Below, in pieces: positions 1 to 64,000 of a stretch of 64,000 nucleotides of DNA. The notes below the pieces were generated by a model. It was not told the DNA's origin, ran no database searches, and was given only the letters and a program-made list of their open reading frames with translations. Both the position numbers and the translations under genes were made by a program. Origin of the DNA: Pseudooceanicola sp. HF7. GTDB taxonomy: Bacteria; Pseudomonadota; Alphaproteobacteria; Rhodobacterales; Rhodobacteraceae. The DNA lies in assembly GCF_011806405.1 (NCBI RefSeq), contig NZ_JAATOW010000013.1:44284-108283 (forward strand), read 5' to 3'. The first letter of the stretch is position 1. The number at the start of each line of letters is the position of its first letter.

Positions 1-27
1 CCGCAGAAGCTTTTCTGCCTCAGCCAT
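1..27 (-). CDS. Possible 5' end of a gene leaving the window
   Basis: A minus-strand ATG at position 27 opens a frame of nine codons (MAEAEKLLR) that runs off the left edge. The upstream purine stretch is a weak ribosome binding site. It lies about 100 bases downstream of yggT on the same strand. Too little is present to assign a product, and it could be chance. Confidence 0.25.
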
Positions 28-124
28 GCCGCTCTGGTCCTGTTCACTGCCCTGGGGGAGCTTGTCCCACACTAAGAATCCGTAAACAAGCGCTGCCCGG
101 AGTCACGGCCTTGGGCGCGGGGCC

Positions 125-412
125 TTACATGACGTAGCCGATGTTGTTGGCGACGACGATCCGGATGGCCATGATGGCCAGCAGGGCCACGAGCGGCGCC
201 AGGTCGATCCCGCCCATGGGCGGCAGGATGCGGCGGATCGGGGCATAGATCGGCTCAAGGATGCGGTTCAGCCCGTACCAGATCTGCGCCACGAATTGCT
301 GGCGGACATTCAGAACCTGGAAGGAGATCAGCCAGGACATGATCACATGGGCGATGATGAAGAACCAAACGACGTTCAGGACCAGTCCAAGGATCATCAG
401 CAGGGATTGCAT
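125..412 (-). CDS. YggT family membrane protein
   Basis: A 95-residue integral membrane protein of the YggT family, found in many bacteria with a poorly defined role (linked to osmotic or ionic stress and to cell envelope or division loci). Two hydrophobic segments are visible, about residues 6-29 and 70-88. Between them lies the family hallmark EPIYAPIRRILPPMGGIDLAP-like stretch (residues 53-73). The frame stays open upstream to 520, but the start at 412 is chosen because GGAG precedes it by about nine bases and the protein then begins directly with the first membrane helix, as in the family. Confidence 0.88.
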   Translation of the reverse strand: MQSLLMILGLVLNVVWFFIIAHVIMSWLISFQVLNVRQQFVAQIWYGLNRILEPIYAPIRRILPPMGGIDLAPLVALLAIMAIRIVVANNIGYVM

Positions 413-540
413 TGGGCATTTCTCCGTTTTGCGAGCCGACAACAGGTAAGCAGCCATGGCGAAAAGCACAAGTTCCGACGCAGGGTTCTGGTTGACGGAG
501 TTTGCGCTGCGACGCAGCAAGTGCGCGAAGGAGACGCCCG

Positions 541-1074
541 ATGTACCCCTATTTCCGCCTCGCGACAGAATTCCTGCGGTTTCGCAAGGCTCCGAAGCTG
601 ACGATCACGGACACCCATGTCACCACCCTGCGCATCCTGCCGGGGGATATCGACCCCTGGAAAGAGCTGAACAACGGCCGCACCCTGACGCTTTATGACC
701 TGGGCCGCCTGCCCTTCGGCGCGCGCACCGGCTTTGGCCGCGTGCTGAAGGCACGGAACTGGGGCCTGACCGTTGCGGGCAGCGTGATGCGCTATCGCAA
801 GCGCCTGACGCTGTTCAAGCAGGTGGAGCTGCGCACGCGCCTGGTGGGGACGGATGCACGCTTCATCTACATAGAGCAGAGCATGTGGCTGCCCGATGGC
901 ACCTGCGCCAACGCCGGGGTGATCCGCAGCGCGGTGATCGCCAATCGCAAGATGGTACCCATGGAGCAGGTTGTGGCGGCGCTCGACTCCCCGGAACTCC
1001 CGGAGCTGCCCGAATGGGCCGCTCAGCTCTTTGCCGCCGAAAGCTCCCGGCCCTGGCCGCCCGAGCGCGGCTGA
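541..1074 (+). CDS. Acyl-CoA thioesterase, hotdog fold (4HBT/Them6-like)
   Basis: A 177-residue protein of the single-hotdog thioesterase type, expected to hydrolyse acyl-CoA esters in the cytoplasm. The stretch at residues 36-56 (DIDPWKELNNGR followed by a YDLGR helix) matches the active-site loop and central helix region of 4HBT-like enzymes such as Them6 and YbgC relatives. The catalytic Asp/Asn arrangement is variant, so the substrate is unknown. The start at 541 is preferred over the upstream in-frame ATG at 502 because GGAG sits eight bases before it. It is divergent from yggT, sharing a short promoter region. Confidence 0.75.
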   Translation: MYPYFRLATEFLRFRKAPKLTITDTHVTTLRILPGDIDPWKELNNGRTLTLYDLGRLPFGARTGFGRVLKARNWGLTVAGSVMRYRKRLTLFKQVELRTRLVGTDARFIYIEQSMWLPDGTCANAGVIRSAVIANRKMVPMEQVVAALDSPELPELPEWAAQLFAAESSRPWPPERG

Positions 1075-1202
1075 CACCCAAGGGGCCCTGAAACCACAGC
1101 GCCGCAACGATAGGGACGCAGGGTCAACAACCCCTTGCCCCCCTGGGTCGATCCCGGTCATATCCCCACAAACGACTTGGCGGGCGATAGGGCGGTAGGA
1201 TC

Positions 1203-2525
1203 ATGCGCAAACGCATCTGGGGTTGGTTCTTCTTCGACTGGGCCAGCCAGCCCTACAACACCCTGCTCATCACCTTCATCTTCGCGCCTTACGTGAAAGA
1301 GCTGATCGGCGACGGCGCCCAGGCCCAGACGGCCTGGGGCTTCGGCATCGGCGCGGCGGGGATCATCATCGCCCTACTGGCCCCGGTCCTTGGCGCGATC
1401 TCTGATGTGTCTGGCAACCGGATGCGCTGGATCTGGGTGTTTTCCCTGCTCTACGTCGCGGGGGCCTGGATGCTCTGGTACGCTGCGCCGGGCAGCTTTA
1501 ACCTGCCCCTGACGCTGCTTTTCTTCGCCATCGGCATGATCGGGATGGAGTTCGCGACGATCTTCACCAATTCCATGCTGCCCGACCTGGGCACCAAGGA
1601 AGAGATCGGGCGCATTTCCGGCAATGGCTGGGCCTTCGGCTACCTGGGCGGGCTGGTTTCCCTGGTCATCATGCTGACCCTGCTGGCAGAGAACGCAGAG
1701 ACCGGAAAGACGCTGATCGGCATTTCCCCGATCCTGGGCCTTGATCCGGAAACCCGCGAAGGCACCCGCGCGGTGGGGCCGCTGACCGCGCTCTGGTACG
1801 CGGTCTTCATGGTGCCCTTCTTCCTGTTCGTGAAGGATCCAAAGCCCCACAAAGCCAGGAAGGGCGCGGTCAAGGATGCGCTAAGCCACCTTGGCGGCAC
1901 CATCCGCGACCTTCCCCGAACGCCCTCCCTCTTTGCCTATCTCGGCTCTTCCATGCTTTACCGCGATGCGCTGAATGGCTTGTATTTCTTTGGCGGGATC
2001 TATGCCTCCGGCGTGCTGGGCTGGTCGGTGACGCATATCGGGATCTTCGGCATCATCGCCATCGTCTCCGGCGCGATCTTTGCGGTCATCGGCGGCCGCG
2101 CGGACCAGCACTTCGGCCCCAAGCCGGTGATCCGCGCCTGCATCCTGATCCTGGCCGCCGTGGCACTGGTGACGATCACTATCTCGCCCACCTCGCTGCT
2201 GTTCATCCCCCTGCCCGAAGGCTCTGTCCTGCCTGATATCACCTTCTTCCTGATCGGGGCAGTGATCGGGGCCGCCGGCGGGGTGATCCAGTCCGCCAGC
2301 CGCACGATGATGGTGCGCCAGGCCATCCCCGGCCACATGACAGAGGCCTTCGGGCTTTATGCGCTAGCAGGCAAGGCCACCTCCTTCATCGCGCCCATCC
2401 TCATCGGGATCACCACGGCCATAAGCCATTCTCAGCAGATCGGGATCATCCCGCTGGTTTTCCTTTTCCTCATCGGCTGGGCCCTGCTACGTTGGGTGAA
2501 ACCGGAAGGAGACACCCACCCCTAA
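1203..2525 (+). CDS. MFS transporter, UMF1/Atg22-like family
   Basis: A 440-residue polytopic inner-membrane protein with about twelve hydrophobic segments. The N-terminus (WGWFFFDWASQPYNTL) is the recognisable signature of the UMF1 / vacuole-effluxer Atg22-like branch of the major facilitator superfamily. Members are proposed amino-acid or small-solute effluxers; the substrate here cannot be told. Its stop codon overlaps the start of mepA (TAATG), so the two are probably translated from one transcript. Confidence 0.85.
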   Translation: MRKRIWGWFFFDWASQPYNTLLITFIFAPYVKELIGDGAQAQTAWGFGIGAAGIIIALLAPVLGAISDVSGNRMRWIWVFSLLYVAGAWMLWYAAPGSFNLPLTLLFFAIGMIGMEFATIFTNSMLPDLGTKEEIGRISGNGWAFGYLGGLVSLVIMLTLLAENAETGKTLIGISPILGLDPETREGTRAVGPLTALWYAVFMVPFFLFVKDPKPHKARKGAVKDALSHLGGTIRDLPRTPSLFAYLGSSMLYRDALNGLYFFGGIYASGVLGWSVTHIGIFGIIAIVSGAIFAVIGGRADQHFGPKPVIRACILILAAVALVTITISPTSLLFIPLPEGSVLPDITFFLIGAVIGAAGGVIQSASRTMMVRQAIPGHMTEAFGLYALAGKATSFIAPILIGITTAISHSQQIGIIPLVFLFLIGWALLRWVKPEGDTHP

Positions 2526-3439
2526 TGCGCTTGCACCTTGTCCTGCCGATGCTTCTGGCCCTTCTCGCCACCCTTGCGGGCTGCGGTCCAGACAAAGCCG
2601 ATACGCCCACCCGGGCCATCATTCCCCCGGATATGCAGAACAAGGAGGCCCGGCAGTTGTTCGGGGCCATGTCCTTTGCCTCTGCCCAAAGCCCAAGCTC
2701 CTATGGCTCCTACTCGCGCGGCTGCGTCGCCGGGGCAGAGCAGCTGGCCGAATCCGGCCCGACTTGGCAGGCCATGCGCCTGTCGCGCAACCGGAACTGG
2801 GGCACGCCGGAGCTGATCGACTACCTTGAGGATCTGTCCGGTAAGGCCGCGAAGATTCCCGGCTGGAAGGGCATCTACATCGGCGACATGTCCCAGCCCC
2901 GCGGTGGGCCCATGACCTCTGGCCATGCCTCGCACCAGATCGGCCTGGATGCGGATATCTGGCTGCGCCCGGCCACCGACCTGTCGCTCAGCCGCTCGGC
3001 CCGAGAGAACATCTCTTCCATCTCCATGCGCCGCAATGCCGGGGCCTTCGTCAATGACAACTGGACCCCGCAACACATGGAACTGGTCAAGGCCGCGGCC
3101 AGCGATCCCCGCGTCGCGCGGATCTTCCTGTTCCCCGGCGCCAAGGTGCAGATGTGCAAGGAAGCGACCGGCGATCGCTCCTGGCTGCGCAAGGTCCGGC
3201 CATGGTACGGGCATCATTACCATTTCCACGTCCGCCTGGCCTGCCCGCGCGGCATGTCCGGCTGCGTGAACCAGGATCCGCCACCGCCGGGTGACGGCTG
3301 CGCCGAGGCCCAGCAATGGGTGAACAACATCCTCAACCCGCCGCCCCCGGACCCCAATGCGCCCGCGCCGAAACCGCGCCGCCAGTTGAAAATGGCTGAC
3401 CTGCCCGCTCAATGCCTCTCCGTCCTGCAGTCGCGCTGA
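2525..3439 (+). CDS. mepA: Penicillin-insensitive murein endopeptidase MepA, lipoprotein
   Basis: A 304-residue LAS-type zinc endopeptidase (family M74) that cleaves D-Ala-mDap cross-links in peptidoglycan. A lipoprotein signal ends in LAGC with the lipidated Cys at residue 20, so it is membrane-anchored facing the periplasm. The zinc site is visible as SGHASHQIGLDAD (His137, Asp144) and HYHFH (residues 231-235), with the family's spacing. The start overlaps the MFS stop codon and is preferred over an upstream in-frame ATG because it directly begins the signal peptide. The C-terminal 50 residues are proline-rich and extend beyond the core fold. Confidence 0.92.
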   Translation: MRLHLVLPMLLALLATLAGCGPDKADTPTRAIIPPDMQNKEARQLFGAMSFASAQSPSSYGSYSRGCVAGAEQLAESGPTWQAMRLSRNRNWGTPELIDYLEDLSGKAAKIPGWKGIYIGDMSQPRGGPMTSGHASHQIGLDADIWLRPATDLSLSRSARENISSISMRRNAGAFVNDNWTPQHMELVKAAASDPRVARIFLFPGAKVQMCKEATGDRSWLRKVRPWYGHHYHFHVRLACPRGMSGCVNQDPPPPGDGCAEAQQWVNNILNPPPPDPNAPAPKPRRQLKMADLPAQCLSVLQSR

Positions 3440-4281
3440 TCGCGCTGCTGGCCCTGGCACAGACAGCCGGGGCCGACACGGCCCTGGTGCGTCTGACCTC
3501 TCCGGACGGGTCCGTTGGCGGCCTGTCCGGGATAGAGGTGCTTGACCACGGCCGCCGCTTCATTGCGCTCAGCGACCGGGGCTTCATGCTGGAAGGCGAG
3601 ATGCTGCGCGAAGACGGCAAGCTCAGCGGGATCGAGGTTACCTCCAAGAAGCGCCTGCCCCGCGCAGACGGCCAGGGCGCCGAAGCAGTCACGGTGGATT
3701 CCGAAGGTATCGCCATCACCCCGCAGGGTGAGATCCTGATCTCGACCGAGCAGACCAACCAGATATGGTGGCTCAACCCGGATCTGAGCCCACTGAGTGT
3801 GGTCTCACCCCCGGATGCTGGGCGCTTGCCCCACAACGGCGCCTATGAAGCGCTGGCCGTCGCGCCGAACGGCGATGTCTATACCGTTGGCGAAGGCGTC
3901 CTTGCCGATGGCAGTGCGCCCCACCTCTGGCGCTATGATGGCAAGGACTGGCAGGCGCTTCTACGCATTCCACGGGAAGATCGCTACATGCCCGTGGGCG
4001 CGGATTTCGGCCCGGACGGACAGCTCTACATACTGCAACGGGCGGTCGGATTGGGCCTGCGCGCCCGCATCCTGCGCCTTGATACCGAAGATCCCGCCAC
4101 GCCGCCACAGGTCATCTGGGAAAGCGACCGGCACCCCGGCACGAACTTCGAGGGCCTGTCGATCTGGACCACAGAGGCGGGCCAGCTCATGGTCACGCTG
4201 GTTTCGGACAACAACTTCTGGCCCTTGTTCCAGACAGTCTTCCTTGAGAAACCCCTTGCTCCACTGGGCGGGAGCAGCTAA
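3412..4281 (+). CDS. Esterase-like activity of phytase family protein, secreted
   Basis: A 289-residue protein with a Sec signal peptide (about residues 1-21, ending AGA) and a beta-propeller-like body resembling the 'esterase-like activity of phytase' domain (PF13449 type). Typical stretches are GGLSGIEV near the start, EAVTVDSEGIAI in the middle and TNFEGLSIW near the end. It is expected in the periplasm; the true substrate of this family is rarely known. It overlaps mepA by 28 bases in another frame, which implies translational coupling, so it may act with envelope remodelling. Confidence 0.8.
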   Translation: MPLRPAVALIALLALAQTAGADTALVRLTSPDGSVGGLSGIEVLDHGRRFIALSDRGFMLEGEMLREDGKLSGIEVTSKKRLPRADGQGAEAVTVDSEGIAITPQGEILISTEQTNQIWWLNPDLSPLSVVSPPDAGRLPHNGAYEALAVAPNGDVYTVGEGVLADGSAPHLWRYDGKDWQALLRIPREDRYMPVGADFGPDGQLYILQRAVGLGLRARILRLDTEDPATPPQVIWESDRHPGTNFEGLSIWTTEAGQLMVTLVSDNNFWPLFQTVFLEKPLAPLGGSS

Positions 4282-4304
4282 ACGCCGCCAATTCCCCGAA
4301 CGGG

Positions 4305-4344
4305 GACAAGTCTCCGCTACCTTGTCTAAAAAACGGCTAGAAAA
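4305..4344 (+). promoter_or_regulatory. preQ1-I riboswitch upstream of yhhQ
   Basis: The leader folds as a class I preQ1 aptamer. P1 pairs GACAAG (4305-4310) with CTTGTC (4321-4326), six perfect pairs. The loop TCTCCGCTAC (4311-4320) ends in the family's GCTAC, whose C (4317) should read preQ1. An A-rich strand TAAAAAA follows, and CGG (4334-4336) pairs with CCG (4314-4316) to close the H-type pseudoknot. In the known B. subtilis queC aptamer the pseudoknot pairs are UAG/CUA, so this is a covariation. The start codon is only eight bases past the pseudoknot, which suggests control of translation initiation. A GC hairpin (4294-4305) abuts the 5' side. Confidence 0.88.
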
Positions 4345-4989
4345 ATGCAACGTACCCATATCCCTGGCATTCTTGCCATGGCTGCCATCGTGGTGGCCTC
4401 CAACGTCCTTGTGCAGTTCCTCGTTCTTGACGGGCTGCTGACCTGGGGCGCTTTCACTTACCCCTTCGCCTTCCTGGTGACCGATGTCATGAACCGTCTT
4501 TACGGCGCATCCGTCGCGCGGAAGGTGATCTTCGTCGGCTTCATCACCGGGATCATCTGCTCTCTCATCGGGACGCAGGTGATGTTGCAGGGCGACGGCT
4601 ACACCTATGCCGCCGTGGCGCTGCGCGTCGCCGTCGGATCTGCCCTGGCCTTCCTTGTCGCGCAACTTGTTGATGTCGCTGTCTTTGACCGCCTGCGCGA
4701 CGGATCCTGGTGGCGCGCGCCGCTGATTTCCTCTGTCGTGGGTTCCCTTCTGGACACCGCGATCTTCTTCACCATCGGCTTCGCCCAGTTCATCACCTTC
4801 TTCGGCGCGAACGCCGATGCAGAGATCTCCTGGGGATGGAGCACGGCGCCCTTCCTCAACATCGGGCCTGACGTGCCGCTCTGGACCTCTCTGGCTGTGG
4901 CGGACTGGATGGTGAAGATGACCCTGGCGCTGATCGCGCTGCTGCCTTTTCGGGCGATCGTGGCGGCGCGGGTTCGGCGGGTTGCATGA
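4345..4989 (+). CDS. yhhQ: Queuosine precursor transporter YhhQ (VUT family)
   Basis: A 214-residue inner-membrane protein with about six hydrophobic helices. The LVTDVMNRLYGASVARKVI segment (residues 45-63) is the hallmark of the YhhQ/COG1738 family, which takes up queuosine precursors (preQ0/preQ1) for tRNA modification. The function is independently supported by the preQ1-I aptamer ending eight bases before its ATG: ligand binding should shut off uptake. The ribosome binding site is weak and probably hidden by the aptamer. It is monocistronic. Confidence 0.92.
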   Translation: MQRTHIPGILAMAAIVVASNVLVQFLVLDGLLTWGAFTYPFAFLVTDVMNRLYGASVARKVIFVGFITGIICSLIGTQVMLQGDGYTYAAVALRVAVGSALAFLVAQLVDVAVFDRLRDGSWWRAPLISSVVGSLLDTAIFFTIGFAQFITFFGANADAEISWGWSTAPFLNIGPDVPLWTSLAVADWMVKMTLALIALLPFRAIVAARVRRVA

Positions 4990-5059
4990 AGTTCTTTGAG
5001 ATTTAACTTTCTCGTGCGACTCTGACGTCATCGGAAACAGTCAGAAAGGAGGTGCTCTA

Positions 5060-5116
5060 GTGTCTATTGAGGTATTGGAGAAAGGTTTCGGGACAATTCG
5101 AAGGGAGCTTGGCTGA
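5060..5116 (+). CDS. Putative 18-residue small protein / leader ORF
   Basis: GTG start at 5060, preceded at seven bases by a perfect AAAGGAGG Shine-Dalgarno, then 18 codons (MSIEVLEKGFGTIRRELG) and TGA. The strength of the ribosome binding site is the main argument that it is translated. The same AGGAGGTG (5047-5054) is exactly complementary to CACCTCCT at 5166-5173 downstream, so the RNA could hide its own start. No family is recognised. Confidence 0.4.
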   Translation: MSIEVLEKGFGTIRRELG

Positions 5117-5182
5117 GGCAGCCCTTGGCCGGCAAGCTGACGAGTTGGTTTGTACCTAACCGAACCACCTCCTGATCTCGAG

Positions 5183-5215
5183 AAGGGCCGTCCTGTTTCC
5201 GGGGCGGCCCTTTCC
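5183..5215 (+). terminator. Terminator-like hairpin of the putative sRNA unit
   Basis: AAGGGCCG (5183-5190) pairs with CGGCCCTT (5205-5212) around a 14-base loop and is followed by a short T-run and C-rich tail. It would end a transcript of roughly 170-200 bases containing the short ORF. No gene follows for 470 bases. Confidence 0.55.
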
Positions 5216-5518
5216 ATTTGCGCGGGTAGGGACTCGGGCAAGGGATTGATATCCCGAGGGAAGTTTCCCCCGAAAGACCCGAGGGGAAGGCCCTGCGCCA
5301 GATGCGGCGGGGGGCTGGGACAGGCGATTCCAGGACATGCGAAGGGGTGACCGATGGCGCGTCAGGGTGGCGGCGGGGCCATGAATTTGCGCGGCGGATG
5401 CACGGGGCTTCCAGCTGCGTTCGGGGGGAACCGGGCGGGTCAGGCCTGCGCATCGACGGACCCGCGGCGGGCAGCGCGCGCTGCATTAAGATCCGCGGGT
5501 TAACGGGGCGCACGCAAC

Positions 5519-5573
5519 GTCGGTATCGCGTCGGTATTACGTCGGTATCGCGTCGGTGCCATGTCGGTATCTG
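5519..5573 (+). repeat. 11-bp tandem array, copy 1
   Basis: Five head-to-tail 11-base units with consensus GTCGGTATCGC: TATCGC, TATTAC, TATCGC, TGCCAT and TATCTG endings after a constant GTCGG core. It is preceded by GGTTAACGGGG and followed by TTAA words. A homologous array in inverted orientation lies upstream of dnaN at 56727-56804, with the same order of features including the degenerate GTCGGTGC penultimate unit. Confidence 0.9.
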
Positions 5574-5682
5574 CGAAAATTAACCGGATAACGGCAAAGG
5601 GTTAAGCCCGGCCCGAACTCTGTTAAGGTTTGCGCCAAAGGTTAACGGAACGCCCCGGCGGGGTGGCAGAAGGGGCTGCGGG

Positions 5683-6096
5683 ATGCTGCGGATCAACGAC
5701 AAGATCACGATCGAGGAATGGGAGCTGATGGAGCAATTCGTCCGCGCCTCCGGTCCCGGCGGGCAGAACGTGAACAAGGTGTCGTCCGCGGTTGAGCTGC
5801 GCTTCGAGGCGGAGCGATCCCCCAACCTGCCCGACGCGGTCAAGCGGCGGCTGCGCCGGATCGCCGGGCGGCGCTGGACCAAGGAGGGCGCGGTGGTGAT
5901 CCAGGTCCAGGAGGAACGCAGCCAGGCGCGCAACCGCGAGATCGCGCGGGAGCGGTTGGCGGAGTTGATCGCCAAGGCACTTGTGGTGCCGAAACGGCGG
6001 GTGCCGACGAAGGTCTCGGCCAACCAGAAGCGCAAGCGGGTGGAGGCGAAGAAGCAGCGCGCCGAGGTGAAGGAGAAGCGGGGGTGGGAGCGGTAG
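5683..6096 (+). CDS. arfB: Ribosome rescue peptidyl-tRNA hydrolase ArfB
   Basis: A 137-residue release-factor-like protein that frees peptides from ribosomes stalled without a stop codon. The catalytic GGQ loop is present (ASGPGGQNVNKVSSAVELRF, residues 22-41), with the usual fold after it. A basic C-terminal tail (KRKRVEAKKQRAEVKEKR) is the part of ArfB that enters the empty mRNA channel. The DNA coding for that tail, with flanking sequence, is repeated twice more downstream as decaying copies. Confidence 0.93.
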   Translation: MLRINDKITIEEWELMEQFVRASGPGGQNVNKVSSAVELRFEAERSPNLPDAVKRRLRRIAGRRWTKEGAVVIQVQEERSQARNREIARERLAELIAKALVVPKRRVPTKVSANQKRKRVEAKKQRAEVKEKRGWER

Positions 6097-6115
6097 GGAG
6101 CCGGTTTCGCGGTGG

Positions 6116-6185
6116 GTAGGGTGCGTGATTTCACGCACCGTGGCGCGGGTGGATGCCGGGCGGTGCGTGTGAACACGCACCCTAC
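6116..6185. repeat. REP-like double palindrome, copy 1
   Basis: A 70-base element bounded by the inverted ends GTAGGGTGCGTG and CACGCACCCTAC. Each end is itself a small hairpin: GGTGCGTG ATTT CACGCACC at 6120-6139 and GGTGCGTG TGAA CACGCACC at 6162-6181. It lies directly after arfB and resembles the REP/MITE palindromes common in alphaproteobacterial intergenic DNA. It may double as a transcription terminator. Confidence 0.8.
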
Positions 6186-6215
6186 GGGGAGAGGCAGCCC
6201 AAGAGGCGGCGGATG

Positions 6216-6298
6216 CGACGAAGGTCTCAGTCAACCAGAAGCGTAAGCGGGCAGAGGTGAAGAAGCAGCGCGCCGTGGTGAAAGAGAAGCAGGGGTAG
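6216..6298 (+). pseudogene. Duplicated arfB 3'-end remnant (copy 2)
   Basis: The sequence repeats the arfB tail 211 bases downstream. Read in frame it gives TKVSVNQKRKRAEVKKQRAV then VKEKQG and a TAG, against TKVSANQKRKRVEAKKQRAE in arfB. It has no start codon and no GGQ domain, so it is a coding remnant rather than a gene. The similarity continues through the following REP element, which shows that the duplicated unit was tail plus REP. Confidence 0.85.
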
Positions 6299-6326
6299 GA
6301 GTGGTAGGGAGCCGATTTCGCGGTGG

Positions 6327-6395
6327 GTAGGGTGCGTGATTTCACGCACCGTGGCGCGGCTGGATTTCGGACGGTGCGTGTGAACACACACCCTA
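6327..6395. repeat. REP-like double palindrome, copy 2
   Basis: A second copy of the element at 6116-6185, with the same GTAGGGTGCGTG and (C/A)ACACCCTAC-type ends. The outer right arm has one change (CACACACC instead of CACGCACC), so this copy is slightly decayed. It is part of the tandemly duplicated unit. Confidence 0.8.
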
Positions 6396-6427
6396 CGGGA
6401 AGAGGCAGCCTACGGAGCGGCGGATCG

Positions 6428-6465
6428 CGACGAAGGTGTCCGCAAACCAGAAACGAAGAGAAATC
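6428..6465 (+). repeat. Third, truncated copy of the arfB-tail repeat
   Basis: CGACGAAGGTGTCCGCAAAC and the following CCAGAAACGAAGAG match the start of the other two copies at a 212-base offset, then the similarity stops. The junction leads directly into AT-rich DNA of different composition, so this is probably the edge of the island holding the next two genes. Confidence 0.7.
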
Positions 6466-6665
6466 CGCAGGTAACCGTAGGGTAGAGTGCGGCAATTGAC
6501 ACAACTTGGCCGCCACTCAAATCGCCACGCTGCAGCTCTTAGTTCAGAGCATTGCGAAACTAACCACCCCCACAGCCACAAAGGCCAAAATTATGCTACG
6601 AAAACTTCGCATTGATACAACCTAGAAACCCTGCAACACTAACGCGCAAATGGGCGAGGCATGAT

Positions 6666-7616
6666 ATGGCAACACAGAACGAAACGAATGTCTTCGATAC
6701 TGAGCTGTTCTTTATGTCCTACCGAAATTTGTTTCCAGAGGACGTACCAACCGGCAGAGCAGTTTTCGAAAAGCTTGCGGAGGAACATGCCGCAAAGCCG
6801 TTTCCCACGCTAGAGTACCAAGCCCGGAAAGTTTATATTGCTGAGCTTGTTCTGAGTGGAGACTGGGTTGATATTCTCTTCCACCTGACTGACCCTGAGA
6901 TCCGAGACCGCGACTATTCAAACCTCGATGACGGAACACTCAGAACAGCTGAGAGGATGGATGGAGAAGAACCTGCCTTCTCCTCCCATGTATCAATCTG
7001 CATAGCTACACAGTTTGATACCACCAGAACATACCCTTGCATCATCCAAGAAACCGAGAGCCTTTCTCGAACCCTCATTTCTATTTCCTTAAACACTTAC
7101 ATAAAGCCACTATTTTACGAGGAGAACAGGGCCCGCCCTGACAAAGGCGACACCAAAACTTTTCGCGTCACCGCCAAACTTCAAGCTCCCATCGATGAAA
7201 CCCTTTCAGGCATGATTGACAACGGGGGAAGAATCGAAGCAGTAAAATTTGTAGAGCAAAGCCTCGCCCAGGTTGTGAACGGAGATGAGACATATCCGAC
7301 TCAAGAGCAGAGGAGCGTTCTAATAAAAACGGATGAAAAGCCCACACTTGATCGCGCCAAAGACTTCATAACCTCTTTCTATAGCGGCTTCGACCGAAGC
7401 GGAATAAAGTCACTTAAAGTAATAGTTTACGACCCCGAAAATGATACGAACAAAACCATACCGGTCAACCTGAATGATGATAACATCCTGCAGAACGCAT
7501 TCATAAAAAAAATTAAGCTCACCGGGTTTGATACGCCATTGAAGGACTGCGACGCGACGATACGTGAAGACATTCTGACGAAAATGAAGGGGGTAAGGCC
7601 CAATGCCGCTCCTTGA
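6666..7616 (+). CDS. Uncharacterised protein of an AT-rich two-gene cassette
   Basis: A 316-residue soluble protein without signal peptide or membrane segment; I do not recognise a family. The start at 6666 is chosen over an upstream TTG. The N-terminal half mixes helices with hydrophobic strands (VYIAELVLSGDWVDILFHL; SSHVSICIATQFD), and the C-terminal half ends in a lysine-rich strand region. Composition is plainly AT-richer than the rest of the window (by eye under 50% GC) with many AAA and ATA codons, which points to horizontal transfer. It overlaps the following membrane-protein gene by 14 bases, a sign of translational coupling and a joint function. Confidence 0.8.
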   Translation: MATQNETNVFDTELFFMSYRNLFPEDVPTGRAVFEKLAEEHAAKPFPTLEYQARKVYIAELVLSGDWVDILFHLTDPEIRDRDYSNLDDGTLRTAERMDGEEPAFSSHVSICIATQFDTTRTYPCIIQETESLSRTLISISLNTYIKPLFYEENRARPDKGDTKTFRVTAKLQAPIDETLSGMIDNGGRIEAVKFVEQSLAQVVNGDETYPTQEQRSVLIKTDEKPTLDRAKDFITSFYSGFDRSGIKSLKVIVYDPENDTNKTIPVNLNDDNILQNAFIKKIKLTGFDTPLKDCDATIREDILTKMKGVRPNAAP

Positions 7617-8190
7617 AAAGTCGATTTTCTTGAGGACGCTGAACTTTCTCAGAATACAGCACCCACATAGAGCACAATACTGCTACATATACCCAGCGAC
7701 AATAACCGCCTTCGTGCTGGCCGCTTCAATCTATTCAAATTGGGGACACCCAAGCCCCAGTTTGACAGAAAGGATGCAACCCATCCTCTCTAGCGTCTTA
7801 ATACTCTTCCCATTCTTTCTGGCCAGCCTCGCCGCGGTATCAACCTTTCAAGGCCCCAAAGGATTCGACTCCGAATTTAAGATGAGGACGCCAGTTGTGC
7901 TTAGCGTTACATATCGCGGTGGCTTAAGGCAAATACCTGTGAGCTATAGATACTTCCTTTGCCTTCTACTCGGCTATTGCGCAAGCATTTCTCTATTCAT
8001 CTTTGTTGCGCTCTCACTAGAGTCGGCAATACCGCTTTCCAGAATCATTAAGAGCAGTGACATTCTGGATCTATTGATGGTCGCATTCTCTGCAATTAAT
8101 TGCTTCCTGTTCTTCCAAATCCTTATCCTAACGATGGTCGCAATATACTATCTATCAGATCTGATTCACCGATTGGACAAGAGAGAATAG
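7603..8190 (+). CDS. Four-helix membrane protein of the AT-rich cassette
   Basis: A 195-residue protein with four clear hydrophobic segments at about residues 27-46, 60-82, 117-141 and 152-184. A charged central loop (about 85-115) and short tails complete it; no family is recognised. The ATG lies inside the end of the preceding gene and has a good GAAGGGGG ribosome binding site there. The soluble-plus-membrane pair, foreign composition and repeat-flanked position resemble membrane-acting phage-defence modules (the Kiwa pair is one architectural analogue), but no sequence signature supports a named system. It converges on pncB with four bases between stop codons. Confidence 0.8.
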   Translation: MPLLEKSIFLRTLNFLRIQHPHRAQYCYIYPATITAFVLAASIYSNWGHPSPSLTERMQPILSSVLILFPFFLASLAAVSTFQGPKGFDSEFKMRTPVVLSVTYRGGLRQIPVSYRYFLCLLLGYCASISLFIFVALSLESAIPLSRIIKSSDILDLLMVAFSAINCFLFFQILILTMVAIYYLSDLIHRLDKRE

Positions 8191-8194
8191 CCTT

Positions 8195-9487
8195 CTAAAC
8201 CACAACCTCCATCCGCTCCTGCTCCCCAACCCCGAACACCCTCTTGTACCGGGCGATCTCGTCCGCCGGCCCCATGGCCTTCTCGGGGTTATCCGAGAGC
8301 TTGACGGTGGGCCGGCCATTGGCGCTTTGGGCCTTGCAGACAAGGGAAAACGGGGCGAGGGCGTCGCCCGGCACCAAGCCTCGGAAATCGTTGGTCAGCA
8401 GCGTGCCCCAGCCGAAGCTGACCTTCACGCGGCCGGTGAAACGGGCGTAGAGCTCCTCGATCTTGGCGACGTCCAGGCCGTCGGAGAAGATCACCAGCTT
8501 CTCGCGCGGGTCCTCGCCCCGGGATTTCCACCAGTTGATGGCGGTTTCGGCGCCGGTGGCGGGATCGCCGCTGTCGATGCGGATGCCGGTCCAGCCCGCC
8601 AGCCAATCGGGCGCATTGGCCAGGAAGCCCTCTGTCCCGTAGGTGTCGGGCAGGATGATGCGCAGGTTGCCCGAGTGCTCCTCGTGCCAGTCGGCAAGGA
8701 CGTCGTAGGGGGCGCGGGCGAGCGCGGCATCATCGGGGGCGAGCGCGGAATAGACCATGGGCAGCTCATGGGCGTTGGTGCCCACGGCCTCCAGGTCGTC
8801 GCGCATGGCGATGAGGCAGTTGGAGGTGCCGGTGAACTTGGGGCCCAGCCCTTCGATCATGGCCTGCACGCACCAGTCCTGCCAGAGGAAGGAATGGCGG
8901 CGGCGGGTGCCGAAATCGGCGATCTTGAGCTCTGGCAGCTCGCGCAGGCGTTCGATCTTTTCCCAGAGCTTGGTCATGGCGCGGGCATAGAGGATCTGCA
9001 GTTCGAACTTGCCCAGGGTGTCGAGAACGGCGCGGCCGCGCAGCTCCATCAGGATGGACAGCGCGGGGATTTCCCAGAGCATGACCTCTGGCCAGGAGCC
9101 TTCGAAGGTCAGCTCATACTGGTCGCCGCGCCGTTCCAGGTGGTAGGGCGGCAGGCGCAGGTTCTCAAACCACTCCATGAAGTCGGGGCGGAACATCTGG
9201 CGCTTGCCGTAGAAGGTGTTGCCGCGCATCCAGGTGCTCTCTCCCCGGCGGAGGGAGAGGGAGCGGACGTGGTCGAGTTGCTCGCGCAGCTCGCCTTCGT
9301 CGATCATCTTCGCCAGCGGGATCTGCGTGGAGCGGTTGATGAGGGAAAAGGTGACCTGCGTGTCGGCGCGGTTGCGGAAGACCGACTGGCACATCAGCAG
9401 CTTGTAGAAATCCGTGTCGATAAGGGAGCGGACGATCGGGTCGATCTTCCACTTGTGGTTATGGACGCGGGTGGCGATGTCGACCAT
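8195..9487 (-). CDS. pncB: Nicotinate phosphoribosyltransferase
   Basis: A 430-residue cytoplasmic enzyme that joins nicotinate to PRPP, with ATP use, to give nicotinate mononucleotide for NAD salvage. The N-terminal IDTDFYKLLMCQ motif, the FRNRADTQVTFSLINRS strand and the FGTRRRHSFLWQ segment in the middle are characteristic of PncB, as is the length. The nicotinamidase gene pncA, which makes its substrate, lies 2 kb away on the same strand, separated by one unrelated gene on the other strand. Confidence 0.95.
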   Translation of the reverse strand: MVDIATRVHNHKWKIDPIVRSLIDTDFYKLLMCQSVFRNRADTQVTFSLINRSTQIPLAKMIDEGELREQLDHVRSLSLRRGESTWMRGNTFYGKRQMFRPDFMEWFENLRLPPYHLERRGDQYELTFEGSWPEVMLWEIPALSILMELRGRAVLDTLGKFELQILYARAMTKLWEKIERLRELPELKIADFGTRRRHSFLWQDWCVQAMIEGLGPKFTGTSNCLIAMRDDLEAVGTNAHELPMVYSALAPDDAALARAPYDVLADWHEEHSGNLRIILPDTYGTEGFLANAPDWLAGWTGIRIDSGDPATGAETAINWWKSRGEDPREKLVIFSDGLDVAKIEELYARFTGRVKVSFGWGTLLTNDFRGLVPGDALAPFSLVCKAQSANGRPTVKLSDNPEKAMGPADEIARYKRVFGVGEQERMEVVV

Positions 9488-9707
9488 GGGCGGCTCCTTG
9501 CTTCTTGCGGATAAAGCAGGCGGGGCGGGCAGAATGCAAGTCCTGGTGGCGCGCGGGCGCGGTTATGCGCAATCTAAAGCGGAGTTATTGGAATTGGAGA
9601 ATCGCCTTGATTGTCCTATCCTGCGCGCATTGATCCCCAGTTTCATTCCACGCGGTGTTTTCTGCACCCGATCCATTCAGACGGAAATCATTCAGGGAGG
9701 AGCACAG

Positions 9708-11273
9708 ATGGCGCATGCACCCAACCACGACAAGGCGGGCCCGCCTAGCTGGTGGCTGCCCCTGCTTATCTCTCTTCTGGGGCTTCTCAGCATCCTGTTC
9801 GGCGCCCTGGTCCAGACCACACCGCAGCTTCAGCGCGTGCTGATCTATTCCGGCGCGGCGCTCTGGCTGACGGCCGCCGGGGGCGCGGCCACGGGCAAGT
9901 ACGGCCCCTTTTCGGTGACCGGCGCGGTTGGCGTGCTGGCCCTGCTGTTCTTTCTCAACCCTGATGAGGTCAAGACGCCGCAGAGAGAGCTCAAGGTCTC
10001 TCACGAGGCGCTGTTCGAGAAGCTGAGCAACCTGGAGGCCCGGTCGAAAACGCGCATGCTCTACATGAAGATGGCCCGCCCCGATAACGAGGCCTACTTC
10101 CTGCTCGATGATGACTCCCTTGCCTCTGACACGATCCGGCTGCGCACCGTGCTAGCCGATGGCAAGGAGCGGTCCCTGCGCCTGTGTGTCTCTGCCCTGC
10201 AGGCCGCCATGGCAGAGCAGGAGGCGCGCAACACCATGCTTTCCGTCAACTACATCGACCTCTCCGACAGCGCCGCGCTGATGTACGCCAACCAGCCGCT
10301 GACCCATCCGCAGAGCTGCCCCACCCTGCAGACCGCCGATCAGGCAGAGGGCCCCTGGTGGTCCCGCCTGGCCGTGCTGGAACAACTGGTCGCCACGGCC
10401 CATGCCCAGGCCGGCTTTGCCACGCAGCGCGTGCCCTGCTCGCCCCAGGATGCGGGCTCTGCGCAGCTGTTCGAGGATCTTGGCTCTGACAACGGCGGCT
10501 TGCGGTTCGAGGCCGCGGGACGGTTCGCGGCGGGCTGCGATGCGGCCTCTCTGAGGGACCTCATGGATCATGGCGCCACCGTCGGGGCCGAGGGCAACTA
10601 CGGCGGCGCGGTCCTGGATATCATGGAGACCATGGTGCAGATGGGCGTGCCCGCCCAGGAGCTGACGCAATCCCTGGACGACGCCGCCTACGACTACTTC
10701 GGCGCTCTTTACCAGGCGGGCGACGACACGCTGGCCCGGGGCACGGCCGCCGCGCTGACCGAGCTCAAGGATCCCAGGGCCGCAAGCGCCCTGCTGGAGG
10801 CCGCGCAGGCGCAGGGCGTCCCGGAGAGCGCGCTGAGGGAAACCGCCCGCGCCGTCGCGGCAGGTTTCTTTGCTGCGGATCCCGAAACGCAGGTCGCCCT
10901 GACCGACCAGATCCAGGCCCCCGAAACGCCTGAAAACCTGCGCGCCGCGCTCGGCCACCTGACCGCCAAGGCGGAGGACACCACCGGCGACGGCGTCAGT
11001 ACGGGTGGGGGGCTGACCGACCCGGGCGCGGGGGCCGACACGGCCTGGATTCCCGCCTGGTCGAGCGACCCGGCCCTTCAGGCGGCGCAGGCCGGCGACA
11101 TCGTCACGCTTCAGTCCCAGACCCTGCTGGAAGAACAGCCGACCTTCTTTTCTGCCGAGGAAGGCTGGGTTCAGGCGCCGGTGGTGGGGGTGGTGCCGCA
11201 GGGCGGCGCGATCACCATCCTGGAAAGCGTGGAATCCACTCCGGGCTTCAACTGGCTGCGGATCGAGCGATAG
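9708..11273 (+). CDS. Membrane-anchored helical-repeat protein, unknown function
   Basis: A 521-residue protein. Three hydrophobic segments fill the N-terminus (about residues 13-36, 41-59 and 64-82). A long alpha-helical domain follows, with HEAT-like Ala/Leu-rich repeats between about 220 and 440, and a beta-rich, SH3-like end (about 465-521). The start at 9708 has a GGGAGGAGC ribosome binding site and is preferred over in-frame upstream codons. It is flanked by pncB (divergent) and pncA (convergent), but nothing links it to NAD metabolism. Function unknown. Confidence 0.7.
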   Translation: MAHAPNHDKAGPPSWWLPLLISLLGLLSILFGALVQTTPQLQRVLIYSGAALWLTAAGGAATGKYGPFSVTGAVGVLALLFFLNPDEVKTPQRELKVSHEALFEKLSNLEARSKTRMLYMKMARPDNEAYFLLDDDSLASDTIRLRTVLADGKERSLRLCVSALQAAMAEQEARNTMLSVNYIDLSDSAALMYANQPLTHPQSCPTLQTADQAEGPWWSRLAVLEQLVATAHAQAGFATQRVPCSPQDAGSAQLFEDLGSDNGGLRFEAAGRFAAGCDAASLRDLMDHGATVGAEGNYGGAVLDIMETMVQMGVPAQELTQSLDDAAYDYFGALYQAGDDTLARGTAAALTELKDPRAASALLEAAQAQGVPESALRETARAVAAGFFAADPETQVALTDQIQAPETPENLRAALGHLTAKAEDTTGDGVSTGGGLTDPGAGADTAWIPAWSSDPALQAAQAGDIVTLQSQTLLEEQPTFFSAEEGWVQAPVVGVVPQGGAITILESVESTPGFNWLRIER

Positions 11274-11353
11274 CTGGCATCCGGGTCCAAGGGGCGCGCG
11301 CAGGATGGGCGGCGGGCTTTCTTTCAGGGACGAACACGGGGACGCCAGGCGCC

Positions 11354-11398
11354 GGGGGGCTTCAGCCCCCCACGGGCGCGGGTGGCTCGATGCCACCC
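11354..11398. repeat. Dispersed double-hairpin element, copy 1
   Basis: Two adjacent hairpins: GGGGGGC TTCA GCCCCCC (11354-11371), then ACGGGC, then GGGTGGC TCGAT GCCACCC (11380-11398), followed by a CGTTCGCC-type tail. The same layout with changed but still paired stem bases recurs at 43166-43208. Together they form a REP-like family, and this copy may serve as a bidirectional terminator between convergent genes. Confidence 0.7.
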
Positions 11399-11471
11399 AA
11401 GGCCGTTCGCCCGCCGTCTTTCCAGCCTAAACGTTCTGGCCCGCAAAGAGCGGGCCGGGGGGTGACCCGGA

Positions 11472-12071
11472 TCAGGCGGCGAAGGTGATGCCGGCCTCTG
11501 CCATCTCTTCAAGCGCTGCGGGCAGGGAGCCATCCATGTCGATTCCACGGCAGAGATCCGTGCGCACCGTGACCTCGAACCCAAGCTGCACGGCATCCAC
11601 GGCGCTGTAATTGACGCAGAAATCCGTGGCGAGCCCGACGAAGGTCAGCTTTTGCAGGCCGCGCGTGCGCAGGTAGCCCTCTAGCCCGGTGGGCGTGATC
11701 TTGTCGTTCTCGAAAAAGGCGGAATAGCTGTCGACCTTGGGATTGAAGCCCTTGCGGATGATCAGGTCGGCGCGGTCCACGGCCAGGTCGGGGTGGAAAT
11801 TGGCCCCGTCCGAGCCCTGGATGCAATGGTCCGGCCAAAGCACCTGCGGGCCGTAGGGCATCTGGGTCAGCGTCATGGGCGCGGCATCCGGGTGGGACGA
11901 GGCGAAAGAGGAATGGCCCGCCGGGTGCCAATCCTGGGTCAGGATCACCGCCCCGTATTCGGTCATCAGCTGGTTGATGCCGGGAACGATGTCATCGCCC
12001 TTTGGCACGGCAAGGGCGCCTCCGGGGCAGAAATCCTTCTGGACGTCGATGACGATGAGCGCTTCGGACAT
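11472..12071 (-). CDS. pncA: Nicotinamidase
   Basis: A 199-residue isochorismatase-fold amidohydrolase that converts nicotinamide to nicotinate and ammonia. The catalytic triad is visible as Asp9 (VIDVQKDF), Lys107 (IRKGFN) and Cys152 (DFCVNYS). The metal ligands Asp47 and His49 (TQDWHP) and His82 (DHCIQG) are also present. The start at 12071 is chosen because it gives the standard N-terminus; the frame extends further upstream without family similarity. It acts directly before PncB in NAD salvage. Confidence 0.95.
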
Positions 12072-12281
12072 GGCTGTCCCCCCTGCTGGTCGGTGCTGCG
12101 TTGCGCGGACCTTGGCGGAGCAGCCCGGGACGGTCAATCGCGGAGCGCCGCTGCGCGCCCCCTTGGCCGGTCCCGGCGCGCCGGCTGCCGAAAAGCGGGC
12201 AGCTGTCGATCTGGCCGGTGGCAGACGGGCGAAATGCGGCTAGGTTCCACCGCGAAGGAAGTAAGCCACAGGAGACGAACC

Positions 12282-12833
12282 ATGGTCATGAAGGTCGCCG
12301 CCCTCAGCGGGTCCCTGCGTGCCGGGTCGATGACGACCCAGATGCGAAACACCCTGCCGGAACTGGCGCCCGAGGGGATGGCGATCGAGATGGTCGAGAT
12401 CCACGACCTGCCGCTGTTCAACGAGGATCTGCGCGAGGATGGGAAGGCCCCCGCCCCCGTGACCCGTCTGTGCGAGGCGCTGGCCGGGGCCGACGGGATC
12501 GTGCTGTGCTCGCCCGAGTACAACCGCTCGGTTCCGGGGGTGCTGAAGAACGCGACCGACTGGGCCAGCACGGACCAGAGCGCGCCGCTGAAGGCCAAGC
12601 CGATGGTCGTCCTGACGCAAAGCGTGGGCACGCGCGGTGGCAACATGTCCCATTATGCCTGGCGGCAGATCCTGTCGGCGATCGGGGCGGACGTGGTGGT
12701 GGGGCCCGATGTCTCCATCGGGCCGATGGCGGACAAGCTGGAAGACGGCCGCCTGGTGGAAGAGGAAGCCCGCAGCCTGATCGCCCGCCAGCTGGAGCTT
12801 CTGGCAGGCAAGATCGCGGCGGCGGCGGACTGA
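12282..12833 (+). CDS. NADPH-dependent FMN reductase family protein
   Basis: A 183-residue flavodoxin-fold oxidoreductase. GSLRAGSMT (residues 10-18) is the FMN phosphate loop, and [18 protein letters not shown] is the family's flavin/nicotinamide binding signature. It probably reduces FMN or quinone/azo compounds with NAD(P)H in the cytoplasm. The start at 12282 follows an AGGAGACG ribosome binding site; the long open frame upstream is antisense to pncA. It is divergent from pncA. Confidence 0.88.
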
Positions 12834-12928
12834 CCGTCACGGGGCCGGGGGGCTGCGGGCCTCCTGCGCCCGCGCGCCGCAGCATCCCGGCCTTGCCTGA
12901 CAGGGGTTTTGGGCTTAGATCGCCGGCC

Positions 12929-13840
12929 ATGTTCACCGTTTGCGCGCTTTATCATTTCACCCGTTTCGAGGATCCTGCCGCCCTGCAGGGGCCGCTTCAG
13001 GCGCTCTGCGAGCGCGAGGGGATCTGCGGCTCCCTTCTGCTGGCACGGGAAGGGATCAACGGCACCATCGCCGGCCCGAAGGCCGGGATCGAGGCCGTGC
13101 TGGCCCATATCCGGTCCCTGCCCGGCTGCGCGGACCTGGAATGGAAACTCTCGAGCGCCGCGGAACGGCCCTTTATCCGGATGAAGGTGCGGCTGAAGAA
13201 AGAGATCGTGACCATGGGCCAGCCGGACGTGGATCCGCTGGCCAAGGTCGGTCACTACGTCACGCCCGAGGATTGGAACGACCTGATCCGCAGCCCCGAC
13301 GTGGCCGTGATCGACACGCGCAACGATTACGAGGTGGCCATCGGCACCTTCGAGGGCGCCGTGGATCCGCAGACCGCCAGCTTCCGCGATTTCCCCGCCT
13401 GGTGGGAAGAGAACAAGGACCGCTTCCACAACAAGCGCATCGCCATGTTCTGCACCGGCGGTATCCGCTGCGAGAAATCCACGAACTACCTGATGAGCCA
13501 AGGAGTCGAAGAGGTCTACCACCTGAAGGGCGGCATCCTGAAATACCTGGAAGAGGTCCCGGCCGAGTACAGCTCCTGGCAGGGGGAGTGCTTTGTCTTC
13601 GATCGCCGCGTCTCCGTCGGGCATGGGCTGGTCGAGGGGCCGCATGAGCTCTGCCATGCCTGCCGCCGCCCGATCCTGCCCGAAGACCGCGCGCGCCCCG
13701 AGTACGAGGAAGGCGTCTCCTGCCATCATTGCGTGGAAGAGACCTCTGACGCGGACAAGGCCCGATTCCGGGAGCGGCAGAAGCAGATCGCCCTGGCGAA
13801 GGCGCGGGGCGAGCGCCACCTGGCCGATTTCGAGGACTGA
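12929..13840 (+). CDS. trhO: tRNA uridine-34 hydroxylase TrhO (rhodanese domain)
   Basis: A 303-residue UPF0176/TrhO protein that hydroxylates U34 of certain tRNAs, an oxygen-dependent route to 5-hydroxyuridine. An N-terminal domain carries the [11 protein letters not shown] motif (residues 39-49). A rhodanese domain follows with catalytic Cys175 in [11 protein letters not shown], and a C-terminal Cys-rich segment (CHACRRP ... CHHC) is family-typical. The start is assigned from the family N-terminus ([10 protein letters not shown]), because no strong ribosome binding site is visible. It converges on fliP. Confidence 0.93.
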
Positions 13841-13844
13841 GCAA

Positions 13845-13871
13845 GGGGGTGCGCCCTGGGGGCGCCCCTGC
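13845..13871. terminator. GC hairpin between convergent trhO and fliP
   Basis: GGGGGTGCGCC and GGCGCCCC pair across a short loop in the 36 bases between two converging stop codons. There is no long T-run, so terminator activity is an inference from position. Confidence 0.4.
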
Positions 13872-13876
13872 GCGGG

Positions 13877-14668
13877 TCAGAAGTAACTTCGCACCAGGGA
13901 GCTGGTGACCAGCGCCCAGCCATCCGCCACCACGAAGAAGGCCAGCTTGAACGGCAGCGACACGATCGCCGGCGGGACCATCATCATGCCCATGGACATC
14001 AGCACGGCGGCGACCACCAGGTCTATGATCAGGAAAGGCAGGTAAAGCAGGAAGCCGATCTGGAAGGCGCGCGCGATCTCCGACAGCATGAAGCTGGGCA
14101 CCAGCACGGAGAGCGGCGCTTCGGGCCCGGTGGGGATGTCGTTGGAATCCGGGCGCAGGGCGGCCATGGCCTCGAATGTTTCGGGGTCCATGCGGGCGGC
14201 CATGAAGACCCGGAAGGGCTCGAGCGCCAGAGGGATCGCCTGATCCGCCTCGATCTGTTCATCGACGAAGGGCTGGATGCCCTGGGACCAGGCCTGCTGA
14301 AAGACCGGCTCCATTATGAAATAGGTCAGGAACATCGCCAGGCTGACGATCAGCATGTTGGGCGGGGATTGTTGCAGGCCAAGCGCCTGGCGCAGGATCG
14401 ACAGGACCGTGACCATGAAGGGGAAACAGGTGATCGTGATCAGGATGCCCGGCGCCAGGCTGAGCACGGTGATCAGCAGGATCAGCTGGATGCCCCGCGC
14501 AGAGAGGGATCCGTCATCGCCGATATTGACCGAGACCTCCTGCGCCAGAAGCGGCGCCGGCAAGAGCAACACCAGCGCGAGCAGAAGCACCAGCCCCGCC
14601 GGCAAGGCGCGCCGCGTCCCCGTGACCCTGTGTTTTAGGGCCGGCTTCTGCCTGGCCAATGAAACCAT
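13877..14668 (-). CDS. fliP: Flagellar export gate protein FliP
   Basis: A 263-residue core protein of the flagellar type III export gate in the inner membrane, acting with FliQ and FliR. It has a cleavable N-terminal signal (to about residue 42, ending LLAQ) and four later membrane helices. The FliP signature FPFMVTVLSILRQALGLQQSPPN is present at about residues 82-104, as is the PSFMLSEIARAFQIGF segment. It is the last gene of the minus-strand fliF-fliH-fliN-fliP operon and starts two bases past the fliN stop. Confidence 0.96.
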   Translation of the reverse strand: MVSLARQKPALKHRVTGTRRALPAGLVLLLALVLLLPAPLLAQEVSVNIGDDGSLSARGIQLILLITVLSLAPGILITITCFPFMVTVLSILRQALGLQQSPPNMLIVSLAMFLTYFIMEPVFQQAWSQGIQPFVDEQIEADQAIPLALEPFRVFMAARMDPETFEAMAALRPDSNDIPTGPEAPLSVLVPSFMLSEIARAFQIGFLLYLPFLIIDLVVAAVLMSMGMMMVPPAIVSLPFKLAFFVVADGWALVTSSLVRSYF

Positions 14669-14670
14669 GG

Positions 14671-14955
14671 TCAGAGCTCTCCGCTAAGGTCGCAGACCTC
14701 TGTCAGGCGCACGGCAAGCTGTCCGGCCTGCTCGCCCTCCATCTCTTCCAGCTCTCCGCGGGCGATCAGGCGATCGCCGACGTAAAGCTCTACCGGGTCT
14801 TCCACGCGACGGTCGAGCGGCAGCACCGAATCCCGGGTCAGCTTCAGAAGGTCGCGGATCAGCGGACGGGCCTTGCCGACAGAGATCGTGATCTCGATCG
14901 GGACGACGGTGAAGGGATTGCTGCGCCCGGCGGGTTCGCTCGACTGTTCATCCAT
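14671..14955 (-). CDS. fliN: Flagellar motor switch C-ring protein FliN
   Basis: A 94-residue protein consisting of essentially one SpoA domain: VPIEITISVGKARPLIRDLL, the LLKLTRDSVLPLDRRVEDPV segment, then VELYVGDRLIARGE. It forms the lower C-ring where CheY-P acts and where export cargo docks through FliH. It overlaps fliH by eight bases. Its usual partners FliM and FliG are not encoded in the window. Confidence 0.92.
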   Translation of the reverse strand: MDEQSSEPAGRSNPFTVVPIEITISVGKARPLIRDLLKLTRDSVLPLDRRVEDPVELYVGDRLIARGELEEMEGEQAGQLAVRLTEVCDLSGEL

Positions 14956-15550
14956 TCTGAACTTTCCTTTCTTGTTCGGTGAAGAACCCCTCTACCGCCT
15001 GGCGGATTCCGTCGGTCACCGCGGCAAGGTCGATCTCTGTCTCTTCCTCTCCGAACCGCAGGAAGACCTGGCCTTCGGACAGCGTGTCATCGGCGGTGAC
15101 CGACAGCGGGAAGCCGAAATCCTCTTCCAGCAGCGCTTCGATCACCGGCACGTGGTCCTGGACCACCACGATTTCCACGCGTTGCGCGGCCTTGCGGGTC
15201 GCCAGCTCTTCCAGCTGGTCCTTGACCCGCAGCGCCAGGGTTTCGCGGGCCAGTTCGGGCACCACCGTGTCGATCACGTCGTTCAGCAGCGGTCGGATCG
15301 CGGCCAGCACATGGGAGTGCGCCTCGTGGTAGGTGAAGGAGAGGTCCTGGAGGTTGCGGGCGAAATCGCTGGTGATATGCCCCTGTTCCTCCTTCATGGC
15401 CTTGGCGGCATCGTCCCAACCGGCCTTGTAGCCGTTCTCGAAGGCCTCAAGGCGGATCGTCTCAAGCTCTTCCTCGGACATGGCGGGGGTGGCGGCGGGC
15501 GCGCGGCGGGGCGCGCCGAAGTCCTCCAGGATCATGGCGATCTGTTTCAC
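14948..15550 (-). CDS. fliH: Flagellar assembly protein FliH-like
   Basis: A 200-residue protein with an extended helical middle (about 25-110) rich in Glu and Ala, and a compact C-terminal domain containing DDTLSEGQVFLRFGEEETEID, as expected for the export-ATPase regulator FliH. It links FliI to the C-ring protein FliN. Assignment rests on its position between fliF and fliN and on its general features, since FliH sequences are divergent. It overlaps fliF by four bases (ATGA). Confidence 0.8.
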   Translation of the reverse strand: MKQIAMILEDFGAPRRAPAATPAMSEEELETIRLEAFENGYKAGWDDAAKAMKEEQGHITSDFARNLQDLSFTYHEAHSHVLAAIRPLLNDVIDTVVPELARETLALRVKDQLEELATRKAAQRVEIVVVQDHVPVIEALLEEDFGFPLSVTADDTLSEGQVFLRFGEEETEIDLAAVTDGIRQAVEGFFTEQERKVQNG

Positions 15551-17157
15551 GCGTGCTCCTCCGGAGTGTCTTCAAGCCAGGAGCGCAGGATCTCGAGCGT
15601 CTCTTCCTTGCGTTCCTCGATCACGCCCTGGAGCTTGGCGACGGGATCGTCGCTGTCCATGCTGCCGCCCCCGTCGAAATCGGTGATCATCGGGAAGCCG
15701 CCGTCGGAATCGCCGCCGAAGCCGGAGCCCATGCCGATATCGGGCAGGGCAAAGGCATCGTCCTCTTCGATCTCGCCATCCAGCGCGGCATCGCCCCCCT
15801 CAAGCAGGGGCACATCGGCAGTGGCACTGCGGCCGGCCAGCACCGGGCGGACCACGAAGAGGCCCAGCACCAGCGCCACCAGGGCCAGCACCGCCATCTG
15901 GATGATCGACATCACGTTCAGGCCAAGCCCGGCGATCAGACCGGTTTCGGAACTGGTCCCAAGAGGCTCAAGCGGTTCGAATTCCATGGATTTTATGGTG
16001 ATCCGGTCCCCCCGCTCCGCATCGAAGCCGACGGCCGATTCGACCAGCTCCCGCAGCGCGGCCAGCTCTTCTTCCGAGCGGGTTTCGAGCGCCTCCTGCC
16101 CCTCGGCGGTGGTTTCCAACCCGTTGACCAGAACGGCCACGGTCAGGCGACGAATCCCCCCGGCGGCGCGCGTGACCTCTCGATTGACCTCGGAGACCTC
16201 GTAGTTCACCCGCTCGCGGGTTTCGCTGTTCTGGGCGGAGGAGGTGCCGTTGCCCTCTGCCTCTCCGTCGGGGAGGTTCGAGGCCACGGTCACATCGCCG
16301 CCGTTCTGGTTGCGCGAGCTGTTGCTGGCCTCTTCGGTATCGGTGCTGACCGCCACGCGGCCCTCCGGATCGAAGCGGCGTTCCCGGATCGATTCGCTTT
16401 CCGTGACCGTGTCGACGCTGACCTCCACCACCGCGTTGCCGAAGCCCACGCGGGCCTCCAGCAGGCGCTGGACCTTTTCCTTGAGCTCCTGGGCGCGGTC
16501 CTGGGCGGTGCCGGCGCCCTCGTCCTCCGGTGCGCCGATCAGTTCGCCCGAATCATCGATCACCGCGACATCATCGGGGTTCAGCCCGGCCACGGCAGAG
16601 GCCACGAGGTAGCGCAGCGCCTTGGCCTGCGCCGGAGAGACCTCTCCGCTGGCGGTGAGGGCGATGGAGGCGGTGGGCCGCAGGTCGCGCTGGAAGGGCG
16701 AGGCCCCCTGGTGGGCGATATGCACCCGCGCGACGGAGATCTGCGGAGAGGCGGCAATGGTGCGCGCCAGCTCCCCTTCCTTGGCGCGCCAGTAGGCGGC
16801 ATCGAACATCTGGCTGGTGGTGCCGAAGCCCGACAGCGAATCGAGCAGCTCATAGCCCTGGCTGGAGTTTCTGGGCAGCCCCTCGCTGGCCAGGGTCATG
16901 CGCAGCGCATCGCGTGCGCCGCCCTCCACGTAGATGGACCCGCCGCGCACCTCATAGGCCACGCCGCGCTGTTCCAGCGCGCGCACGATCTCACCGGCCT
17001 GGCCGTTTTCCAGCCCCGAATAGAGCAGGGACAAGGATGGCTGTGACGCCATGCGTGCCAGGCCAAGCACGGCCGCGAACATGGCAACCGCAGCCAGGAT
17101 AACCGTGATCCGGCGTCGTGGTTCCAGGTTGGTCCACAGGGTCAAAAACTGTTGCAA
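15547..17157 (-). CDS. fliF: Flagellar MS-ring protein FliF
   Basis: A 536-residue MS-ring subunit. One N-terminal membrane helix (about 17-35) precedes the YscJ-type ring-building motif region (SLLYSGLENGQAGEIVRALE). The RVHIAHQGASPFQRDLRPTAS segment is diagnostic, and a second membrane helix (about 425-450) leads into an acidic cytoplasmic tail that binds FliG. It is first in its operon and divergent from fliL, with a CtrA-like box between them. Confidence 0.96.
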   Translation of the reverse strand: MQQFLTLWTNLEPRRRITVILAAVAMFAAVLGLARMASQPSLSLLYSGLENGQAGEIVRALEQRGVAYEVRGGSIYVEGGARDALRMTLASEGLPRNSSQGYELLDSLSGFGTTSQMFDAAYWRAKEGELARTIAASPQISVARVHIAHQGASPFQRDLRPTASIALTASGEVSPAQAKALRYLVASAVAGLNPDDVAVIDDSGELIGAPEDEGAGTAQDRAQELKEKVQRLLEARVGFGNAVVEVSVDTVTESESIRERRFDPEGRVAVSTDTEEASNSSRNQNGGDVTVASNLPDGEAEGNGTSSAQNSETRERVNYEVSEVNREVTRAAGGIRRLTVAVLVNGLETTAEGQEALETRSEEELAALRELVESAVGFDAERGDRITIKSMEFEPLEPLGTSSETGLIAGLGLNVMSIIQMAVLALVALVLGLFVVRPVLAGRSATADVPLLEGGDAALDGEIEEDDAFALPDIGMGSGFGGDSDGGFPMITDFDGGGSMDSDDPVAKLQGVIEERKEETLEILRSWLEDTPEEHA

Positions 17158-17218
17158 ACCGTCTCTCCCGTCAGGCCGGCTTCTGCCAGCGACTGTCCCC
17201 TTAATTCACCGAACGGGC

Positions 17219-17233
17219 TTAATAATCGGTTAG
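17219..17233. promoter_or_regulatory. CtrA-type binding site in the fliF/fliL divergent promoter
   Basis: TTAA-N7-TTAG at 17219-17233, one mismatch from the full CtrA box TTAA-N7-TTAA. A further TTAA lies at 17201-17204. CtrA is the conserved alphaproteobacterial regulator of flagellar genes and is needed for motility in roseobacters. The box lies about 60 bases from each of the two divergent start codons. Confidence 0.6.
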
Positions 17234-17279
17234 TCCATGACCGCTAAAAATGGCCCCATCGACAGAAAATGGTTGGGTC

Positions 17280-17777
17280 ATGTCCGAAGAGCTCGAAGCA
17301 GATGAGGAAGCGCCGAAGAAGAAATCCAAGCTGCCCCTGATCCTCGCCCTGGTTGTGGCGCTGGCAGGCGGCGGCGGGGCCTTCTTCGCGATTTATTCCG
17401 GGATGATCCTGGGCGGCGACCCGGCAGAGCATGCCGAGGGCGAAGGCAGCGAGGCGCACGAGGAATTCGTGCCCCCCGACGTGGCCTACGTGGCGCTTGA
17501 GGGCATGACGATTTCCTTCGGCCCGCCCTCTCAGAACAAGCACCTGCGGTTCATGGCGAACCTGGAGGTGCCGGCCGGACAGGAAGGCAACGTGGAGGCC
17601 ATCAAGCCTCGCGTGATGGACGTTTTGAACAATTACCTCCGCGCCCTGCGGATGGAGGATTTCGAGGATCCCGGCGCCCTGGTGCGGATTCGCGCGCAGA
17701 TGCTGCGCCGCATCCAGGTCATCACCGGCCCGCAGGCCGTTCTGGACCTGCTGATCGTCGAATTCGTCGTGAGTTGA
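17280..17777 (+). CDS. fliL: Flagellar basal body-associated protein FliL (copy 1)
   Basis: A 165-residue membrane protein with a Lys-rich cytoplasmic N-terminus, one membrane helix (about residues 19-38) and a periplasmic FliL domain (KHLRFMANLEVPAGQ ... VMDVLNNYLRAL). It stabilises the stator around the rod. An in-frame ATG at 17250 is also possible; 17280 is favoured because it removes a non-conserved leader. It opens the plus-strand operon that includes motA, in keeping with the role of FliL. A second, divergent copy lies at 26689-27201. Confidence 0.9.
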   Translation: MSEELEADEEAPKKKSKLPLILALVVALAGGGGAFFAIYSGMILGGDPAEHAEGEGSEAHEEFVPPDVAYVALEGMTISFGPPSQNKHLRFMANLEVPAGQEGNVEAIKPRVMDVLNNYLRALRMEDFEDPGALVRIRAQMLRRIQVITGPQAVLDLLIVEFVVS

Positions 17778-17789
17778 AGGGAGAATCTC

Positions 17790-18143
17790 ATGGAACTCAT
17801 CGCTGATGGATTGCTTGTCGCCGGCGCACTTGGCGCGGTTTTCTACTGTTTCGTGCTGGCCCGGCGGCTGGCGCGGTTCAACGACCTGGAAAACGGGGTG
17901 GGCGGCGCGGTTGCCGTGCTGTCCGGCCAGGTAAACGACCTGACGAAGACGCTGAAGCGGGCCCAGGCCACGGCCAGCGAATCAAGCGCCTCTCTGGAAA
18001 GCCTGACGGAGCGGGCGGAGGGCGTGGCCAAGCGGCTGGAGCTGCTTGTCGCCTCCATGCACGACCTTCCCGATCCGCAGCACCCCCCCGCGCCGGAGCA
18101 AGAGGCTCAGCCCGTCTTCACCCGCCGCACCGGCACGAAATAG
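17790..18143 (+). CDS. Small membrane-anchored coiled-coil protein of the motor operon
   Basis: A 117-residue protein with one N-terminal membrane helix (about residues 7-25), a helical region predicted to coil (about 35-95) and a proline-rich end. It resembles the short uncharacterised proteins (DUF6468-like) that lie between fliL and motE-like genes in Rhodobacterales; this name is from context and memory and is not certain. It probably has a role in stator or basal-body assembly. A GGGAG ribosome binding site precedes the ATG. Confidence 0.65.
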   Translation: MELIADGLLVAGALGAVFYCFVLARRLARFNDLENGVGGAVAVLSGQVNDLTKTLKRAQATASESSASLESLTERAEGVAKRLELLVASMHDLPDPQHPPAPEQEAQPVFTRRTGTK

Positions 18144-18152
18144 GGGCAGATC

Positions 18153-18818
18153 ATGGCCAAGCAGCCACGTGAAGAACGCAAACCCCGGGCAAAGCCGGGA
18201 GCGAAACCCGGGGCAAAACCCAACAGGCGCAGGGGCCTGCGCGCCCGGCGTCGCGGCAGCCTGCCGCTGATCGCCGGCTTGCTGCTGACCTCTGCCGTGC
18301 TGCGCATCGGACTGCATGGGTCAGAGGTGATGGCGCTCGATTCCGGGCAGGACTCCATGGAAGGCAAAACGGAGATGGCGCCGGCAGAGGCCGCGACCTG
18401 TGAACCCGATCCCGATGTCGCCGCCATGCTGGAGGCCTTCGATGCCAGAGAGGCCCGGCTGGCCCAGAGAGAGGCCCAGATCCGCGACCGGATGAACGCC
18501 CTGGCCATCGCCGACGAGGAAATCGAGAAGAAGCTCGCCCAGCTCTCAGAGGCCGAAGAGGCGCTGCGCCAGACCCTGGCATTGGCCGACAGCGCCGCAG
18601 AGAACGACATCAACCGCCTGGTCGCGGTCTATGAGAACATGAAACCCAAGGATGCCGCCGCCTTGTTCGAACAGATGGATCCGGAGTTTTCCGCCGGTTT
18701 CCTGGGCCGGATGCAACCCGCCGCCGCCGCGGCGGTCATGGCCGGCCTGTCGCCCGACCGCGCCTATACGGTCAGCGTGATCCTGGCGGGCCGAAATTCA
18801 TCTGTTCCAAAGAATTGA
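18153..18818 (+). CDS. motE: MotE-like periplasmic motility chaperone
   Basis: A 221-residue protein with a very basic, Pro/Lys/Arg-rich N-terminus (residues 1-35), one membrane helix (about 37-53), a coiled-coil (about 90-145) and a C-terminal domain like the MgtE intracellular N domain (VYENMKPKDAAALFEQMDPE). This matches MotE, which chaperones stator components such as MotC in rhizobia. It is followed at 48 bases by motA. The symbol is by architecture and context. Confidence 0.75.
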   Translation: MAKQPREERKPRAKPGAKPGAKPNRRRGLRARRRGSLPLIAGLLLTSAVLRIGLHGSEVMALDSGQDSMEGKTEMAPAEAATCEPDPDVAAMLEAFDAREARLAQREAQIRDRMNALAIADEEIEKKLAQLSEAEEALRQTLALADSAAENDINRLVAVYENMKPKDAAALFEQMDPEFSAGFLGRMQPAAAAAVMAGLSPDRAYTVSVILAGRNSSVPKN

Positions 18819-18866
18819 CCGCTAGCGTGAGCCCGGGGGAACAGCAGTGGACAAGAGGCAGCTGAG

Positions 18867-19736
18867 ATGATCGGTTTTGTTGGTATCGGCGTGATTTTCG
18901 TCATGGTTTTCGGCGGCTACATCCTGGCCGGCGGGAAAATGGCGATCATCCTCAAGGCCTTGCCTTTCGAGATGATGATGATCGGCGGTGCCGCCGTCGG
19001 CGCCTTCCTGCTGGCCAAAGACATGGCGGCGGTGAAGCACACGGTCAAGGACATCGGCAAGGTCTTCAAGGGGCCCAAGTGGAAGCACGAGGATTACCGC
19101 GACCTGCTGTGCCTGCTCTTCGAACTGATCCGCCTGGCACGCCAGAATCCCGTCGCGATCGAGGAACATATCGAGGCGCCGGCGGAATCCAGCATCTTTT
19201 CCAAGTACCCGAAAATCCTGACGGATTCAGAGGCGATCGGTCTGATCTGCGATACCATGCGCTCTGCCTCCATGAACTACGACGATCCCCACCAGGTGGA
19301 GGAAGTGCTGGAAAAGCGGATGGAGGCGAACCTGCACCATTCCATGCATTCCAGCCACGCCCTGCAGAACGTGGCCGATGCGCTGCCCGCCCTGGGAATC
19401 GTTGCCGCCGTGCTGGGGGTGATCAAGACCATGGCCTCCATCGACCAGCCGCCGGAGGTGCTGGGCAAGATGATCGGCGGGGCGCTGGTGGGCACCTTCT
19501 TGGGGGTTTTCCTGGCCTATGGCATCGTTGGCCCCTTTGCCGGCCGTCTGAAGACGGTGACCGAAGAGGACGGGCATTTCTACCAGCTCATCCGAGAGGT
19601 CCTGGTGGCCAACCTGCACAATCACGCGACCAATATCTGTATCGAGGTCGGGCGGCAGAACACGCCCTCTCACTGCCGTCCCAGCTTTTCGGACCTGGAA
19701 GACGCGCTCAAAGAGGTCAAGAGCGGGGCGGCATGA
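18867..19736 (+). CDS. motA: Flagellar motor stator protein MotA
   Basis: A 289-residue stator subunit with four membrane helices: two near the N-terminus (about 2-22 and 32-50) and two at about 168-190 and 200-222. The cytoplasmic loop carries the charged region for torque. The segments ALPALGIVAAVLGVIKTM and GGALVGTFLGVFLAYG are diagnostic of MotA. It works with MotB as the proton channel, but motB does not follow; instead the next gene overlaps it by four bases. Confidence 0.95.
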   Translation: MIGFVGIGVIFVMVFGGYILAGGKMAIILKALPFEMMMIGGAAVGAFLLAKDMAAVKHTVKDIGKVFKGPKWKHEDYRDLLCLLFELIRLARQNPVAIEEHIEAPAESSIFSKYPKILTDSEAIGLICDTMRSASMNYDDPHQVEEVLEKRMEANLHHSMHSSHALQNVADALPALGIVAAVLGVIKTMASIDQPPEVLGKMIGGALVGTFLGVFLAYGIVGPFAGRLKTVTEEDGHFYQLIREVLVANLHNHATNICIEVGRQNTPSHCRPSFSDLEDALKEVKSGAA

Positions 19737-22123
19737 TGCACAGGCTGGCGCTACTGTTTCTGGCCCTGATTCCGGGCACCGCCCTGGCCCAGACCGCCGT
19801 GCTGCGGTCAGGCGACCACGCGGAATTCACCCGGCTGACCCTGCCCCTGCCCGCCGGCACCAGCTGGACGCTGGACGATGCGCCGGAGGTGCTGACGCTC
19901 AGCTTTTCGGAGCCCCTTGAACGGGTGGACCTGGGACAGGCCTTTCGCCGGATCACGCGCGACCGGGTCGCCGATATCCGCCCGGTGCCGGGCCCGGGGC
20001 TGGAAATCCTGCTCAACTGCAATTGCGCGGCAGAGGCCGTTCTGTCGCCCAGCAACCTGCTGATCCTGGACATCCGCGACACGCCCCGCCCCGTGCCGGC
20101 AGCGCAACCCAGCCCGCCCCCTGCGCCGCCGTCTCCCGAAGCGCCGCTGCCAAGCGCGCTATTGGGCCTGCCCACCGGCGCGAGGCTGAGCTTTGGCACC
20201 CCGCAATCCGCCAGCCCTGCCCAGGCGGCCTCTGTCTCTCCGGTCGTTCTGCCCGCCGAGGCGCCAGTTGAACCGGCCGTCGAACCGCCCCAGGCCGCGC
20301 CGCGTTTCGAGGCGGTGCCACAGGCGCCCATGGCGGAAACCAGCATGGATTTCAGCAACTTCGCGATGGACGCCATCAACCGTCTGCCCGAGGCCCCGGC
20401 CCCCGCGCCGGAGGCAGAGGCGGCCCTGACCCGCGAGCTGGAACAACAGCTGCTGCAATCCATCGGCAGCGCCGCGACCCAGGGCCTGCTGACCCCCAGC
20501 GACTCGCTGCGCGAGGCCATGCAGGACCTGCCCCCCGGGCGCTATGACGAGCACAATGAGCTTCGCCCGACCGATCCCGGCGTCTCTTCCACGCCCAGCA
20601 CGCTGGAGGCCGACAAGGAAGTCGACGTGTCGCGCTATCGGCTGTCCGGATCGCCCTGCACATTGGCCATGCCGCCGCTGACCACCGGGGAGCCCGTTGA
20701 AAGCTTCGTGCTGGAACTGGGCAAGCTGCGCTCTGCCCTGACCGGCGAATTCGACCGCGACAACGCGGAGGCCTACATGGCCCTGGGCCAGTTCTACCTG
20801 CGCAACGGCTTCGGCGCAGAGGCCATCCGCGCCACCCAATCCGTGCCCTCCAACCCAGAGATCATCGCGGAAATGACTGCCGTGGGCCGAATCCTGGAAT
20901 ACGGGCATGACCGCGCCGACGGTCCCTTTGCCGGCAAGATCTGGTGCGAAGGCGAAGCCTCTGTCTGGGCGGCGCTCACCGGGCCGGAGATCGCGCCGGG
21001 TTCCGATTTCGACCGCGCCGCGATCCTGACCACGATCACCGCCCTGCCCGCGCCGCTGAAATCCTACATTGGCCCGCTGCTGGCCGAACGGTTCGTCACC
21101 GCGCAGGAGACGGGTATCGCGCGGGATATCCTGCGGATCGTGTCGCGCGACCTGCCGGAGACCACGCCGATGCGCGAATTCGCCACCGCGCAATTGCAGA
21201 CAGAGGAACAGGGCCAGCCGGATCCCCAGGCCTATGATCCGATCATCGCCCGCAATGACGACCTGTCGCCCGAGGCGCTGATCGATTTCACCGATGCGAC
21301 CCTGGAGTCCGGCGCCCAGGTCGATCCCGAAACGATCGGCCTGCTGGAAAGCTACCGGATCCAGTACCGCGATGCGCCGCTCTTTGCCCGGCTGCTGCGG
21401 TCAGAGATCATGGCGCAGGCCTCTGCCGGGAATTTCGCGGCCTCTTTTGGTCTTTACGCGGAGCAAGGCCAGGTCCTTGACCCCGAGGTTGCCAGCGTCA
21501 CGGTCGACCAGCTGGCCGGCGACATGGCCCGGAATGCCACTGACGCCAGCTTCACGCGGATCTACTTTGAACATGAGGCCACCATCCAGGAGATGGCGCG
21601 CACCGAGACCGCCAATGACGTGGCCGAACGGCTGCTGTCCCTTGGCTTTGCAGAGGCCGCCGCGCAGCTGATCGCGCCGGGTGCGGAGGGCGAGGCCGGA
21701 CGCCGGCGCAGGCTCCTGCGGACCCGTATCGCCCTGGAAGCCCGCGATCCCATTGGCGCGGAACGCGAATTGCACGGCATGACCGGGCCGGACGTGGATG
21801 CCCTGCGGGCCAGCGCCCGGCTGATTTCCGGGGATTTCGCGGGCGCAGAGATCCTGTTCCGCTCTGCCGGAGAGGAAGAAAAGGCTGCCGAGGCCGCCTG
21901 GCTGGCGCGCAACTGGCGCGAGGTCCAGAGCTCGGCCCCGGAACCGATCAGCCGCGTGGCCCGGGTGGTCAGCGATCAGCAGGAAACGCCGGTGGTTCTG
22001 CCCGCGGCGGGCCCGCCCACGCTGGCCACAAGCCGTGACGTGCTGAGCCAGAGCGGCGAAACCCGCGCGGCCCTGCAGGACATGCTGATGTCCGTCCAGG
22101 TGGATACCGCCCTGGACGAATAG
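19733..22123 (+). CDS. Large secreted repeat protein of the motor operon, unknown function
   Basis: A 796-residue protein with a Sec signal peptide (to about residue 20, ALAQT), a beta-rich domain (about 25-115), a Pro/Ala-rich linker (about 118-200) and a long helical-repeat (TPR-like) region to the end. Its ATG overlaps the motA stop (ATGA), so it is made with MotA. In the usual order motB would stand here, but no peptidoglycan-binding OmpA domain is present. I infer a periplasmic motor-associated role; no biochemical function is recognised. Confidence 0.75.
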   Translation: MMHRLALLFLALIPGTALAQTAVLRSGDHAEFTRLTLPLPAGTSWTLDDAPEVLTLSFSEPLERVDLGQAFRRITRDRVADIRPVPGPGLEILLNCNCAAEAVLSPSNLLILDIRDTPRPVPAAQPSPPPAPPSPEAPLPSALLGLPTGARLSFGTPQSASPAQAASVSPVVLPAEAPVEPAVEPPQAAPRFEAVPQAPMAETSMDFSNFAMDAINRLPEAPAPAPEAEAALTRELEQQLLQSIGSAATQGLLTPSDSLREAMQDLPPGRYDEHNELRPTDPGVSSTPSTLEADKEVDVSRYRLSGSPCTLAMPPLTTGEPVESFVLELGKLRSALTGEFDRDNAEAYMALGQFYLRNGFGAEAIRATQSVPSNPEIIAEMTAVGRILEYGHDRADGPFAGKIWCEGEASVWAALTGPEIAPGSDFDRAAILTTITALPAPLKSYIGPLLAERFVTAQETGIARDILRIVSRDLPETTPMREFATAQLQTEEQGQPDPQAYDPIIARNDDLSPEALIDFTDATLESGAQVDPETIGLLESYRIQYRDAPLFARLLRSEIMAQASAGNFAASFGLYAEQGQVLDPEVASVTVDQLAGDMARNATDASFTRIYFEHEATIQEMARTETANDVAERLLSLGFAEAAAQLIAPGAEGEAGRRRRLLRTRIALEARDPIGAERELHGMTGPDVDALRASARLISGDFAGAEILFRSAGEEEKAAEAAWLARNWREVQSSAPEPISRVARVVSDQQETPVVLPAAGPPTLATSRDVLSQSGETRAALQDMLMSVQVDTALDE

Positions 22124-22232
22124 GCGGCCATTTTCGAATCCTCAACCATTCACCCGTTACCAAGGATCCATGAGAGCACGCCGAAGCTGCGTGAAAACCC
22201 AATCCTGACCGGAGAAGCCGCGTGGGACTGCA

Positions 22233-24323
22233 ATGACCGAATCCGAATCCCGGCCCCTGTTCCAGCCGACGATCCTGCTGGCGCTGGCACTGATGTCGAT
22301 CATCATCATGATGATCCTGCCCGTGCCCGCCTTCGTGCTGGACGTGGGTCTTGCCGCCAGCTTTGCCCTGGCGATCCTGATCTTCACCGTCACGCTCTTC
22401 ATCGAGAAACCGCTGGATTTCTCGGCCTTTCCGACGGTGCTGCTGGCCTCTCTCATGCTGCGGCTGTCGCTGAACGTGTCTTCGACCAAGCTGATCATCG
22501 GGCAGGGTCATACCGGCACGGCCGCCGCCGGCGACGTGATCCAGGGCTTCGCCGATTTCGTCATGTCCGGGTCGGTCTTCCTGGGGCTGGTGGTCTTCGG
22601 CGTGCTGCTGATCGTCAACTTCATGGTCATCACCAAGGGCGCGGCCCGGATGGCCGAGGTGGGCGCGCGTTTTGCGCTGGACGGGATGCCCGGCAAGCAG
22701 CTGGCGATCGACAGCGACATGTCCGCCGGGGCCATCAACCACGTCCAAGCCAAGGAGCGGCGCGAACGCGAACAGCTTGAGACGACCTTCTTCGGCTCGC
22801 TCGACGGGGCGTCGAAATTCGTCAAGGGCGATGCGGTTGCCGGGCTCTTGATCACCATCCTGAACCTGGTCGTCGGCCTGGCGATGGGGGTCATCGTGCA
22901 TGGCATGGCCCTGGGCGATGCCTTTGAAACCTATGCGATTCTCACGGTGGGCGACGGGCTGGTCACGCAGATCCCCGCGGTCATCATCTCCATCGCCTCG
23001 GCGCTGCTGCTGGCGCGCGGGGGCTCCACCGGGGCCACGGACCTGGCGCTTGTCAGCCAGCTGGGGCGTCACCCGGCGGCGCTGATCACGGTGGCGGTGC
23101 TGATGTTCCTCTTCGGCTTCGTCCCCGGCCTGCCCTTCGTCCCCTTCGTCATCGGCGGCGCCACCTTGGCGCTGGCGGGCTACCTGGTGCGCCGCCGCCT
23201 GGCCTCTGAAGCCAGGGACAAGGCCGCCGCAGAGACCCCCGCGCCGGAGATGCCCAGCCGGTCCCTGGGGGACACGCTGGACCTGGATGACATCCACGTG
23301 GAATTCGCCCCCGACCTGGTGAACATGGTGCTGGATCCCGGCACCGGCCTGGACGCAAGGATCGAGAACATGCGCCTGCATGTCGCCGAAAGCTTCGGGC
23401 TGATCCTGCCCGAGATCCGGCTGACCGATGATCCCTCCCTGCCGCCGGGGTCCTATGTCATCCGCATCCAGGGGGTCGAACAGGCCCGCGCCGTGCTGCG
23501 CCCGGACCGCGTGCTGGCCCTGACACAGGGCAATTCCGCCGGCCTGCCCCCGGGCGAAGAGGTCAAGGAACCCGTCTACGGCGCGCCGGCCCGCTGGATC
23601 GACGAGGTCGCGCAGGAAGGCGCCGCGCTGTCCGGCATGACCCTGGTCACCCCGACAGAGGTCCTGGCCACCCACCTGCTGGAAACGATCAAGCGCAATT
23701 TCTCTCGTCTGCTGACGATGAAAAGCCTGCGCCGCGTGCTGGAAGAGATGGTCAACCTCAGCGATGAACGCCGGGCAGAGGCCAACCGCAAGCTGCTGGA
23801 TGAGCTGATCCCGGAAAAGGTGCCGATGGACCTTCTGCACCAGGTCCTGCGCCTGCTGGTGGCTGAGCAGGTCTCGATCCGGAACATGCCGCTGATCCTG
23901 GAATCCGTGGCAGAGATCCGCCCCCATATGCCCCAGCCGGAAGCGATCTGCGAACATGTCCGCCACCGCCTGGGCTTCCAGATCATCTCCGAGCTGCGCA
24001 GGGAGGACGGGACCACCCCGCTGATCCAGCTTGCCCCCGGTTGGGAAGAGACCTTTGCCGCCTACCAGCTGGACCGCGACCGGGGCAGCGTGGACATCGC
24101 CCTGCCGCCGGAAATCTTCAATCGCCTGGTCACCAACGTGGCCGAAGCGGTCTCCGAAGCCTCGGACAAGGGGATCCATGCGGGCATCGTCACCTCGACC
24201 CAGCGGCGGCGCTTCCTGCGCATGGCCCTAAGCGCGCGCGGCATCGTGAACCCGGTGCTGTCCTTCGAAGAGATCGGCATCGATGCGAACCCCTCACTTG
24301 TCGCGATGGTGTCGGATGAATGA
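22233..24323 (+). CDS. flhA: Flagellar export gate protein FlhA
   Basis: A 696-residue export component. The N-terminal half has about eight membrane helices and the FHIPEP-family motif region (VDVGLAASFALAILIFT-like start, then KGAARMAEVGARFALDGMPGKQLAID). The C-terminal half is the cytoplasmic ring domain that docks chaperone-substrate complexes. An upstream ribosome binding site (GGAGAAG) precedes the ATG. It overlaps fliR by eight bases. Confidence 0.97.
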   Translation: MTESESRPLFQPTILLALALMSIIIMMILPVPAFVLDVGLAASFALAILIFTVTLFIEKPLDFSAFPTVLLASLMLRLSLNVSSTKLIIGQGHTGTAAAGDVIQGFADFVMSGSVFLGLVVFGVLLIVNFMVITKGAARMAEVGARFALDGMPGKQLAIDSDMSAGAINHVQAKERREREQLETTFFGSLDGASKFVKGDAVAGLLITILNLVVGLAMGVIVHGMALGDAFETYAILTVGDGLVTQIPAVIISIASALLLARGGSTGATDLALVSQLGRHPAALITVAVLMFLFGFVPGLPFVPFVIGGATLALAGYLVRRRLASEARDKAAAETPAPEMPSRSLGDTLDLDDIHVEFAPDLVNMVLDPGTGLDARIENMRLHVAESFGLILPEIRLTDDPSLPPGSYVIRIQGVEQARAVLRPDRVLALTQGNSAGLPPGEEVKEPVYGAPARWIDEVAQEGAALSGMTLVTPTEVLATHLLETIKRNFSRLLTMKSLRRVLEEMVNLSDERRAEANRKLLDELIPEKVPMDLLHQVLRLLVAEQVSIRNMPLILESVAEIRPHMPQPEAICEHVRHRLGFQIISELRREDGTTPLIQLAPGWEETFAAYQLDRDRGSVDIALPPEIFNRLVTNVAEAVSEASDKGIHAGIVTSTQRRRFLRMALSARGIVNPVLSFEEIGIDANPSLVAMVSDE

Positions 24324-25077
24324 GCTGCTGGCGCATCTTCTGGACCTGCTGCGCGCCCAGGGTTGGCTGATGGCGGTCATCCTGCTGCGCGTGGGCGCCT
24401 TTACCAGCTTCCTGCCCGCCTTCGGAGAGCAATCCGTGCCCACGCGGGTCAAGCTGGTAATCGCCGTCAGCCTTTCGGCCATCGTCCTGTCCGCCCAGCC
24501 GGTGCTGCCGCCGCAGCCCGGGTACCGCAGCTTCCTGTCGCTGCTGGCCAGCGAAACCGTGATCGGGCTGATGCTGGGATTGGGATTGCGGTTGTTCGTC
24601 ATGGGGTTGCAGACGGCCGGGTCGATGATGGCGCAGGCCACCTCTTTGTCGCAGATCCTGGGCGGTGCGGGAGTAGAGCCTCTGCCCGCCATCGGTCATG
24701 TGCTGGTCATCGGCGGTCTGGCCCTGGCGATGATCCTGGGCCTGCATGTCCACGCGGTGCTTTACCTGCTGATGTCCTATGACGTGCTGCCCGTTGGCCG
24801 GTGGCCGGATGGCGCGGACCTGGCGCAATGGGGCAGCGGGCTGGTTGCGCAAAGCTTCCGACTGGCCTTCAGCCTGGCCGCGCCCTTCATCATCATCTCG
24901 CTGATCTACAACCTGACCCTTGGCGTCATCAACCGCGCCATGCCGCAGCTCATGGTGGCCTTCGTTGGCGCGCCGGTCATCACCTTCGGGGGGCTGGCGC
25001 TGCTGTTCCTGCTGTCCCGGCAGATCCTCACGGTCTGGTCGGAGCGCATGTTCGCCTTCCTGACGGCGCCGTTCTGA
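24316..25077 (+). CDS. fliR: Flagellar export gate protein FliR
   Basis: A 253-residue membrane protein with six hydrophobic segments and the FliR landmarks LLRVGAFTSFLPAFG near the N-terminus and PFIIISLIYNLTLGVINRAMPQL in the middle. It completes the FliP-FliQ-FliR gate. The start at 24316 lies inside the end of flhA and gives the family N-terminus; an earlier in-frame ATG at 24283 is unlikely. Confidence 0.95.
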   Translation: MNELLAHLLDLLRAQGWLMAVILLRVGAFTSFLPAFGEQSVPTRVKLVIAVSLSAIVLSAQPVLPPQPGYRSFLSLLASETVIGLMLGLGLRLFVMGLQTAGSMMAQATSLSQILGGAGVEPLPAIGHVLVIGGLALAMILGLHVHAVLYLLMSYDVLPVGRWPDGADLAQWGSGLVAQSFRLAFSLAAPFIIISLIYNLTLGVINRAMPQLMVAFVGAPVITFGGLALLFLLSRQILTVWSERMFAFLTAPF

Positions 25078-25087
25078 GGGGCGCGCG

Positions 25088-26173
25088 ATGGCAGAGGAAG
25101 AAAACTCTGGCGAAAAGCCGCACGAACCAACAGAGCGGAAGCTGCAGAAGGCCCGCCAGAAGGGCGAGGTTCCGCGATCCCAGGATCTGTCCACGGCGGC
25201 GGCCTATGGCGGGCTGTGCCTGGCGGGACTGGCGGTGGGGGGCCCCGCGCTGATCCGGCTGGGGGAGGTGCTGATGACCCTGGTCGACCGCCCCGAGGCC
25301 CTGGCCCCGCTGTTCTTCGACGGCCCCGGCCAGACCCCGACAGGCGGGCTGATGGGGGCGGTTGGTCTGCCGCTCATCCCGTTTTTCCTGGTGCCGGCGC
25401 TTGCGGCCCTGGGTGGGATCATCGCCCAGCAAAGCTTCGTCGTGTCCGGCGATAAGCTGAAATTCAAGGCCAGCCGCATCAACCCGGTGTCCAACGCCAA
25501 GCAGAAGTTCGGCCGCAACGGGATCTTCGAGTTCTTCAAGAGCTTCGCCAAGCTGGTGATCTATTCCACCTGCCTGTTCTACTTCGTCTCCGGCAAACTG
25601 CCCGAGATGGCCTCGACCCTCTATCTTGGGCCCGGGATCGCCGCCGCGCTGCTGCTGCGGCTCTGCGTGGAATTCCTGTTCATCGTCTTCCTGATCGCGC
25701 TGGTCCTTGGCGGGCTGGATTACCTCTGGCAGCGGGCGGAGCACATGCGCAAGAACCGCATGACGGACAAGGAAATCCGCGACGAGGTCAAGGAATCCGA
25801 GGGCGATCCCTACATGCGCGGCCAGCGCCGCCAACGCGCCGAACAGATCGCGCGCAGCCAGATGATGGCCGATGTGCCAGAGGCCGACGTGGTCATCGTC
25901 AACCCGACCCATTACGCCGTGGCGCTGAAATGGGACCGCACGCGCGGCTCCGCCCCGGTCTGCGTGGCCAAGGGCGTGGACGAGGTGGCCGCCGTCATGC
26001 GCGATATCGCCAGCAAGAACGGCGTGCCCCTGCATTCCGATCCGCCGACCGCGCGCAAGCTGCACGCGGAGGTGGAGATCGGGCAGGAGATCGGGCCCGG
26101 CGATTACCGCGCGGTGGCCGCCGCGATCCGCTTTGCCGATGAGATGCGGCGCAAGGCGCGGGGTCGGATCTGA
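25088..26173 (+). CDS. flhB: Flagellar export switch protein FlhB
   Basis: A 361-residue protein with four membrane helices and a cytoplasmic domain that changes export specificity from rod/hook to filament by autocleavage. The cleavage motif NPTH is present (VVIVNPTHYAVALKW, about residue 275), as is the N-terminal EKPHEPTERKLQKARQKGEV signature. It overlaps the next gene (TGATG). Confidence 0.97.
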   Translation: MAEEENSGEKPHEPTERKLQKARQKGEVPRSQDLSTAAAYGGLCLAGLAVGGPALIRLGEVLMTLVDRPEALAPLFFDGPGQTPTGGLMGAVGLPLIPFFLVPALAALGGIIAQQSFVVSGDKLKFKASRINPVSNAKQKFGRNGIFEFFKSFAKLVIYSTCLFYFVSGKLPEMASTLYLGPGIAAALLLRLCVEFLFIVFLIALVLGGLDYLWQRAEHMRKNRMTDKEIRDEVKESEGDPYMRGQRRQRAEQIARSQMMADVPEADVVIVNPTHYAVALKWDRTRGSAPVCVAKGVDEVAAVMRDIASKNGVPLHSDPPTARKLHAEVEIGQEIGPGDYRAVAAAIRFADEMRRKARGRI

Positions 26174-26625
26174 TGCGCGCAACCGAGGCCCTTGCCCGGC
26201 TCACCCCGCTCGCCCAGGCCACGGAGATCCGCTACGAGGCGGACCTGGCCGTGCTGCGCCGCATCACCCGCAACGAAAGCCAGCTGCGTGACAGCCTGTC
26301 AGAGCTGGAGGACCAGGCCGCCGCCGGTTTCCTGCGCGCCGTGGGCAGCGAGACGGGCAGCCTTGGGTTCGCCAGCAGCCAGGAACGCGCCTGGCGGGAC
26401 TGGCTTTCGATGAAACGCGGCGAGCTGCAGCGCAGCCTGGCCCTGTGCCTGGCGGAGAAATCGGAACAGACAGAGGTGCTGCGCCTCAGCATGGGGCGCC
26501 GCGACGTGGCCGCGCAGATGGTGAAACGCGCCAGGGCCGAGGCCCGGCAGGACCGGCTGGCCAAGCAGATGGCCGCCCTTCAGGAGATGTCTCTGCTGCA
26601 CCACAGGAAAAGGCCGCGCTCGTAA
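26173..26625 (+). CDS. Small coiled-coil flagellar protein, FliJ-like by context
   Basis: A 150-residue, almost wholly helical protein rich in Arg, Ala, Gln and Glu, without signal or membrane segment. Its position directly after flhB (shared TGATG) and its size suggest a FliJ-like export chaperone or stalk protein. FliJ sequences are too variable for a firm call. It ends the fliL-to-flhB operon and is followed by a strong terminator. Confidence 0.6.
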   Translation: MRATEALARLTPLAQATEIRYEADLAVLRRITRNESQLRDSLSELEDQAAAGFLRAVGSETGSLGFASSQERAWRDWLSMKRGELQRSLALCLAEKSEQTEVLRLSMGRRDVAAQMVKRARAEARQDRLAKQMAALQEMSLLHHRKRPRS

Positions 26626-26644
26626 GCGCGGCCCTCCTGTTTTC
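26612..26644. terminator. Rho-independent terminator of the flhB operon
   Basis: GGCCGCGCT (26612-26620) and AGCGCGGCC (26625-26633) form a nine-pair stem with a CGTA loop, preceded by AAAA and followed by CTCCTGTTTT. It starts inside the end of the last gene. The converging flgH/fliL operon ends about 50 bases further on. Confidence 0.8.
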
Positions 26645-26688
26645 TGCCCTGCGGCCCCTGATTCTCTACCCTGCGGCCCCTTTGCGGG

Positions 26689-27201
26689 TCAGGAATCCTG
26701 CCGGGCGATATCCGTGATCAGCACGTCAGAGACGATCGGCCCCAGAACGCGCGACGCCACGTTGAGAAGCCCGCGCCGCAGCGTATCCAGGTTGTTGGAA
26801 TTGGTGAAGGCGCCTTCGAAGCCGCCGATATTGGCGTGATCGAACATCACCTGCAGGAAGGAATCCCGCAGCTTGGGTTCGCGGGCATAGACAAACTCGC
26901 TGTTGCCCGGCGCGACCTCCAGCGAGATGGAGATCACGACCAGCGCCGAGATCTTGTCACTGGCCACGACCGGCACGATGAACTGGTTGTGCATCTTGAT
27001 GTATTCCCGCTGGGCGTCGTCCTCCAGCGGGGCGGGTTCGGCATTGGGATCCGGCGCCGCGACCTGCACCGGCGCGGCCTCTCCATCCCCGCAGGGATTG
27101 ATCTCGGCCATGTCCTGCGGCGCGGGGCGCAGCATGAGGCCGGCACCGGCCCCGGCACCGATGCCAAGGATCACCAGGAGGATGGGCAGAAGTTTCTTCA
27201 T
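26689..27201 (-). CDS. FliL-like protein (copy 2)
   Basis: A 170-residue protein with one N-terminal membrane helix (about residues 5-25), a Pro/Ala-rich spacer and a FliL-like periplasmic domain (SALVVISISLEVAPGNSEFVY ... REPKLRDSFLQVMFDHA). It is divergent from the copy at 17280. It closes the minus-strand rod/ring operon, nine bases after flgH. Two FliL-type proteins in one flagellar cluster suggest separate roles, for example at the stator and at the L/P-ring region. Confidence 0.8.
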   Translation of the reverse strand: MKKLLPILLVILGIGAGAGAGLMLRPAPQDMAEINPCGDGEAAPVQVAAPDPNAEPAPLEDDAQREYIKMHNQFIVPVVASDKISALVVISISLEVAPGNSEFVYAREPKLRDSFLQVMFDHANIGGFEGAFTNSNNLDTLRRGLLNVASRVLGPIVSDVLITDIARQDS

Positions 27202-27210
27202 GGGGCCTCC

Positions 27211-27930
27211 TTAGAAGGGCAGGATGCGATCGGCGATCTGCTGGCCGATCCGGGGCTGCTGGACATCCGTGATCTGCCCGCGCCCGCCGTAGGACACCCG
27301 CGCCGAGGCAATCTTGTCATAGGTGATCTCGTTCTGGCGGGAGATATCCGCGGGCCGAACGAAGCCCGAAACAAGCAATTCGCGCAGTTCGAAGTTCACC
27401 CGCACCTCCTGGTTGCCCGAGATCGACAGCACCCCGTTGGGCAGCACGTCGACCACCGTGGCGGCAATGCGCAGGGTCAGTTTCTCATTCCGGCTGACGG
27501 AGCCATCGCCGTTGGAGCTGGAGCTGGAATCCAGGCTGACCGCATCATCCAGCGTGGCGTCGCCCGACAGATCGTTGTTGATCCGCTGCGGAATGCCGAA
27601 GAATTCGGAAATCCCAAGGCTTTCGGACCCGCTGCGCGAGCGCGAGGTGGAATTGGAAATCTCTGCGCTTTCGTCGATCTCGATCACCACGGTCAGGATG
27701 TCGCCGCGCTGAAGGGCGCGCCGGTCCCCCAGAAGGGACGCCCGCGACGCCGTCCAGAGAGAGGCCCCGGGCACCACGCTTCGGCTGCGGGTGTTTTGCG
27801 GCAGGCCGGGCGACATCATGGCGTTGTGTTCGCGGGAATTGACCTCTGGCGAGAAGTCCGGGGGTTTGCCCAGGTGATCGCCACAGGCGGTCAGGGCGAT
27901 GAGTGCGAGCGTGCAGAAGATTGGTTTCAT
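27211..27930 (-). CDS. flgH: Flagellar L-ring protein FlgH
   Basis: A 239-residue outer-membrane lipoprotein forming the L-ring. The signal ends in LTAC (Cys16). The segments RGDILTVVIEIDESAEISNST and LSISGNQEVRVNFELRELLVSGFVRPADI are typical of FlgH. It overlaps flgA by four bases. The P-ring gene flgI, often adjacent, is not in the window. Confidence 0.96.
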   Translation of the reverse strand: MKPIFCTLALIALTACGDHLGKPPDFSPEVNSREHNAMMSPGLPQNTRSRSVVPGASLWTASRASLLGDRRALQRGDILTVVIEIDESAEISNSTSRSRSGSESLGISEFFGIPQRINNDLSGDATLDDAVSLDSSSSSNGDGSVSRNEKLTLRIAATVVDVLPNGVLSISGNQEVRVNFELRELLVSGFVRPADISRQNEITYDKIASARVSYGGRGQITDVQQPRIGQQIADRILPF

Positions 27931-28340
27931 TGAACTTTCACCGTTCCATCAGATTGGATCACGCCGTTGACCACCTGCCGCGAATCCATGTTCATGACCC
28001 GCAGCACCTCTCCGGCACCGCCGCGGCCAAGGGCGCGGGCCTCTGCCACGATCATCAGCCCGTTGCGGTCATAGATCAGGCGCACGACCTGGTTGCGGTC
28101 GATCAGCGCCGGGGGGCCCAGGTCTCCGGGTCGGATCGGGCGGCCGGCATAGAGCGCCTGCCGGGTTTCCATGCCGACCAGCCCATCCAGCGAGGACAGG
28201 GCGCCGGGCACCTCCACGTCGCGCAGCACCAGGTCGTTCACGCCGATCACGGTCTGCGCGCGGATGGTGCGCGCCGCGATGACCGTATCGGCCTGTGCCG
28301 CCGGCGCGAGAAGGAGCAGGGACAGGAGAAGCCTGAGCAT
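27927..28340 (-). CDS. flgA: Flagellar P-ring assembly chaperone FlgA
   Basis: A 137-residue periplasmic protein with a signal peptide (to about residue 17, AQA) and the SAF-domain type FlgA core: VIGVNDLVLRDVEVPGAL, ETRQALYAGRPIRPGDL and NGLMIVAEARALGRGGAGE. It assists FlgI polymerisation in the periplasm, yet flgI is not in this window. It starts exactly at the last base of flgG. Confidence 0.93.
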   Translation of the reverse strand: MLRLLLSLLLLAPAAQADTVIAARTIRAQTVIGVNDLVLRDVEVPGALSSLDGLVGMETRQALYAGRPIRPGDLGPPALIDRNQVVRLIYDRNGLMIVAEARALGRGGAGEVLRVMNMDSRQVVNGVIQSDGTVKVQ

Positions 28341-29125
28341 CAGCGCACCTGTGCGGTCGCTGCGAGCATCTGGTCAGAGGCGGTGATGACCTTCGCGTTC
28401 AGCTCGTAGCCGCGCTGTGCCTCGATCAGTTCGGTCACCTCGCGCACCGGATCGACGGAGCTGTCCTCAAGGTAGCCCTGCCGCACCGTGCCCAGGCCAT
28501 CCAGCCCCGGCGTGGTGACATTGGGCGGGCCGGAGGCCTCTGTCTCCGTGAAGAGGTTCGAGCCGATGGCTTCCAGCCCCTTGGGATTGGCGAAACCGGC
28601 AAGCGACAGCTGGCCCAGCAGCTGCGCGTCCGCGGTATCGGCGAAATAGGCGTAGACCTCGCCATTCGCGTTGATGGAGATGGAGCGCGCATCGTCCGGG
28701 ATGGTGATATCGGGGGCCACGGGGAAACCGTCCGAGGTGACGATCTGCCCCTCTCCGGTGCGTTTCAGCGCCCCGTCGCGGGTATAGGCGGCCAGGCCGT
28801 TGGGCAGAGTGACCTCCAGGTAGCCGCGCCCTTCGATGGCCACGTCCAGGTCGCCGCCCGTCTGGGACAGGGACCCCTGCGCCAGGTGCATCGAGACGGC
28901 AGAGGGGCGCACGCCCAGGCCAAGCTGGATGCCCGTGGGCAGGACCGTCCCGTCCGAGGCATTGATCGTGCCGGCGCGGACCATCTGCTGGTAATGCAGG
29001 TCCGCGAATTCCGCGCGGCGGGCGTTGTAGCCCGTGGTGGACATGTTCGCGAGGTTGTTCGAGATCGTCTCGACCCGCATTTGCTGAGCGGCCATGCCGG
29101 TGGCCGCGATCTTGAGGGCGCGCAT
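28340..29125 (-). CDS. flgG: Flagellar distal rod protein FlgG
   Basis: A 261-residue axial protein. It has the conserved rod-protein N-terminus (MRALKIAATGMAAQQMRVET with SNNLANMSTTGYNARRAEFADL) and C-terminal helix (EVTELIEAQRGYELNAKVI). The start at 29125 has a ribosome binding site (TAGGAG) and gives the family N-terminus; the longer frame upstream is not used. It is preceded by flgF with ten bases between. Confidence 0.96.
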   Translation of the reverse strand: MRALKIAATGMAAQQMRVETISNNLANMSTTGYNARRAEFADLHYQQMVRAGTINASDGTVLPTGIQLGLGVRPSAVSMHLAQGSLSQTGGDLDVAIEGRGYLEVTLPNGLAAYTRDGALKRTGEGQIVTSDGFPVAPDITIPDDARSISINANGEVYAYFADTADAQLLGQLSLAGFANPKGLEAIGSNLFTETEASGPPNVTTPGLDGLGTVRQGYLEDSSVDPVREVTELIEAQRGYELNAKVITASDQMLAATAQVR

Positions 29126-29135
29126 CTGTTGGCTC

Positions 29136-29849
29136 CTACTTGATGAGAGTTCTTGCGACGGTGCGGATCCGGTCGTCTTCCCGCTCCAGGAAGGTCTGGC
29201 CCAGTTCATAGGCCCGCTGGACCTGGATCATCCGGCCGATCTGGCCGATGGCATCCACGTTCGAGCTTTCGATGAAGCCCTGCACGACCCGCGGGTCGTC
29301 GACGGGCTCAACCCCGCCATCGGTGCTGAACATCGTGCCGCCATGGCGTTGCAGGCTCAGCGGATCTGCCGGGCGCACGACACCCAGCTGGCCGATCGGC
29401 GCACCGTCCGCCGACAGGGTGCCATCCCCCGCCAGGCCAAGGTTCACCGCATCCGGCGGAATGAAGATCGGCGCCCCCCCGGGATCAAGCACCGGGTGGC
29501 CGTCATTGGTCACCAGGTCCCCCGCGGCAGAGGTGGCGAAACTGCCCGCGCGGGTCAGCATCTGCCCCTCGGGGGTTTGGACCTGGAAGAATCCCTCGCC
29601 CTCGATGGCGAAATCAAGGCTGCTGCCGGTTTCGGTCAGCGCGCCCTGGCGGAAAGACGTGTTGTGCACACGGGCTGCCGCCATGGAGAGCGACGGACCG
29701 TCATCGGTGCCCTGGACAAATTCGGAAAAGATCAGCCCCTCCTGCCGGTAGCCGGTGGTGGCCGCATTCGCGATGTTGTTCGCGATCACGGTCATCTCCC
29801 GCATCAGCCCGGATTGCCGGGTAAGGGTCGTGTAGCCTGCGTTGTCCAA
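29136..29849 (-). CDS. flgF: Flagellar proximal rod protein FlgF, TTG start
   Basis: A 237-residue rod protein with the typical N-terminus (DNAGYTTLTRQSGLMREM ... NIANAATTGYRQEG) and C-terminus (GRMIQVQRAYELGQTFLE). There is no ATG near the start: TTG at 29849 follows GGAGG by six bases and two bases separate it from the fliQ stop codon, so a TTG start is the best reading. The frame continues upstream through fliQ in another phase and should not be used. Confidence 0.94.
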   Translation of the reverse strand: MDNAGYTTLTRQSGLMREMTVIANNIANAATTGYRQEGLIFSEFVQGTDDGPSLSMAAARVHNTSFRQGALTETGSSLDFAIEGEGFFQVQTPEGQMLTRAGSFATSAAGDLVTNDGHPVLDPGGAPIFIPPDAVNLGLAGDGTLSADGAPIGQLGVVRPADPLSLQRHGGTMFSTDGGVEPVDDPRVVQGFIESSNVDAIGQIGRMIQVQRAYELGQTFLEREDDRIRTVARTLIK

Positions 29850-29851
29850 GT

Positions 29852-30118
29852 TTAACCTCCGATGATGTGCGGGATGAGCTGGTTCTGGAAAAAGGCCACG
29901 AGCGTCTGGGTCATGAACCCCATGCACAGCCAGAAGACGACGACGATCGCCAGGAGCTTGGGCACGAAGGTCAGGGTCATCTCCTGGATCGAGGTCAGCG
30001 CCTGGAACAGGCCCACGACCAGGCCGGCAACGAGGGCCACGGCAAGGATCGGGGTCGAGGTGATGACCGCCACCCAAAGGCCCTGGCGCAGGCTGTCGAA
30101 GAAAAGCGCTTCATTCAC
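29852..30118 (-). CDS. fliQ: Flagellar export gate protein FliQ
   Basis: An 88-residue protein with two membrane helices (about 13-35 and 50-75) and the FliQ core GLVVGLFQALTSIQEMTLTFVPK. It is a subunit of the FliPQR gate. It is embedded in the rod operon, between fliE and flgF. Confidence 0.95.
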   Translation of the reverse strand: MNEALFFDSLRQGLWVAVITSTPILAVALVAGLVVGLFQALTSIQEMTLTFVPKLLAIVVVFWLCMGFMTQTLVAFFQNQLIPHIIGG

Positions 30119-30146
30119 TGGCCAGGACCCCCGGTTACGTCACGGC

Positions 30147-30440
30147 TCAAACGGGCATACGCAGGATTTCCTGGTAAGCCTCGACGACCTTGTCCCGGAC
30201 GGTCACTGCCGTTTCCACGGCAAGCTGCGTCTGGGCCAGGGCCTGGACCAGCGCATGGGGGTCGGCTTCGCCGATCATGGCCGCTTTTGCGGTTTCTTCC
30301 CCTTCGTGAAACGTCTGGGCGAAATCCCGGGCGGTCTCTCCCAGGGTTTCGGAAAGGCCCTGGCCGGTTCCCGGTACGGGTTCCATGGCCGGGCGGGCCG
30401 CCGCGTATTTCTGCGCGGCGTTCAGGGCACGAATGTCCAT
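30147..30440 (-). CDS. fliE: Flagellar hook-basal body protein FliE
   Basis: A 97-residue adaptor between the MS ring and the rod. The conserved C-terminal half is visible: ADPHALVQALAQTQLAVETAVTVRDKVVEAYQEILRMPV. It is preceded by a ribosome binding site in the 11-base gap after flgC. Confidence 0.93.
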   Translation of the reverse strand: MDIRALNAAQKYAAARPAMEPVPGTGQGLSETLGETARDFAQTFHEGEETAKAAMIGEADPHALVQALAQTQLAVETAVTVRDKVVEAYQEILRMPV

Positions 30441-30451
30441 TCTGGACCTCC

Positions 30452-30844
30452 TTATCTACGCAACAGATCAAGCAGCCCCGACGACATCTGTCGGGCCTGG
30501 TCAAACATCTTGAGGTTCGCCTCGTAGCTGCGCTGCGCTTCGCGCGCGTCAGCGATTTCGACCACCAGATCGACGTTCGATCCATCGTAGTGGCCAGTTT
30601 CATCGGAGAGGGGGTGCGCGGGATCGTAGATCCGCCTCAGCTCGGTCTGGTCGAGTTTCACCCGACCTGTCCGGACCTCACCCTCACCTGCCCCGGCGCC
30701 CGCCACGGTTTCGAACGGGACGGTCTTGCGCCGGTATCCGGGTGTATCGGTATTGGCAATGTTTTCAGAGGTATGGCGCAGGCGCTGTGCCTGGGCCCGC
30801 AACCCGCTGGAGGACAATGCCATGCTGCTCAGGAAATCACCCAT
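30452..30844 (-). CDS. flgC: Flagellar proximal rod protein FlgC
   Basis: A 130-residue rod protein: LSSSGLRAQAQRLRHTSENIAN with TDTPGYRRKTVPFE near the N-terminus, and DAREAQRSYEANLKMFDQ with a helix at the C-terminus. It is six bases downstream of flgB. Confidence 0.95.
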   Translation of the reverse strand: MGDFLSSMALSSSGLRAQAQRLRHTSENIANTDTPGYRRKTVPFETVAGAGAGEGEVRTGRVKLDQTELRRIYDPAHPLSDETGHYDGSNVDLVVEIADAREAQRSYEANLKMFDQARQMSSGLLDLLRR

Positions 30845-30850
30845 GGCCGG

Positions 30851-31282
30851 TCACCTCCGGCCCAGGGCGGTACGCATGACGTCCAGCGCGCTCTTGTAGA
30901 TCGCAAGCGCCTTGTCATGCTGCTGTTTCACCTGAACGGATTTCATCACCTGTTCTTCCAGCGAAACGGAGTTGCCGTTCGGCGAGGACCAGGGATTTTC
31001 CTCTTCTTGCAGGCCCAGCTGGTCGGCACGCCCCGCCATGGAGGACTGGCTGCCGTTCAAATGCGCGCTGCGCGTCGCCTTCAGGCCGAAGCCCGGGGCG
31101 GATGTATCGATCGTTTCGGAAAAGGAAGCGATGTCCTGCGCCTTGTAGCCAGGCGTATCCGCGTTCGCCATGTTTCCGGCGATCACGGTCTGTCGCACGC
31201 TTGCGTGGCGTGCCATGGCATCTGCCATGCGAAAGACTTGCAGTGTCTCGAACACGGGGGCTTCTCCCTCCATTGGCTTCAA
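30851..31282 (-). CDS. flgB: Flagellar proximal rod protein FlgB
   Basis: A 143-residue rod protein with GNMANADTPGYKAQDIASFSE in the N-terminal half and a coiled C-terminal helix (SVQVKQQHDKALAIYKSALDVM). Two Met codons three apart (31282 and 31273) are both possible starts. It heads the minus-strand flgB-flgC-fliE-fliQ-flgF-flgG-flgA-flgH-fliL operon and is divergent from fliI over 58 bases. Confidence 0.93.
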   Translation of the reverse strand: MKPMEGEAPVFETLQVFRMADAMARHASVRQTVIAGNMANADTPGYKAQDIASFSETIDTSAPGFGLKATRSAHLNGSQSSMAGRADQLGLQEEENPWSSPNGNSVSLEEQVMKSVQVKQQHDKALAIYKSALDVMRTALGRR

Positions 31283-31340
31283 TCAAGGCTTAACCCCGAT
31301 TCCTTTAGAAATGGTTGGCACCCAATGAAGGAACCGAGCG

Positions 31341-32753
31341 ATGTCACAGAATGTGCTGCAAGGGGTCCGTGCGGAGCTGGAGATGCTCTCCGCCGTGCGC
31401 CACGTAGGCCGGATTGAAGAAGTCGACGCAGAGGTTCTGCGAGTCACCGGGCTAGGCCGCCACGCGCGGCTGGGCGACGTGCTGAAGATCACCCGGTGGG
31501 ATGGAACCGAGCTGCATGGAGAGGTCATCAAGCTGGATCGCGATGCGCTGACCGTGCTGCCCGATGCGCCCGCCGAAGGGGTGTCCCTTGGGGATCGGGT
31601 GGTCCTGCGCGGCCCGCTGCGCATCGCCCCGGACGACAGTTGGATCGGGCGGGTGATCGACCCGCATGGAATGCCGCTGGACGGGCGGCCGATCCTGCCC
31701 GGAAAGCACTGGAAAAGCTTGCGAAATGACCCGCCGCCGCCCGCCAGGCGGCAGTCTCTTGGCGCCCGCCTTGGCACGGGGATGGCGGTTCTGAACACGC
31801 TCCTTCCCATCGTCGAAGGGCAGCGCGTAGGGCTTTTCGCGGGCTCCGGCGTGGGCAAATCCAGCCTCATGGCGGGGCTGGCGCGCAACATGGAGTCCGA
31901 CGTGACCGTGATCGCCCTGGTCGGGGAACGCGGACGCGAGCTGCGCGAATTCATCGACAAGACCCTAGGGCCGGAGGGGATGAAACGCGCGGTGGTCATT
32001 GCTGCCACCTCTGACCGCTCCGCCCTTGTGCGGCGGCGCTGCGCCTGGACCGCGATGAGCGTGGCGGAGCACTTCCGGGACCGGGGCAAACGGGTGCTGT
32101 TCCTGGCCGATTCGATCACCCGTTTCGCAGAGGCCCACAGGGAGGTCGCGGTCGCCGCAGGGGAGCTTCCGGCCCTACGCGGCTATCCGCCCTCCACCGC
32201 GCATCAGATCATGCAGCTCTGCGAAAGGGCCGGACCGGGCGTGGTGGATACCGGCACGATCACCGCCGTGCTCTCTGTCCTGGTGGCGGGCTCGGACATG
32301 GATGAACCGGTGGCCGATATCCTGCGCGGCGTGCTGGACGGTCATATCGTGATGGATCGACAGATCGCGGAACGGGGGCGGTATCCGGCCATCGACCTGT
32401 TGCGCTCTGTCTCGCGCAGCCTGCCCGATGCGGCCACGGAAGAGGAAAACCAGCTTCTGGCAGAGGCGCGTCGGCTGCTCAGCGCCTATGCGCGGTCGGA
32501 AATGATGATCCAGGCCGGGCTCTATGCCCATGGCAGCGACCAGGTCCTGGACCAGGCGATCCGGGCGCATCCGGATCTGGATGCTTTCCTGGCAGAGAAA
32601 GAGGCCCAGGGGATTCCGAATTCCTTCGACCGGCTCAGGCTGATCCTGCGCCGCGCCGCCGCCGGCGGTTCGCGCGGGCCGGGACAGGGCAAGATGAAGG
32701 CTGTCGCCCCCCGCCGCGCCGCGCCCCACGCTGTCGAAGGTCCGAAGAAATAG
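31341..32753 (+). CDS. fliI: Flagellum-specific export ATPase FliI
   Basis: A 470-residue F1-like ATPase driving export. It has Walker A (AGSGVGKSS, residues 167-175) and Walker B region (RVLFLADSITRFAEAHREV). The ALVGERGREL and AYARSEMMIQAGLY segments are family-typical. A basic C-terminal tail extends beyond the usual end. It is a single gene on the plus strand between two minus-strand operons. Confidence 0.97.
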   Translation: MSQNVLQGVRAELEMLSAVRHVGRIEEVDAEVLRVTGLGRHARLGDVLKITRWDGTELHGEVIKLDRDALTVLPDAPAEGVSLGDRVVLRGPLRIAPDDSWIGRVIDPHGMPLDGRPILPGKHWKSLRNDPPPPARRQSLGARLGTGMAVLNTLLPIVEGQRVGLFAGSGVGKSSLMAGLARNMESDVTVIALVGERGRELREFIDKTLGPEGMKRAVVIAATSDRSALVRRRCAWTAMSVAEHFRDRGKRVLFLADSITRFAEAHREVAVAAGELPALRGYPPSTAHQIMQLCERAGPGVVDTGTITAVLSVLVAGSDMDEPVADILRGVLDGHIVMDRQIAERGRYPAIDLLRSVSRSLPDAATEEENQLLAEARRLLSAYARSEMMIQAGLYAHGSDQVLDQAIRAHPDLDAFLAEKEAQGIPNSFDRLRLILRRAAAGGSRGPGQGKMKAVAPRRAAPHAVEGPKK

Positions 32754-32818
32754 CAGAACCGCCTCGCTATCGGGCGGGGGATCACCGCCGCCCGTCACCT
32801 CCGGCGGCACGCGGCGCC

Positions 32819-33640
32819 TCAGAAGGGTCGCAGGCTGCGCCCGAATTCGATCGCGCTGGACAGCATCATCTGTGCGACGGCCCCCGCGCTGCTAGCTTGG
32901 TATTCCCGGATCTGGGCCTGCATCAGGTAGCGCTGCACGACCTTCTCGCGGATCTCCGCATCAGCTCCCAGCTCTGCCGGGTTAGCGGTGCCGAAGAACC
33001 GCTCGGAACGATCCTTGAAGATCTCCAGCTGCTTTTCCAGGTCCAGTCCGGCGAAACTGGTGGGCAGCCCCAAGGCGGTTTCCATGACCTTGCGCAGGGG
33101 CGCATCGCCCATGATCTTGTACCAGTTGGTATTGGGCGTGGCCTCGCTGCCGGCGTAGGTCTCAAGCCCGCGATCTGCATTCAGGGCCAGGCGCAGCGAA
33201 TCGTCCTGAAGCCCCACCGCCACTTCGAATTCCTGTCGGCGGAACTTGTCCGTGATGTCCGTGGCGAAGGTGGAAATCTTGGTGCTGGGGGTGCCCCGGT
33301 CGAACCCGAAGGCCGCCGCAAGGTCATAGTAACGAGAATCCGAAAGCTTGTTAGCCAGCGCATCTTCTTCCAGCGTGCCCTCTTCCAGGATCTTCTTCAC
33401 GAAATAGGTGCTGTTGATATCGTCCTGAAGCCCGAAGGCCCCCAGGGCGACGCGCAGAAGACGCCGGTCTGAAACCAGGTCCTCTGCCGTATCCACCTTG
33501 GAGATATTCTCTTCGAAATAGGCGGTGTCACGAGTGATCAGAGGCGATTTGTCGAAGACTGCCTTCTGATTGTCATAGGTCCTTTGCAGGAACATCCAGC
33601 CCACTAGACCCGAAGACGGAAGGACCGGAGCGAAGGTCAT
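32819..33640 (-). CDS. DUF1217 domain flagellar protein
   Basis: A 273-residue soluble helical protein of the DUF1217 type, found in alphaproteobacterial flagellar clusters. Recognisable stretches are LRVALGAFGLQDDINSTYFVKKILEEGT and IREKVVQRYLMQAQIREYQ. It overlaps flbT by four bases. The function is unknown; the link to flbT and flaF suggests a role in flagellin production or assembly. Confidence 0.82.
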   Translation of the reverse strand: MTFAPVLPSSGLVGWMFLQRTYDNQKAVFDKSPLITRDTAYFEENISKVDTAEDLVSDRRLLRVALGAFGLQDDINSTYFVKKILEEGTLEEDALANKLSDSRYYDLAAAFGFDRGTPSTKISTFATDITDKFRRQEFEVAVGLQDDSLRLALNADRGLETYAGSEATPNTNWYKIMGDAPLRKVMETALGLPTSFAGLDLEKQLEIFKDRSERFFGTANPAELGADAEIREKVVQRYLMQAQIREYQASSAGAVAQMMLSSAIEFGRSLRPF

Positions 33641-34041
33641 GACAGCCTCGTGTTCAGCAGCCGTTCCTCGCGCGGGAGGAGCCCGCGCAGGGACTTGAGG
33701 CATTGGTAGAACTGGTTGTTCACCACCGCTTCCGTCGCCCCGGCCAGCAGCGCGCGGCTGTCGGGATCGGTCAGGATCTGGCTCAGCTCCTCGATCCGGC
33801 GCAGAAGTTGCAGCCGCGCTTCATCGGGGTCCGCATCGCCGGTCAGCACCAGCTGTGCGGCATAGCAGACCCGCCGCACCGGCGTATTCGCCTCTTCGGG
33901 GTGGATGGCATCCCGCAGGCGCAGGATATTCACGTTGGGCGTCACGATGGACAGCCGCGACCGCCGGTCGCCGTTCTCGATCACTGCGCCATTGATGAGA
34001 ACCCGCTCCTTCGGCGAGAGTTTCAGCACCAGGCCGCTCAT
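33637..34041 (-). CDS. flbT: Flagellin mRNA regulator FlbT
   Basis: A 134-residue member of the FlbT family, confined to alphaproteobacteria. The N-terminal LKLSPKERVLINGAVIENGDRRSRLSI is diagnostic. In Caulobacter FlbT acts on flagellin mRNA at the 5' leader and couples flagellin synthesis to hook completion. It overlaps flaF by four bases. Confidence 0.95.
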   Translation of the reverse strand: MSGLVLKLSPKERVLINGAVIENGDRRSRLSIVTPNVNILRLRDAIHPEEANTPVRRVCYAAQLVLTGDADPDEARLQLLRRIEELSQILTDPDSRALLAGATEAVVNNQFYQCLKSLRGLLPREERLLNTRLS

Positions 34042-34448
34042 GTCTTCTCTCCTTCGCTGCGGGCAGGGTCGCTTCGCACGCCCTCGCTTCTCAGCCCCCG
34101 CATGATCGCGGAATTGACCTCGACCAGGGCGCGGACACCCGCCTTGCCTGTCAGGACCTTCTGACTGTGAACCTGGGTGAATTCGGCAAGGTAGAAGATC
34201 TGTGCCCGCAACTCCTGCGGCAGCGCATTGTCATCCCCGGCCACATCCGCAGCGAGGAGGATCCAGAGCCTCCGGTTTTCGTAGATCGCCCGGGCAAGCT
34301 CGGGAAACCCGGTCTTCTGATCCTTCTTTGCGGCGGTGATCAGGCCGCGCGTGACGCGGGCGAATACTTCGTATTCGGTGCCGCGGGGCGTCCTGACGGG
34401 GGTCGAAGCCTGGCCGTAGGCGCGCATGGCTTGTGAATGTGCGGTCAC
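34038..34448 (-). CDS. flaF: Flagellar regulator FlaF
   Basis: A 136-residue FlaF family protein. The AYGQASTPVRTPRGTEYEVFARV start and the LWILLAADVAGDDNALP middle are characteristic. FlaF promotes flagellin synthesis or secretion and counteracts FlbT in Caulobacter. It is directly downstream of the flagellin gene, separated by a perfect hairpin. Confidence 0.93.
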   Translation of the reverse strand: MTAHSQAMRAYGQASTPVRTPRGTEYEVFARVTRGLITAAKKDQKTGFPELARAIYENRRLWILLAADVAGDDNALPQELRAQIFYLAEFTQVHSQKVLTGKAGVRALVEVNSAIMRGLRSEGVRSDPARSEGEKT

Positions 34449-34490
34449 GTGGAATCCTTCCAGTCTGCCGTGAGATCGTGGGTAACCTCA

Positions 34491-34517
34491 TCGGGGGCGC
34501 GTCATGCGCGCCCCCGA
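34491..34517 (-). terminator. Perfect hairpin between flagellin and flaF
   Basis: An 11-pair perfect stem, TCGGGGGCGCG with its complement around TCATG, lies 14 bases after the flagellin stop. No T-run follows on the minus strand, so it may be a partial terminator or mRNA 3'-end protector that yields much flagellin mRNA and little flaF-flbT message. Confidence 0.55.
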
Positions 34518-34531
34518 CTGTCGTCCTTCCG

Positions 34532-35842
34532 TTAGCGGAAGAGCGAGAGCAGCGTTTGCGGCGCCTGGTTGGCGATCGACATGGCCTGAACGGCCAGCTG
34601 CTGCTGCACTTGCAGCGCCTGCAGGCGGGCCGATGCTTCTTCCATGTTGGCGTCGACCAGGGTGCCGATGCCGGACTTCAGCGAGTTCGTCAGGGAGTCA
34701 ATGAAGTTCGACTGGGTCTCGATGCGGCCTTCGACGGAACCGAAGGCAGCGGCGGCGTCAATCGCGGTCTGGGTCAGACCTTCGATCATGTTCAGCGCAG
34801 AGGTGGCACCGTCTTCCGTGGACACGTCGATCTCGTTCAGCAGTTCCAGGCCACCACCGATGGTGTTGCCTGCATCCGCCGTGACGGAGACCAGGTTCAC
34901 GGCAACCGTGTCGGTTGCATCCGTCACCGTGGAGGTGAAGGTCAGCGTGTCACCGGAAACGCTGATGTCCAGCACGTCGCTGTCCAGGCCGTTGGCGCCG
35001 GCATAGGCGGTCCAGGCGTTCTGCAGGCCCTTGGCCACATCCGCTGCGGTATCGCCGTCACGGGCGACGTAGCGGATGTCGTTGGCTGCCGCTTCCGCCT
35101 GGGTGGAGGCTGCCGCCGTCGAGGTCCGGTAATCGGCCTGGGTGAAGGTCGAGTCATCCGCGTCCGTACCGAAGATGTTCAGCGCATAGGCCGTCCCGGC
35201 TTCGAAGCCGGTGTTGTCATCACCGATATCGATGGAGCCGGTCTGCGTGGCGTTCAGCGTGACCGCGGAGGTGCCGACGTTGGCGTCGAAGGTACCGCCG
35301 GTGGCCGAGATGGCGCTGGCACCCGTACCAAGGTCTTCCTTGCTGACCGCGATGTCAGAGGCCGTGACCCCGGCGCCCGAACGATCAAGCGAGGAAAGGA
35401 CGCTGGTGGAACCGCTGCCCTCTTCCGTGTCGGTGTTCGACAGCAGGTTCAGGCCGTTGAACTGGGCCGCGCTGACGACGGTGGAGATCTGGTCGCGCAG
35501 GGCGGCAATATCCGTCTGGATCTTGTCGCGGTCGACGTTCTCTTCCTGGGCGGCAACGATCTTGCCCTTCATGTCGGTCAGCAGGTCGGTGACCGATTCC
35601 GCGGCCTTGCGGGCAACGGCAACGGTGGAACCGCCAAGCGCCAGGCTCTCGGAGATGCCCTTGAAGCCGCGCACGTCGGATTCCATCACCTTGGAGATGG
35701 CCCAGACCGCGGAGTTGTCCTTGGAGCTGGCGACCTTCTTGCCGGTGGAGATGTTGCTCTGAACTTCGGTCATCGACTTGTTGACCGCGGTCAGCGTCTG
35801 CAGCGCGACCATTGCGCTGTTGTTCGTCAGAATGCTGGACAT
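34532..35842 (-). CDS. fliC: Flagellin
   Basis: A 436-residue filament protein. It has the conserved D0/D1 ends (MSSILTNNSAMVALQTL at the N-terminus, IANQAPQTLLSLFR at the C-terminus) and a variable, Thr/Ala/Asp-rich centre (about 150-330). It is strongly acidic with few Lys or Arg in the middle, as expected for a surface filament. An AAGGAAC ribosome binding site precedes ATG. A leader of up to about 165 bases separates it from the upstream gene's terminator and is the place where FlbT control would act. Confidence 0.96.
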   Translation of the reverse strand: MSSILTNNSAMVALQTLTAVNKSMTEVQSNISTGKKVASSKDNSAVWAISKVMESDVRGFKGISESLALGGSTVAVARKAAESVTDLLTDMKGKIVAAQEENVDRDKIQTDIAALRDQISTVVSAAQFNGLNLLSNTDTEEGSGSTSVLSSLDRSGAGVTASDIAVSKEDLGTGASAISATGGTFDANVGTSAVTLNATQTGSIDIGDDNTGFEAGTAYALNIFGTDADDSTFTQADYRTSTAAASTQAEAAANDIRYVARDGDTAADVAKGLQNAWTAYAGANGLDSDVLDISVSGDTLTFTSTVTDATDTVAVNLVSVTADAGNTIGGGLELLNEIDVSTEDGATSALNMIEGLTQTAIDAAAAFGSVEGRIETQSNFIDSLTNSLKSGIGTLVDANMEEASARLQALQVQQQLAVQAMSIANQAPQTLLSLFR

Positions 35843-36008
35843 ACTTTGTTCCTTTGATCGAGAGGCGCTTTACGCCCGATGATTTCCCGCCCCCCATCGG
35901 GACGGAGTGACTGTCATTCTGACGGGTGCACGGTCAGGGGTTTTCCCATCCGGCGCCATCCGTTTGGATGCAGGAGGAACATTGCAGGGGATCAGCTAAT
36001 GGAATCCT

Positions 36009-36036
36009 AAATGCCGGGCGAAGGTTGCCCGGCATT
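36009..36036. terminator. Terminator upstream of the flagellin gene
   Basis: AAATGCCGGGC (36009-36019) pairs perfectly with GCCCGGCATTT (36026-36036) around a seven-base loop. On the minus strand it follows the flgN-like gene by 18 bases and isolates that operon from flagellin transcription. Confidence 0.75.
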
Positions 36037-36054
36037 TTAGGAAATTCGTGCAGG

Positions 36055-36414
36055 TCAGGCCCGCTTCTCAAGCTTGTTGTCGCGCTTCTGGACCAGGGCA
36101 TTCTTGCGCCCCTGATCGTCGTAGGTCTCCAGCGTGCGGCGGATCTTGCGCAAGGTGGAGAAGCGGTTGGCAACGGACCGGATGCCGCGCAGGGCCCCGT
36201 CCAGCAAGGCCTGGTTGCGCAGCACCTTGCCGCGCAGGGGTTGCAGCTGAAGCGCCTCGAGCCCGTCGATCTCGTTCAGGGCGTCGATCAGGGTCTCCTT
36301 GCGTTCCAGCAGGTCGGGCAGCGTATCCAGCTGCCCCTTGATGAGCGCCTCGCGCTCCTGTTCCAGCAGCACGTCGAGGTCGTCGATCAGGCGCTGATGC
36401 GGGTCTTCCGTCAT
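36055..36414 (-). CDS. flgN: FlgN-like flagellar chaperone
   Basis: A 119-residue helical protein with a leading LIDDLDVLLEQEREALIKGQL motif and charged coiled-coil C-terminus, like FlgN, the export chaperone for hook-filament junction proteins FlgK and FlgL. It overlaps the rod-binding gene by four bases. flgK and flgL themselves are not in the window. Confidence 0.75.
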   Translation of the reverse strand: MTEDPHQRLIDDLDVLLEQEREALIKGQLDTLPDLLERKETLIDALNEIDGLEALQLQPLRGKVLRNQALLDGALRGIRSVANRFSTLRKIRRTLETYDDQGRKNALVQKRDNKLEKRA

Positions 36415-36680
36415 TTTTCTCTCTCCACGAGTGATTGATAGAGCATTTCCGCCAGGCCGATGCCTCCCGCGTCCACCATTGCATCTGCCTGTTCCCGAAT
36501 CAGGAAGGAGGAAAACTGTTCCTCCCCCACGCCACCGCCGAAGGTTTCAGAGGTCTCTCCCAGCCCTGCGGTCTTGAGCATCTGCGCAAGGAAAACGGAC
36601 TCAAGCTCCTGTGCCGCTTGCCATAATTTCTCATGGCGCAGGGGCTGTGCAGGAGGCTGAGGCAGGATGGGGTCGACCAT
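36411..36680 (-). CDS. Rod-binding protein (FlgJ N-terminal domain only)
   Basis: An 89-residue protein matching the N-terminal rod-binding half of FlgJ (LWQAAQELESVFLAQMLKTAGL, then FGGGVGEEQFSSFLIREQ). The muramidase half is absent, as usual in alphaproteobacteria where a separate lytic enzyme is used. The start at 36680 follows GGAG; the longer frame to 36803 is not supported by the family. Confidence 0.85.
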   Translation of the reverse strand: MVDPILPQPPAQPLRHEKLWQAAQELESVFLAQMLKTAGLGETSETFGGGVGEEQFSSFLIREQADAMVDAGGIGLAEMLYQSLVEREK

Positions 36681-36795
36681 GGGTGACGTCTCCAATTTGA
36701 TCCAGTTTCCCGAAAATGCAGGAGCACCGGTAAAGAAGCGGTAACCGGTTCTGTCCATAGTCAGGCCATCGCGGAAGAACTCCCGGAGTGCGCCA

Positions 36796-38925
36796 ATGAA
36801 CATCTCTCACCTTCCCCTGGCCGGGTCTGTTTCCGGCCCAGCGACTGCGCCGGTCGCGAAGGGCGGGAAGACCGGCGAAACGCCCTTTGGTGCGGTTTTC
36901 GCCGCCTCCGAAGGGGCAGAGGTCACCCGGAAGGATGGCAGGCACCCCGATGCCCCGGCCCAGGGTCGGAACAAGGCGCCAAAGGCACAATCCGGCAATC
37001 AGGCAGAAGATCCATCCGCACAGGAGGCCACGGGCAAGACTGCGAGGCGGCCGGCCAACGGGGCAGCCCAGGTCGTTCCAGAGAACTCGGAGGCTGCAGA
37101 AATCCCGGATTTGTCCGGCGTGGACCTGGCCGTCGATGGTGAAGCTGAGATCGATTTCACCGAAGGTGTCGCGCTGCCCGAAGACGACAGCACCCTTCCG
37201 GAGGGGCCAGTCGGACAGGAAGGCATCAAGGACGGCGGCAAGGAGAGGACAGTGGAAACCGCAGAGACTGCGCAGCCCCGCAATCGCTCCGACCGCCCCT
37301 CAGCCGCACCGGCCCTTCCCTTCGCCGCGACAGCGCAGGCGACGGCAGCCCAGGAACCTGCAGCGGACAAGACGACCCCAGCGGCAGAGGCGAAACCTGC
37401 AGCCCCCCGCAATGCAGATCCCGAAGGCACCGCCTTCACCGCCCGGACAGCCGCCCTTTCACTGGCCAGCGCGCGCTCCGGAACGGAGCTTGCAGCGCTC
37501 AGCGGCAGCACCTCTGGCCGGTCCATGCCGGCCGGGCTCGGGACGCAGGGTGTGGAAACAATCGCGCTCGCGAAAACCGCCGAACAGACAGTCCCTGCCG
37601 GGGCGGAAACGAAAACCGCCCCCGGCGCAGCTCAGGTCGTGCCGGCAAGTCAGAACGCCAGCGACAGGGCGCAAGCCGTCGCGCGACCCGCCGTGCAACA
37701 GGCAGATAAGGCCCCATGGCCGCTGACCGCCGAACCGCAAGGCCAAGCAAAGGGAGGCGGGGTCGAAACGCGCACCGGCCTGCCCGGCCCTGAGGCCGGC
37801 AAGGGGACCGCGCCGCTTCTTCCCACCGGGCAGGCAGAGGCCTCCGGGCGTCCGGCGCCCCAGGCCGCCGCCCCCGCCACCACGGCACCCGGCCTGACGA
37901 ACCGCACAGATACGCCAACCGCCCGCACCCGGCCCAACGCCGAACCGGCTGCGGTGCCGCCCACCCCAACGCGGACAGAGGCCGCCCTGCCCGCACCGGC
38001 CGCCCAGACAGCGGCTACCCAGACAGCGGCCACCGCTGGTGCGCCTGTAAATCCGGCTGGGCGGGAGGTCTTCGCCACGCGCCAAACAGGCCCCGGCACC
38101 GCGCAGCCCCGCGCCACGGATACCGCGATCCCGCCCGCGCAGGCCGATCGGCCCCGCCCGGCCACCAGCCGCGCGGAAACCGCCCGCCCGGGAAACAACC
38201 GCTTGGGAAACAACCGCCCGGGAACCGACCCTACGGCGACCAGCCGTTTCGCGCCCCCGACAGCCAGCCAGGCAAGCGCCACGGAGCCCGCGCCCTCCCC
38301 GGCGCAGGCCGCCACGCTGCGCGCAACCGCTGCCGCCCCTGCCGCGGGCCAGGCGACCCAGACCACCTTCACCGCAGCGGACAAGACCATACCTCTGGCC
38401 GCAGACTCCCCCGCCGCCTCGGATCCCGCGCCGGAGCGTTTCTCTGACCTGCTGCCGCTGACCGATGCGCCGCGCAGTCCCCAGGCGATCACGCGGGCGG
38501 ACCAGGCCCGCGCGGACCTGGCGCGCCACGTGGCCGCCCAGCTTGCCAATGCCTCCACCCGCCTTGCAGAGGGCCAGACGGAACTGCGCCTGAACCCCGA
38601 AGAGCTTGGGCGCGTGACCCTGCGGCTGACCACCGAAGACAGCCACGTGATGCTGCATGTCACGGCGGAACGTCCCGAGACATCCGACCTCATGCGCCGC
38701 CACCTTGGGATGCTGGAACAAAGCTACCGCGCACTTGGGTATGAGCGGATCGAGATCTCGATCAACGGCGGACGCACGGATGCGCAAGGGCGCCAAGGCG
38801 GCGACGGTGCGCAGACCGGCGCCGGCCCCGCGCTGAGCACAGCTGAACAGCCGGCAGACCCGGCAACCCCGCTCAAGCCGCCCCCCGGCATCCCTTCCGG
38901 CGACCGCGTCGACATCCGCCTTTGA
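36796..38925 (+). CDS. fliK: Flagellar hook-length control protein FliK
   Basis: A 709-residue protein. Residues 1 to about 560 are low-complexity, rich in Ala, Pro, Thr and Arg with almost no hydrophobic core. The C-terminal domain (about 575-670) is the FliK switch domain with LRLNPEELGRVTLRLTTED and LGMLEQSYRALGYERIEISING. FliK measures hook length and triggers the FlhB switch. The length and disorder are normal for a ruler protein. It forms an operon with flgD (18 bases). Confidence 0.93.
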   Translation: MNISHLPLAGSVSGPATAPVAKGGKTGETPFGAVFAASEGAEVTRKDGRHPDAPAQGRNKAPKAQSGNQAEDPSAQEATGKTARRPANGAAQVVPENSEAAEIPDLSGVDLAVDGEAEIDFTEGVALPEDDSTLPEGPVGQEGIKDGGKERTVETAETAQPRNRSDRPSAAPALPFAATAQATAAQEPAADKTTPAAEAKPAAPRNADPEGTAFTARTAALSLASARSGTELAALSGSTSGRSMPAGLGTQGVETIALAKTAEQTVPAGAETKTAPGAAQVVPASQNASDRAQAVARPAVQQADKAPWPLTAEPQGQAKGGGVETRTGLPGPEAGKGTAPLLPTGQAEASGRPAPQAAAPATTAPGLTNRTDTPTARTRPNAEPAAVPPTPTRTEAALPAPAAQTAATQTAATAGAPVNPAGREVFATRQTGPGTAQPRATDTAIPPAQADRPRPATSRAETARPGNNRLGNNRPGTDPTATSRFAPPTASQASATEPAPSPAQAATLRATAAAPAAGQATQTTFTAADKTIPLAADSPAASDPAPERFSDLLPLTDAPRSPQAITRADQARADLARHVAAQLANASTRLAEGQTELRLNPEELGRVTLRLTTEDSHVMLHVTAERPETSDLMRRHLGMLEQSYRALGYERIEISINGGRTDAQGRQGGDGAQTGAGPALSTAEQPADPATPLKPPPGIPSGDRVDIRL

Positions 38926-38943
38926 CCTGACAGGAGTCCTTCC

Positions 38944-39645
38944 ATGGCTATCGTGACCCAAGCCACCGCGGCCCAGGGCGCCGCCCAGACCGCCGCAACC
39001 GCGCGCGCCGCCTCTGCCGATGCGCCCCCCAAAGCGGTGATCTCTTCCGATTTCGAGACGTTCCTGCAGATGCTCTCGACCCAATTGCGCAACCAGGACC
39101 CGATGAACCCGGTGGAATCCTCGGATTACGCCGTGCAGCTTGCCACCTTCTCCTCTGTCGAACAGCAGGTGCTGACGAACAACCTGCTTGAGGGGCTGAC
39201 CGGGAAGCTCGTCTCTTCCGGGATGTCGGACCTTGCCGGCTGGGTCGGGATGGAGGCGCGCTCGACCGCGCCGGCCTGGTTCGATGGCGATCCGATCTCC
39301 ATCTCGCCCAACCCGCTGACCGCCGCCGATACCGCCATCCTGAAGGTCCGCAATGCCGCCGGGACAGAGGTCTTCTCCGGCGAGGTTCCGATCTCGGACA
39401 CCGGCGTGCTTTGGGATGGCAAGAACAACGCCGGGGCCAGCCTGCCCCATGGCAGCTATACCTTCGAGCTTGAGAATTATCAGCAGGGCGATCTGCTCTC
39501 CGTGGATCCGGTGGAAAGCTACACCCGGATCACGGAGGCAAGGATCGTGGATGGCAAGACCATGCTGGTGACGGAAGCCGGGGACCTGCTGCCGACTGAC
39601 CTCGTGTCCGGGCTCAGGCAGGCGCAACCCGCGACAGCGGGCTAG
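38944..39645 (+). CDS. flgD: Flagellar hook capping protein FlgD
   Basis: A 233-residue hook cap. The N-terminal motif DFETFLQMLSTQLRNQDPMNPVESSDYAVQLATFSSVEQQ is diagnostic, followed by a Tudor/FnIII-like beta region (LWDGKNNAGASLPHGSYTFE). It assembles FlgE into the hook, but flgE is not encoded here. It ends the flagellar cluster. Confidence 0.95.
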   Translation: MAIVTQATAAQGAAQTAATARAASADAPPKAVISSDFETFLQMLSTQLRNQDPMNPVESSDYAVQLATFSSVEQQVLTNNLLEGLTGKLVSSGMSDLAGWVGMEARSTAPAWFDGDPISISPNPLTAADTAILKVRNAAGTEVFSGEVPISDTGVLWDGKNNAGASLPHGSYTFELENYQQGDLLSVDPVESYTRITEARIVDGKTMLVTEAGDLLPTDLVSGLRQAQPATAG

Positions 39646-39775
39646 GCCCCCGCCCCACGACCGCCTCCCCCATGGGGCCCGGCTGCGGCGATGATCGGCG
39701 GGGCCCACGAACATTGCGCCGCTGGCCGTGGATGCTGGACGGACGCCCACGCGGTCAATAGGAAGGACGCATGAT

Positions 39776-40723
39776 ATGGCAGTACAGGCGATCATGCAGA
39801 CCCGGACGGAGCCATTGAGCGCCCCCCGTCACGGGACAGAGGCCGCGGCGCTTGCGCCCCTGCTTTCCCGCCTTGGCCTGTCCCCGGATCCGGAGACCTG
39901 GCAAAGGCTGGGCGGCGGGCGCAGTAACATGAGCTGGCGTGTGGCCGGCCCCGGCGGCGACCACGTGGTCAAGCTGTATCGCCCGGAAACGGCCAGCGCG
40001 GTCTTCCCCAATGATCCCCATGCAGAAGCCCGTGCGCTCAAGGCGCTGCACGGCACCGGCCTGGCGCCGGAGCTGCTGTTCCAGGCCGACAGCCCGCTGG
40101 GGCCCTGCGTGGTCTACCGCCACCTTTCCGGCTCGGCCGGCGCGCCGGATCCGGCAGAGGCCGGGCGCCTGCTGCGCCACCTGCACGCCATGCCCGCCCC
40201 CCCGGGCCTGCGCATCGGACCCGATGGCAGCCAGGCCCTGCGCGCAGAGATCCGCCAGCAGGCAAAGGGGCTGCGCAGCCGCGACGGCCGCGCGCTTGGC
40301 GATCTTCTGCTTGAGGGGATCGCGGTGCCGGATCTGACGGCCTCGGGTGAAGTTGCGCTGATCCACGGCGATCCGGTGCCCGGCAACATGGTCGCCACCC
40401 CCAGCGGACTCTGCCTGATCGACTGGCAATGCCCGGCGGCGGGCGATCCGGCGGTGGATATCGCCACCTTCCTGTCACCCGGCATGAACCTGATCTATCG
40501 CGGCCGCACCCTGACCCTGTCCGAACGCCTTGCCTTCCTTGAGGCTTACGGCAGTACGCGGGCACGGTCGCGGTTCGCGGTGCTTGAACCGCTGTTTCAC
40601 GCCCGCATGGCCACCTATTGCCTCAGCCGGGCCGCGGCGGGCTCTGCGCTGGACCGAGATGCGGCGCTGCTGGAACTTCAGGCCCTTGCCCGAAAGAGCG
40701 GCACCGCCCCGATCGAGGTCTAA
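39776..40723 (+). CDS. Phosphotransferase of the APH/choline kinase fold
   Basis: A 315-residue kinase-like protein. GGRSNMSWRV near residue 45 is the nucleotide loop, and HGDPVPGNMVAT with LIDWQCPAAGDPAVDIATF (about 210-240) are the catalytic and metal motifs of aminoglycoside-phosphotransferase-fold enzymes. The substrate is probably a small alcohol or amine such as choline; there is no reason to call it a resistance gene. GGAAGGA precedes the start. It converges on ubiB. Confidence 0.85.
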   Translation: MAVQAIMQTRTEPLSAPRHGTEAAALAPLLSRLGLSPDPETWQRLGGGRSNMSWRVAGPGGDHVVKLYRPETASAVFPNDPHAEARALKALHGTGLAPELLFQADSPLGPCVVYRHLSGSAGAPDPAEAGRLLRHLHAMPAPPGLRIGPDGSQALRAEIRQQAKGLRSRDGRALGDLLLEGIAVPDLTASGEVALIHGDPVPGNMVATPSGLCLIDWQCPAAGDPAVDIATFLSPGMNLIYRGRTLTLSERLAFLEAYGSTRARSRFAVLEPLFHARMATYCLSRAAAGSALDRDAALLELQALARKSGTAPIEV

Positions 40724-40734
40724 GGCCCGCCCGT

Positions 40735-42270
40735 CTAGAGAAGCTCGAAAAGCCCGACGACCAGCGCGCCCAGCACCAGGCCGCCAAGCCCCCAAACCCA
40801 GCCCGGCACGCCCTGCCGGGTCGGTTCCGCGTGCTTGCTCTTGCTGTCCATCTGGGCGACCAGGGCATTTTCCATCAGCTGCGGCAGGCGCGGGCCGAAA
40901 CGGGCCATGACGCGGGCCGTGTTGCCAAGATCCCGTGCCAGGGCCAGCGGACCGATGTTCTTGCTGATGTAATCCTGGACCACCGGCTGGGCGACCTGCC
41001 AGATGTTGATATGCGGATCGAGCGAGCGCGCGACCCCCTCGACCACCACCATGGTCCGTTGCAGCAGGATCAGCTCCGTCCGGGTTTCCATGCCGAAGCG
41101 CTCGGTCACCTCGAAGAGGTAGGACAGCAGCCGCCCCATGGAAATCCGGGTCGCATCCATGCCGAAGATCGGCTCACCCACGGCACGCAGCGCGCGGGCG
41201 AATTCCTCCACGTCGCGGTCGGCGGGCACATAGCCGGCTTCGAAATGCACCTCTGCCACGCGCTGGTAATCGCGGCGGATGAACCCATAGAGGATCTCTG
41301 CATAGACCCGCCGGGTGTATTCATCGATATGGCCCATGATGCCGAAGTCATAGGCAATGATATCGCCGTCCGCGCCGACCTTCAGGTTGCCCTGGTGCAT
41401 GTCGGCGTGGAAGAACCCGTCGCGCAGCGCATGGTTCAGGAACAGGGTCAGCACCCGTTCGCCAAGCGCCACCCGGTCATGGCCCGCGGCATCCAGCGCG
41501 ACGTTGTCGCCCAGCGAATTGCCCTCGACCCAATCCATGGTCATCACCCGGCGGCCGGTCTGCATCCAGTGGATCGTTGGCAGGCGGAAGCCGCCGTCGA
41601 TCTCCGTATTGGCCTCGAACTGGGAGGCCGAGGCCGCCTCAAGCCGCAGGTCCAGTTCTGCCCGCACCACGCCGTCGAAATGTTCCACCACGTCCATGGG
41701 GCGCAGGCGGCGGGAGGCAGGCGACAGTTTCTGGATCAGGCTGGCGGCCAGGTAGAAGGCATCCACGTCCTTGCGGAAGGCCCGTTCGATGCCGGGCCGC
41801 AGGATCTTGACCGCGACCTGCTTGCCGTTCTCGCGCAGCCGCGCCTTGTGGACCTGCGCGATGGAGGCCGCGGCCACGGGGGCGGAGAATTCCGAATAGA
41901 CAGCGTCCAGCGGCTCGCCCAGCTCCGTCTCGATGGCGCGGCGGGCGGCGTCCTGGCTGAAGGGGGGCAGCTTGTCCTGCAGCACGCGCAGTTCAAGCGC
42001 CAGCTCCGGGCCGACAAGATCCGGCCGGGTGGACAGGATCTGGCCGAACTTGATGTAGGCCGGGCCAAGCGCGGTCAGCGCGCGGGTGGCGGGCGGCATG
42101 GAGGGATCGCCCTTCAGCCCCAGCCACTGGAAGGGCCAGCCCACGATGCGGGCGCCCGCGCGCAGCAGCGGCGGGGCGTCATAGGCATCCAGGATGACCT
42201 TCATCGCGCCGGTCCGTTCCAGCGTGGCGCCGGTGGCAATCAGGCGCCAGAAATTATGGGGTCCACGCAT
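40735..42270 (-). CDS. ubiB: Ubiquinone biosynthesis kinase-like protein UbiB
   Basis: A 511-residue atypical kinase (ADCK/UbiB) needed for ubiquinone synthesis. The family's KxGQ motif is seen in AYIKFGQILSTRPDLVG. VAVKILRPGIE carries the invariant Lys, and HADMHQGNLKV and YDFGIMGHID form the catalytic loop. Two hydrophobic stretches at the C-terminus anchor it in the membrane. It starts four bases after ubiE stops, in the order ubiE-ubiB. Confidence 0.95.
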   Translation of the reverse strand: MRGPHNFWRLIATGATLERTGAMKVILDAYDAPPLLRAGARIVGWPFQWLGLKGDPSMPPATRALTALGPAYIKFGQILSTRPDLVGPELALELRVLQDKLPPFSQDAARRAIETELGEPLDAVYSEFSAPVAAASIAQVHKARLRENGKQVAVKILRPGIERAFRKDVDAFYLAASLIQKLSPASRRLRPMDVVEHFDGVVRAELDLRLEAASASQFEANTEIDGGFRLPTIHWMQTGRRVMTMDWVEGNSLGDNVALDAAGHDRVALGERVLTLFLNHALRDGFFHADMHQGNLKVGADGDIIAYDFGIMGHIDEYTRRVYAEILYGFIRRDYQRVAEVHFEAGYVPADRDVEEFARALRAVGEPIFGMDATRISMGRLLSYLFEVTERFGMETRTELILLQRTMVVVEGVARSLDPHINIWQVAQPVVQDYISKNIGPLALARDLGNTARVMARFGPRLPQLMENALVAQMDSKSKHAEPTRQGVPGWVWGLGGLVLGALVVGLFELL

Positions 42271-42274
42271 GTGT

Positions 42275-43018
42275 TCAGATCTTCCAGCCGGAATGAAGCG
42301 CCGCGATACCCAGGGTCAGGTTGCGGTATTTTGCGTTCTCGAAGCCCGCAGTGCGGATCATCGACAGGAAGGTCTCCTGGTCGGGGAACTTGCGGATCGA
42401 TTCCACCAGGTACTGGTAACTGTCGCGATCCCCGGCGATCATCTGCCCCATGACGGGAATGCAGTTGAAGCTGTAGCGGTCATAGGCCCATTGCAGCGCC
42501 GGCGTCGGGATCTGGCTGAATTCCAGAACCATCAGGCGGCCGCCGGGTTTCAGCACGCGGTAGGCCTCGGCCAGGGCGTCCTGCGGGCGGGTGACGTTCC
42601 GGATCCCGAAGGAGATCGTGTAGACGTCAAAAGTGTTGTCCTTGAAGGGCAGCGCCATGGCATCGCCCACCACCCAGTCCAGGCTGTCCGCCATGGAGGC
42701 AGCATCGGCCCGCTGACGGCCCGCGACCAGCATGGGCTCTGTCAGGTCCAGCACCGTGGCATGACCGTGGCCGGCACGCTTGAGGAAGCGGAAAGAGATA
42801 TCGCCGGTGCCGCCCGCGACATCCAGCAGGGTCTGGCCCGGGCGCGGCGCCAGCCAGTCCATCATCGCATCCTTCCAGAGGCGGTGGATGCCCAGGGACA
42901 TGGCGTCGTTCATCACGTCGTATTTCGAGGCAACGGAGTTGAAGACCCCCTGGACCCGTCCGGCCTTCTCGGCCTCCGGGATCTCGGTGAATCCGAAATG
43001 GGTGGTTTTTTCGTCCAT
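42275..43018 (-). CDS. ubiE: Ubiquinone/menaquinone C-methyltransferase UbiE
   Basis: A 247-residue class I SAM methyltransferase acting in ubiquinone synthesis. The SAM loop [16 protein letters not shown], the signature [19 protein letters not shown] and [24 protein letters not shown] are all present. It is divergent from mutM, a pairing common in alphaproteobacteria. Confidence 0.97.
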
Positions 43019-43165
43019 GGATCTGCTCCCGGCCTTGCACCTGCTGCTCTTCCCTTCCTTATAGGGCGGGCAACGGCGGCTGCAATGCGGCGATGGGTCG
43101 GGGCAGGCCTGTCAGCGCGGGGCCGCGGGGTGCCGGGACAGCGCTGTGTGGCCGGTCCGGGCGCC

Positions 43166-43208
43166 GGGGGGCCTTGCCCCCCACGGGCAATGACCCCTCG
43201 ATGGGGTC
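43166..43208. repeat. Dispersed double-hairpin element, copy 2
   Basis: GGGGGGC CTT GCCCCCC (43166-43182), then ACGGGC, then GACCCC TCGAT GGGGTC (43192-43208), followed by CGGCCGTTC. It matches the element at 11354-11398 in order, spacing and tail, with compensating changes in the second stem. It lies in the 345-base gap between ubiE and mutM, where I see no further gene. Confidence 0.7.
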
Positions 43209-43363
43209 TGCGGCCGTTCCCCGCCCTGTCATGGCACCGGCGCGCGTCACACGCAGACGTGACAGGAAAAACGTGACGGGGCAGGCGTGACAGGGCAGGC
43301 CGGATGCCCCACATGCAGAGGCTCGGGGACGAGAACAGGGACGGAAACGGAAAGTGAAGACAT

Positions 43364-44215
43364 ATGCCTGAATTGCCGGAAGTGGAAACCGTCAGGTCCG
43401 GGCTGGCGCCCGCGATGGAAGGGGCCGTGATCACCCAGGCCCGGGTGAACCGCCCCGATCTGCGCTGGCCCTTCCCCGACCGCATGGCCGAACGGCTGGA
43501 AGGGCGGCAGGTGCTGCAATTGCGGCGGCGGTCGAAATACATCCTGGCGGACCTGGAGGGCGGCGAAAGCCTGCTGGTGCACCTGGGCATGTCGGGCCGC
43601 ATGACGGTCTCCGGCGATCCGCTGGGCCGGTTCCACCATGAGCACCCCGCGGCGGTGAAACACGATCATGTCGTGCTGGACATGTCCAACGGCGCCCGGG
43701 TGACCTTCAACGACCCCCGCCGCTTCGGCGCCATGGACCTGCTGCCCACCGAGGGGGCAGAGCGCCACCCCCTGCTTGCCGGCCTCGGGCCGGAGCCGCT
43801 GGGCAATGCCTTTTCCGGCGCCTACCTGGCGGAGAAGCTGAAGACCAAGCGCACGCCGATCAAGGCGGCGCTGCTGGATCAGCGTGTCGTGGCGGGGCTG
43901 GGCAACATCTATGTCTGCGAAACGCTCTACCGGGCGCGTATTTCTCCGGCACGGCGCTGTGACCGGATTGCATCATCCCGGCTGGCCGCCCTGGCCCCGG
44001 TGATCCGCGACGTGTTGCAGGATGCCATTGCCGCCGGCGGCTCCACGCTACGGGATTTTCGCCGTGCGGACGGGGAATTGGGCTACTTCCAGCATGTCTT
44101 CGATGTCTACGACCGCGAAGGCCAGCCCTGCCGCACGGCAGGCTGTGACGCGACGGTAAGGCGAATCGTGCAGTCCGGACGGTCCAGTTTCTACTGTCCG
44201 CAATGCCAAAGATAA
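43364..44215 (+). CDS. mutM: Formamidopyrimidine-DNA glycosylase MutM
   Basis: A 283-residue base-excision repair enzyme for 8-oxoguanine and Fapy lesions. After Met removal, Pro2 and Glu3 ([10 protein letters not shown]) are the catalytic residues. [13 protein letters not shown] contains the H2TH-preceding core, and [16 protein letters not shown] is the helix-2-turn-helix region. A C-terminal zinc finger has Cys pairs in CRTAGC and CPQC. Full length. Confidence 0.97.
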
Positions 44216-44278
44216 CTTGAACCACATAGGCAAGATGGTAGGGAATCACTCCCAGACCAACCGGAGGGCAGCCATCTC

Positions 44279-45055
44279 ATGGCCTTTGAGACCATCGTCG
44301 TCGAGACGGATGACCACATCGCGCAGGTACGACTGAACCGGCCCGATGCGATGAACGCGATCAACGATCAGATGCTGAGCGAGCTGGCGGAGGCACTCAC
44401 CGCCGCCCAGAAGGACCCCAAGGTCCGCTGCATCGTGATCAGCGGAACAGAGAAATTCTTCGCCGCCGGTGTCGACGTGCGCCAGATGGCCGAGAAAAGC
44501 TTCACCGATGTCTTCGCGGGAGAGATGTTCGGCGGTGACGTCGATGCCATCGCCCGCATCCGCAAGCCGATCATCGCCGCTGTGTCCGGCTATGCGCTGG
44601 GCGGCGGCTGCGAACTGGCGATGATGTGCGATTTCATCATCGCCTCGGATACCGCCAAGTTCGGGCAACCGGAAATCAACCTTGGTGTCATGGCGGGCCT
44701 TGGCGGCACCCAGCGGCTGACCCGCGCCGTGGGCAAGGCCAAGGCGATGGACATGAACCTGACCGGCCGCTTCATGGACGCGGCAGAGGCAGAGCGCTCC
44801 GGGCTGGTGTCCCGCGTGGTGCCCGCCAAGAAGCTCCAGGAAGAGGCGATGACCGCCGCCGGCAAGATCGCAGAGAAAAGCATGATCTCCGTCATGGCGG
44901 TCAAGGAAGCGGTCGACCGCGCCCAGGAAACGCCCCTGGCAGAGGGGATGCTTTTCGAACGGCGGCTGTTCTTCTCCCTCTTTGCGACAGAGGATCAGAA
45001 GGAAGGCATGACCGCCTTCATCGAGAAGCGCGAACCCCAGTTCCGCGACCGCTGA
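44279..45055 (+). CDS. Enoyl-CoA hydratase
   Basis: A 258-residue crotonase-fold enzyme that hydrates trans-2-enoyl-CoA in fatty-acid or amino-acid degradation. Both catalytic glutamates of true hydratases are present: Glu112 in GGGCELAMM and Glu132 in FGQPEINLG. The oxyanion loop is AAGVDVRQM. A GGAGG ribosome binding site precedes ATG. It is close to mutM in the same direction but with a 63-base gap. Confidence 0.93.
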   Translation: MAFETIVVETDDHIAQVRLNRPDAMNAINDQMLSELAEALTAAQKDPKVRCIVISGTEKFFAAGVDVRQMAEKSFTDVFAGEMFGGDVDAIARIRKPIIAAVSGYALGGGCELAMMCDFIIASDTAKFGQPEINLGVMAGLGGTQRLTRAVGKAKAMDMNLTGRFMDAAEAERSGLVSRVVPAKKLQEEAMTAAGKIAEKSMISVMAVKEAVDRAQETPLAEGMLFERRLFFSLFATEDQKEGMTAFIEKREPQFRDR

Positions 45056-45085
45056 GACAAGTCCGCGACTAAACCTGGAGTTGCA

Positions 45086-46192
45086 TCAGCCCAGGGCGCC
45101 CGGCCGCCTTGGGCTGAACCATTCCGGGTCCAGCCCCTCCGGCACCGGTCCGCCCGCGATCAGCGCCCCGGCCAGCGCGGCCAGCGCCGGAGAGCACTGG
45201 ATCCCGCAGCCCCCCTGCCCCGCCAGCCAGAAGAATCCCTTCGCCCTGTCGTCGAATCCGCAGACCGGCACCCCATCCGCCACGAAGCTGCGCAGCCCGG
45301 CCCAGGTGCTCAGCAGCCTGCGCGCCGGCAGGTCGGCGGGCAGATCGAAGGCCGCGCGCAGACGATCCAGGCAAAGCGCCACGTCCAGCGGGTCGGGTTT
45401 CACGTCCCCGGGCAGGCTCAGCACCGAATCCGCAGGAGAGGCCATCAGCCGCCCGGCCTCCGGTTTCAGGTAGAATCGCCCCTCCACGTCCGCGACCATG
45501 GGCAATTCCTCGGGGGTCACGCCCTCGGGAGGCTCCAGGAACAGCCCCGTGCGGCGCAGCGACTCAAGCCCCAGAGGGGCGGCCCCGGCCAGCGCGCCAA
45601 GCTGTTCGGCCCAGGCCCCGGCGGCATTCACCACCACAGGTGCCGCGAATCGACCCGCCGCGGTCTCCAGCTGCCACAGGCCGGAGTGCCGCTGCAGGGC
45701 GAAGACCTCGGCGTTGCAGATCAGCTCCGAGCCGTCATGGCGCAGCTTTTCGCGGTGCAGCGTCATGAGCCCCGGCAGATCGATATCGCGGGCCTCTGCC
45801 TCGTAAAGGCCACCAACCGCATAGCCCGGCCGCAGCAGGGGCATGCGCAGGCGGATTTCTTCCGCCTCCAGGGTCACGGCGCGCTTGTGGGCCAGCATCT
45901 CTTCGGCCCGCTCGGCCAGGGCCTCTCTCTGGTCTTCCCGCGCGATCATGATCAGTCCCCGCGCGCGCAGCAGCGGCGTTTTCGGGCCAAAGCCATGATC
46001 TTGTTTGAAAAATGCCAGAGAAGCCTGAGTCAGCGCCTGGATCTCCGGCGGCCCCAGCGAGGAGATAAGGATCGCGGCAGAGCGTCCGGTGGCGTGATAG
46101 CCGGGCAGGTTCTCTCGTTCCAGCACCGCCACCCTGGCAGTCCCGGACAGGGCGCTGGCCACCGAAATCCCGCTGATTCCAGCCCCGATCAC
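45086..46192 (-). CDS. FAD-dependent oxidoreductase, DAO family, start codon unclear
   Basis: A 368-residue (from GTG) flavoprotein like D-amino-acid dehydrogenases. It has the GAGISGISVAS dinucleotide loop, CHATGRSAAI-type FAD contact (YHATGRSAA), and WAGLRSFVADGVPVCGF with GQGGCGIQ near the C-terminus. GTG at 46192 cuts into the first beta strand. The frame continues upstream as SRQFDIIV to a stop at 46229-46231, with a good GGAGG at 46221-46225 but no ATG, GTG or TTG in place. The true start may be a rare codon or may have been lost. Substrate unknown. Confidence 0.85.
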   Translation of the reverse strand: MIGAGISGISVASALSGTARVAVLERENLPGYHATGRSAAILISSLGPPEIQALTQASLAFFKQDHGFGPKTPLLRARGLIMIAREDQREALAERAEEMLAHKRAVTLEAEEIRLRMPLLRPGYAVGGLYEAEARDIDLPGLMTLHREKLRHDGSELICNAEVFALQRHSGLWQLETAAGRFAAPVVVNAAGAWAEQLGALAGAAPLGLESLRRTGLFLEPPEGVTPEELPMVADVEGRFYLKPEAGRLMASPADSVLSLPGDVKPDPLDVALCLDRLRAAFDLPADLPARRLLSTWAGLRSFVADGVPVCGFDDRAKGFFWLAGQGGCGIQCSPALAALAGALIAGGPVPEGLDPEWFSPRRPGALG

Positions 46193-46645
46193 GATGATGT
46201 CGAACTGCCGCGACGCCCGCCCTCCTCTTTACCGGCCCCGGCTTATCCCCTTGCCTGCAATCCGCTTGGGCGCAGTCGGGTGGTTCTTGCGGGGGATCGG
46301 CATCCTTCTGCGGATGCGCCCCCCTCCGGTGCCGGTGTCCCTGGGTAAGCCTATAGAGCGCCCAACTATACGTAAACATACATAGTGACCCACTTACATG
46401 ACGGAGCGGAAATTGGCGCGATTCCGTAAAAGCCCCTTGCCCCCGGAGCGATTCCAAGGGAAAGACGCTGAAACCGCTGCGTGCGGGGGAATTCGGTGGG
46501 TCTGCCCCTCCTGTCCAGGGTTTCGGGACAGAGATCAGGCTCGCATATCCAAAGAATCCCCTGTGGGTGTTGACTTGATGATGAGTCGGGCCTAAAGACG
46601 CGGCTTCAGAATAACTCCGAACCCGAAACATGGGACGATACGAAC
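46193..46645. other. Intergenic region upstream of rpsT
   Basis: About 450 bases with no convincing gene. It contains four GANTC words (46420, 46450, 46554, 46583), a small hairpin region rich in CATCCTTCTGCGGATG near 46300, AT-rich DNA at 46365-46385, and the rpsT promoter at the right end. Confidence 0.55.
46570..46598 (+). promoter_or_regulatory. rpsT promoter with a GANTC site in the spacer
   Basis: TTGACT (46570-46575), a 17-base spacer and TAAAGA (46593-46598) form a sigma-70-type promoter. GAGTC at 46583-46587 lies in the spacer. In Caulobacter, GcrA-activated promoters carry CcrM-methylated GANTC sites in this position, so cell-cycle control is plausible. Confidence 0.55.
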
Positions 46646-46909
46646 ATGGCTAACTCGCCTCAGTCGAAGAAACGTGCCCGTCAGGCGGAACGCCGCCTTG
46701 ACGTCAACAAGGCACGCCGTTCGCGTATCCGCACCTTCCTGCGCAAGGTGGAAGAGGCGATCGCAACGGGTGATAAATCCGCCGCTCAAGATGCACTTCG
46801 CAATGCTCAGCCCGAGCTGATGCGCGGTGTGACCAAGGGCGTCTACCACAAGAACACGGTTGCCCGGAAAATGTCCCGCCTGTCTTCGCGGGTCAAAGCT
46901 ATCGGCTAA
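46646..46909 (+). CDS. rpsT: 30S ribosomal protein S20
   Basis: An 87-residue basic, helical protein: [17 protein letters not shown] at the N-terminus, a central [18 protein letters not shown] and a final [18 protein letters not shown]. It binds 16S rRNA and is full length. It is upstream of dnaA, a widespread alphaproteobacterial arrangement. Confidence 0.97.
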
Positions 46910-46930
46910 TTCCGGTCAAGCTGTTGACGT

Positions 46931-46960
46931 AAAAGGCGCTGCTTCGGCAGCGCCTTTTTT
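46931..46960 (+). terminator. Rho-independent terminator of rpsT
   Basis: AAAAGGCGCTGC (46931-46942) and GCAGCGCCTTTTTT form a 12-pair stem with a stable TTCG tetraloop and a T6 tail. It separates rpsT from dnaA, so dnaA has its own promoter. Confidence 0.95.
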
Positions 46961-46990
46961 CGTGCGCAGGTTGCAATGTCACAGCACTCC

Positions 46991-47075
46991 GATTCCTTTG
47001 CCGACGGCACTGAGTCAAGCGCTTTGAATTGTTGTATCAGCCCGTCGAAGGTTGCTAGCTTCGGACCTGCGAGTC
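46991..47075. promoter_or_regulatory. GANTC cluster in the dnaA upstream region
   Basis: Three GANTC sites (46991-46995, 47012-47016, 47071-47075) in 85 bases, where base composition predicts roughly one per 300. CcrM methylation of GANTC controls dnaA transcription in Caulobacter. The rest of the 460-base gap between the rpsT terminator and dnaA shows no gene; a clear DnaA-box cluster is not seen. Confidence 0.5.
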
Positions 47076-47332
47076 ACTTCGCCTTGGGGGGGACATCGCG
47101 GCACCATCCGGTACCGCAGGCCTAATCCAGCTCCAGCCGTCAGGTTGGGGCCAGAAAAGCTGTTCACGATGTCCAGGATCATAGGTTGGACACAACGCTA
47201 GCGCGAGCTTCGGTCAGGAAGCCCGTGGCGTTATGTTTGACAGGCACGGCACCCGGTTCACCCGCGCTGCCGCACGCCCGGACGCACGGCCGGGTGATAT
47301 GGGTCCTTGTTCCCAAGGCACGACAACCGCCT

Positions 47333-47380
47333 GCGCCGGGGCTAATCGGCGGACGGAACCCGCGCCGGGGTCAATCGGCG
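47333..47380. repeat. 19-bp direct repeat just upstream of dnaA
   Basis: GCGCCGGGGCTAATCGGCG (47333-47351) and GCGCCGGGGTCAATCGGCG (47362-47380) differ only by a swapped CT/TC and start 29 bases apart. They end 20-40 bases before the dnaA start and so would fall in the 5' leader or core promoter. A regulator site or RNA element is possible. Confidence 0.6.
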
Positions 47381-47420
47381 CATGGGGGGGTAAGAGCTGA
47401 TGAGGGGCAAAGAGAAGAAC

Positions 47421-48863
47421 ATGGACACGGACTACTGGGGCGAACTGAAGAACAACCTGCGAAAATCGGTGGGGGAGCATAACTTCACCGCCTGGATCGC
47501 TCCTCTTGAACTCGACAAGGTCAAGGATGGCGTGGCCACGCTCAAGGCGCCCACGAATTATGCCGGCATCTATGTCGAACGGAATTTCGGGGATCAGATC
47601 CTCAACGAATTCGCCGCGCTCAAGGGCAATGTCCGTCGCCTGGTGTTCTGCGTGGAAAAACCCGGTGCGCAGGATCGTGCCGCCCCGGTCGACGGCCAGG
47701 AGGGCATGGCGCCTTCCACGGCAGCTGCCAGCCTGTCCCGGGCCGCCGCGCCCCGCGCCCAGGGACGCAGCAGCGGCTCCTTCTCGCAGGATGAGGACAT
47801 GCGCGCCAAGCTGGAGCGCATGCTGCAACCCGCGCCCCTGGACCCCAATTGCACCTTCGACAGCTTCGTCGTCGGCAAGCCCAACGAACTGGCCCATGCG
47901 GCCGCCCGCCGTGTCGCCCGCGGTGGCAAGCCCGAGTTCAATCCGCTGTTCCTCTACGGGGGCGTGGGCTTGGGTAAGACGCACCTCATGCACGCGATCG
48001 CCTGGGAGCTTCAGACCAGCAATCCGCACCTGAACATCGTCTACCTCTCGGCAGAGCAGTTCATGTACCGCTTCGTCCAGGCGCTGCGTGACAAGAAGAT
48101 GATGGATTTCAAATCCCTCTTCCGCAACGTCGACGTGCTGATGGTCGATGACGTCCAGTTCATCGCCGGCAAGGAATCAACGCAGGAAGAATTCTTCCAC
48201 ACCTTCAACGCGCTGATCGACCACAACAAGCAGATCATCCTTTCCGGTGACTGCGCCCCGAACGAGATCAAGAACCTGCCGGTCCGCATCTCTTCGCGCC
48301 TGGCCTCCGGCCTGGTGGTCGACCTGCACCCGACCGACTACGAGCTGCGCCTGGGCATCCTGCAATCCAAGGTCGATGCCTTCCGCGTCAACCACCCAGA
48401 GATTTCCGTCGCCGATGGCGTGCTGGAATTCCTGGCCCACCGCATCTCCACCAACGTCCGCGTGCTGGAAGGCGCGCTGACCCGGCTGTTCGCCTTTGCC
48501 TCCCTGGTCGGTCGCAAGATCACCATGGAACTGACCCAGGATTGCCTGGCCGACGTGCTGCGCGCCTCGGATCGCAAGATCTCGATCGAGGAAATCCAGC
48601 GCTGCGTGGCAGAGCATTACAACATTCGCCTCAGCGACATGATCGGCCCCAAGAGGGTGCGCAGCTTCGCCCGCCCGCGCCAGATCGCCATGTTCCTGTG
48701 CAAGCGCATGACCTCGCGCTCCCTGCCGGAGATTGGCAAGCGTTTCGGCGGCCGCGACCACACCACCGTGATGCATGCGGTCAAGCGGATCGACGACCTG
48801 ATGGCCCAGGACGCGCAGATCGCCGACGACCTGGAGCTTCTGCGCCGCACGCTGGAAGCCTGA
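47421..48863 (+). CDS. dnaA: Chromosomal replication initiator DnaA
   Basis: A 480-residue initiator. Domain I (about 1-80) is followed by a Pro/Ser/Ala linker (about 85-130) and the AAA+ domain with Walker A GGVGLGKT (residues 180-187) and Walker B VLMVDDVQF. The DnaA signature helix NVRVLEGALTRLF and the C-terminal DNA-binding motif FGGRDHTTVMHAVKRI follow. The in-frame ATG at 47400 is an alternative; 47421 is preferred because AAAGAGAAG precedes it. Confidence 0.97.
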   Translation: MDTDYWGELKNNLRKSVGEHNFTAWIAPLELDKVKDGVATLKAPTNYAGIYVERNFGDQILNEFAALKGNVRRLVFCVEKPGAQDRAAPVDGQEGMAPSTAAASLSRAAAPRAQGRSSGSFSQDEDMRAKLERMLQPAPLDPNCTFDSFVVGKPNELAHAAARRVARGGKPEFNPLFLYGGVGLGKTHLMHAIAWELQTSNPHLNIVYLSAEQFMYRFVQALRDKKMMDFKSLFRNVDVLMVDDVQFIAGKESTQEEFFHTFNALIDHNKQIILSGDCAPNEIKNLPVRISSRLASGLVVDLHPTDYELRLGILQSKVDAFRVNHPEISVADGVLEFLAHRISTNVRVLEGALTRLFAFASLVGRKITMELTQDCLADVLRASDRKISIEEIQRCVAEHYNIRLSDMIGPKRVRSFARPRQIAMFLCKRMTSRSLPEIGKRFGGRDHTTVMHAVKRIDDLMAQDAQIADDLELLRRTLEA

Positions 48864-48890
48864 GCGCAGCCCGCCCCACGGCAAAAGAAC

Positions 48891-48922
48891 GGCCCCGGAT
48901 CCGCAAGGACCGGGGCCTTTTT
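48891..48922 (+). terminator. Rho-independent terminator of dnaA
   Basis: GGCCCCGG (48891-48898) pairs with CCGGGGCC (48910-48917), followed by TTTTT. It isolates dnaA from the converging peptidase gene. Confidence 0.9.
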
Positions 48923-48932
48923 CGTTTCCGCG

Positions 48933-50927
48933 TCAGGGATCCCCGGACCCCGGCACGCCAAAGGGCGCGTCGATGCGCAGGCGCCCGCTGCCGGCCCGTG
49001 ACGGGGCCGGGCGCGGGCCGGGATAGGTCGAATCACTACCCGCTGCGGCCTCGGCCACCCAGGTGCGGTCCACCGTTTCGCCCCGTGCCAGCCCATCGGC
49101 CATGAAGCGCGCCACCAGCGGCGCGGCCATGCTGGTGCCGTTCAGCCGCAGGTAGGAGCCGCTGCGACTTCCCGCCGCGATCACCCCGGGCAGGGCCGGG
49201 CTGTCATCGCTGCGCGCGGCGGCGTCGGGCCCCTTGCGGTCGGCGCTGCGCGCGCCCCGCGTCGGCGTGATCGGCCCGGCGGCGGAGTAATCGGGCAGCA
49301 GTCCGTTGCGCTCCGTCAGCCCGGCCACCACCACCGGGCGCGCACCTGTGGCAAAACCGCTCAGCGTGCCCGCCCGCCGCACCGGGCAGTCGGTCTCCGC
49401 CGGGTCCACCGCCAGCGGTGCGCCCAGCGCATCGAAGCGGCGATAGCAGCTGTTGTCGAAATAGGCCTGCCGCCCGCCGCCCCGGTAGCCGGGCGGGCTT
49501 TCCTCGCGCAGCACCCAGACCTGCACCGGGGCCGGGCTGCTGCCGCCCAGCGCCGCATGGATCTGCCATTGCCCCGCCGGGGCCAGCGCCACCGCGGAAT
49601 CAAGGGCCGCGGTCGGATGCAGACTCAGCCCAATCTGCCCCCGCACCGTGGGCGAGGGATGCCAGCCATAGGCCAGCCGCGCGACCTCGCGCCCCCTTGC
49701 ATCCACCAGAACCGCGCCGGAGCCGGGACGCGCCTGCACCGGCGGGCTTTCCGGGCCACCGGGCGGGCGCACCCGCAACGTCAGCGCCTCTGCCTCCCGC
49801 TCGGTCTGGTAGGGCAGCCAGAACTGCACGTGGCTGGCGGTGCGATCATCGGGCCGGGCCATCAGGCGCAGCTCTTCCTGCGGCGCGCTCAGCGTGGCAT
49901 GGACCTGCGCCAGGTTGCCATTGCCCGCCGGCAGCACCACGCGCAGCGCGGGATGCCGATCCAGGCGATCCTCGATCAGCCGGGCGATCAGGCTGGTACC
50001 GTCATGGGGCCCGCCGAAATTGCCGTAGCTGAAGTTCAGCACCATGGGCACCGGCTCCCCGTCGGGCAGACGGTAGCGCCGCGCGTGGTGCAACAGCCGG
50101 TCCACCGCCAGGCCCAGCACCGGCTCAAGCGACCGCCCGGTCACGTCCCGCGTGACAGAGGCCGGCAGCATCGCGCAAAGGATCGGGCGTTCCCGCGCAG
50201 AGCCGTCCGGCGGATAGCCCGCCGCCAGCGAACAGACATGGGTGCCATGCGACCGCCGCTGGCTGACGGGCTCCAGCCCCTCTCCGGTCATGCGGATCAC
50301 CCCCGCCGCGCGGTAGAATCCCTCTTCGTCCAGCAATCCGTGGCGGCTGTGGCGGCGCAGCAGCTTGTCGATCCGCCGCCGCTTCAGCACATGGCCATAG
50401 CTGCCCCGCTTGCGCGCATCCGGGGCGCTTTCCATGACATAGGCCAGTTCCACCCGGCTTTCGGCGGGCCCGCTGCGGAACAGCTCATGGGCAATCGCGA
50501 TCCCGTCGTCGATCACGCCCATCAGCACCGTTTCCTGCGGCAGGACGATCTGATCGTCCTCTTCCAGCGGCGCGGCCTGCTGCACGTGTTCGCCGGCTAT
50601 CGCCGCGCCAAGCTGGATCGCGCTGACCCCCAGCCCGTTGCCGGGGCGGTTCATCTCTTCCAATACCGGGCCACGGGCAAAGACGGTGACCACCCGGCCC
50701 GGCTGCACCACAAGGTCCGGCGCATGGACCTCTGGCAGGATCATCCCCGGCGCCATCTCGGGAAAGGCCGCCTCAACACGCGCCTGCAACTCCGCCAGGC
50801 TCACCTCCAGCGCCAGCAGGGCCGACCACCAGGGATCCTCTGGCAGATGCGCGTCGGGGCGGCTCAGGCGGAAGGCGGCCACCGGGTCCGCGCCCTGGGG
50901 TGGCAGGTCGATCCATCGCAATGTCAT
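48933..50927 (-). CDS. Subtilisin-like S8 serine peptidase of the dnaA-dnaN insert
   Basis: A 664-residue peptidase with a full catalytic set: Asp140 in LMGVIDDGIAIAHELF, His227 in SHGTHVCSLAAG, Ser599 in NGTSMAAPLVA, and an oxyanion Asn in LPAGNGN (about 336). About 130 residues precede the catalytic domain. A 150-residue beta-rich insertion lies between the Asn and Ser motifs. No signal peptide is visible, so it is either cytoplasmic or exported by another route. It lies three bases after the PAP2-like gene, in one operon with it. The substrate is unknown. Confidence 0.88.
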   Translation of the reverse strand: MTLRWIDLPPQGADPVAAFRLSRPDAHLPEDPWWSALLALEVSLAELQARVEAAFPEMAPGMILPEVHAPDLVVQPGRVVTVFARGPVLEEMNRPGNGLGVSAIQLGAAIAGEHVQQAAPLEEDDQIVLPQETVLMGVIDDGIAIAHELFRSGPAESRVELAYVMESAPDARKRGSYGHVLKRRRIDKLLRRHSRHGLLDEEGFYRAAGVIRMTGEGLEPVSQRRSHGTHVCSLAAGYPPDGSARERPILCAMLPASVTRDVTGRSLEPVLGLAVDRLLHHARRYRLPDGEPVPMVLNFSYGNFGGPHDGTSLIARLIEDRLDRHPALRVVLPAGNGNLAQVHATLSAPQEELRLMARPDDRTASHVQFWLPYQTEREAEALTLRVRPPGGPESPPVQARPGSGAVLVDARGREVARLAYGWHPSPTVRGQIGLSLHPTAALDSAVALAPAGQWQIHAALGGSSPAPVQVWVLREESPPGYRGGGRQAYFDNSCYRRFDALGAPLAVDPAETDCPVRRAGTLSGFATGARPVVVAGLTERNGLLPDYSAAGPITPTRGARSADRKGPDAAARSDDSPALPGVIAAGSRSGSYLRLNGTSMAAPLVARFMADGLARGETVDRTWVAEAAAGSDSTYPGPRPAPSRAGSGRLRIDAPFGVPGSGDP

Positions 50928-50930
50928 GGC

Positions 50931-52238
50931 TCAGCCCCCCGCGCCGTGGCCGGGCAGATCCGCCCATTCCGCCACCGCCTTGTCCCAGAGCCAGGCCAGC
51001 ACGGCAGAGCCCTCTGCCCCCCGTGGCGCCTTGCCCCGCCCGACCCGCGCCCAGGGGTGATGCCGCTCCCCGGAATGGCGCGGCTGACTGTCCTCGGCGG
51101 CGTCGTAAAGCATGTGCCAGTCGAAATCCTGCGCGCCGTCGAAATTGCCCCCCAGGAAGCGCCCATGGCTGCGGGTGCGCACCCCGGGATCGCAGCGCTC
51201 GGCGATGAAATCCGCCAGCGTCAGCCCCATCAGCGCCCCGGCGGCGCTGTCTGCGGGGAAATGCCCCCCCGCCACGGTCCGGTTCACCGCCACCCGGGCC
51301 GCCTGCCGCATCAGCATCTCGGCCCAGACGGGATCCTGGTACTGCGGCGTCTTCGCGGCGCGTTGCAGCTTCACCAGAAGCCGCGCCAGCAGGAAGGCCT
51401 CGGTCGCATGGCCGCTGGGCAGGGTGCCATGAGTCGGCGTCAGGATCATCGGCTGCACCTGGGGCGAAAACTCGATCGGGCGCTTGCCGGCCAGGGTATA
51501 TTTCACCTTCTGCACCGCGACAGAGGCAAACTGCCCCGCAGTTGCCAGAAGCTCCATCGTGTAGGGGGTGCGCGCCGGGTCCATGAACCCGATGGAGGCA
51601 AAGAAGGCAAAGGGCGGCGACAATTGCGCCAGGATCTCCGGCCCCCGGTCCGGGCGCAGATCCGCATAGGCCGCCAAGTAGCGCATCTGCTCCTTGAAGG
51701 TGTCGATATCGGGCAGGCTGACCGAAACCAGCGGCTCCAGCGACAGGCTTGGCGCCTCCGGCCCAGGGCCGCGATGCTCTGCGTGATCAGACTCCTCGCC
51801 GGGGTTGTCGCCCGCGTTGTCGCCAGCGTCCTCTTCGTAGCGATGCCCCCCTGAGCCGCCCTCTGGCAGCACCAGGTCCGTCTGCCACAGGTGCACGGCG
51901 GGCCGGTCCTGGTCCAGGGTGGCGGAAAAGGTCACGCGCCCGGCAAGCTCTGCGAAATAAAGCCGCGCGCGCACCTCTGCGGCCAGGCGCGGGATGCCGG
52001 CAGGATCGGCGGGCGGAGCCGGTCGGATGGCCGGATCATAGTTCAGCGGCGCCCCCGCGATCCCGTCGCGATTGGTGATCAGCGCCTCTGCCGTGCCCGG
52101 CCCCCCGGCGCCCCCGCCGAAAGCGGAAAAGGCTGAAAACGCCGAAAAGGCGGAGAACGCGGAGAAAGCCGAGAAGGCGGAAAAGGCAGAGAAGGCCGAA
52201 AAGGCGGATTCAGGCGAACCGCCGCTTTGATAGGTCAT
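50931..52238 (-). CDS. PAP2/vanadium haloperoxidase-fold protein with Ser-Ala-Phe repeats
   Basis: A 435-residue protein. Residues 11-40 are ten tandem Ser-Ala-Phe units, followed by a Gly-rich joint. The acid phosphatase/vanadium haloperoxidase site is complete: KX6RP at Lys246-Pro254, PSGH at 274-277 and RX5H at Arg320-His326. It could be a phosphatase or a vanadium-dependent haloperoxidase; the sequence does not decide. No signal peptide or membrane helices are seen, unlike lipid phosphatases, which favours the haloperoxidase-like branch. The start at 52238 has GGAG 11 bases before it. It is cotranscribed with the S8 peptidase. Confidence 0.85.
   Translation of the reverse strand: MTYQSGGSPESAFSAFSAFSAFSAFSAFSAFSAFSAFSAFGGGAGGPGTAEALITNRDGIAGAPLNYDPAIRPAPPADPAGIPRLAAEVRARLYFAELAGRVTFSATLDQDRPAVHLWQTDLVLPEGGSGGHRYEEDAGDNAGDNPGEESDHAEHRGPGPEAPSLSLEPLVSVSLPDIDTFKEQMRYLAAYADLRPDRGPEILAQLSPPFAFFASIGFMDPARTPYTMELLATAGQFASVAVQKVKYTLAGKRPIEFSPQVQPMILTPTHGTLPSGHATEAFLLARLLVKLQRAAKTPQYQDPVWAEMLMRQAARVAVNRTVAGGHFPADSAAGALMGLTLADFIAERCDPGVRTRSHGRFLGGNFDGAQDFDWHMLYDAAEDSQPRHSGERHHPWARVGRGKAPRGAEGSAVLAWLWDKAVAEWADLPGHGAGG
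52119..52208 (-). repeat. Ten 9-bp units encoding Ser-Ala-Phe
   Basis: Ten head-to-tail nine-base units, all coding Ser-Ala-Phe. The third positions differ from unit to unit: Ser uses TCC, TCG, TCT and TCA; Ala uses GCC, GCG and GCT; Phe uses TTT and TTC. Every difference is synonymous, which argues that the peptide and not the DNA is being preserved. Confidence 0.95.
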
Positions 52239-52340
52239 GGAAGGCTCCTGTGTTGAAAGCTGTCTGGTGAGAATCGCCGGCCGCTCGCACCGGCCCCGAT
52301 GCACCGGCCCCAAGCCTACAAGCCCGGGACCGGCCTGCCG

Positions 52341-54404
52341 TCAGTTGGGAATACCCGCCGCCCTCAGGGCCTCCGCGATCTCTTGTCCAATCGGGTAATC
52401 CGCCGCCGGAGAGGTGCGCAGCCAGGTATCGACCCGGAAGCCGGGCTGAAGCGTCAGCAGCTCCTGCGCGGCATCGCGGGCCTCCGGCTGGCGCTCCATC
52501 CGTGTCAGGGCAATGATCTTGCCCCGCAGGGTAGAGGTATGGCTGCGGTTCATACGCAGGCTCTGCTGGCTCAATTCCAGGGCGCGGGGGTAATCCTGTG
52601 CCGCGATGCAGGCCCCGGCGGCCAGCGCCAGGAAGAAGAAGCGATGCGGATCCAGCGGGGCCAGGTGCAGCGCGCGTTCCGCATCCGCCCGCGCCGCCGC
52701 GCCCCGGCCCTGGTAGCCATAGAGCATGCCGCGCAGGATCCGGGCGTTGGCATCGTTGGGATTGATCTCGAGCGCGGCGTCGTAGCACAGCACCGCCTCG
52801 TCCAGGCGCCGCCAGAGGTTGGTCAGCACGATCCCCTCGCTGGTCAGCGCCAGGGTGTTTTCCGGGTCCAGCTCCAGCGCCCGGCGGGCACAGTCCAGCG
52901 CCGCGCGGGCGGCCCCTTCGGGATCGTCCGACCAGCCCTGCTGAAGCCGCAGCACATGCCAGCGCGCCAGCCAGGCCAGCGGCGTGGGCTGGTCCGGGGC
53001 GCGGTCGATAAGAATGCGCAACACGCGCTCGGCGGTCATGAAATCGCCCAGCGTCAGCCGGTGCATCAGCCCGATGGCCGCGAACAGCAGGCTCTGGCTG
53101 CGCAGGTCCGGCAGGGCATGGCGGCGCAGCTCCTGCAGGCTGCTCAGCACGATCGCCTTGCGGATCTGCCCGGCCACCTGCATCACCACCTCCGGCGCGC
53201 TGATCATCGCCTCTGCCCGGCATTCCAGCCGATCCGCCCAGAGAACCGCGTCATTGCGCGGATCCGCCAGCTCCAGCATCAGCACCACCTGCTCCCCGGC
53301 GACAGAGATCCGACCCGACAGCACGAAATCCGCCGCCAGCGCCTCGCGGATGCCTGCCAGGCTGCTGTCACGGTTGGCGAAACGCGCGGTGGACAGGCGG
53401 GAGATCACGTTCAGCTCGCGGGAGCGCGACAGGTGGGCGATCAGGTCATCGGCCAGCATGTCCCCCAGCGCGGCCTCTGCGCCGGCGGCCACCTGCGGCC
53501 GGGCCGGGCGCGGCGGCAAAATGGCGATCGTCGGCACCAAGGCAGCCTCCTGCCCCAGTTCCGGACGCACCCGCGCCTCCGATCCCGCCGGCAACAGCGC
53601 AAAGACACGCACCGCGGGCTCTCCGGGCAGGGCCATTTCTCCGCGATCCGCGAAGATCCCGTCCAGGGGCTCCACCGCGGCCTCGCGCACCTCCACGGTG
53701 ACCAGGATGCCCGGCGCGGTCATGGCGGCGGCCAGGCGGGCGGCGCGCGGGTCGGCCTCGGGCGGACCCATGTCCATGGCGATGCGCAGGCCCGGCACCC
53801 GGTCGAAGACGGAGCGCACCTCCCTGAACGCCTGATCCGCAGCCTCTGCCAGGGCCAGGACCCCCTCTCCGGGGCGCGCCTCAAGGATGGTCAGGCCGCG
53901 GGTCTCCAGCCAGCCGGCCAGGCGCCGCGCCAGCTCCGGCTCCGCCCCCGGCGGGGGCAGGATGCGCAGAAGCGGCTGGGCGCGGGCCGCGAAGGCTCCG
54001 GCAGGCAGGCGCCCCTCCGGAATGTCATTTGGCAGCTCATCGGGCCTGTCATCCCCCTGCGGCGGAACCGGCCCGGCACGCAGCAGGTAGCCGCGCTTGG
54101 GAAAGGTCCGCAGCTGGCTGCGATCCCGATCCCCCACGGCGCGGCGGATTTCCGTAATGCATTGCACCAGGCTGTCATCGGTGACGTTCACATCCGGCCA
54201 GACCTCTGCGATCAGGTCGTCCTTGCTGACCATGCGGCCCAGGTTGCGCGCCAGCACCGCCAGGACCTGGATGCTCTGCGGGCGCAGGTGAACCGGCGCG
54301 CCCTGCGCATCCACGAGCTCTCCGGTGGCAGGCAGATACCACAGCGCACCGATCCGCAGCGCGCCCCTGCTCCCCATTCCCGAGTGCACGTGCTGATGTC
54401 CCAT
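52341..54404 (-). CDS. Winged-helix regulator with degenerate cyclase, TolB-like and TPR domains
   Basis: A 687-residue protein. An OmpR-type winged helix (about residues 12-108: LRPQSIQVLAVLARN, SKDDLIAEVWPDVNVTDDSL, FPKRGYLL) is followed by a region resembling the end of a class III nucleotide cyclase (LRIAMDMG, AARLAAAMTAPGILVTVEV, RVFALLP). A TolB/FlgO-like domain (about 290-400) comes next, then TPR repeats to the end. The usual cyclase metal Asp pair is not apparent, so this part is probably a sensor. The start at 54404 follows GGAGGA; alternatives are 54431 and 54377. It is divergent from the 531-residue orphan and upstream of the PAP2-S8 operon. Confidence 0.82.
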   Translation of the reverse strand: MGHQHVHSGMGSRGALRIGALWYLPATGELVDAQGAPVHLRPQSIQVLAVLARNLGRMVSKDDLIAEVWPDVNVTDDSLVQCITEIRRAVGDRDRSQLRTFPKRGYLLRAGPVPPQGDDRPDELPNDIPEGRLPAGAFAARAQPLLRILPPPGAEPELARRLAGWLETRGLTILEARPGEGVLALAEAADQAFREVRSVFDRVPGLRIAMDMGPPEADPRAARLAAAMTAPGILVTVEVREAAVEPLDGIFADRGEMALPGEPAVRVFALLPAGSEARVRPELGQEAALVPTIAILPPRPARPQVAAGAEAALGDMLADDLIAHLSRSRELNVISRLSTARFANRDSSLAGIREALAADFVLSGRISVAGEQVVLMLELADPRNDAVLWADRLECRAEAMISAPEVVMQVAGQIRKAIVLSSLQELRRHALPDLRSQSLLFAAIGLMHRLTLGDFMTAERVLRILIDRAPDQPTPLAWLARWHVLRLQQGWSDDPEGAARAALDCARRALELDPENTLALTSEGIVLTNLWRRLDEAVLCYDAALEINPNDANARILRGMLYGYQGRGAAARADAERALHLAPLDPHRFFFLALAAGACIAAQDYPRALELSQQSLRMNRSHTSTLRGKIIALTRMERQPEARDAAQELLTLQPGFRVDTWLRTSPAADYPIGQEIAEALRAAGIPN

Positions 54405-54500
54405 CAGGACATGTCCTCCCCCCGGCGTCATGCCGCCCGAATACCACCTTAGCGTGAGTCGGAGTTTCCAAGTCAACCATTTAGGGTTTTCGCGCCTTCT

Positions 54501-54548
54501 CCTGCACGCCCCCGCCCCTGCACGGCCCCGCCCCTGCACGCCCCCGTC
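54501..54548. promoter_or_regulatory. Three 16-bp direct repeats between divergent genes (putative operator)
   Basis: CCTGCACGCCCCCGCC, CCTGCACGGCCCCGCC and CCTGCACGCCCCCGTC follow each other without gap at 54501, 54517 and 54533, each with at most one change from the consensus. They lie between the regulator start (54404) and the orphan start (54733), where an operator of the winged-helix protein would be expected. The rest of this 330-base gap is C-rich and shows no gene. Confidence 0.6.
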
Positions 54549-54732
54549 AGCGCCCCCTCAACGGCATCCGCCCCGCCCCGCGCCGCGCCCTCCCCCGGCT
54601 TTCGGAAGGCCTTCGCTTTTCTTCGGGACGGTTTCGCCGGGCCTTCAGGACTTCGGCCATCAGCGGACGCACCCTGAAGCGGCTGGCTCATCCAGCCTCA
54701 CCCACCACCGCCCCTCATCAAGGAAAGCTCCC

Positions 54733-56328
54733 ATGTCCACCTATCGCATCTCCCTCGGCCGCCCCGGAAATCCCCCCGGCGTCTACAACTTCGCCCAGAC
54801 CGTCGTCGCACCCAGCCCGGACATCGCCATCGGCCGCGCCTACGAGGCCTGGATTGCTGACACCGCCCCGCCGACCCCCCCGGTTCCGCCCCTGTCCCAG
54901 TGCACCGTGAGCGTGCGCCGGATCGGCCAGACCGAAGTGCTGGCCAATGTCGCCTCCACCTCCGCGCAGGAAGAATTCGCCAATGCGCTGGAAGACAAGG
55001 TCGGCCAGTTCCTGGGCTCCCGCCTGGATGGCACCTTCCAGACCGTCGCCTATCCCTCGGGCTTCAACTACGGCATCACCTATGGCTCCAACGCCTATTG
55101 GAACGCCGCCACCCTGCAGGATTTCGACACGCTGCTTGGCACCTCCTCCAGCGGCCAGCTCGAACTGGTCGGCGGGCGCTTCTCCACGTTCTATTCCCAG
55201 ATCCTGGGGGCCGTCGCCTTCGACTTCTCCAGCGCCGACCAGCAGGTGATCAACGAACAGGACACCGCGGCCTCGGCCCAGATCGCCTCCATCCTGAGGG
55301 AATTCGAAAATGCCGGCGGCACCTATAGCAGCCCGCTGCCCTTCGGCGGCAAGCTGCAGGACGTCTTCAACCAGCTGACAGAGCAATACGGCGCCGTGGA
55401 CAAGCTGCCCGATACGTTGAACGCCCTGCGCAATGCCATCGCCTCCTACAAGTCCATGGCCGGGGCCAGCTATGCCCTGCACAACCGCTACTACCAGGCC
55501 ACGGCCCGGCTGAGCGCGGCCCGCGCCAACGTGCTGGCCCCCTCGGAAACCAACGGCGGGCAAGAGGTCAGCGCCAACACCTATTACGTCGGCTACACGC
55601 CCAACAAGCTGCCCACGGCGAACCAGCTGCTGGCCGACCTCGGCAATGACGGCAGCTCCGTCAAGATCCAGATGACGCTGTCGGACTTCACCTCCACCAC
55701 GACCAAGCTCAGCGTCAGCGGCAGTGCCGGGCTGACCATCCCGATCATGGATGTCTTCCGCCTCGATCTCGCCGCCTCGGCCTCCTATGACCTGTCGACC
55801 TTCACCTCCCAGTCCTCCACCGTGACGGTGGAAATGACCTTCAAGGGCGTGACCACGGCCGCCGCGATCCCCTCGCCGCTCTCCACCGACAATGCCACCG
55901 GCTGGTACGCGGAAGAGATCCTGTCCGAAGTCGCCTCGAAAAGCGGCAAGGACGCAACCGGCTACCAGCTGATCGGATCGGAGTTCAAAATCGATCAGCT
56001 CTTCGGCCCGGGCAAGGCCTTCTCCCGGCTCAAGACCTTCGTCGTCTCCCAGCAGCCCGAGGTGGTCATGACCTTCGAGGCGGCAGAGGAAAGCCGGATC
56101 ACCTCCGATCTCAAGGTCGGGGCCAAGCTCTCCCTCGATCTCTTCGGGATCTTCTCCCTGGGATCAGCCAGCGCCGATTACGAGGTCCACAAGGTCGACA
56201 CCTCCTCCCGGCAGGGCGCCGTGATCGTCACCTTCTCCGCGCCCAAGCCCAGCGGCTCCACGCCCCTGGAACAGCAGAAGGCCTATGTCATGGGCGGCGT
56301 CCCCAGCTACCCGCCGGTGAACGTCTGA
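54733..56328 (+). CDS. 531-residue orphan protein of the dnaA-dnaN insert
   Basis: A soluble protein without signal peptide or clear membrane helix; no family is recognised. The N-terminus (about 1-60) is Pro-rich. A mixed region (60-200) is followed by a helical segment with LNALRNAIASYKSMAGASYALHNRYY (about 235-260). The C-terminal half (about 290-510) is rich in Ser/Thr and alternating hydrophobic residues (TTTKLSVSGSAGLTIPI; SSTVTVEMTFKGVTTAAAIP), which suggests long amphipathic beta strands. AAGGAAAG precedes the start. It has host-like GC. It is divergent from the regulator, and probably the module's main product. Confidence 0.8.
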   Translation: MSTYRISLGRPGNPPGVYNFAQTVVAPSPDIAIGRAYEAWIADTAPPTPPVPPLSQCTVSVRRIGQTEVLANVASTSAQEEFANALEDKVGQFLGSRLDGTFQTVAYPSGFNYGITYGSNAYWNAATLQDFDTLLGTSSSGQLELVGGRFSTFYSQILGAVAFDFSSADQQVINEQDTAASAQIASILREFENAGGTYSSPLPFGGKLQDVFNQLTEQYGAVDKLPDTLNALRNAIASYKSMAGASYALHNRYYQATARLSAARANVLAPSETNGGQEVSANTYYVGYTPNKLPTANQLLADLGNDGSSVKIQMTLSDFTSTTTKLSVSGSAGLTIPIMDVFRLDLAASASYDLSTFTSQSSTVTVEMTFKGVTTAAAIPSPLSTDNATGWYAEEILSEVASKSGKDATGYQLIGSEFKIDQLFGPGKAFSRLKTFVVSQQPEVVMTFEAAEESRITSDLKVGAKLSLDLFGIFSLGSASADYEVHKVDTSSRQGAVIVTFSAPKPSGSTPLEQQKAYVMGGVPSYPPVNV

Positions 56329-56486
56329 CCCAGGCATTCCGGATCCGGCACTCCCCCAAGGACTGACCCCGGATCCGGACAGCGGTGGCCCCGAAGCGCT
56401 TGCGTGGGCCACCGCCCCAGCGGGCTCCGCTGCCCCATCCGGCGAAGCCCCACGCCCGGCCCTTCCCCCGAAGGTGCCGGGCGCTT

Positions 56487-56526
56487 CCTTCTGCCAGGCC
56501 AGTCTCCCTTCTGCCAGACCAGTCTC
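56487..56526. repeat. 20-bp tandem duplication
   Basis: CCTTCTGCCAGGCCAGTCTC is followed at once by CCTTCTGCCAGACCAGTCTC, one mismatch. It lies in non-coding DNA after the orphan gene, and no function is evident. Confidence 0.8.
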
Positions 56527-56726
56527 CGCCGCCCCATCAAGGGCCGCGCGAAGCCTCGGCTGCCTGCAGCCGCCGCCCCCACTCCGCCCAATGCACGCCC
56601 ATCCGGCCTTTTGCCTCACGTCCAACTTCTTCTTGCCCGAAAACTCCCGCCGGAGGCCCCCACCCGCCACGCGCACCCAGGCCGGCCAATTCCAGCACCC
56701 CCCACCGTGCGCCGCCTTAACCCCGC

Positions 56727-56804
56727 CCGATACCGACCTGCGCACCGACGCAATACCGACGCAATACCGACGTGATACCGACGCGATACCGACGCGATAC
56801 AGAC
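56727..56804 (-). repeat. 11-bp tandem array, copy 2 (inverted)
   Basis: On the minus strand the array reads as five 11-base GTCGGTAT-type units (56804-56750; the first has GTCTG), then a degenerate 12-base GTCGGTGC unit and a last GTCGGTATC unit, then GGGGTTAAGG. Copy 1 at 5519-5573 has the same plan, with GGTTAACGGGG before it, the GTCGGTGC unit second to last and TTAA after it. It lies about 370 bases upstream of dnaN. Confidence 0.9.
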
Positions 56805-57170
56805 GTGGCCCAAACCGGCGAAGACCCCCGTTAACCAGCCACTTGCCCCCGATTCGGGGCAGAAGGCCCACCGAGGGCCCCGCACGGCCCGGCAGGATCC
56901 CCTTAACCCGACGGGACGGCGGGCGGGGCGAGGCGCCCGCCAGGGCGCCAGCGCCGCTCCCGTCCACCCCCCGATCCCCGCCCATGTTGCCCCTGGCAGG
57001 GGCAGAGGGACCGCCCGATTGTGGCCCCTGCGCCGCGTTCCGCCCAACCATCCACCCGCCGGCCTCCAAATTCGCAAAAACCCATTGTATCGCGTGTGAA
57101 AACAGGTAGCTTTCCGGTCCCGGTGCATCGCATTCCGGGGCCGCGACAGGATCGTACAGGGACGAGTGAC

Positions 57171-58289
57171 ATGAAATTCAGCATCGAACGCGCCGCGCTT
57201 CTCAAGGCCGTCTCACAGGCCCAATCCGTGGTCGAGCGCCGCAACACGATCCCGATCCTGGCCAATGTCCTGATCGAAGCCGAAGGCGCCGACGTGCAGT
57301 TCCGCGCCACCGACCTCGACATCGAGGTGGTCGACAAGGCCCCCGCCATGGTCGAACGCGCCGGGGCCACCACGGTCTCTGCCGTGGTTCTCCATGAAAT
57401 CGTTCGCAAATTGCCCGATGGCGCCATGGTCACCCTGTCCGAGGATTCCGGCGCAGGCCGCCTGACGGTCCAGGCCGGCCGGTCGAACTTCAACCTGGCC
57501 ACCCTGCCGAAAGAAGACTTCCCGGTCATGGCCAGCTCCGAGTATGCCTCCAATTTCTCGGCCCCCGCGCCGGTTCTGCGGCGGCTCTTCGACAAGTCGA
57601 AGTTCGCCATTTCGACCGAGGAAACAAGGTATTACCTGAACGGCGTCTACATGCATGTCGCCGAATCCGAAGAGGGGCGCATGCTGCGCTGCGTGGCCAC
57701 CGACGGCCACCGCCTGGCCCGGATCGACGCAAAGCTGCCCGAGGGCGCAGAGGAAATGCCCGGCGTCATCGTGCCCCGCAAGACCGTGGGCGAGCTGCGC
57801 AAGCTGCTGGACGATGACGACCTGGTCGTCGATGTCTCCGTCTCCGAATCCAAGGTGCGCTTCGCCACGCCGCAGATCACCCTGACCTCCAAGGTCATCG
57901 ACGGCACCTTCCCGGATTATTCCCGTGTGATTCCAACGAATAACACCCGCCGCCTGGAAGTGGACGCCGCCGAATTCGCCAAGGCCGTCGACCGGGTCGC
58001 CACCGTCAGCTCCGAACGCTCCCGCGCCGTGAAGCTGTCGCTGGACGAAGACCGGCTGGTGCTCTCCGTCAACGCCCCCGACAGCGGCGCGGCAGAGGAA
58101 GAGCTGGCCGTGGCCTATGCCGACGAGCACCTCGATATCGGCTTCAACGCCAAGTACCTGCTTGAGATCGCCTCCCAGGTGGACCGGGAAAACGCGGTCT
58201 TCCTGTTCAACTCCTCTGGCGATCCAACCCTGATGCGCGAAGGCAATGACCTGAGCGCCGTCTACGTGGTCATGCCGATGCGCGTTTAA
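57171..58289 (+). CDS. dnaN: DNA polymerase III sliding clamp
   Basis: A 372-residue beta clamp: MKFSIERAALLKAVSQAQSV at the N-terminus, RRNTIPILANVLIEA, LRCVATDGHRLARID in the middle, PDYSRVIPTNN, and the C-terminal LMREGNDLSAVYVVMPMRV. It is full length. A ribosome binding site (AGGGACGAG) precedes ATG. It is 53 bases upstream of recF. Normally close to dnaA, it is here separated from it by the four-gene insert. Confidence 0.97.
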   Translation: MKFSIERAALLKAVSQAQSVVERRNTIPILANVLIEAEGADVQFRATDLDIEVVDKAPAMVERAGATTVSAVVLHEIVRKLPDGAMVTLSEDSGAGRLTVQAGRSNFNLATLPKEDFPVMASSEYASNFSAPAPVLRRLFDKSKFAISTEETRYYLNGVYMHVAESEEGRMLRCVATDGHRLARIDAKLPEGAEEMPGVIVPRKTVGELRKLLDDDDLVVDVSVSESKVRFATPQITLTSKVIDGTFPDYSRVIPTNNTRRLEVDAAEFAKAVDRVATVSSERSRAVKLSLDEDRLVLSVNAPDSGAAEEELAVAYADEHLDIGFNAKYLLEIASQVDRENAVFLFNSSGDPTLMREGNDLSAVYVVMPMRV

Positions 58290-58341
58290 CGCGGCGCTTT
58301 TGCGGCAGGTGAAATTTTCGACAGGAAAATGAAAGGGTTCG

Positions 58342-59457
58342 GTGGTGGGTAAGCTTTGTCTGACCCGGCTGGACCTGTCGCATTTCCGCTCCTGGCGGCG
58401 CGGAGAGATCCGCGCTGACGGCCGGCCCGTGGCGGTCTACGGCCCCAATGGCGCCGGCAAGACCAACGTGCTTGAGGCCGTCTCGCTCTTCTCGCCCGGA
58501 CGCGGCCTGCGCCGTGCCGCGGCAGAAGAGATGGTCCGCCGCCCGGAGGCCCTGGGCTGGAAATTGTCCGGCATTCTCAAGTCCCTGCACCAGGTCCACG
58601 AGGTCGAGATGCAGGCGGAGCCCGGCCAGAGCCGCGCCCTGCGCATCGATGACAAGGCCGCCGCCCAGGTCGCCCTGGGCCGCATCGCCCGGGTGCTCTG
58701 GCTGGTGCCGTCCATGGATCGCCTCTGGATCGAGGGCGCAGAGGGGCGCCGGCGCTTCCTGGACCGCATGGTGCTCAGCTTCCTGCCCGGTCATGCAGAG
58801 GCGACGCTGGCCTATGAAAAGGCCATGCGCGAACGCAATCGCTTGCTGAAGGACCAGGTGCGCGACCGCCACTGGTACGCCGCGCTGGAACGCCAGATGG
58901 CCGAAGCCGGCGCCACGATCACCGCCAACCGCACCGCCGCGCTGGCCCTGATCGCAGAGGCCACGGACCAGGCCGAAACCGCCTTTCCCGCGCCGGCGCT
59001 GTCCCTGACCCATGCCGAAGGCGAGCTGCCAGAAGAGGGGCAGGACCTGCTGCTGGCCCTGCAGGACAGCCGGGCGCGCGACATGGCCGCCGGGCGCACC
59101 CTGATCGGCCCGCACCGCGTTGACATGGAGGCCTTCTGGACCCTCAAGGGCATCGCCGCCCGCGATGCCTCCACCGGGGAGCAGAAGGCGCTGCTGATCT
59201 CGCTGATCCTGGCCAATGCCCGCGGCCTTGCGCGCGATTTCGGGGCACCCCCGATCCTGCTGCTGGACGAGGTCGCGGCCCATCTTGACACCTCGCGACG
59301 CGCCGCGCTCTATGACGAGGTCTGCGCGCTCGGGGCGCAGGCCTGGATGACAGGCACCGGGCCGGAGCTTTTCGCGGAGCTCGGCGAGCGGGCGCAATAC
59401 CTGGAAGTCACTGAAGAGGCTGGCGAAAGCCAGGCCAACGAAAGGACGGCCCCATGA
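58342..59457 (+). CDS. recF: Recombination mediator RecF, GTG start
   Basis: A 371-residue SMC-like ATPase that loads RecA at gaps. It has Walker A YGPNGAGKTN (residues 33-42), the signature DASTGEQKALLISLIL and the Walker B PPILLLDEVAAHLD. GTG at 58342 (or the next GTG) is the start, after AAAGGG; no ATG is available. It overlaps the following gene by four bases (ATGA). Confidence 0.96.
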   Translation: MVGKLCLTRLDLSHFRSWRRGEIRADGRPVAVYGPNGAGKTNVLEAVSLFSPGRGLRRAAAEEMVRRPEALGWKLSGILKSLHQVHEVEMQAEPGQSRALRIDDKAAAQVALGRIARVLWLVPSMDRLWIEGAEGRRRFLDRMVLSFLPGHAEATLAYEKAMRERNRLLKDQVRDRHWYAALERQMAEAGATITANRTAALALIAEATDQAETAFPAPALSLTHAEGELPEEGQDLLLALQDSRARDMAAGRTLIGPHRVDMEAFWTLKGIAARDASTGEQKALLISLILANARGLARDFGAPPILLLDEVAAHLDTSRRAALYDEVCALGAQAWMTGTGPELFAELGERAQYLEVTEEAGESQANERTAP

Positions 59458-59885
59458 CTCCGCAGCGGGTGACCCTGATTACGCTTGGCGTGGCCGATCT
59501 TGACCGCGCCCGGACCTTCTACACCGACCTGGGCTGGATCCCGGTGGAGGAACAGCCCGGCGTGGTCTTCTACCAGCTCGACGGCATGGCCCTGGGCCTG
59601 TTCGGCGCAGAGGCCCTCGCAGAGGACCAGGGACGCCCCGGCGCAGAGCTGGGCACGGGCGCGATGACCCTGGCGCAGAACTTCCCGGATCGTGAGTCCG
59701 TGGACGACGCTTTCGAAATGGCCCTGACCGCCGGCGCAGAGCCGCTGAAAACCCCCGAAGAGGTCTTCTGGGGCGGCTATTCTGGCTATTTCGCGGATCC
59801 CGACGGCCATGTCTGGGAACTGGCCCACAACCCCTTCTGGACGCTGGATGACACGGGCCGGCTGACCATCCCGACGGAGAGCTGA
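59454..59885 (+). CDS. VOC family (glyoxalase-like) protein
   Basis: A 143-residue protein with two beta-alpha-beta-beta-beta modules of the vicinal oxygen chelate fold: TLGVADLDRARTFYTDLGW at the N-terminus, FADPDGHVWELAHNPF at the C-terminus. It may be a lyase, isomerase or binding protein; the metal residues are not certain. It is translationally coupled to recF and followed one base later by a LysE-family gene. Confidence 0.88.
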   Translation: MTPQRVTLITLGVADLDRARTFYTDLGWIPVEEQPGVVFYQLDGMALGLFGAEALAEDQGRPGAELGTGAMTLAQNFPDRESVDDAFEMALTAGAEPLKTPEEVFWGGYSGYFADPDGHVWELAHNPFWTLDDTGRLTIPTES

Positions 59886-59886
59886 A

Positions 59887-60507
59887 GTGACCATCACCGC
59901 CGGCGAAATGGCGCTCTATGCCGGAGCGCTAGTGATCCTGTTCATGACCCCCGGCCCGGTCTGGCTGGCGTTGACCGGGCGCACGCTTGCCGGTGGCTTC
60001 CGCGCCGCCCTGCCGCTGGCACTTGGCGTGGCATGCGGCGATGTGTTGTGGTCCCTGCTGGCGATCCTGGGACTGAGCTGGGTGGTCGACCAGATGGACC
60101 AGGTGCTCTTCGCCATCCGCCTGCTGGGCACGGCGATGTTCCTGTGGATGGGGATCTCCATCCTGCGCAACGCGGACAAGTCAATCTCGGCCGACAGCCG
60201 CCTGACCCGGCCCGGCGCGGCGGCGGGCTTTGCCGCCGGGGTAGCCGCCATCATCGGCAATCCAAAGGCGATCCTGTTCTACCTCGGCATCCTGCCCGGC
60301 TTCATCGACGTGGCCCATGTGACGCGCCCGGATATCGCCGCGATCCTGCTGATCTCCATGGCGATCCCCTTCCTGGGCAACATGGTCTTTGCCGCTTTCG
60401 TGGACCGGGCGCGGCGGCTCCTGTCCTCCGGCACGGCGCTGCGGCGGACCAATATCGTGGCCGGCTGCCTGATGATCCTGGTGGGCTTTGTCCTGCCCTT
60501 CACCTAG
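59887..60507 (+). CDS. LysE family exporter, GTG start
   Basis: A 206-residue membrane protein with about six hydrophobic helices and the RhtB/LysE landmarks LFMTPGPVWLALTGRTLAGGF near the N-terminus and AAIIGNPKAILFYLGILP in the middle. It is expected to export amino acids or related compounds. It begins with GTG at 59887, one base after the preceding stop codon, so recF, the VOC gene and this gene form one operon. Confidence 0.88.
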   Translation: MTITAGEMALYAGALVILFMTPGPVWLALTGRTLAGGFRAALPLALGVACGDVLWSLLAILGLSWVVDQMDQVLFAIRLLGTAMFLWMGISILRNADKSISADSRLTRPGAAAGFAAGVAAIIGNPKAILFYLGILPGFIDVAHVTRPDIAAILLISMAIPFLGNMVFAAFVDRARRLLSSGTALRRTNIVAGCLMILVGFVLPFT

Positions 60508-60634
60508 GCGCCGGATGCCCCCCGGGGCAGCCCCCCGGCCGGAGCCTGCCAAAGCCGCGAAAAATCATGTCATCGGCGTGACATTCCCCCCGTAAAAGCC
60601 TAGATTGGCGAAGGAATTTCCAAAGGGGAAACGC

Positions 60635-63052
60635 ATGGCTGAGGCTCAACCGAGCACGCCGGAATACGACGCCGGTTCTATCAAGGTTCTCAAAGGCTTG
60701 GACGCAGTCCGCAAGCGTCCCGGCATGTACATCGGTGATACCGACGACGGCTCCGGTCTGCATCACATGATCTACGAGGCCGTGGACAACGGCATCGATG
60801 AGGCGCTGGCAGGCCACGCGGACTTCGTTCGCGTCGTGATCCATGCGGATAACTCCGTCTCCGTGCGCGACAACGGGCGCGGGATTCCCACCAGCATCCA
60901 CCCCGAAGAGGGGGTCTCGGCGGCAGAGGTCATCATGACCCAGCTGCACGCGGGCGGTAAGTTCGACCAGAACTCCTACAAGGTGTCGGGCGGTCTGCAC
61001 GGCGTCGGGATCTCCGTGGTGAACGCGCTGTCGGACTGGCTTGAGCTGCGCATCTGGCGTGACGGCAAGGAGCACTACGTGCGCTTCGAGGACAGCGTCA
61101 CGGTGCGTCCGCTGGAAGTGGTCGGCGATGCCGGCGACGAAAAGGGCACGGAAGTGCGCTTCCTCTCCTCCACGCAGACCTTCTCCAACCTGGAATATGA
61201 TTTCGCGACGCTGGAAAAGCGGCTGCGCGAACTGGCCTTCCTGAACTCCGGCGTGCGCATCGTCCTTGAGGATCACCGCCCCGCCGAAGCCCTGAAGACA
61301 GAGCTGTTCTACGAAGGCGGCGTGAAGGAATTCGTGCGTTACCTCGATCGCTCCAAGTCCTCGATCATGACCGATCCGGTCTATATCACCGGCGAAAAGG
61401 ACGGCATCGGGGTCGAGGTCGCGATGTGGTGGAACGACAGCTACAACGAGATGGTGCTGCCCTTCACCAACAACATCCCGCAGCGCGACGGGGGCACGCA
61501 CATGGCGGGCTTCCGTGCCGCGCTGACCCGGACGATGACCAAGTATTCCCAGGAAAGCGGCATCGCCAAGCGCGAGAAAGTCAGCTTCACCGGCGACGAC
61601 GCCCGTGAGGGACTGACCTGCGTGCTCTCCGTCAAGGTGCCCGATCCCAAGTTCAGCTCCCAGACCAAGGACAAGCTGGTCTCTTCCGAGGTGCGGCCCG
61701 TGGTCGAGAACCTGGTGGGCGAGAAGCTGAGCGAGTGGTTCGAGGAAAACCCCAACGAAGCCCGCACGATCATCAGCAAGATCGTCGAGGCCGCGCAGGC
61801 CCGCGAAGCCGCCCGCAAGGCGCGTGAGCTGACCCGACGCAAGACCGCGATGGACGTGAACTTCCTGGCCGGCAAGCTCAAGGATTGCTCCTCCAAGGAT
61901 CCTTCCGAAACCGAAGTCTTCATCGTCGAGGGTGACTCTGCCGGTGGCTCTGCCCAGACGGGCCGGGACCGGCGCACCCAGGCGATCCTGCCGCTGAAGG
62001 GCAAGATCCTGAACGTGGAACGGGCGCGCTTCGACCGGATGCTGTCCAGCCAGGAGATCGGCAACCTTGTCATGGCGCTTGGCACCGGCATCGGCCGGGA
62101 CGAGTTCAACATCGACAAGCTGCGCTATCACAAGATCGTCCTGATGACCGACGCCGACGTTGACGGCGCGCACATCCGGACCCTGCTGCTGACCTTCTTC
62201 TACCGGCAGATGCCGGCGCTGATCGAAGGCGGCTACCTCTATATCGCCCAGCCGCCGCTCTACAAGGCGACCCGCGGCAAGTCCGAGGTCTACCTGAAGG
62301 ACCAGACGGCGATGGACGATTACCTGATCGAACAGGGGACCGATGCCACGGTGCTGAAGCTGGGCAACGGTGTCGAACTGGCCGGAGAGGACCTGAAGCG
62401 CGTGGTTGTGGAAGCCCGCCAGCTCAAGCGCGTCATTGATGCCTTCCCCACCCATTACCCCCGTCACATCCTGGAACAGGCCGCCGTGGCCGGAGCCTTC
62501 GTGCCCGGTGCCGTGGATTCGGATCTGCAGGGCGTCGCGGACAAGGTCGCGGCCCGCCTGGACCTGATCGCGCTGGAATACGAACGCGGCTGGCAGGGCC
62601 GGATCACCCAGGATCACGGCATCCGCCTGGCCCGCATCCTGCGCGGCGTGGAAGAGGTGCGCACCCTGGACGGCCCGATGCTGCGCTCCGGTGAGGCCCG
62701 CAAGACCGGCTCCTTCACCAAGTCCCTGCAAGAGGTCTACAACACCCCGGCCACCCTGATCCGCAAGGACCGCAGCCAGCTGATCTACGGCCCGCTGCAA
62801 TTGCTCTCTGCCATCCTGCAGGAGGGTGAGAAAGGCCTGGCGATCCAGCGTTACAAGGGCCTGGGCGAAATGAACCCCGACCAGCTGTGGGAAACCACGC
62901 TGGACCCGGATGCCCGCACCCTGCTGCAAGTCCGGGTAGAGGACGTGGCCGAAGCCGATGACCTGTTCACCAAGCTGATGGGGGATGTGGTCGAACCGCG
63001 GCGCGAGTTCATCCAGACCAATGCCCTGAGTGTCGAAAACCTCGATTTCTAA
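60635..63052 (+). CDS. gyrB: DNA gyrase subunit B
   Basis: An 805-residue gyrase ATPase subunit. The GHKL motifs are LHHMIYEAVDNGIDEAL and VRDNGRGIPTSIHPEEGVSA. The TOPRIM motif is VEGDSAGGSAQTGRDRRTQA with PLKGKILNVERA, then DADVDGAHIRTLLLTFFYR. The C-terminal RYKGLGEMNPDQLWETT is diagnostic. The start at 60635 follows AAAGGGGAA. It has its own upstream region after the LysE gene. Confidence 0.98.
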   Translation: MAEAQPSTPEYDAGSIKVLKGLDAVRKRPGMYIGDTDDGSGLHHMIYEAVDNGIDEALAGHADFVRVVIHADNSVSVRDNGRGIPTSIHPEEGVSAAEVIMTQLHAGGKFDQNSYKVSGGLHGVGISVVNALSDWLELRIWRDGKEHYVRFEDSVTVRPLEVVGDAGDEKGTEVRFLSSTQTFSNLEYDFATLEKRLRELAFLNSGVRIVLEDHRPAEALKTELFYEGGVKEFVRYLDRSKSSIMTDPVYITGEKDGIGVEVAMWWNDSYNEMVLPFTNNIPQRDGGTHMAGFRAALTRTMTKYSQESGIAKREKVSFTGDDAREGLTCVLSVKVPDPKFSSQTKDKLVSSEVRPVVENLVGEKLSEWFEENPNEARTIISKIVEAAQAREAARKARELTRRKTAMDVNFLAGKLKDCSSKDPSETEVFIVEGDSAGGSAQTGRDRRTQAILPLKGKILNVERARFDRMLSSQEIGNLVMALGTGIGRDEFNIDKLRYHKIVLMTDADVDGAHIRTLLLTFFYRQMPALIEGGYLYIAQPPLYKATRGKSEVYLKDQTAMDDYLIEQGTDATVLKLGNGVELAGEDLKRVVVEARQLKRVIDAFPTHYPRHILEQAAVAGAFVPGAVDSDLQGVADKVAARLDLIALEYERGWQGRITQDHGIRLARILRGVEEVRTLDGPMLRSGEARKTGSFTKSLQEVYNTPATLIRKDRSQLIYGPLQLLSAILQEGEKGLAIQRYKGLGEMNPDQLWETTLDPDARTLLQVRVEDVAEADDLFTKLMGDVVEPRREFIQTNALSVENLDF

Positions 63053-63081
63053 GGCGGTACTGGCAGGTTATGGCCGCTTTT

Positions 63082-63113
63082 GCGCCACCCTCTGGACAGG
63101 GGGTGGCGCTTTC
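63082..63113 (+). terminator. Terminator of gyrB
   Basis: GCGCCACCC (63082-63090) pairs with GGGTGGCGC (63101-63109) around a ten-base loop, followed by TTTC. It lies 30 bases after the gyrB stop. Confidence 0.75.
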
Positions 63114-63156
63114 GTCTTGGATACAACCGGAACAAGATAGCGAAGCACAACATCCC

Positions 63157-63972
63157 ATGCGATACAGGATCCCCCTTCCCACACTGCGGCCGCTTTCGGC
63201 CGGGCTCTTTCTTCTGCTGGTGGCCTGCGGCACGACCTACACGGTCCCGCAGGTTTCCAGCCGGAACAGCCAGGCCGCCAATGCGATCTTCACCGAAGAG
63301 CAGCGCAGCGGCTCTGCCAGCCTGAACCCCGGTCAGCCGACCCAGTCGGACATGGCCCGGTTCCGCCGCGTTGTGGCCCGCGTCGAACCCGTCGGAGAGG
63401 CCTTCTGCCGCGCAGAGATCGGCAACAGCCGCACCTGCGATGTCACGGTGACGATCGACAAGGACATGGCTCAGCCCAACGCCTACCAGACCTATTCCGG
63501 CACCCGTCCGATCATCGCCTTCTCGCGCCCGATGCTGGCCGAGGTGCGCAATGACGATGAGCTGGCCTTTATCCTGGGCCATGAGATGGGCCACCACATC
63601 GCGGCGCACGTCGACAAGCAGGGCCAGCAGGCCCTGGCCGGCGCGCTGCTAGGCGGAATCGCCGTGGCGGCCCTGGGCGGTGATCCCAACGATGCGATGT
63701 CCGGCGCGATGGTGGGCAGCATGGTCGGCTCCCATTCCTACTCGCAACGCTATGAGCTTGAGGCGGACGTGGTGGGCACCCAGATCACTCGGCAGGCCGG
63801 TTACAACCCGGTGACCGGAGCACGGTTCTTTGCCCGGCCCAAGCCGCAGCAAAGCTCCGGCCAGCTCAGCTTCTGGGGCACCCATCCGCCGGATCGCCAG
63901 CGCCTGGCCACGGTTCTGGAAACCGTGGATGAGCTGGACGCCAACGGCGGGCAACTGAACCCGGCACGGTAA
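63157..63972 (+). CDS. M48 family metalloprotease, lipoprotein
   Basis: A 271-residue zinc protease of the M48 (BepA/Oma1-like) type. The HEXXH motif is HEMGHH (ILGHEMGHHIAAHV), with the third ligand in YELEADVVGTQI. A lipoprotein signal ends LLLVAC, so it is anchored and periplasmic, probably in outer-membrane protein quality control. The start at 63157 begins the signal peptide; the longer frame to 63070 runs through the gyrB terminator. Confidence 0.92.
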   Translation: MRYRIPLPTLRPLSAGLFLLLVACGTTYTVPQVSSRNSQAANAIFTEEQRSGSASLNPGQPTQSDMARFRRVVARVEPVGEAFCRAEIGNSRTCDVTVTIDKDMAQPNAYQTYSGTRPIIAFSRPMLAEVRNDDELAFILGHEMGHHIAAHVDKQGQQALAGALLGGIAVAALGGDPNDAMSGAMVGSMVGSHSYSQRYELEADVVGTQITRQAGYNPVTGARFFARPKPQQSSGQLSFWGTHPPDRQRLATVLETVDELDANGGQLNPAR

Positions 63973-64000
63973 ATCAGGCGCTGCGGCGGGGCCGGGGGGG

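Follow-up and report, generated by a model that had tools for sequence, protein, structure and literature searches.

Four genes lie between dnaA and dnaN in Pseudooceanicola sp. HF7, and their position raises the question of whether they constitute one system and what such a system would do. The locus was analysed within a window of 64,000 nucleotides (the whole stretch, on contig NZ_JAATOW010000013.1), to which all coordinates refer.

An 8.3-kb Insert Separates dnaA from dnaN

The insert is flanked on the left by dnaA (47400..48863, plus strand; PF00308, 4.2e-64) and on the right by dnaN (57171..58289, plus strand; three DNA polymerase III beta domains), leaving a gap of 8307 bp between the end of dnaA at 48863 and the start of dnaN at 57171, with four genes inside. 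The corresponding spacing, taken from tblastn edges, is 189 bp in a congener (G192) and 130–1118 bp in five other genomes of the family, and the order of rpsT, recF, and gyrB is identical in all six of these relatives. The four-gene insert of about 8 kb reported in the initial annotation is thus real, and all four genes are present, with Pfam matches to Peptidase_S8, PAP2, and Trans_reg_C plus TPR for three of the products and no Pfam match for the fourth, an orphan. In none of the four proteins does any segment reach the hydrophobicity of a signal peptide or a membrane helix (the highest Kyte-Doolittle mean over 19 residues is 1.37). Nothing indicates secretion, because a leader-like segment is absent from all of the proteins, and the earlier idea of a secreted weapon was not borne out; export by an unusual route is possible.

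Protease, PAP2-superfamily Enzyme, and Regulator

The first gene of the insert encodes a leaderless subtilisin-type (S8) serine protease (48933..50927, minus strand; PF00082, 1.4e-8), in which Asp140, His227, Ser599, and the oxyanion residue Asn336 are identical in all 55 aligned relatives; its catalytic residues are intact. It is followed by a PAP2-superfamily enzyme with an N-terminal short-peptide array (50931..52238, minus strand; PF01569, 1.6e-9). The PAP2 signature (K-x6-RP, PSGH, and R-x5-H-x3-D) is conserved across 32 aligned relatives, with Lys246, Arg253, Pro254, Pro274, His277, Arg320, His326, and Asp330 invariant and Ser275 and Gly276 present in at least 90%. A profile search of solved structures placed the enzyme nearest to acid phosphatases (7f17, 4e-19), with LpxE (6ebu, 8e-11) also matched and a vanadium bromoperoxidase (1qi9, 1.5e-8) matched more weakly and over a short core only. 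The description of this protein as a metal oxidoreductase/phosphatase, as first put forward, is therefore not one that sequence can decide. The catalytic signature is common to all of these PAP2 families; what sets the present enzyme apart is the array at its N-terminus and its association with regulator and protease genes.

The third gene (about 52341..54431, minus strand) encodes a regulator with a winged helix (Trans_reg_C, 8.1e-13) and TPR matches; its reading frame is open up to a GTG at 54539, and the ATG at 54431 is our reading of the start. This architecture is shared with HilA/CadC-type regulators, but the protein falls far under the NCBIfam HilA cut-off (56.1 bits against 589), so that membership of that family was rejected, and in three regulators examined in other families a nucleotide cyclase domain replaces the winged helix. 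The two types of regulator have TPR matches in common. Three direct repeats with 16-bp spacing (54494..54550, no strand assigned) are located upstream of the regulator, between the divergent genes, and are a possible operator.

The Triad Recurs in Alpha- and Betaproteobacteria

The regulator and a subtilase were found together with the PAP2 gene in 42 of 42 loci, all fetched by means of the PAP2 gene itself. A further 16 loci were added, ten of them from other families; a regulator is present in every one, and the protease is a subtilase in 14 and a glutamic peptidase in two. Accordingly, each of the 58 loci carries a relative of the regulator and a protease gene, and the array is retained even where a protease of another class (A4) takes the place of the S8 enzyme. 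The cluster is distributed over alpha- and betaproteobacteria, cultured Phaeobacter and Roseibium among them, and also occurs in plasmid records of Phaeobacter, Roseibium, Rhizobium, and Paraburkholderia. Searches of a paper library returned no description of such a cluster or of an array-bearing enzyme of this kind.

This recurrence outside the strain supports the view that the TPR regulator, the PAP2-superfamily enzyme, and the leaderless subtilase act as one system, as judged from gene neighbourhood. Of the single four-gene system proposed initially, the triad therefore stands and the fixed module of four does not, the orphan being near the triad in four of the 42 loci and absent from the other 38; in one family genome it is on a different contig from the PAP2 match.

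An N-terminal Array Conserved in Architecture but Not in Unit

The array in the window (52119..52208, minus strand) consists of 10 perfect SAF units encoded by nine different DNA units, overlaps the Tandem Repeats Finder rows at 52116–52208, and starts at residue 11 when counted from the ATG that we read as the start codon. Three consecutive SAF units occur nowhere else in the genome, which is 97% complete. The initial annotation had caught the SAF repeat; a conserved architecture with a changing unit is not visible from one sequence.

Among 59 copies of the PAP2 gene, 56 carry 5–20 perfect copies of a 2–4-residue unit near the start. The unit is a tripeptide in 50 of these, a dipeptide in three, and a tetrapeptide in three (9, 6, or 12 bp). 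There are 44 different units, the unit differs between most genera while the architecture is conserved, and at least 47 unit changes are required on the tree. When an array was defined as a 2–4-residue unit repeated perfectly five times or more within the first 130 residues, one was found in 39 of 43 PAP2 genes, whereas none of the other genes predicted in these regions (580) had one. To our knowledge, no bacterial protein has been described in which an orthologous enzyme carries a near-universal perfect N-terminal array whose unit differs between most genera. A Shine-Dalgarno-like match accompanies the nearest start before the array in 37 of 56 genes and the first ATG behind it in five of 56, compared with 9% of random places. 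Annotation can hide the array, as two deposited Tateyamaria proteins begin behind it.

Two readings would tie the array to a partner within the cluster. It could bind, as a multivalent ligand, to the regulator's TPR domain or to a different partner that has one binding pocket, so that the enzyme is tethered to it and unit and pocket change together. The TPR matches in winged-helix and nucleotide-cyclase regulators alike favour this, and a single pocket would require identical units. We nevertheless consider it somewhat unlikely, as no covariation was seen between the charge of the unit and that of the TPR region (Spearman −0.23, p 0.11) and the two- and four-residue units would alter the spacing. 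Alternatively, the array could be a pro-region that the co-encoded protease removes or counts, thereby activating or inactivating the enzyme. Although the constant presence of a protease gene is in keeping with this and the array persists through the swap from S8 to A4, a cleavage site has no need of so many perfect copies, the unit changes on the tree would demand equally frequent changes in protease specificity, and the charge of the protease does not track the unit; this reading we hold to be unlikely.

Codon Usage and Composition of the Arrays

Over 1690 array codons, six amino acid deviations were found against 776 synonymous ones. Of 1036 pairs of adjacent copies, drawn from 39 arrays, 725 differ in their codons, where 582 (S.D. 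16) are expected from random codon draws and 611 (S.D. 13) from order shuffles; the observed number was reached in none of 1000 draws and none of 1000 shuffles. In the regulator and protease genes, used as a control, the corresponding count is 2377 of 3950, compared with 2383 expected. The scarcity of amino acid changes, the abundance of synonymous ones, and the avoidance of a neighbour's codons together show that the protein repeat is kept and the DNA repeat is broken up.

These data bear directly on a further reading, in which slippage produced the array or it serves as no more than an inert spacer, perhaps a contingency locus. Arrays do seem to have been born by amplification of a unit, all copies sharing one serine codon class throughout several of them, and copy number varies among Phaeobacter plasmids, with six in four P. 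inhibens plasmids, seven in a P. gallaeciensis plasmid, and five in a P. piscinae plasmid. This reading is at odds, however, with the preponderance of synonymous differences and with neighbouring codons that differ beyond chance, and on/off switching is excluded because every unit is a multiple of three bases. A phase-variable locus was rejected on these grounds, and we regard the inert or slippage reading as very improbable.

Relative to the enzyme core, the array units are enriched in Asn (3.7-fold), Gly (3.0-fold), Tyr (2.0-fold), Gln (1.7-fold), and Ser (1.6-fold), and contain no proline, no cysteine, and one leucine in 134 residues, a prion-like composition. Prion-like and FG-repeat low-complexity domains are built of short sticker-and-spacer units of Gly, Ser, Asn, Gln, Ala, and aromatic residues. 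The make-up of the array units is similar, but unlike those domains the arrays are perfect, 2–4 residues in unit length, mostly private to a genus, codon-shuffled, and carried by one enzyme family. A collagen-like Gly-x-y repeat with proline was rejected, as 45 units are devoid of proline and many lack glycine; two arrays are listed with the Pfam Collagen model, but their scores of 26.7 and 22.3 fall short of its threshold of 27.2.

The Orphan Is a Facultative Member of the Cluster

The fourth gene (54733..56328, plus strand), divergent in orientation, encodes a protein of 531 residues with no family match in Pfam, NCBIfam, PADLOC, or PHROGs; a homologue search returned 105 matches, itself included. 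Models (pLDDT 80.9 and 86.9) predict a helical part and a beta-rich core, with the first ∼69 residues optional. Fold comparison gives a weak and ambiguous pointer to gasdermin-like pore formers; the protein is a predicted pore former that would attack membranes. Two candidate amphipathic hairpins were located, one at residues 325–352 (55705..55788, plus strand), where the beta-moment windows rank third and sixth and lie under the shuffled 95% level, and one at residues 460–489 (56110..56199, plus strand), which holds the top window, its value of 0.63 falling between the 95% (0.62) and 99% (0.68) levels of the shuffled maxima. No sequence relation to gasdermins was detected in Pfam, NCBIfam, or PADLOC, nor any gasdermin among PDB sequences in a profile search. 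The N-terminal cysteine for palmitoylation, a feature of bacterial gasdermins in the relevant part of PMC10989679, is absent, the sole cysteine being residue 57 in the optional first domain. One gasdermin-like trait is present, a protease encoded alongside (the subtilase of the same insert).

The orphan could also be a passenger with a role of its own, functionally unconnected to the triad, and we place this only a little short of an even chance. Its absence from most triads argues for it, as do a tandem pair of orphan copies with no triad nearby in one genome (G161) and sequence-level relatives in Glycomyces, Streptomyces, Ideonella, Collimonas, and others. Against this, of the three family genomes that encode an orphan, two (that of the window and G293) place it 0.2–1 kb from the regulator and directed away from it, an arrangement improbable by chance in 4-Mb genomes. 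In G293 one small gene separates the two. Both Tateyamaria loci show a similar arrangement, but these were found via the enzyme and are not independent.

Proposed Mechanism and Comparison with Known Systems

The array is, we infer, a private tag through which the enzyme associates with itself. In the mechanism proposed, the TPR regulator would sense stress and induce the cluster. Identical units would then bind each other, the unit itself being free to change between lineages, and all copies would therefore have to match. The assembled enzyme, phosphatase or haloperoxidase, would concentrate or license the protease, and the protease may in turn activate the cargo by cleaving it, which is the weakest step. 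The core of this reading, that the array serves self-association of the enzyme and the protease activation of a cargo predicted to form pores, is tentative and clearly short of evenly likely. The full version, a bacterial signalling device, is on the improbable side: a homotypic peptide barcode with a lineage-specific 2–4-residue unit would assemble the enzyme, and assembly would arm the linked cytosolic protease, releasing an interchangeable cargo from a new gasdermin-like pore-former family, while selection would keep the copies identical in protein and force neighbours apart in DNA, leaving the array exact yet genetically stable.

In the fungal HET-Q1/HET-Q2 pair and in bacterial gasdermin operons, an S8 or other protease accompanies a pore former, as described in the pertinent parts of PMC12881547 and PMC10989679. 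The pairing here is similar, with the pore former a candidate, and the outcome would likewise be regulated cell death. The orphan differs from the gasdermins treated there in its lack of a sequence match, its length (HET-Q1 has 278 residues), its lack of an N-terminal cysteine, and its absence from most triads, and a PAP2 enzyme or peptide array is no part of the operon descriptions in those parts of the two papers. Peptidase-rich conflict systems, in the part of eLife 52696 (PMC7159879) that deals with them, join S8 peptidases with other domains in operons, and an S8 peptidase in a multi-gene operon is found here as well; the words PAP2, peroxidase, and tripeptide are absent from the main text of that paper.

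Where perfection at the level of the protein is set against anti-repetition at the level of the codon, nature supplies a clean signature of selection acting to keep a peptide repeat exact. The array enzyme thereby offers a testable case for the evolution of low-complexity self-recognition, and the cluster may be a hidden device for regulated death or stress.

Insertion between dnaA and dnaN

The genes dnaA (47400-48863) and dnaN (57171-58289) are separated by 8307 bp, in agreement with the gap of about 8 kb read by the initial annotation, versus 189, 162, 130, 1118, 150, and 139 bp in six Rhodobacteraceae genomes, one of them the congener G192 (tblastn, window proteins). The order of rpsT upstream and of recF and gyrB downstream is unchanged in all six. 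Because these relatives combine a short gap with collinear flanking genes, the block is an insertion in the Pseudooceanicola sp. HF7 lineage. G+C content is 69-75% in kilobases 49-54 versus 60-64% in kilobases 46-49, which argues only weakly for insertion, since kilobase 45, too, reaches 70%. Upstream of dnaN, approximately five repeats of 11 bp (consensus near ACCGACGCGAT) occupy 56744-56805, and a stretch resembling them is found on the opposite strand at 5514-5575.

The subtilase of the insert (48933-50927) matches PF00082, with D140, H227, S599, and N336 kept in 55 of 55 aligned relatives. The PAP2 enzyme (50931-52238) carries the full superfamily signature, the charged and histidine positions of which are invariant across 32 relatives, and the regulator comprises an OmpR-type winged helix with TPRs (Pfam). 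The fourth gene (54733-56328, + strand), here termed the orphan, encodes 531 residues with no family match in Pfam, NCBIfam, PADLOC, or PHROGs. No leader-like or membrane-like segment was seen in any of the four proteins, in keeping with the earlier description of the peptidase as leaderless.

A conserved triad with variable company

The window's genes were first found elsewhere on two Tateyamaria contigs. An enzyme match was obtained in 94 of 295 family genomes, and 39 places in 33 of these were fetched, giving, with the window and the Tateyamaria contigs, 42 loci and 43 enzymes. Regulator and protease accompany the enzyme in 42/42 loci, whereas the orphan is present in only four; the co-occurrence of four genes envisaged initially thus holds for the triad, the orphan being facultative. 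All three genes share one strand in the window, with the regulator or protease inverted in many other loci, and because orientations vary in this way we refer to the triad as a cluster rather than an operon.

A gene of ∼215 aa directly precedes the regulator in five loci by clustering (L004 7374-8018, L032 6400-7056, L033 6904-7719, L035 6269-6910, and L037 13209-13937), with a similar reading frame in L003; the one member run gave no Pfam match, and no copy was seen in the window. Animal-type haem peroxidases lie beside the triad in four loci by clustering, three of them Pfam-tested (L040 5595-7169, L055 5115-6884, L064 5222-6997, and, by clustering only, L041 5025-6848). A further, unnamed family occurs in seven (L046 4277-6409, L053 12995-14491, L054 5955-7640, L060 3682-5157, L061 12624-14297, L065 12847-14157, and L066 12924-14426), with no Pfam match for the three members run, and large repeat-rich proteins are found near the triad in four. 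As these neighbours recur but vary, and the orphan is confined to 4/42 loci, the triad appears to form a fixed core whose neighbours are interchangeable. Separately, a tandem pair of orphan-family genes was observed at L048 9209-12160 with no triad nearby, and both Tateyamaria loci hold a longer orphan paralogue (∼646-aa open frame; L003 3677-5617, L004 3673-5610) beside one of 479 aa.

In a sample of the phylum, 20/398 genomes had an enzyme match at 1e-20 or better, from which 16 additional loci were fetched, of which six belong to Rhodobacteraceae and ten to other families. Regulator and enzyme are present in all 16, and the protease position is filled by 12 proteins found with the profile used before, two neighbouring PF00082 proteases, and two peptidases A4 (PF01828; L113 8502-9551 and L114 10283-11350), which replace the subtilase beside enzymes with TGN and AGN arrays. 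When four of these regulators were run against Pfam, three combined TPRs with a nucleotide cyclase domain, and the fourth gave TPR-type matches only. The triad also occurs on plasmid records of Phaeobacter, Roseibium, Rhizobium, and Paraburkholderia, with conjugative typing for four of the six fetched Phaeobacter plasmids. On Parasedimentitalea marina plasmid pW43B (L132 9055-11710) the enzyme and protease genes are fragmented and no array was seen in the pieces; this is a decayed copy.

N-terminal arrays of the enzyme

The enzyme begins with an array of perfect copies of a short unit (SAF ×10 in the window). Counting at least five perfect consecutive copies within the N-terminal 150 residues of the open reading frame, arrays are found in 56 of 59 enzymes (43 plus 16), with units of three residues in 50, two in three, and four in three. 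They reach up to 20 copies, comprise 44 different units, and start 0-21 residues (median 4) behind the nearest start codon. Of the remaining three enzymes, two have interrupted arrays (AAF, GAF) and one, in L062, has a short GAQ array in a different frame from that of the remaining gene. The regulator of L062 is also split in two, the only such case among the 42 loci, and the region (7552-10393) is probably either degenerating or affected by a sequencing error. Under a single rule applied to the first 130 residues, 39/43 enzymes qualify versus 0/580 other predicted genes.

A Shine-Dalgarno-like match is present at the nearest start before the array in 37/56 cases, at the first ATG behind it in 5/56, and at 9% of random places, so that the arrays are likely to be translated. 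The annotated start of two deposited Tateyamaria proteins lies behind the array; among the best 120 database relatives as deposited, 20 contain a repeated stretch of at least nine residues, outside the N terminus in three.

Across 1690 codons of the 56 arrays, 776 differ synonymously from the commonest codon versus six off-unit residues, the latter number being somewhat lowered because array selection required perfect runs and an array was closed by any unit matching half or less. Of 1036 pairs compared between adjacent copies in 39 arrays, 725 differ in codon, versus 582 (S.D. 16) expected from the codon usage of the locus' other genes and 611 (S.D. 13) with copy order shuffled, 725 being reached in 0/1000 trials of either kind. 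Identical residues three apart in the regulators and proteases, serving as control, differ in 2377/3950 pairs versus 2383 expected. As the arrays exceed both expectations and the control fits, neighbouring copies avoid sharing codons. Read most simply, this means that it is the protein repeat that matters, with DNA repeats lost or selected against as unstable.

An enzyme tree from which the array was left out requires at least 47 changes of unit among 45 states, a count that takes in four-copy tracts and comes from a quick tree with 22/56 inner branches weakly supported. Two Tateyamaria species differ in unit (SSY versus SAY), and some units recur, GGA above all. NSF is found in six Phaeobacter plasmids with 5, 6, or 7 copies, and GGH is common to two Rhizobium strains.

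Possible function

The 45 units are richer than the enzyme core in Asn (3.7×), Gly (3.0×), Tyr (2.0×), Gln (1.7×), and Ser (1.6×); Pro and Cys do not occur among their 134 residues, and Leu occurs once. We take this composition to be prion-like. The array may instead bind the TPRs of the regulator, or may be a pro-region cleaved by the protease; because of its composition, self-association is preferred here over binding in a partner's pocket or recognition by a protease.

A literature search, with most subscription papers outside its reach, recognised no description of this cluster or its arrays. A parallel for the protease is offered by the fungal HET-Q1/HET-Q2 pair, in which a gasdermin is cleaved by an S8 protease (PMC12881547, PMC10989679). 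We propose that the cluster may be a cytosolic device, in which stress would lead the regulator to switch on enzyme and protease, the enzyme would self-associate via its private array, and, by analogy with that pair, the protease would act upon local cargo, here the orphan.
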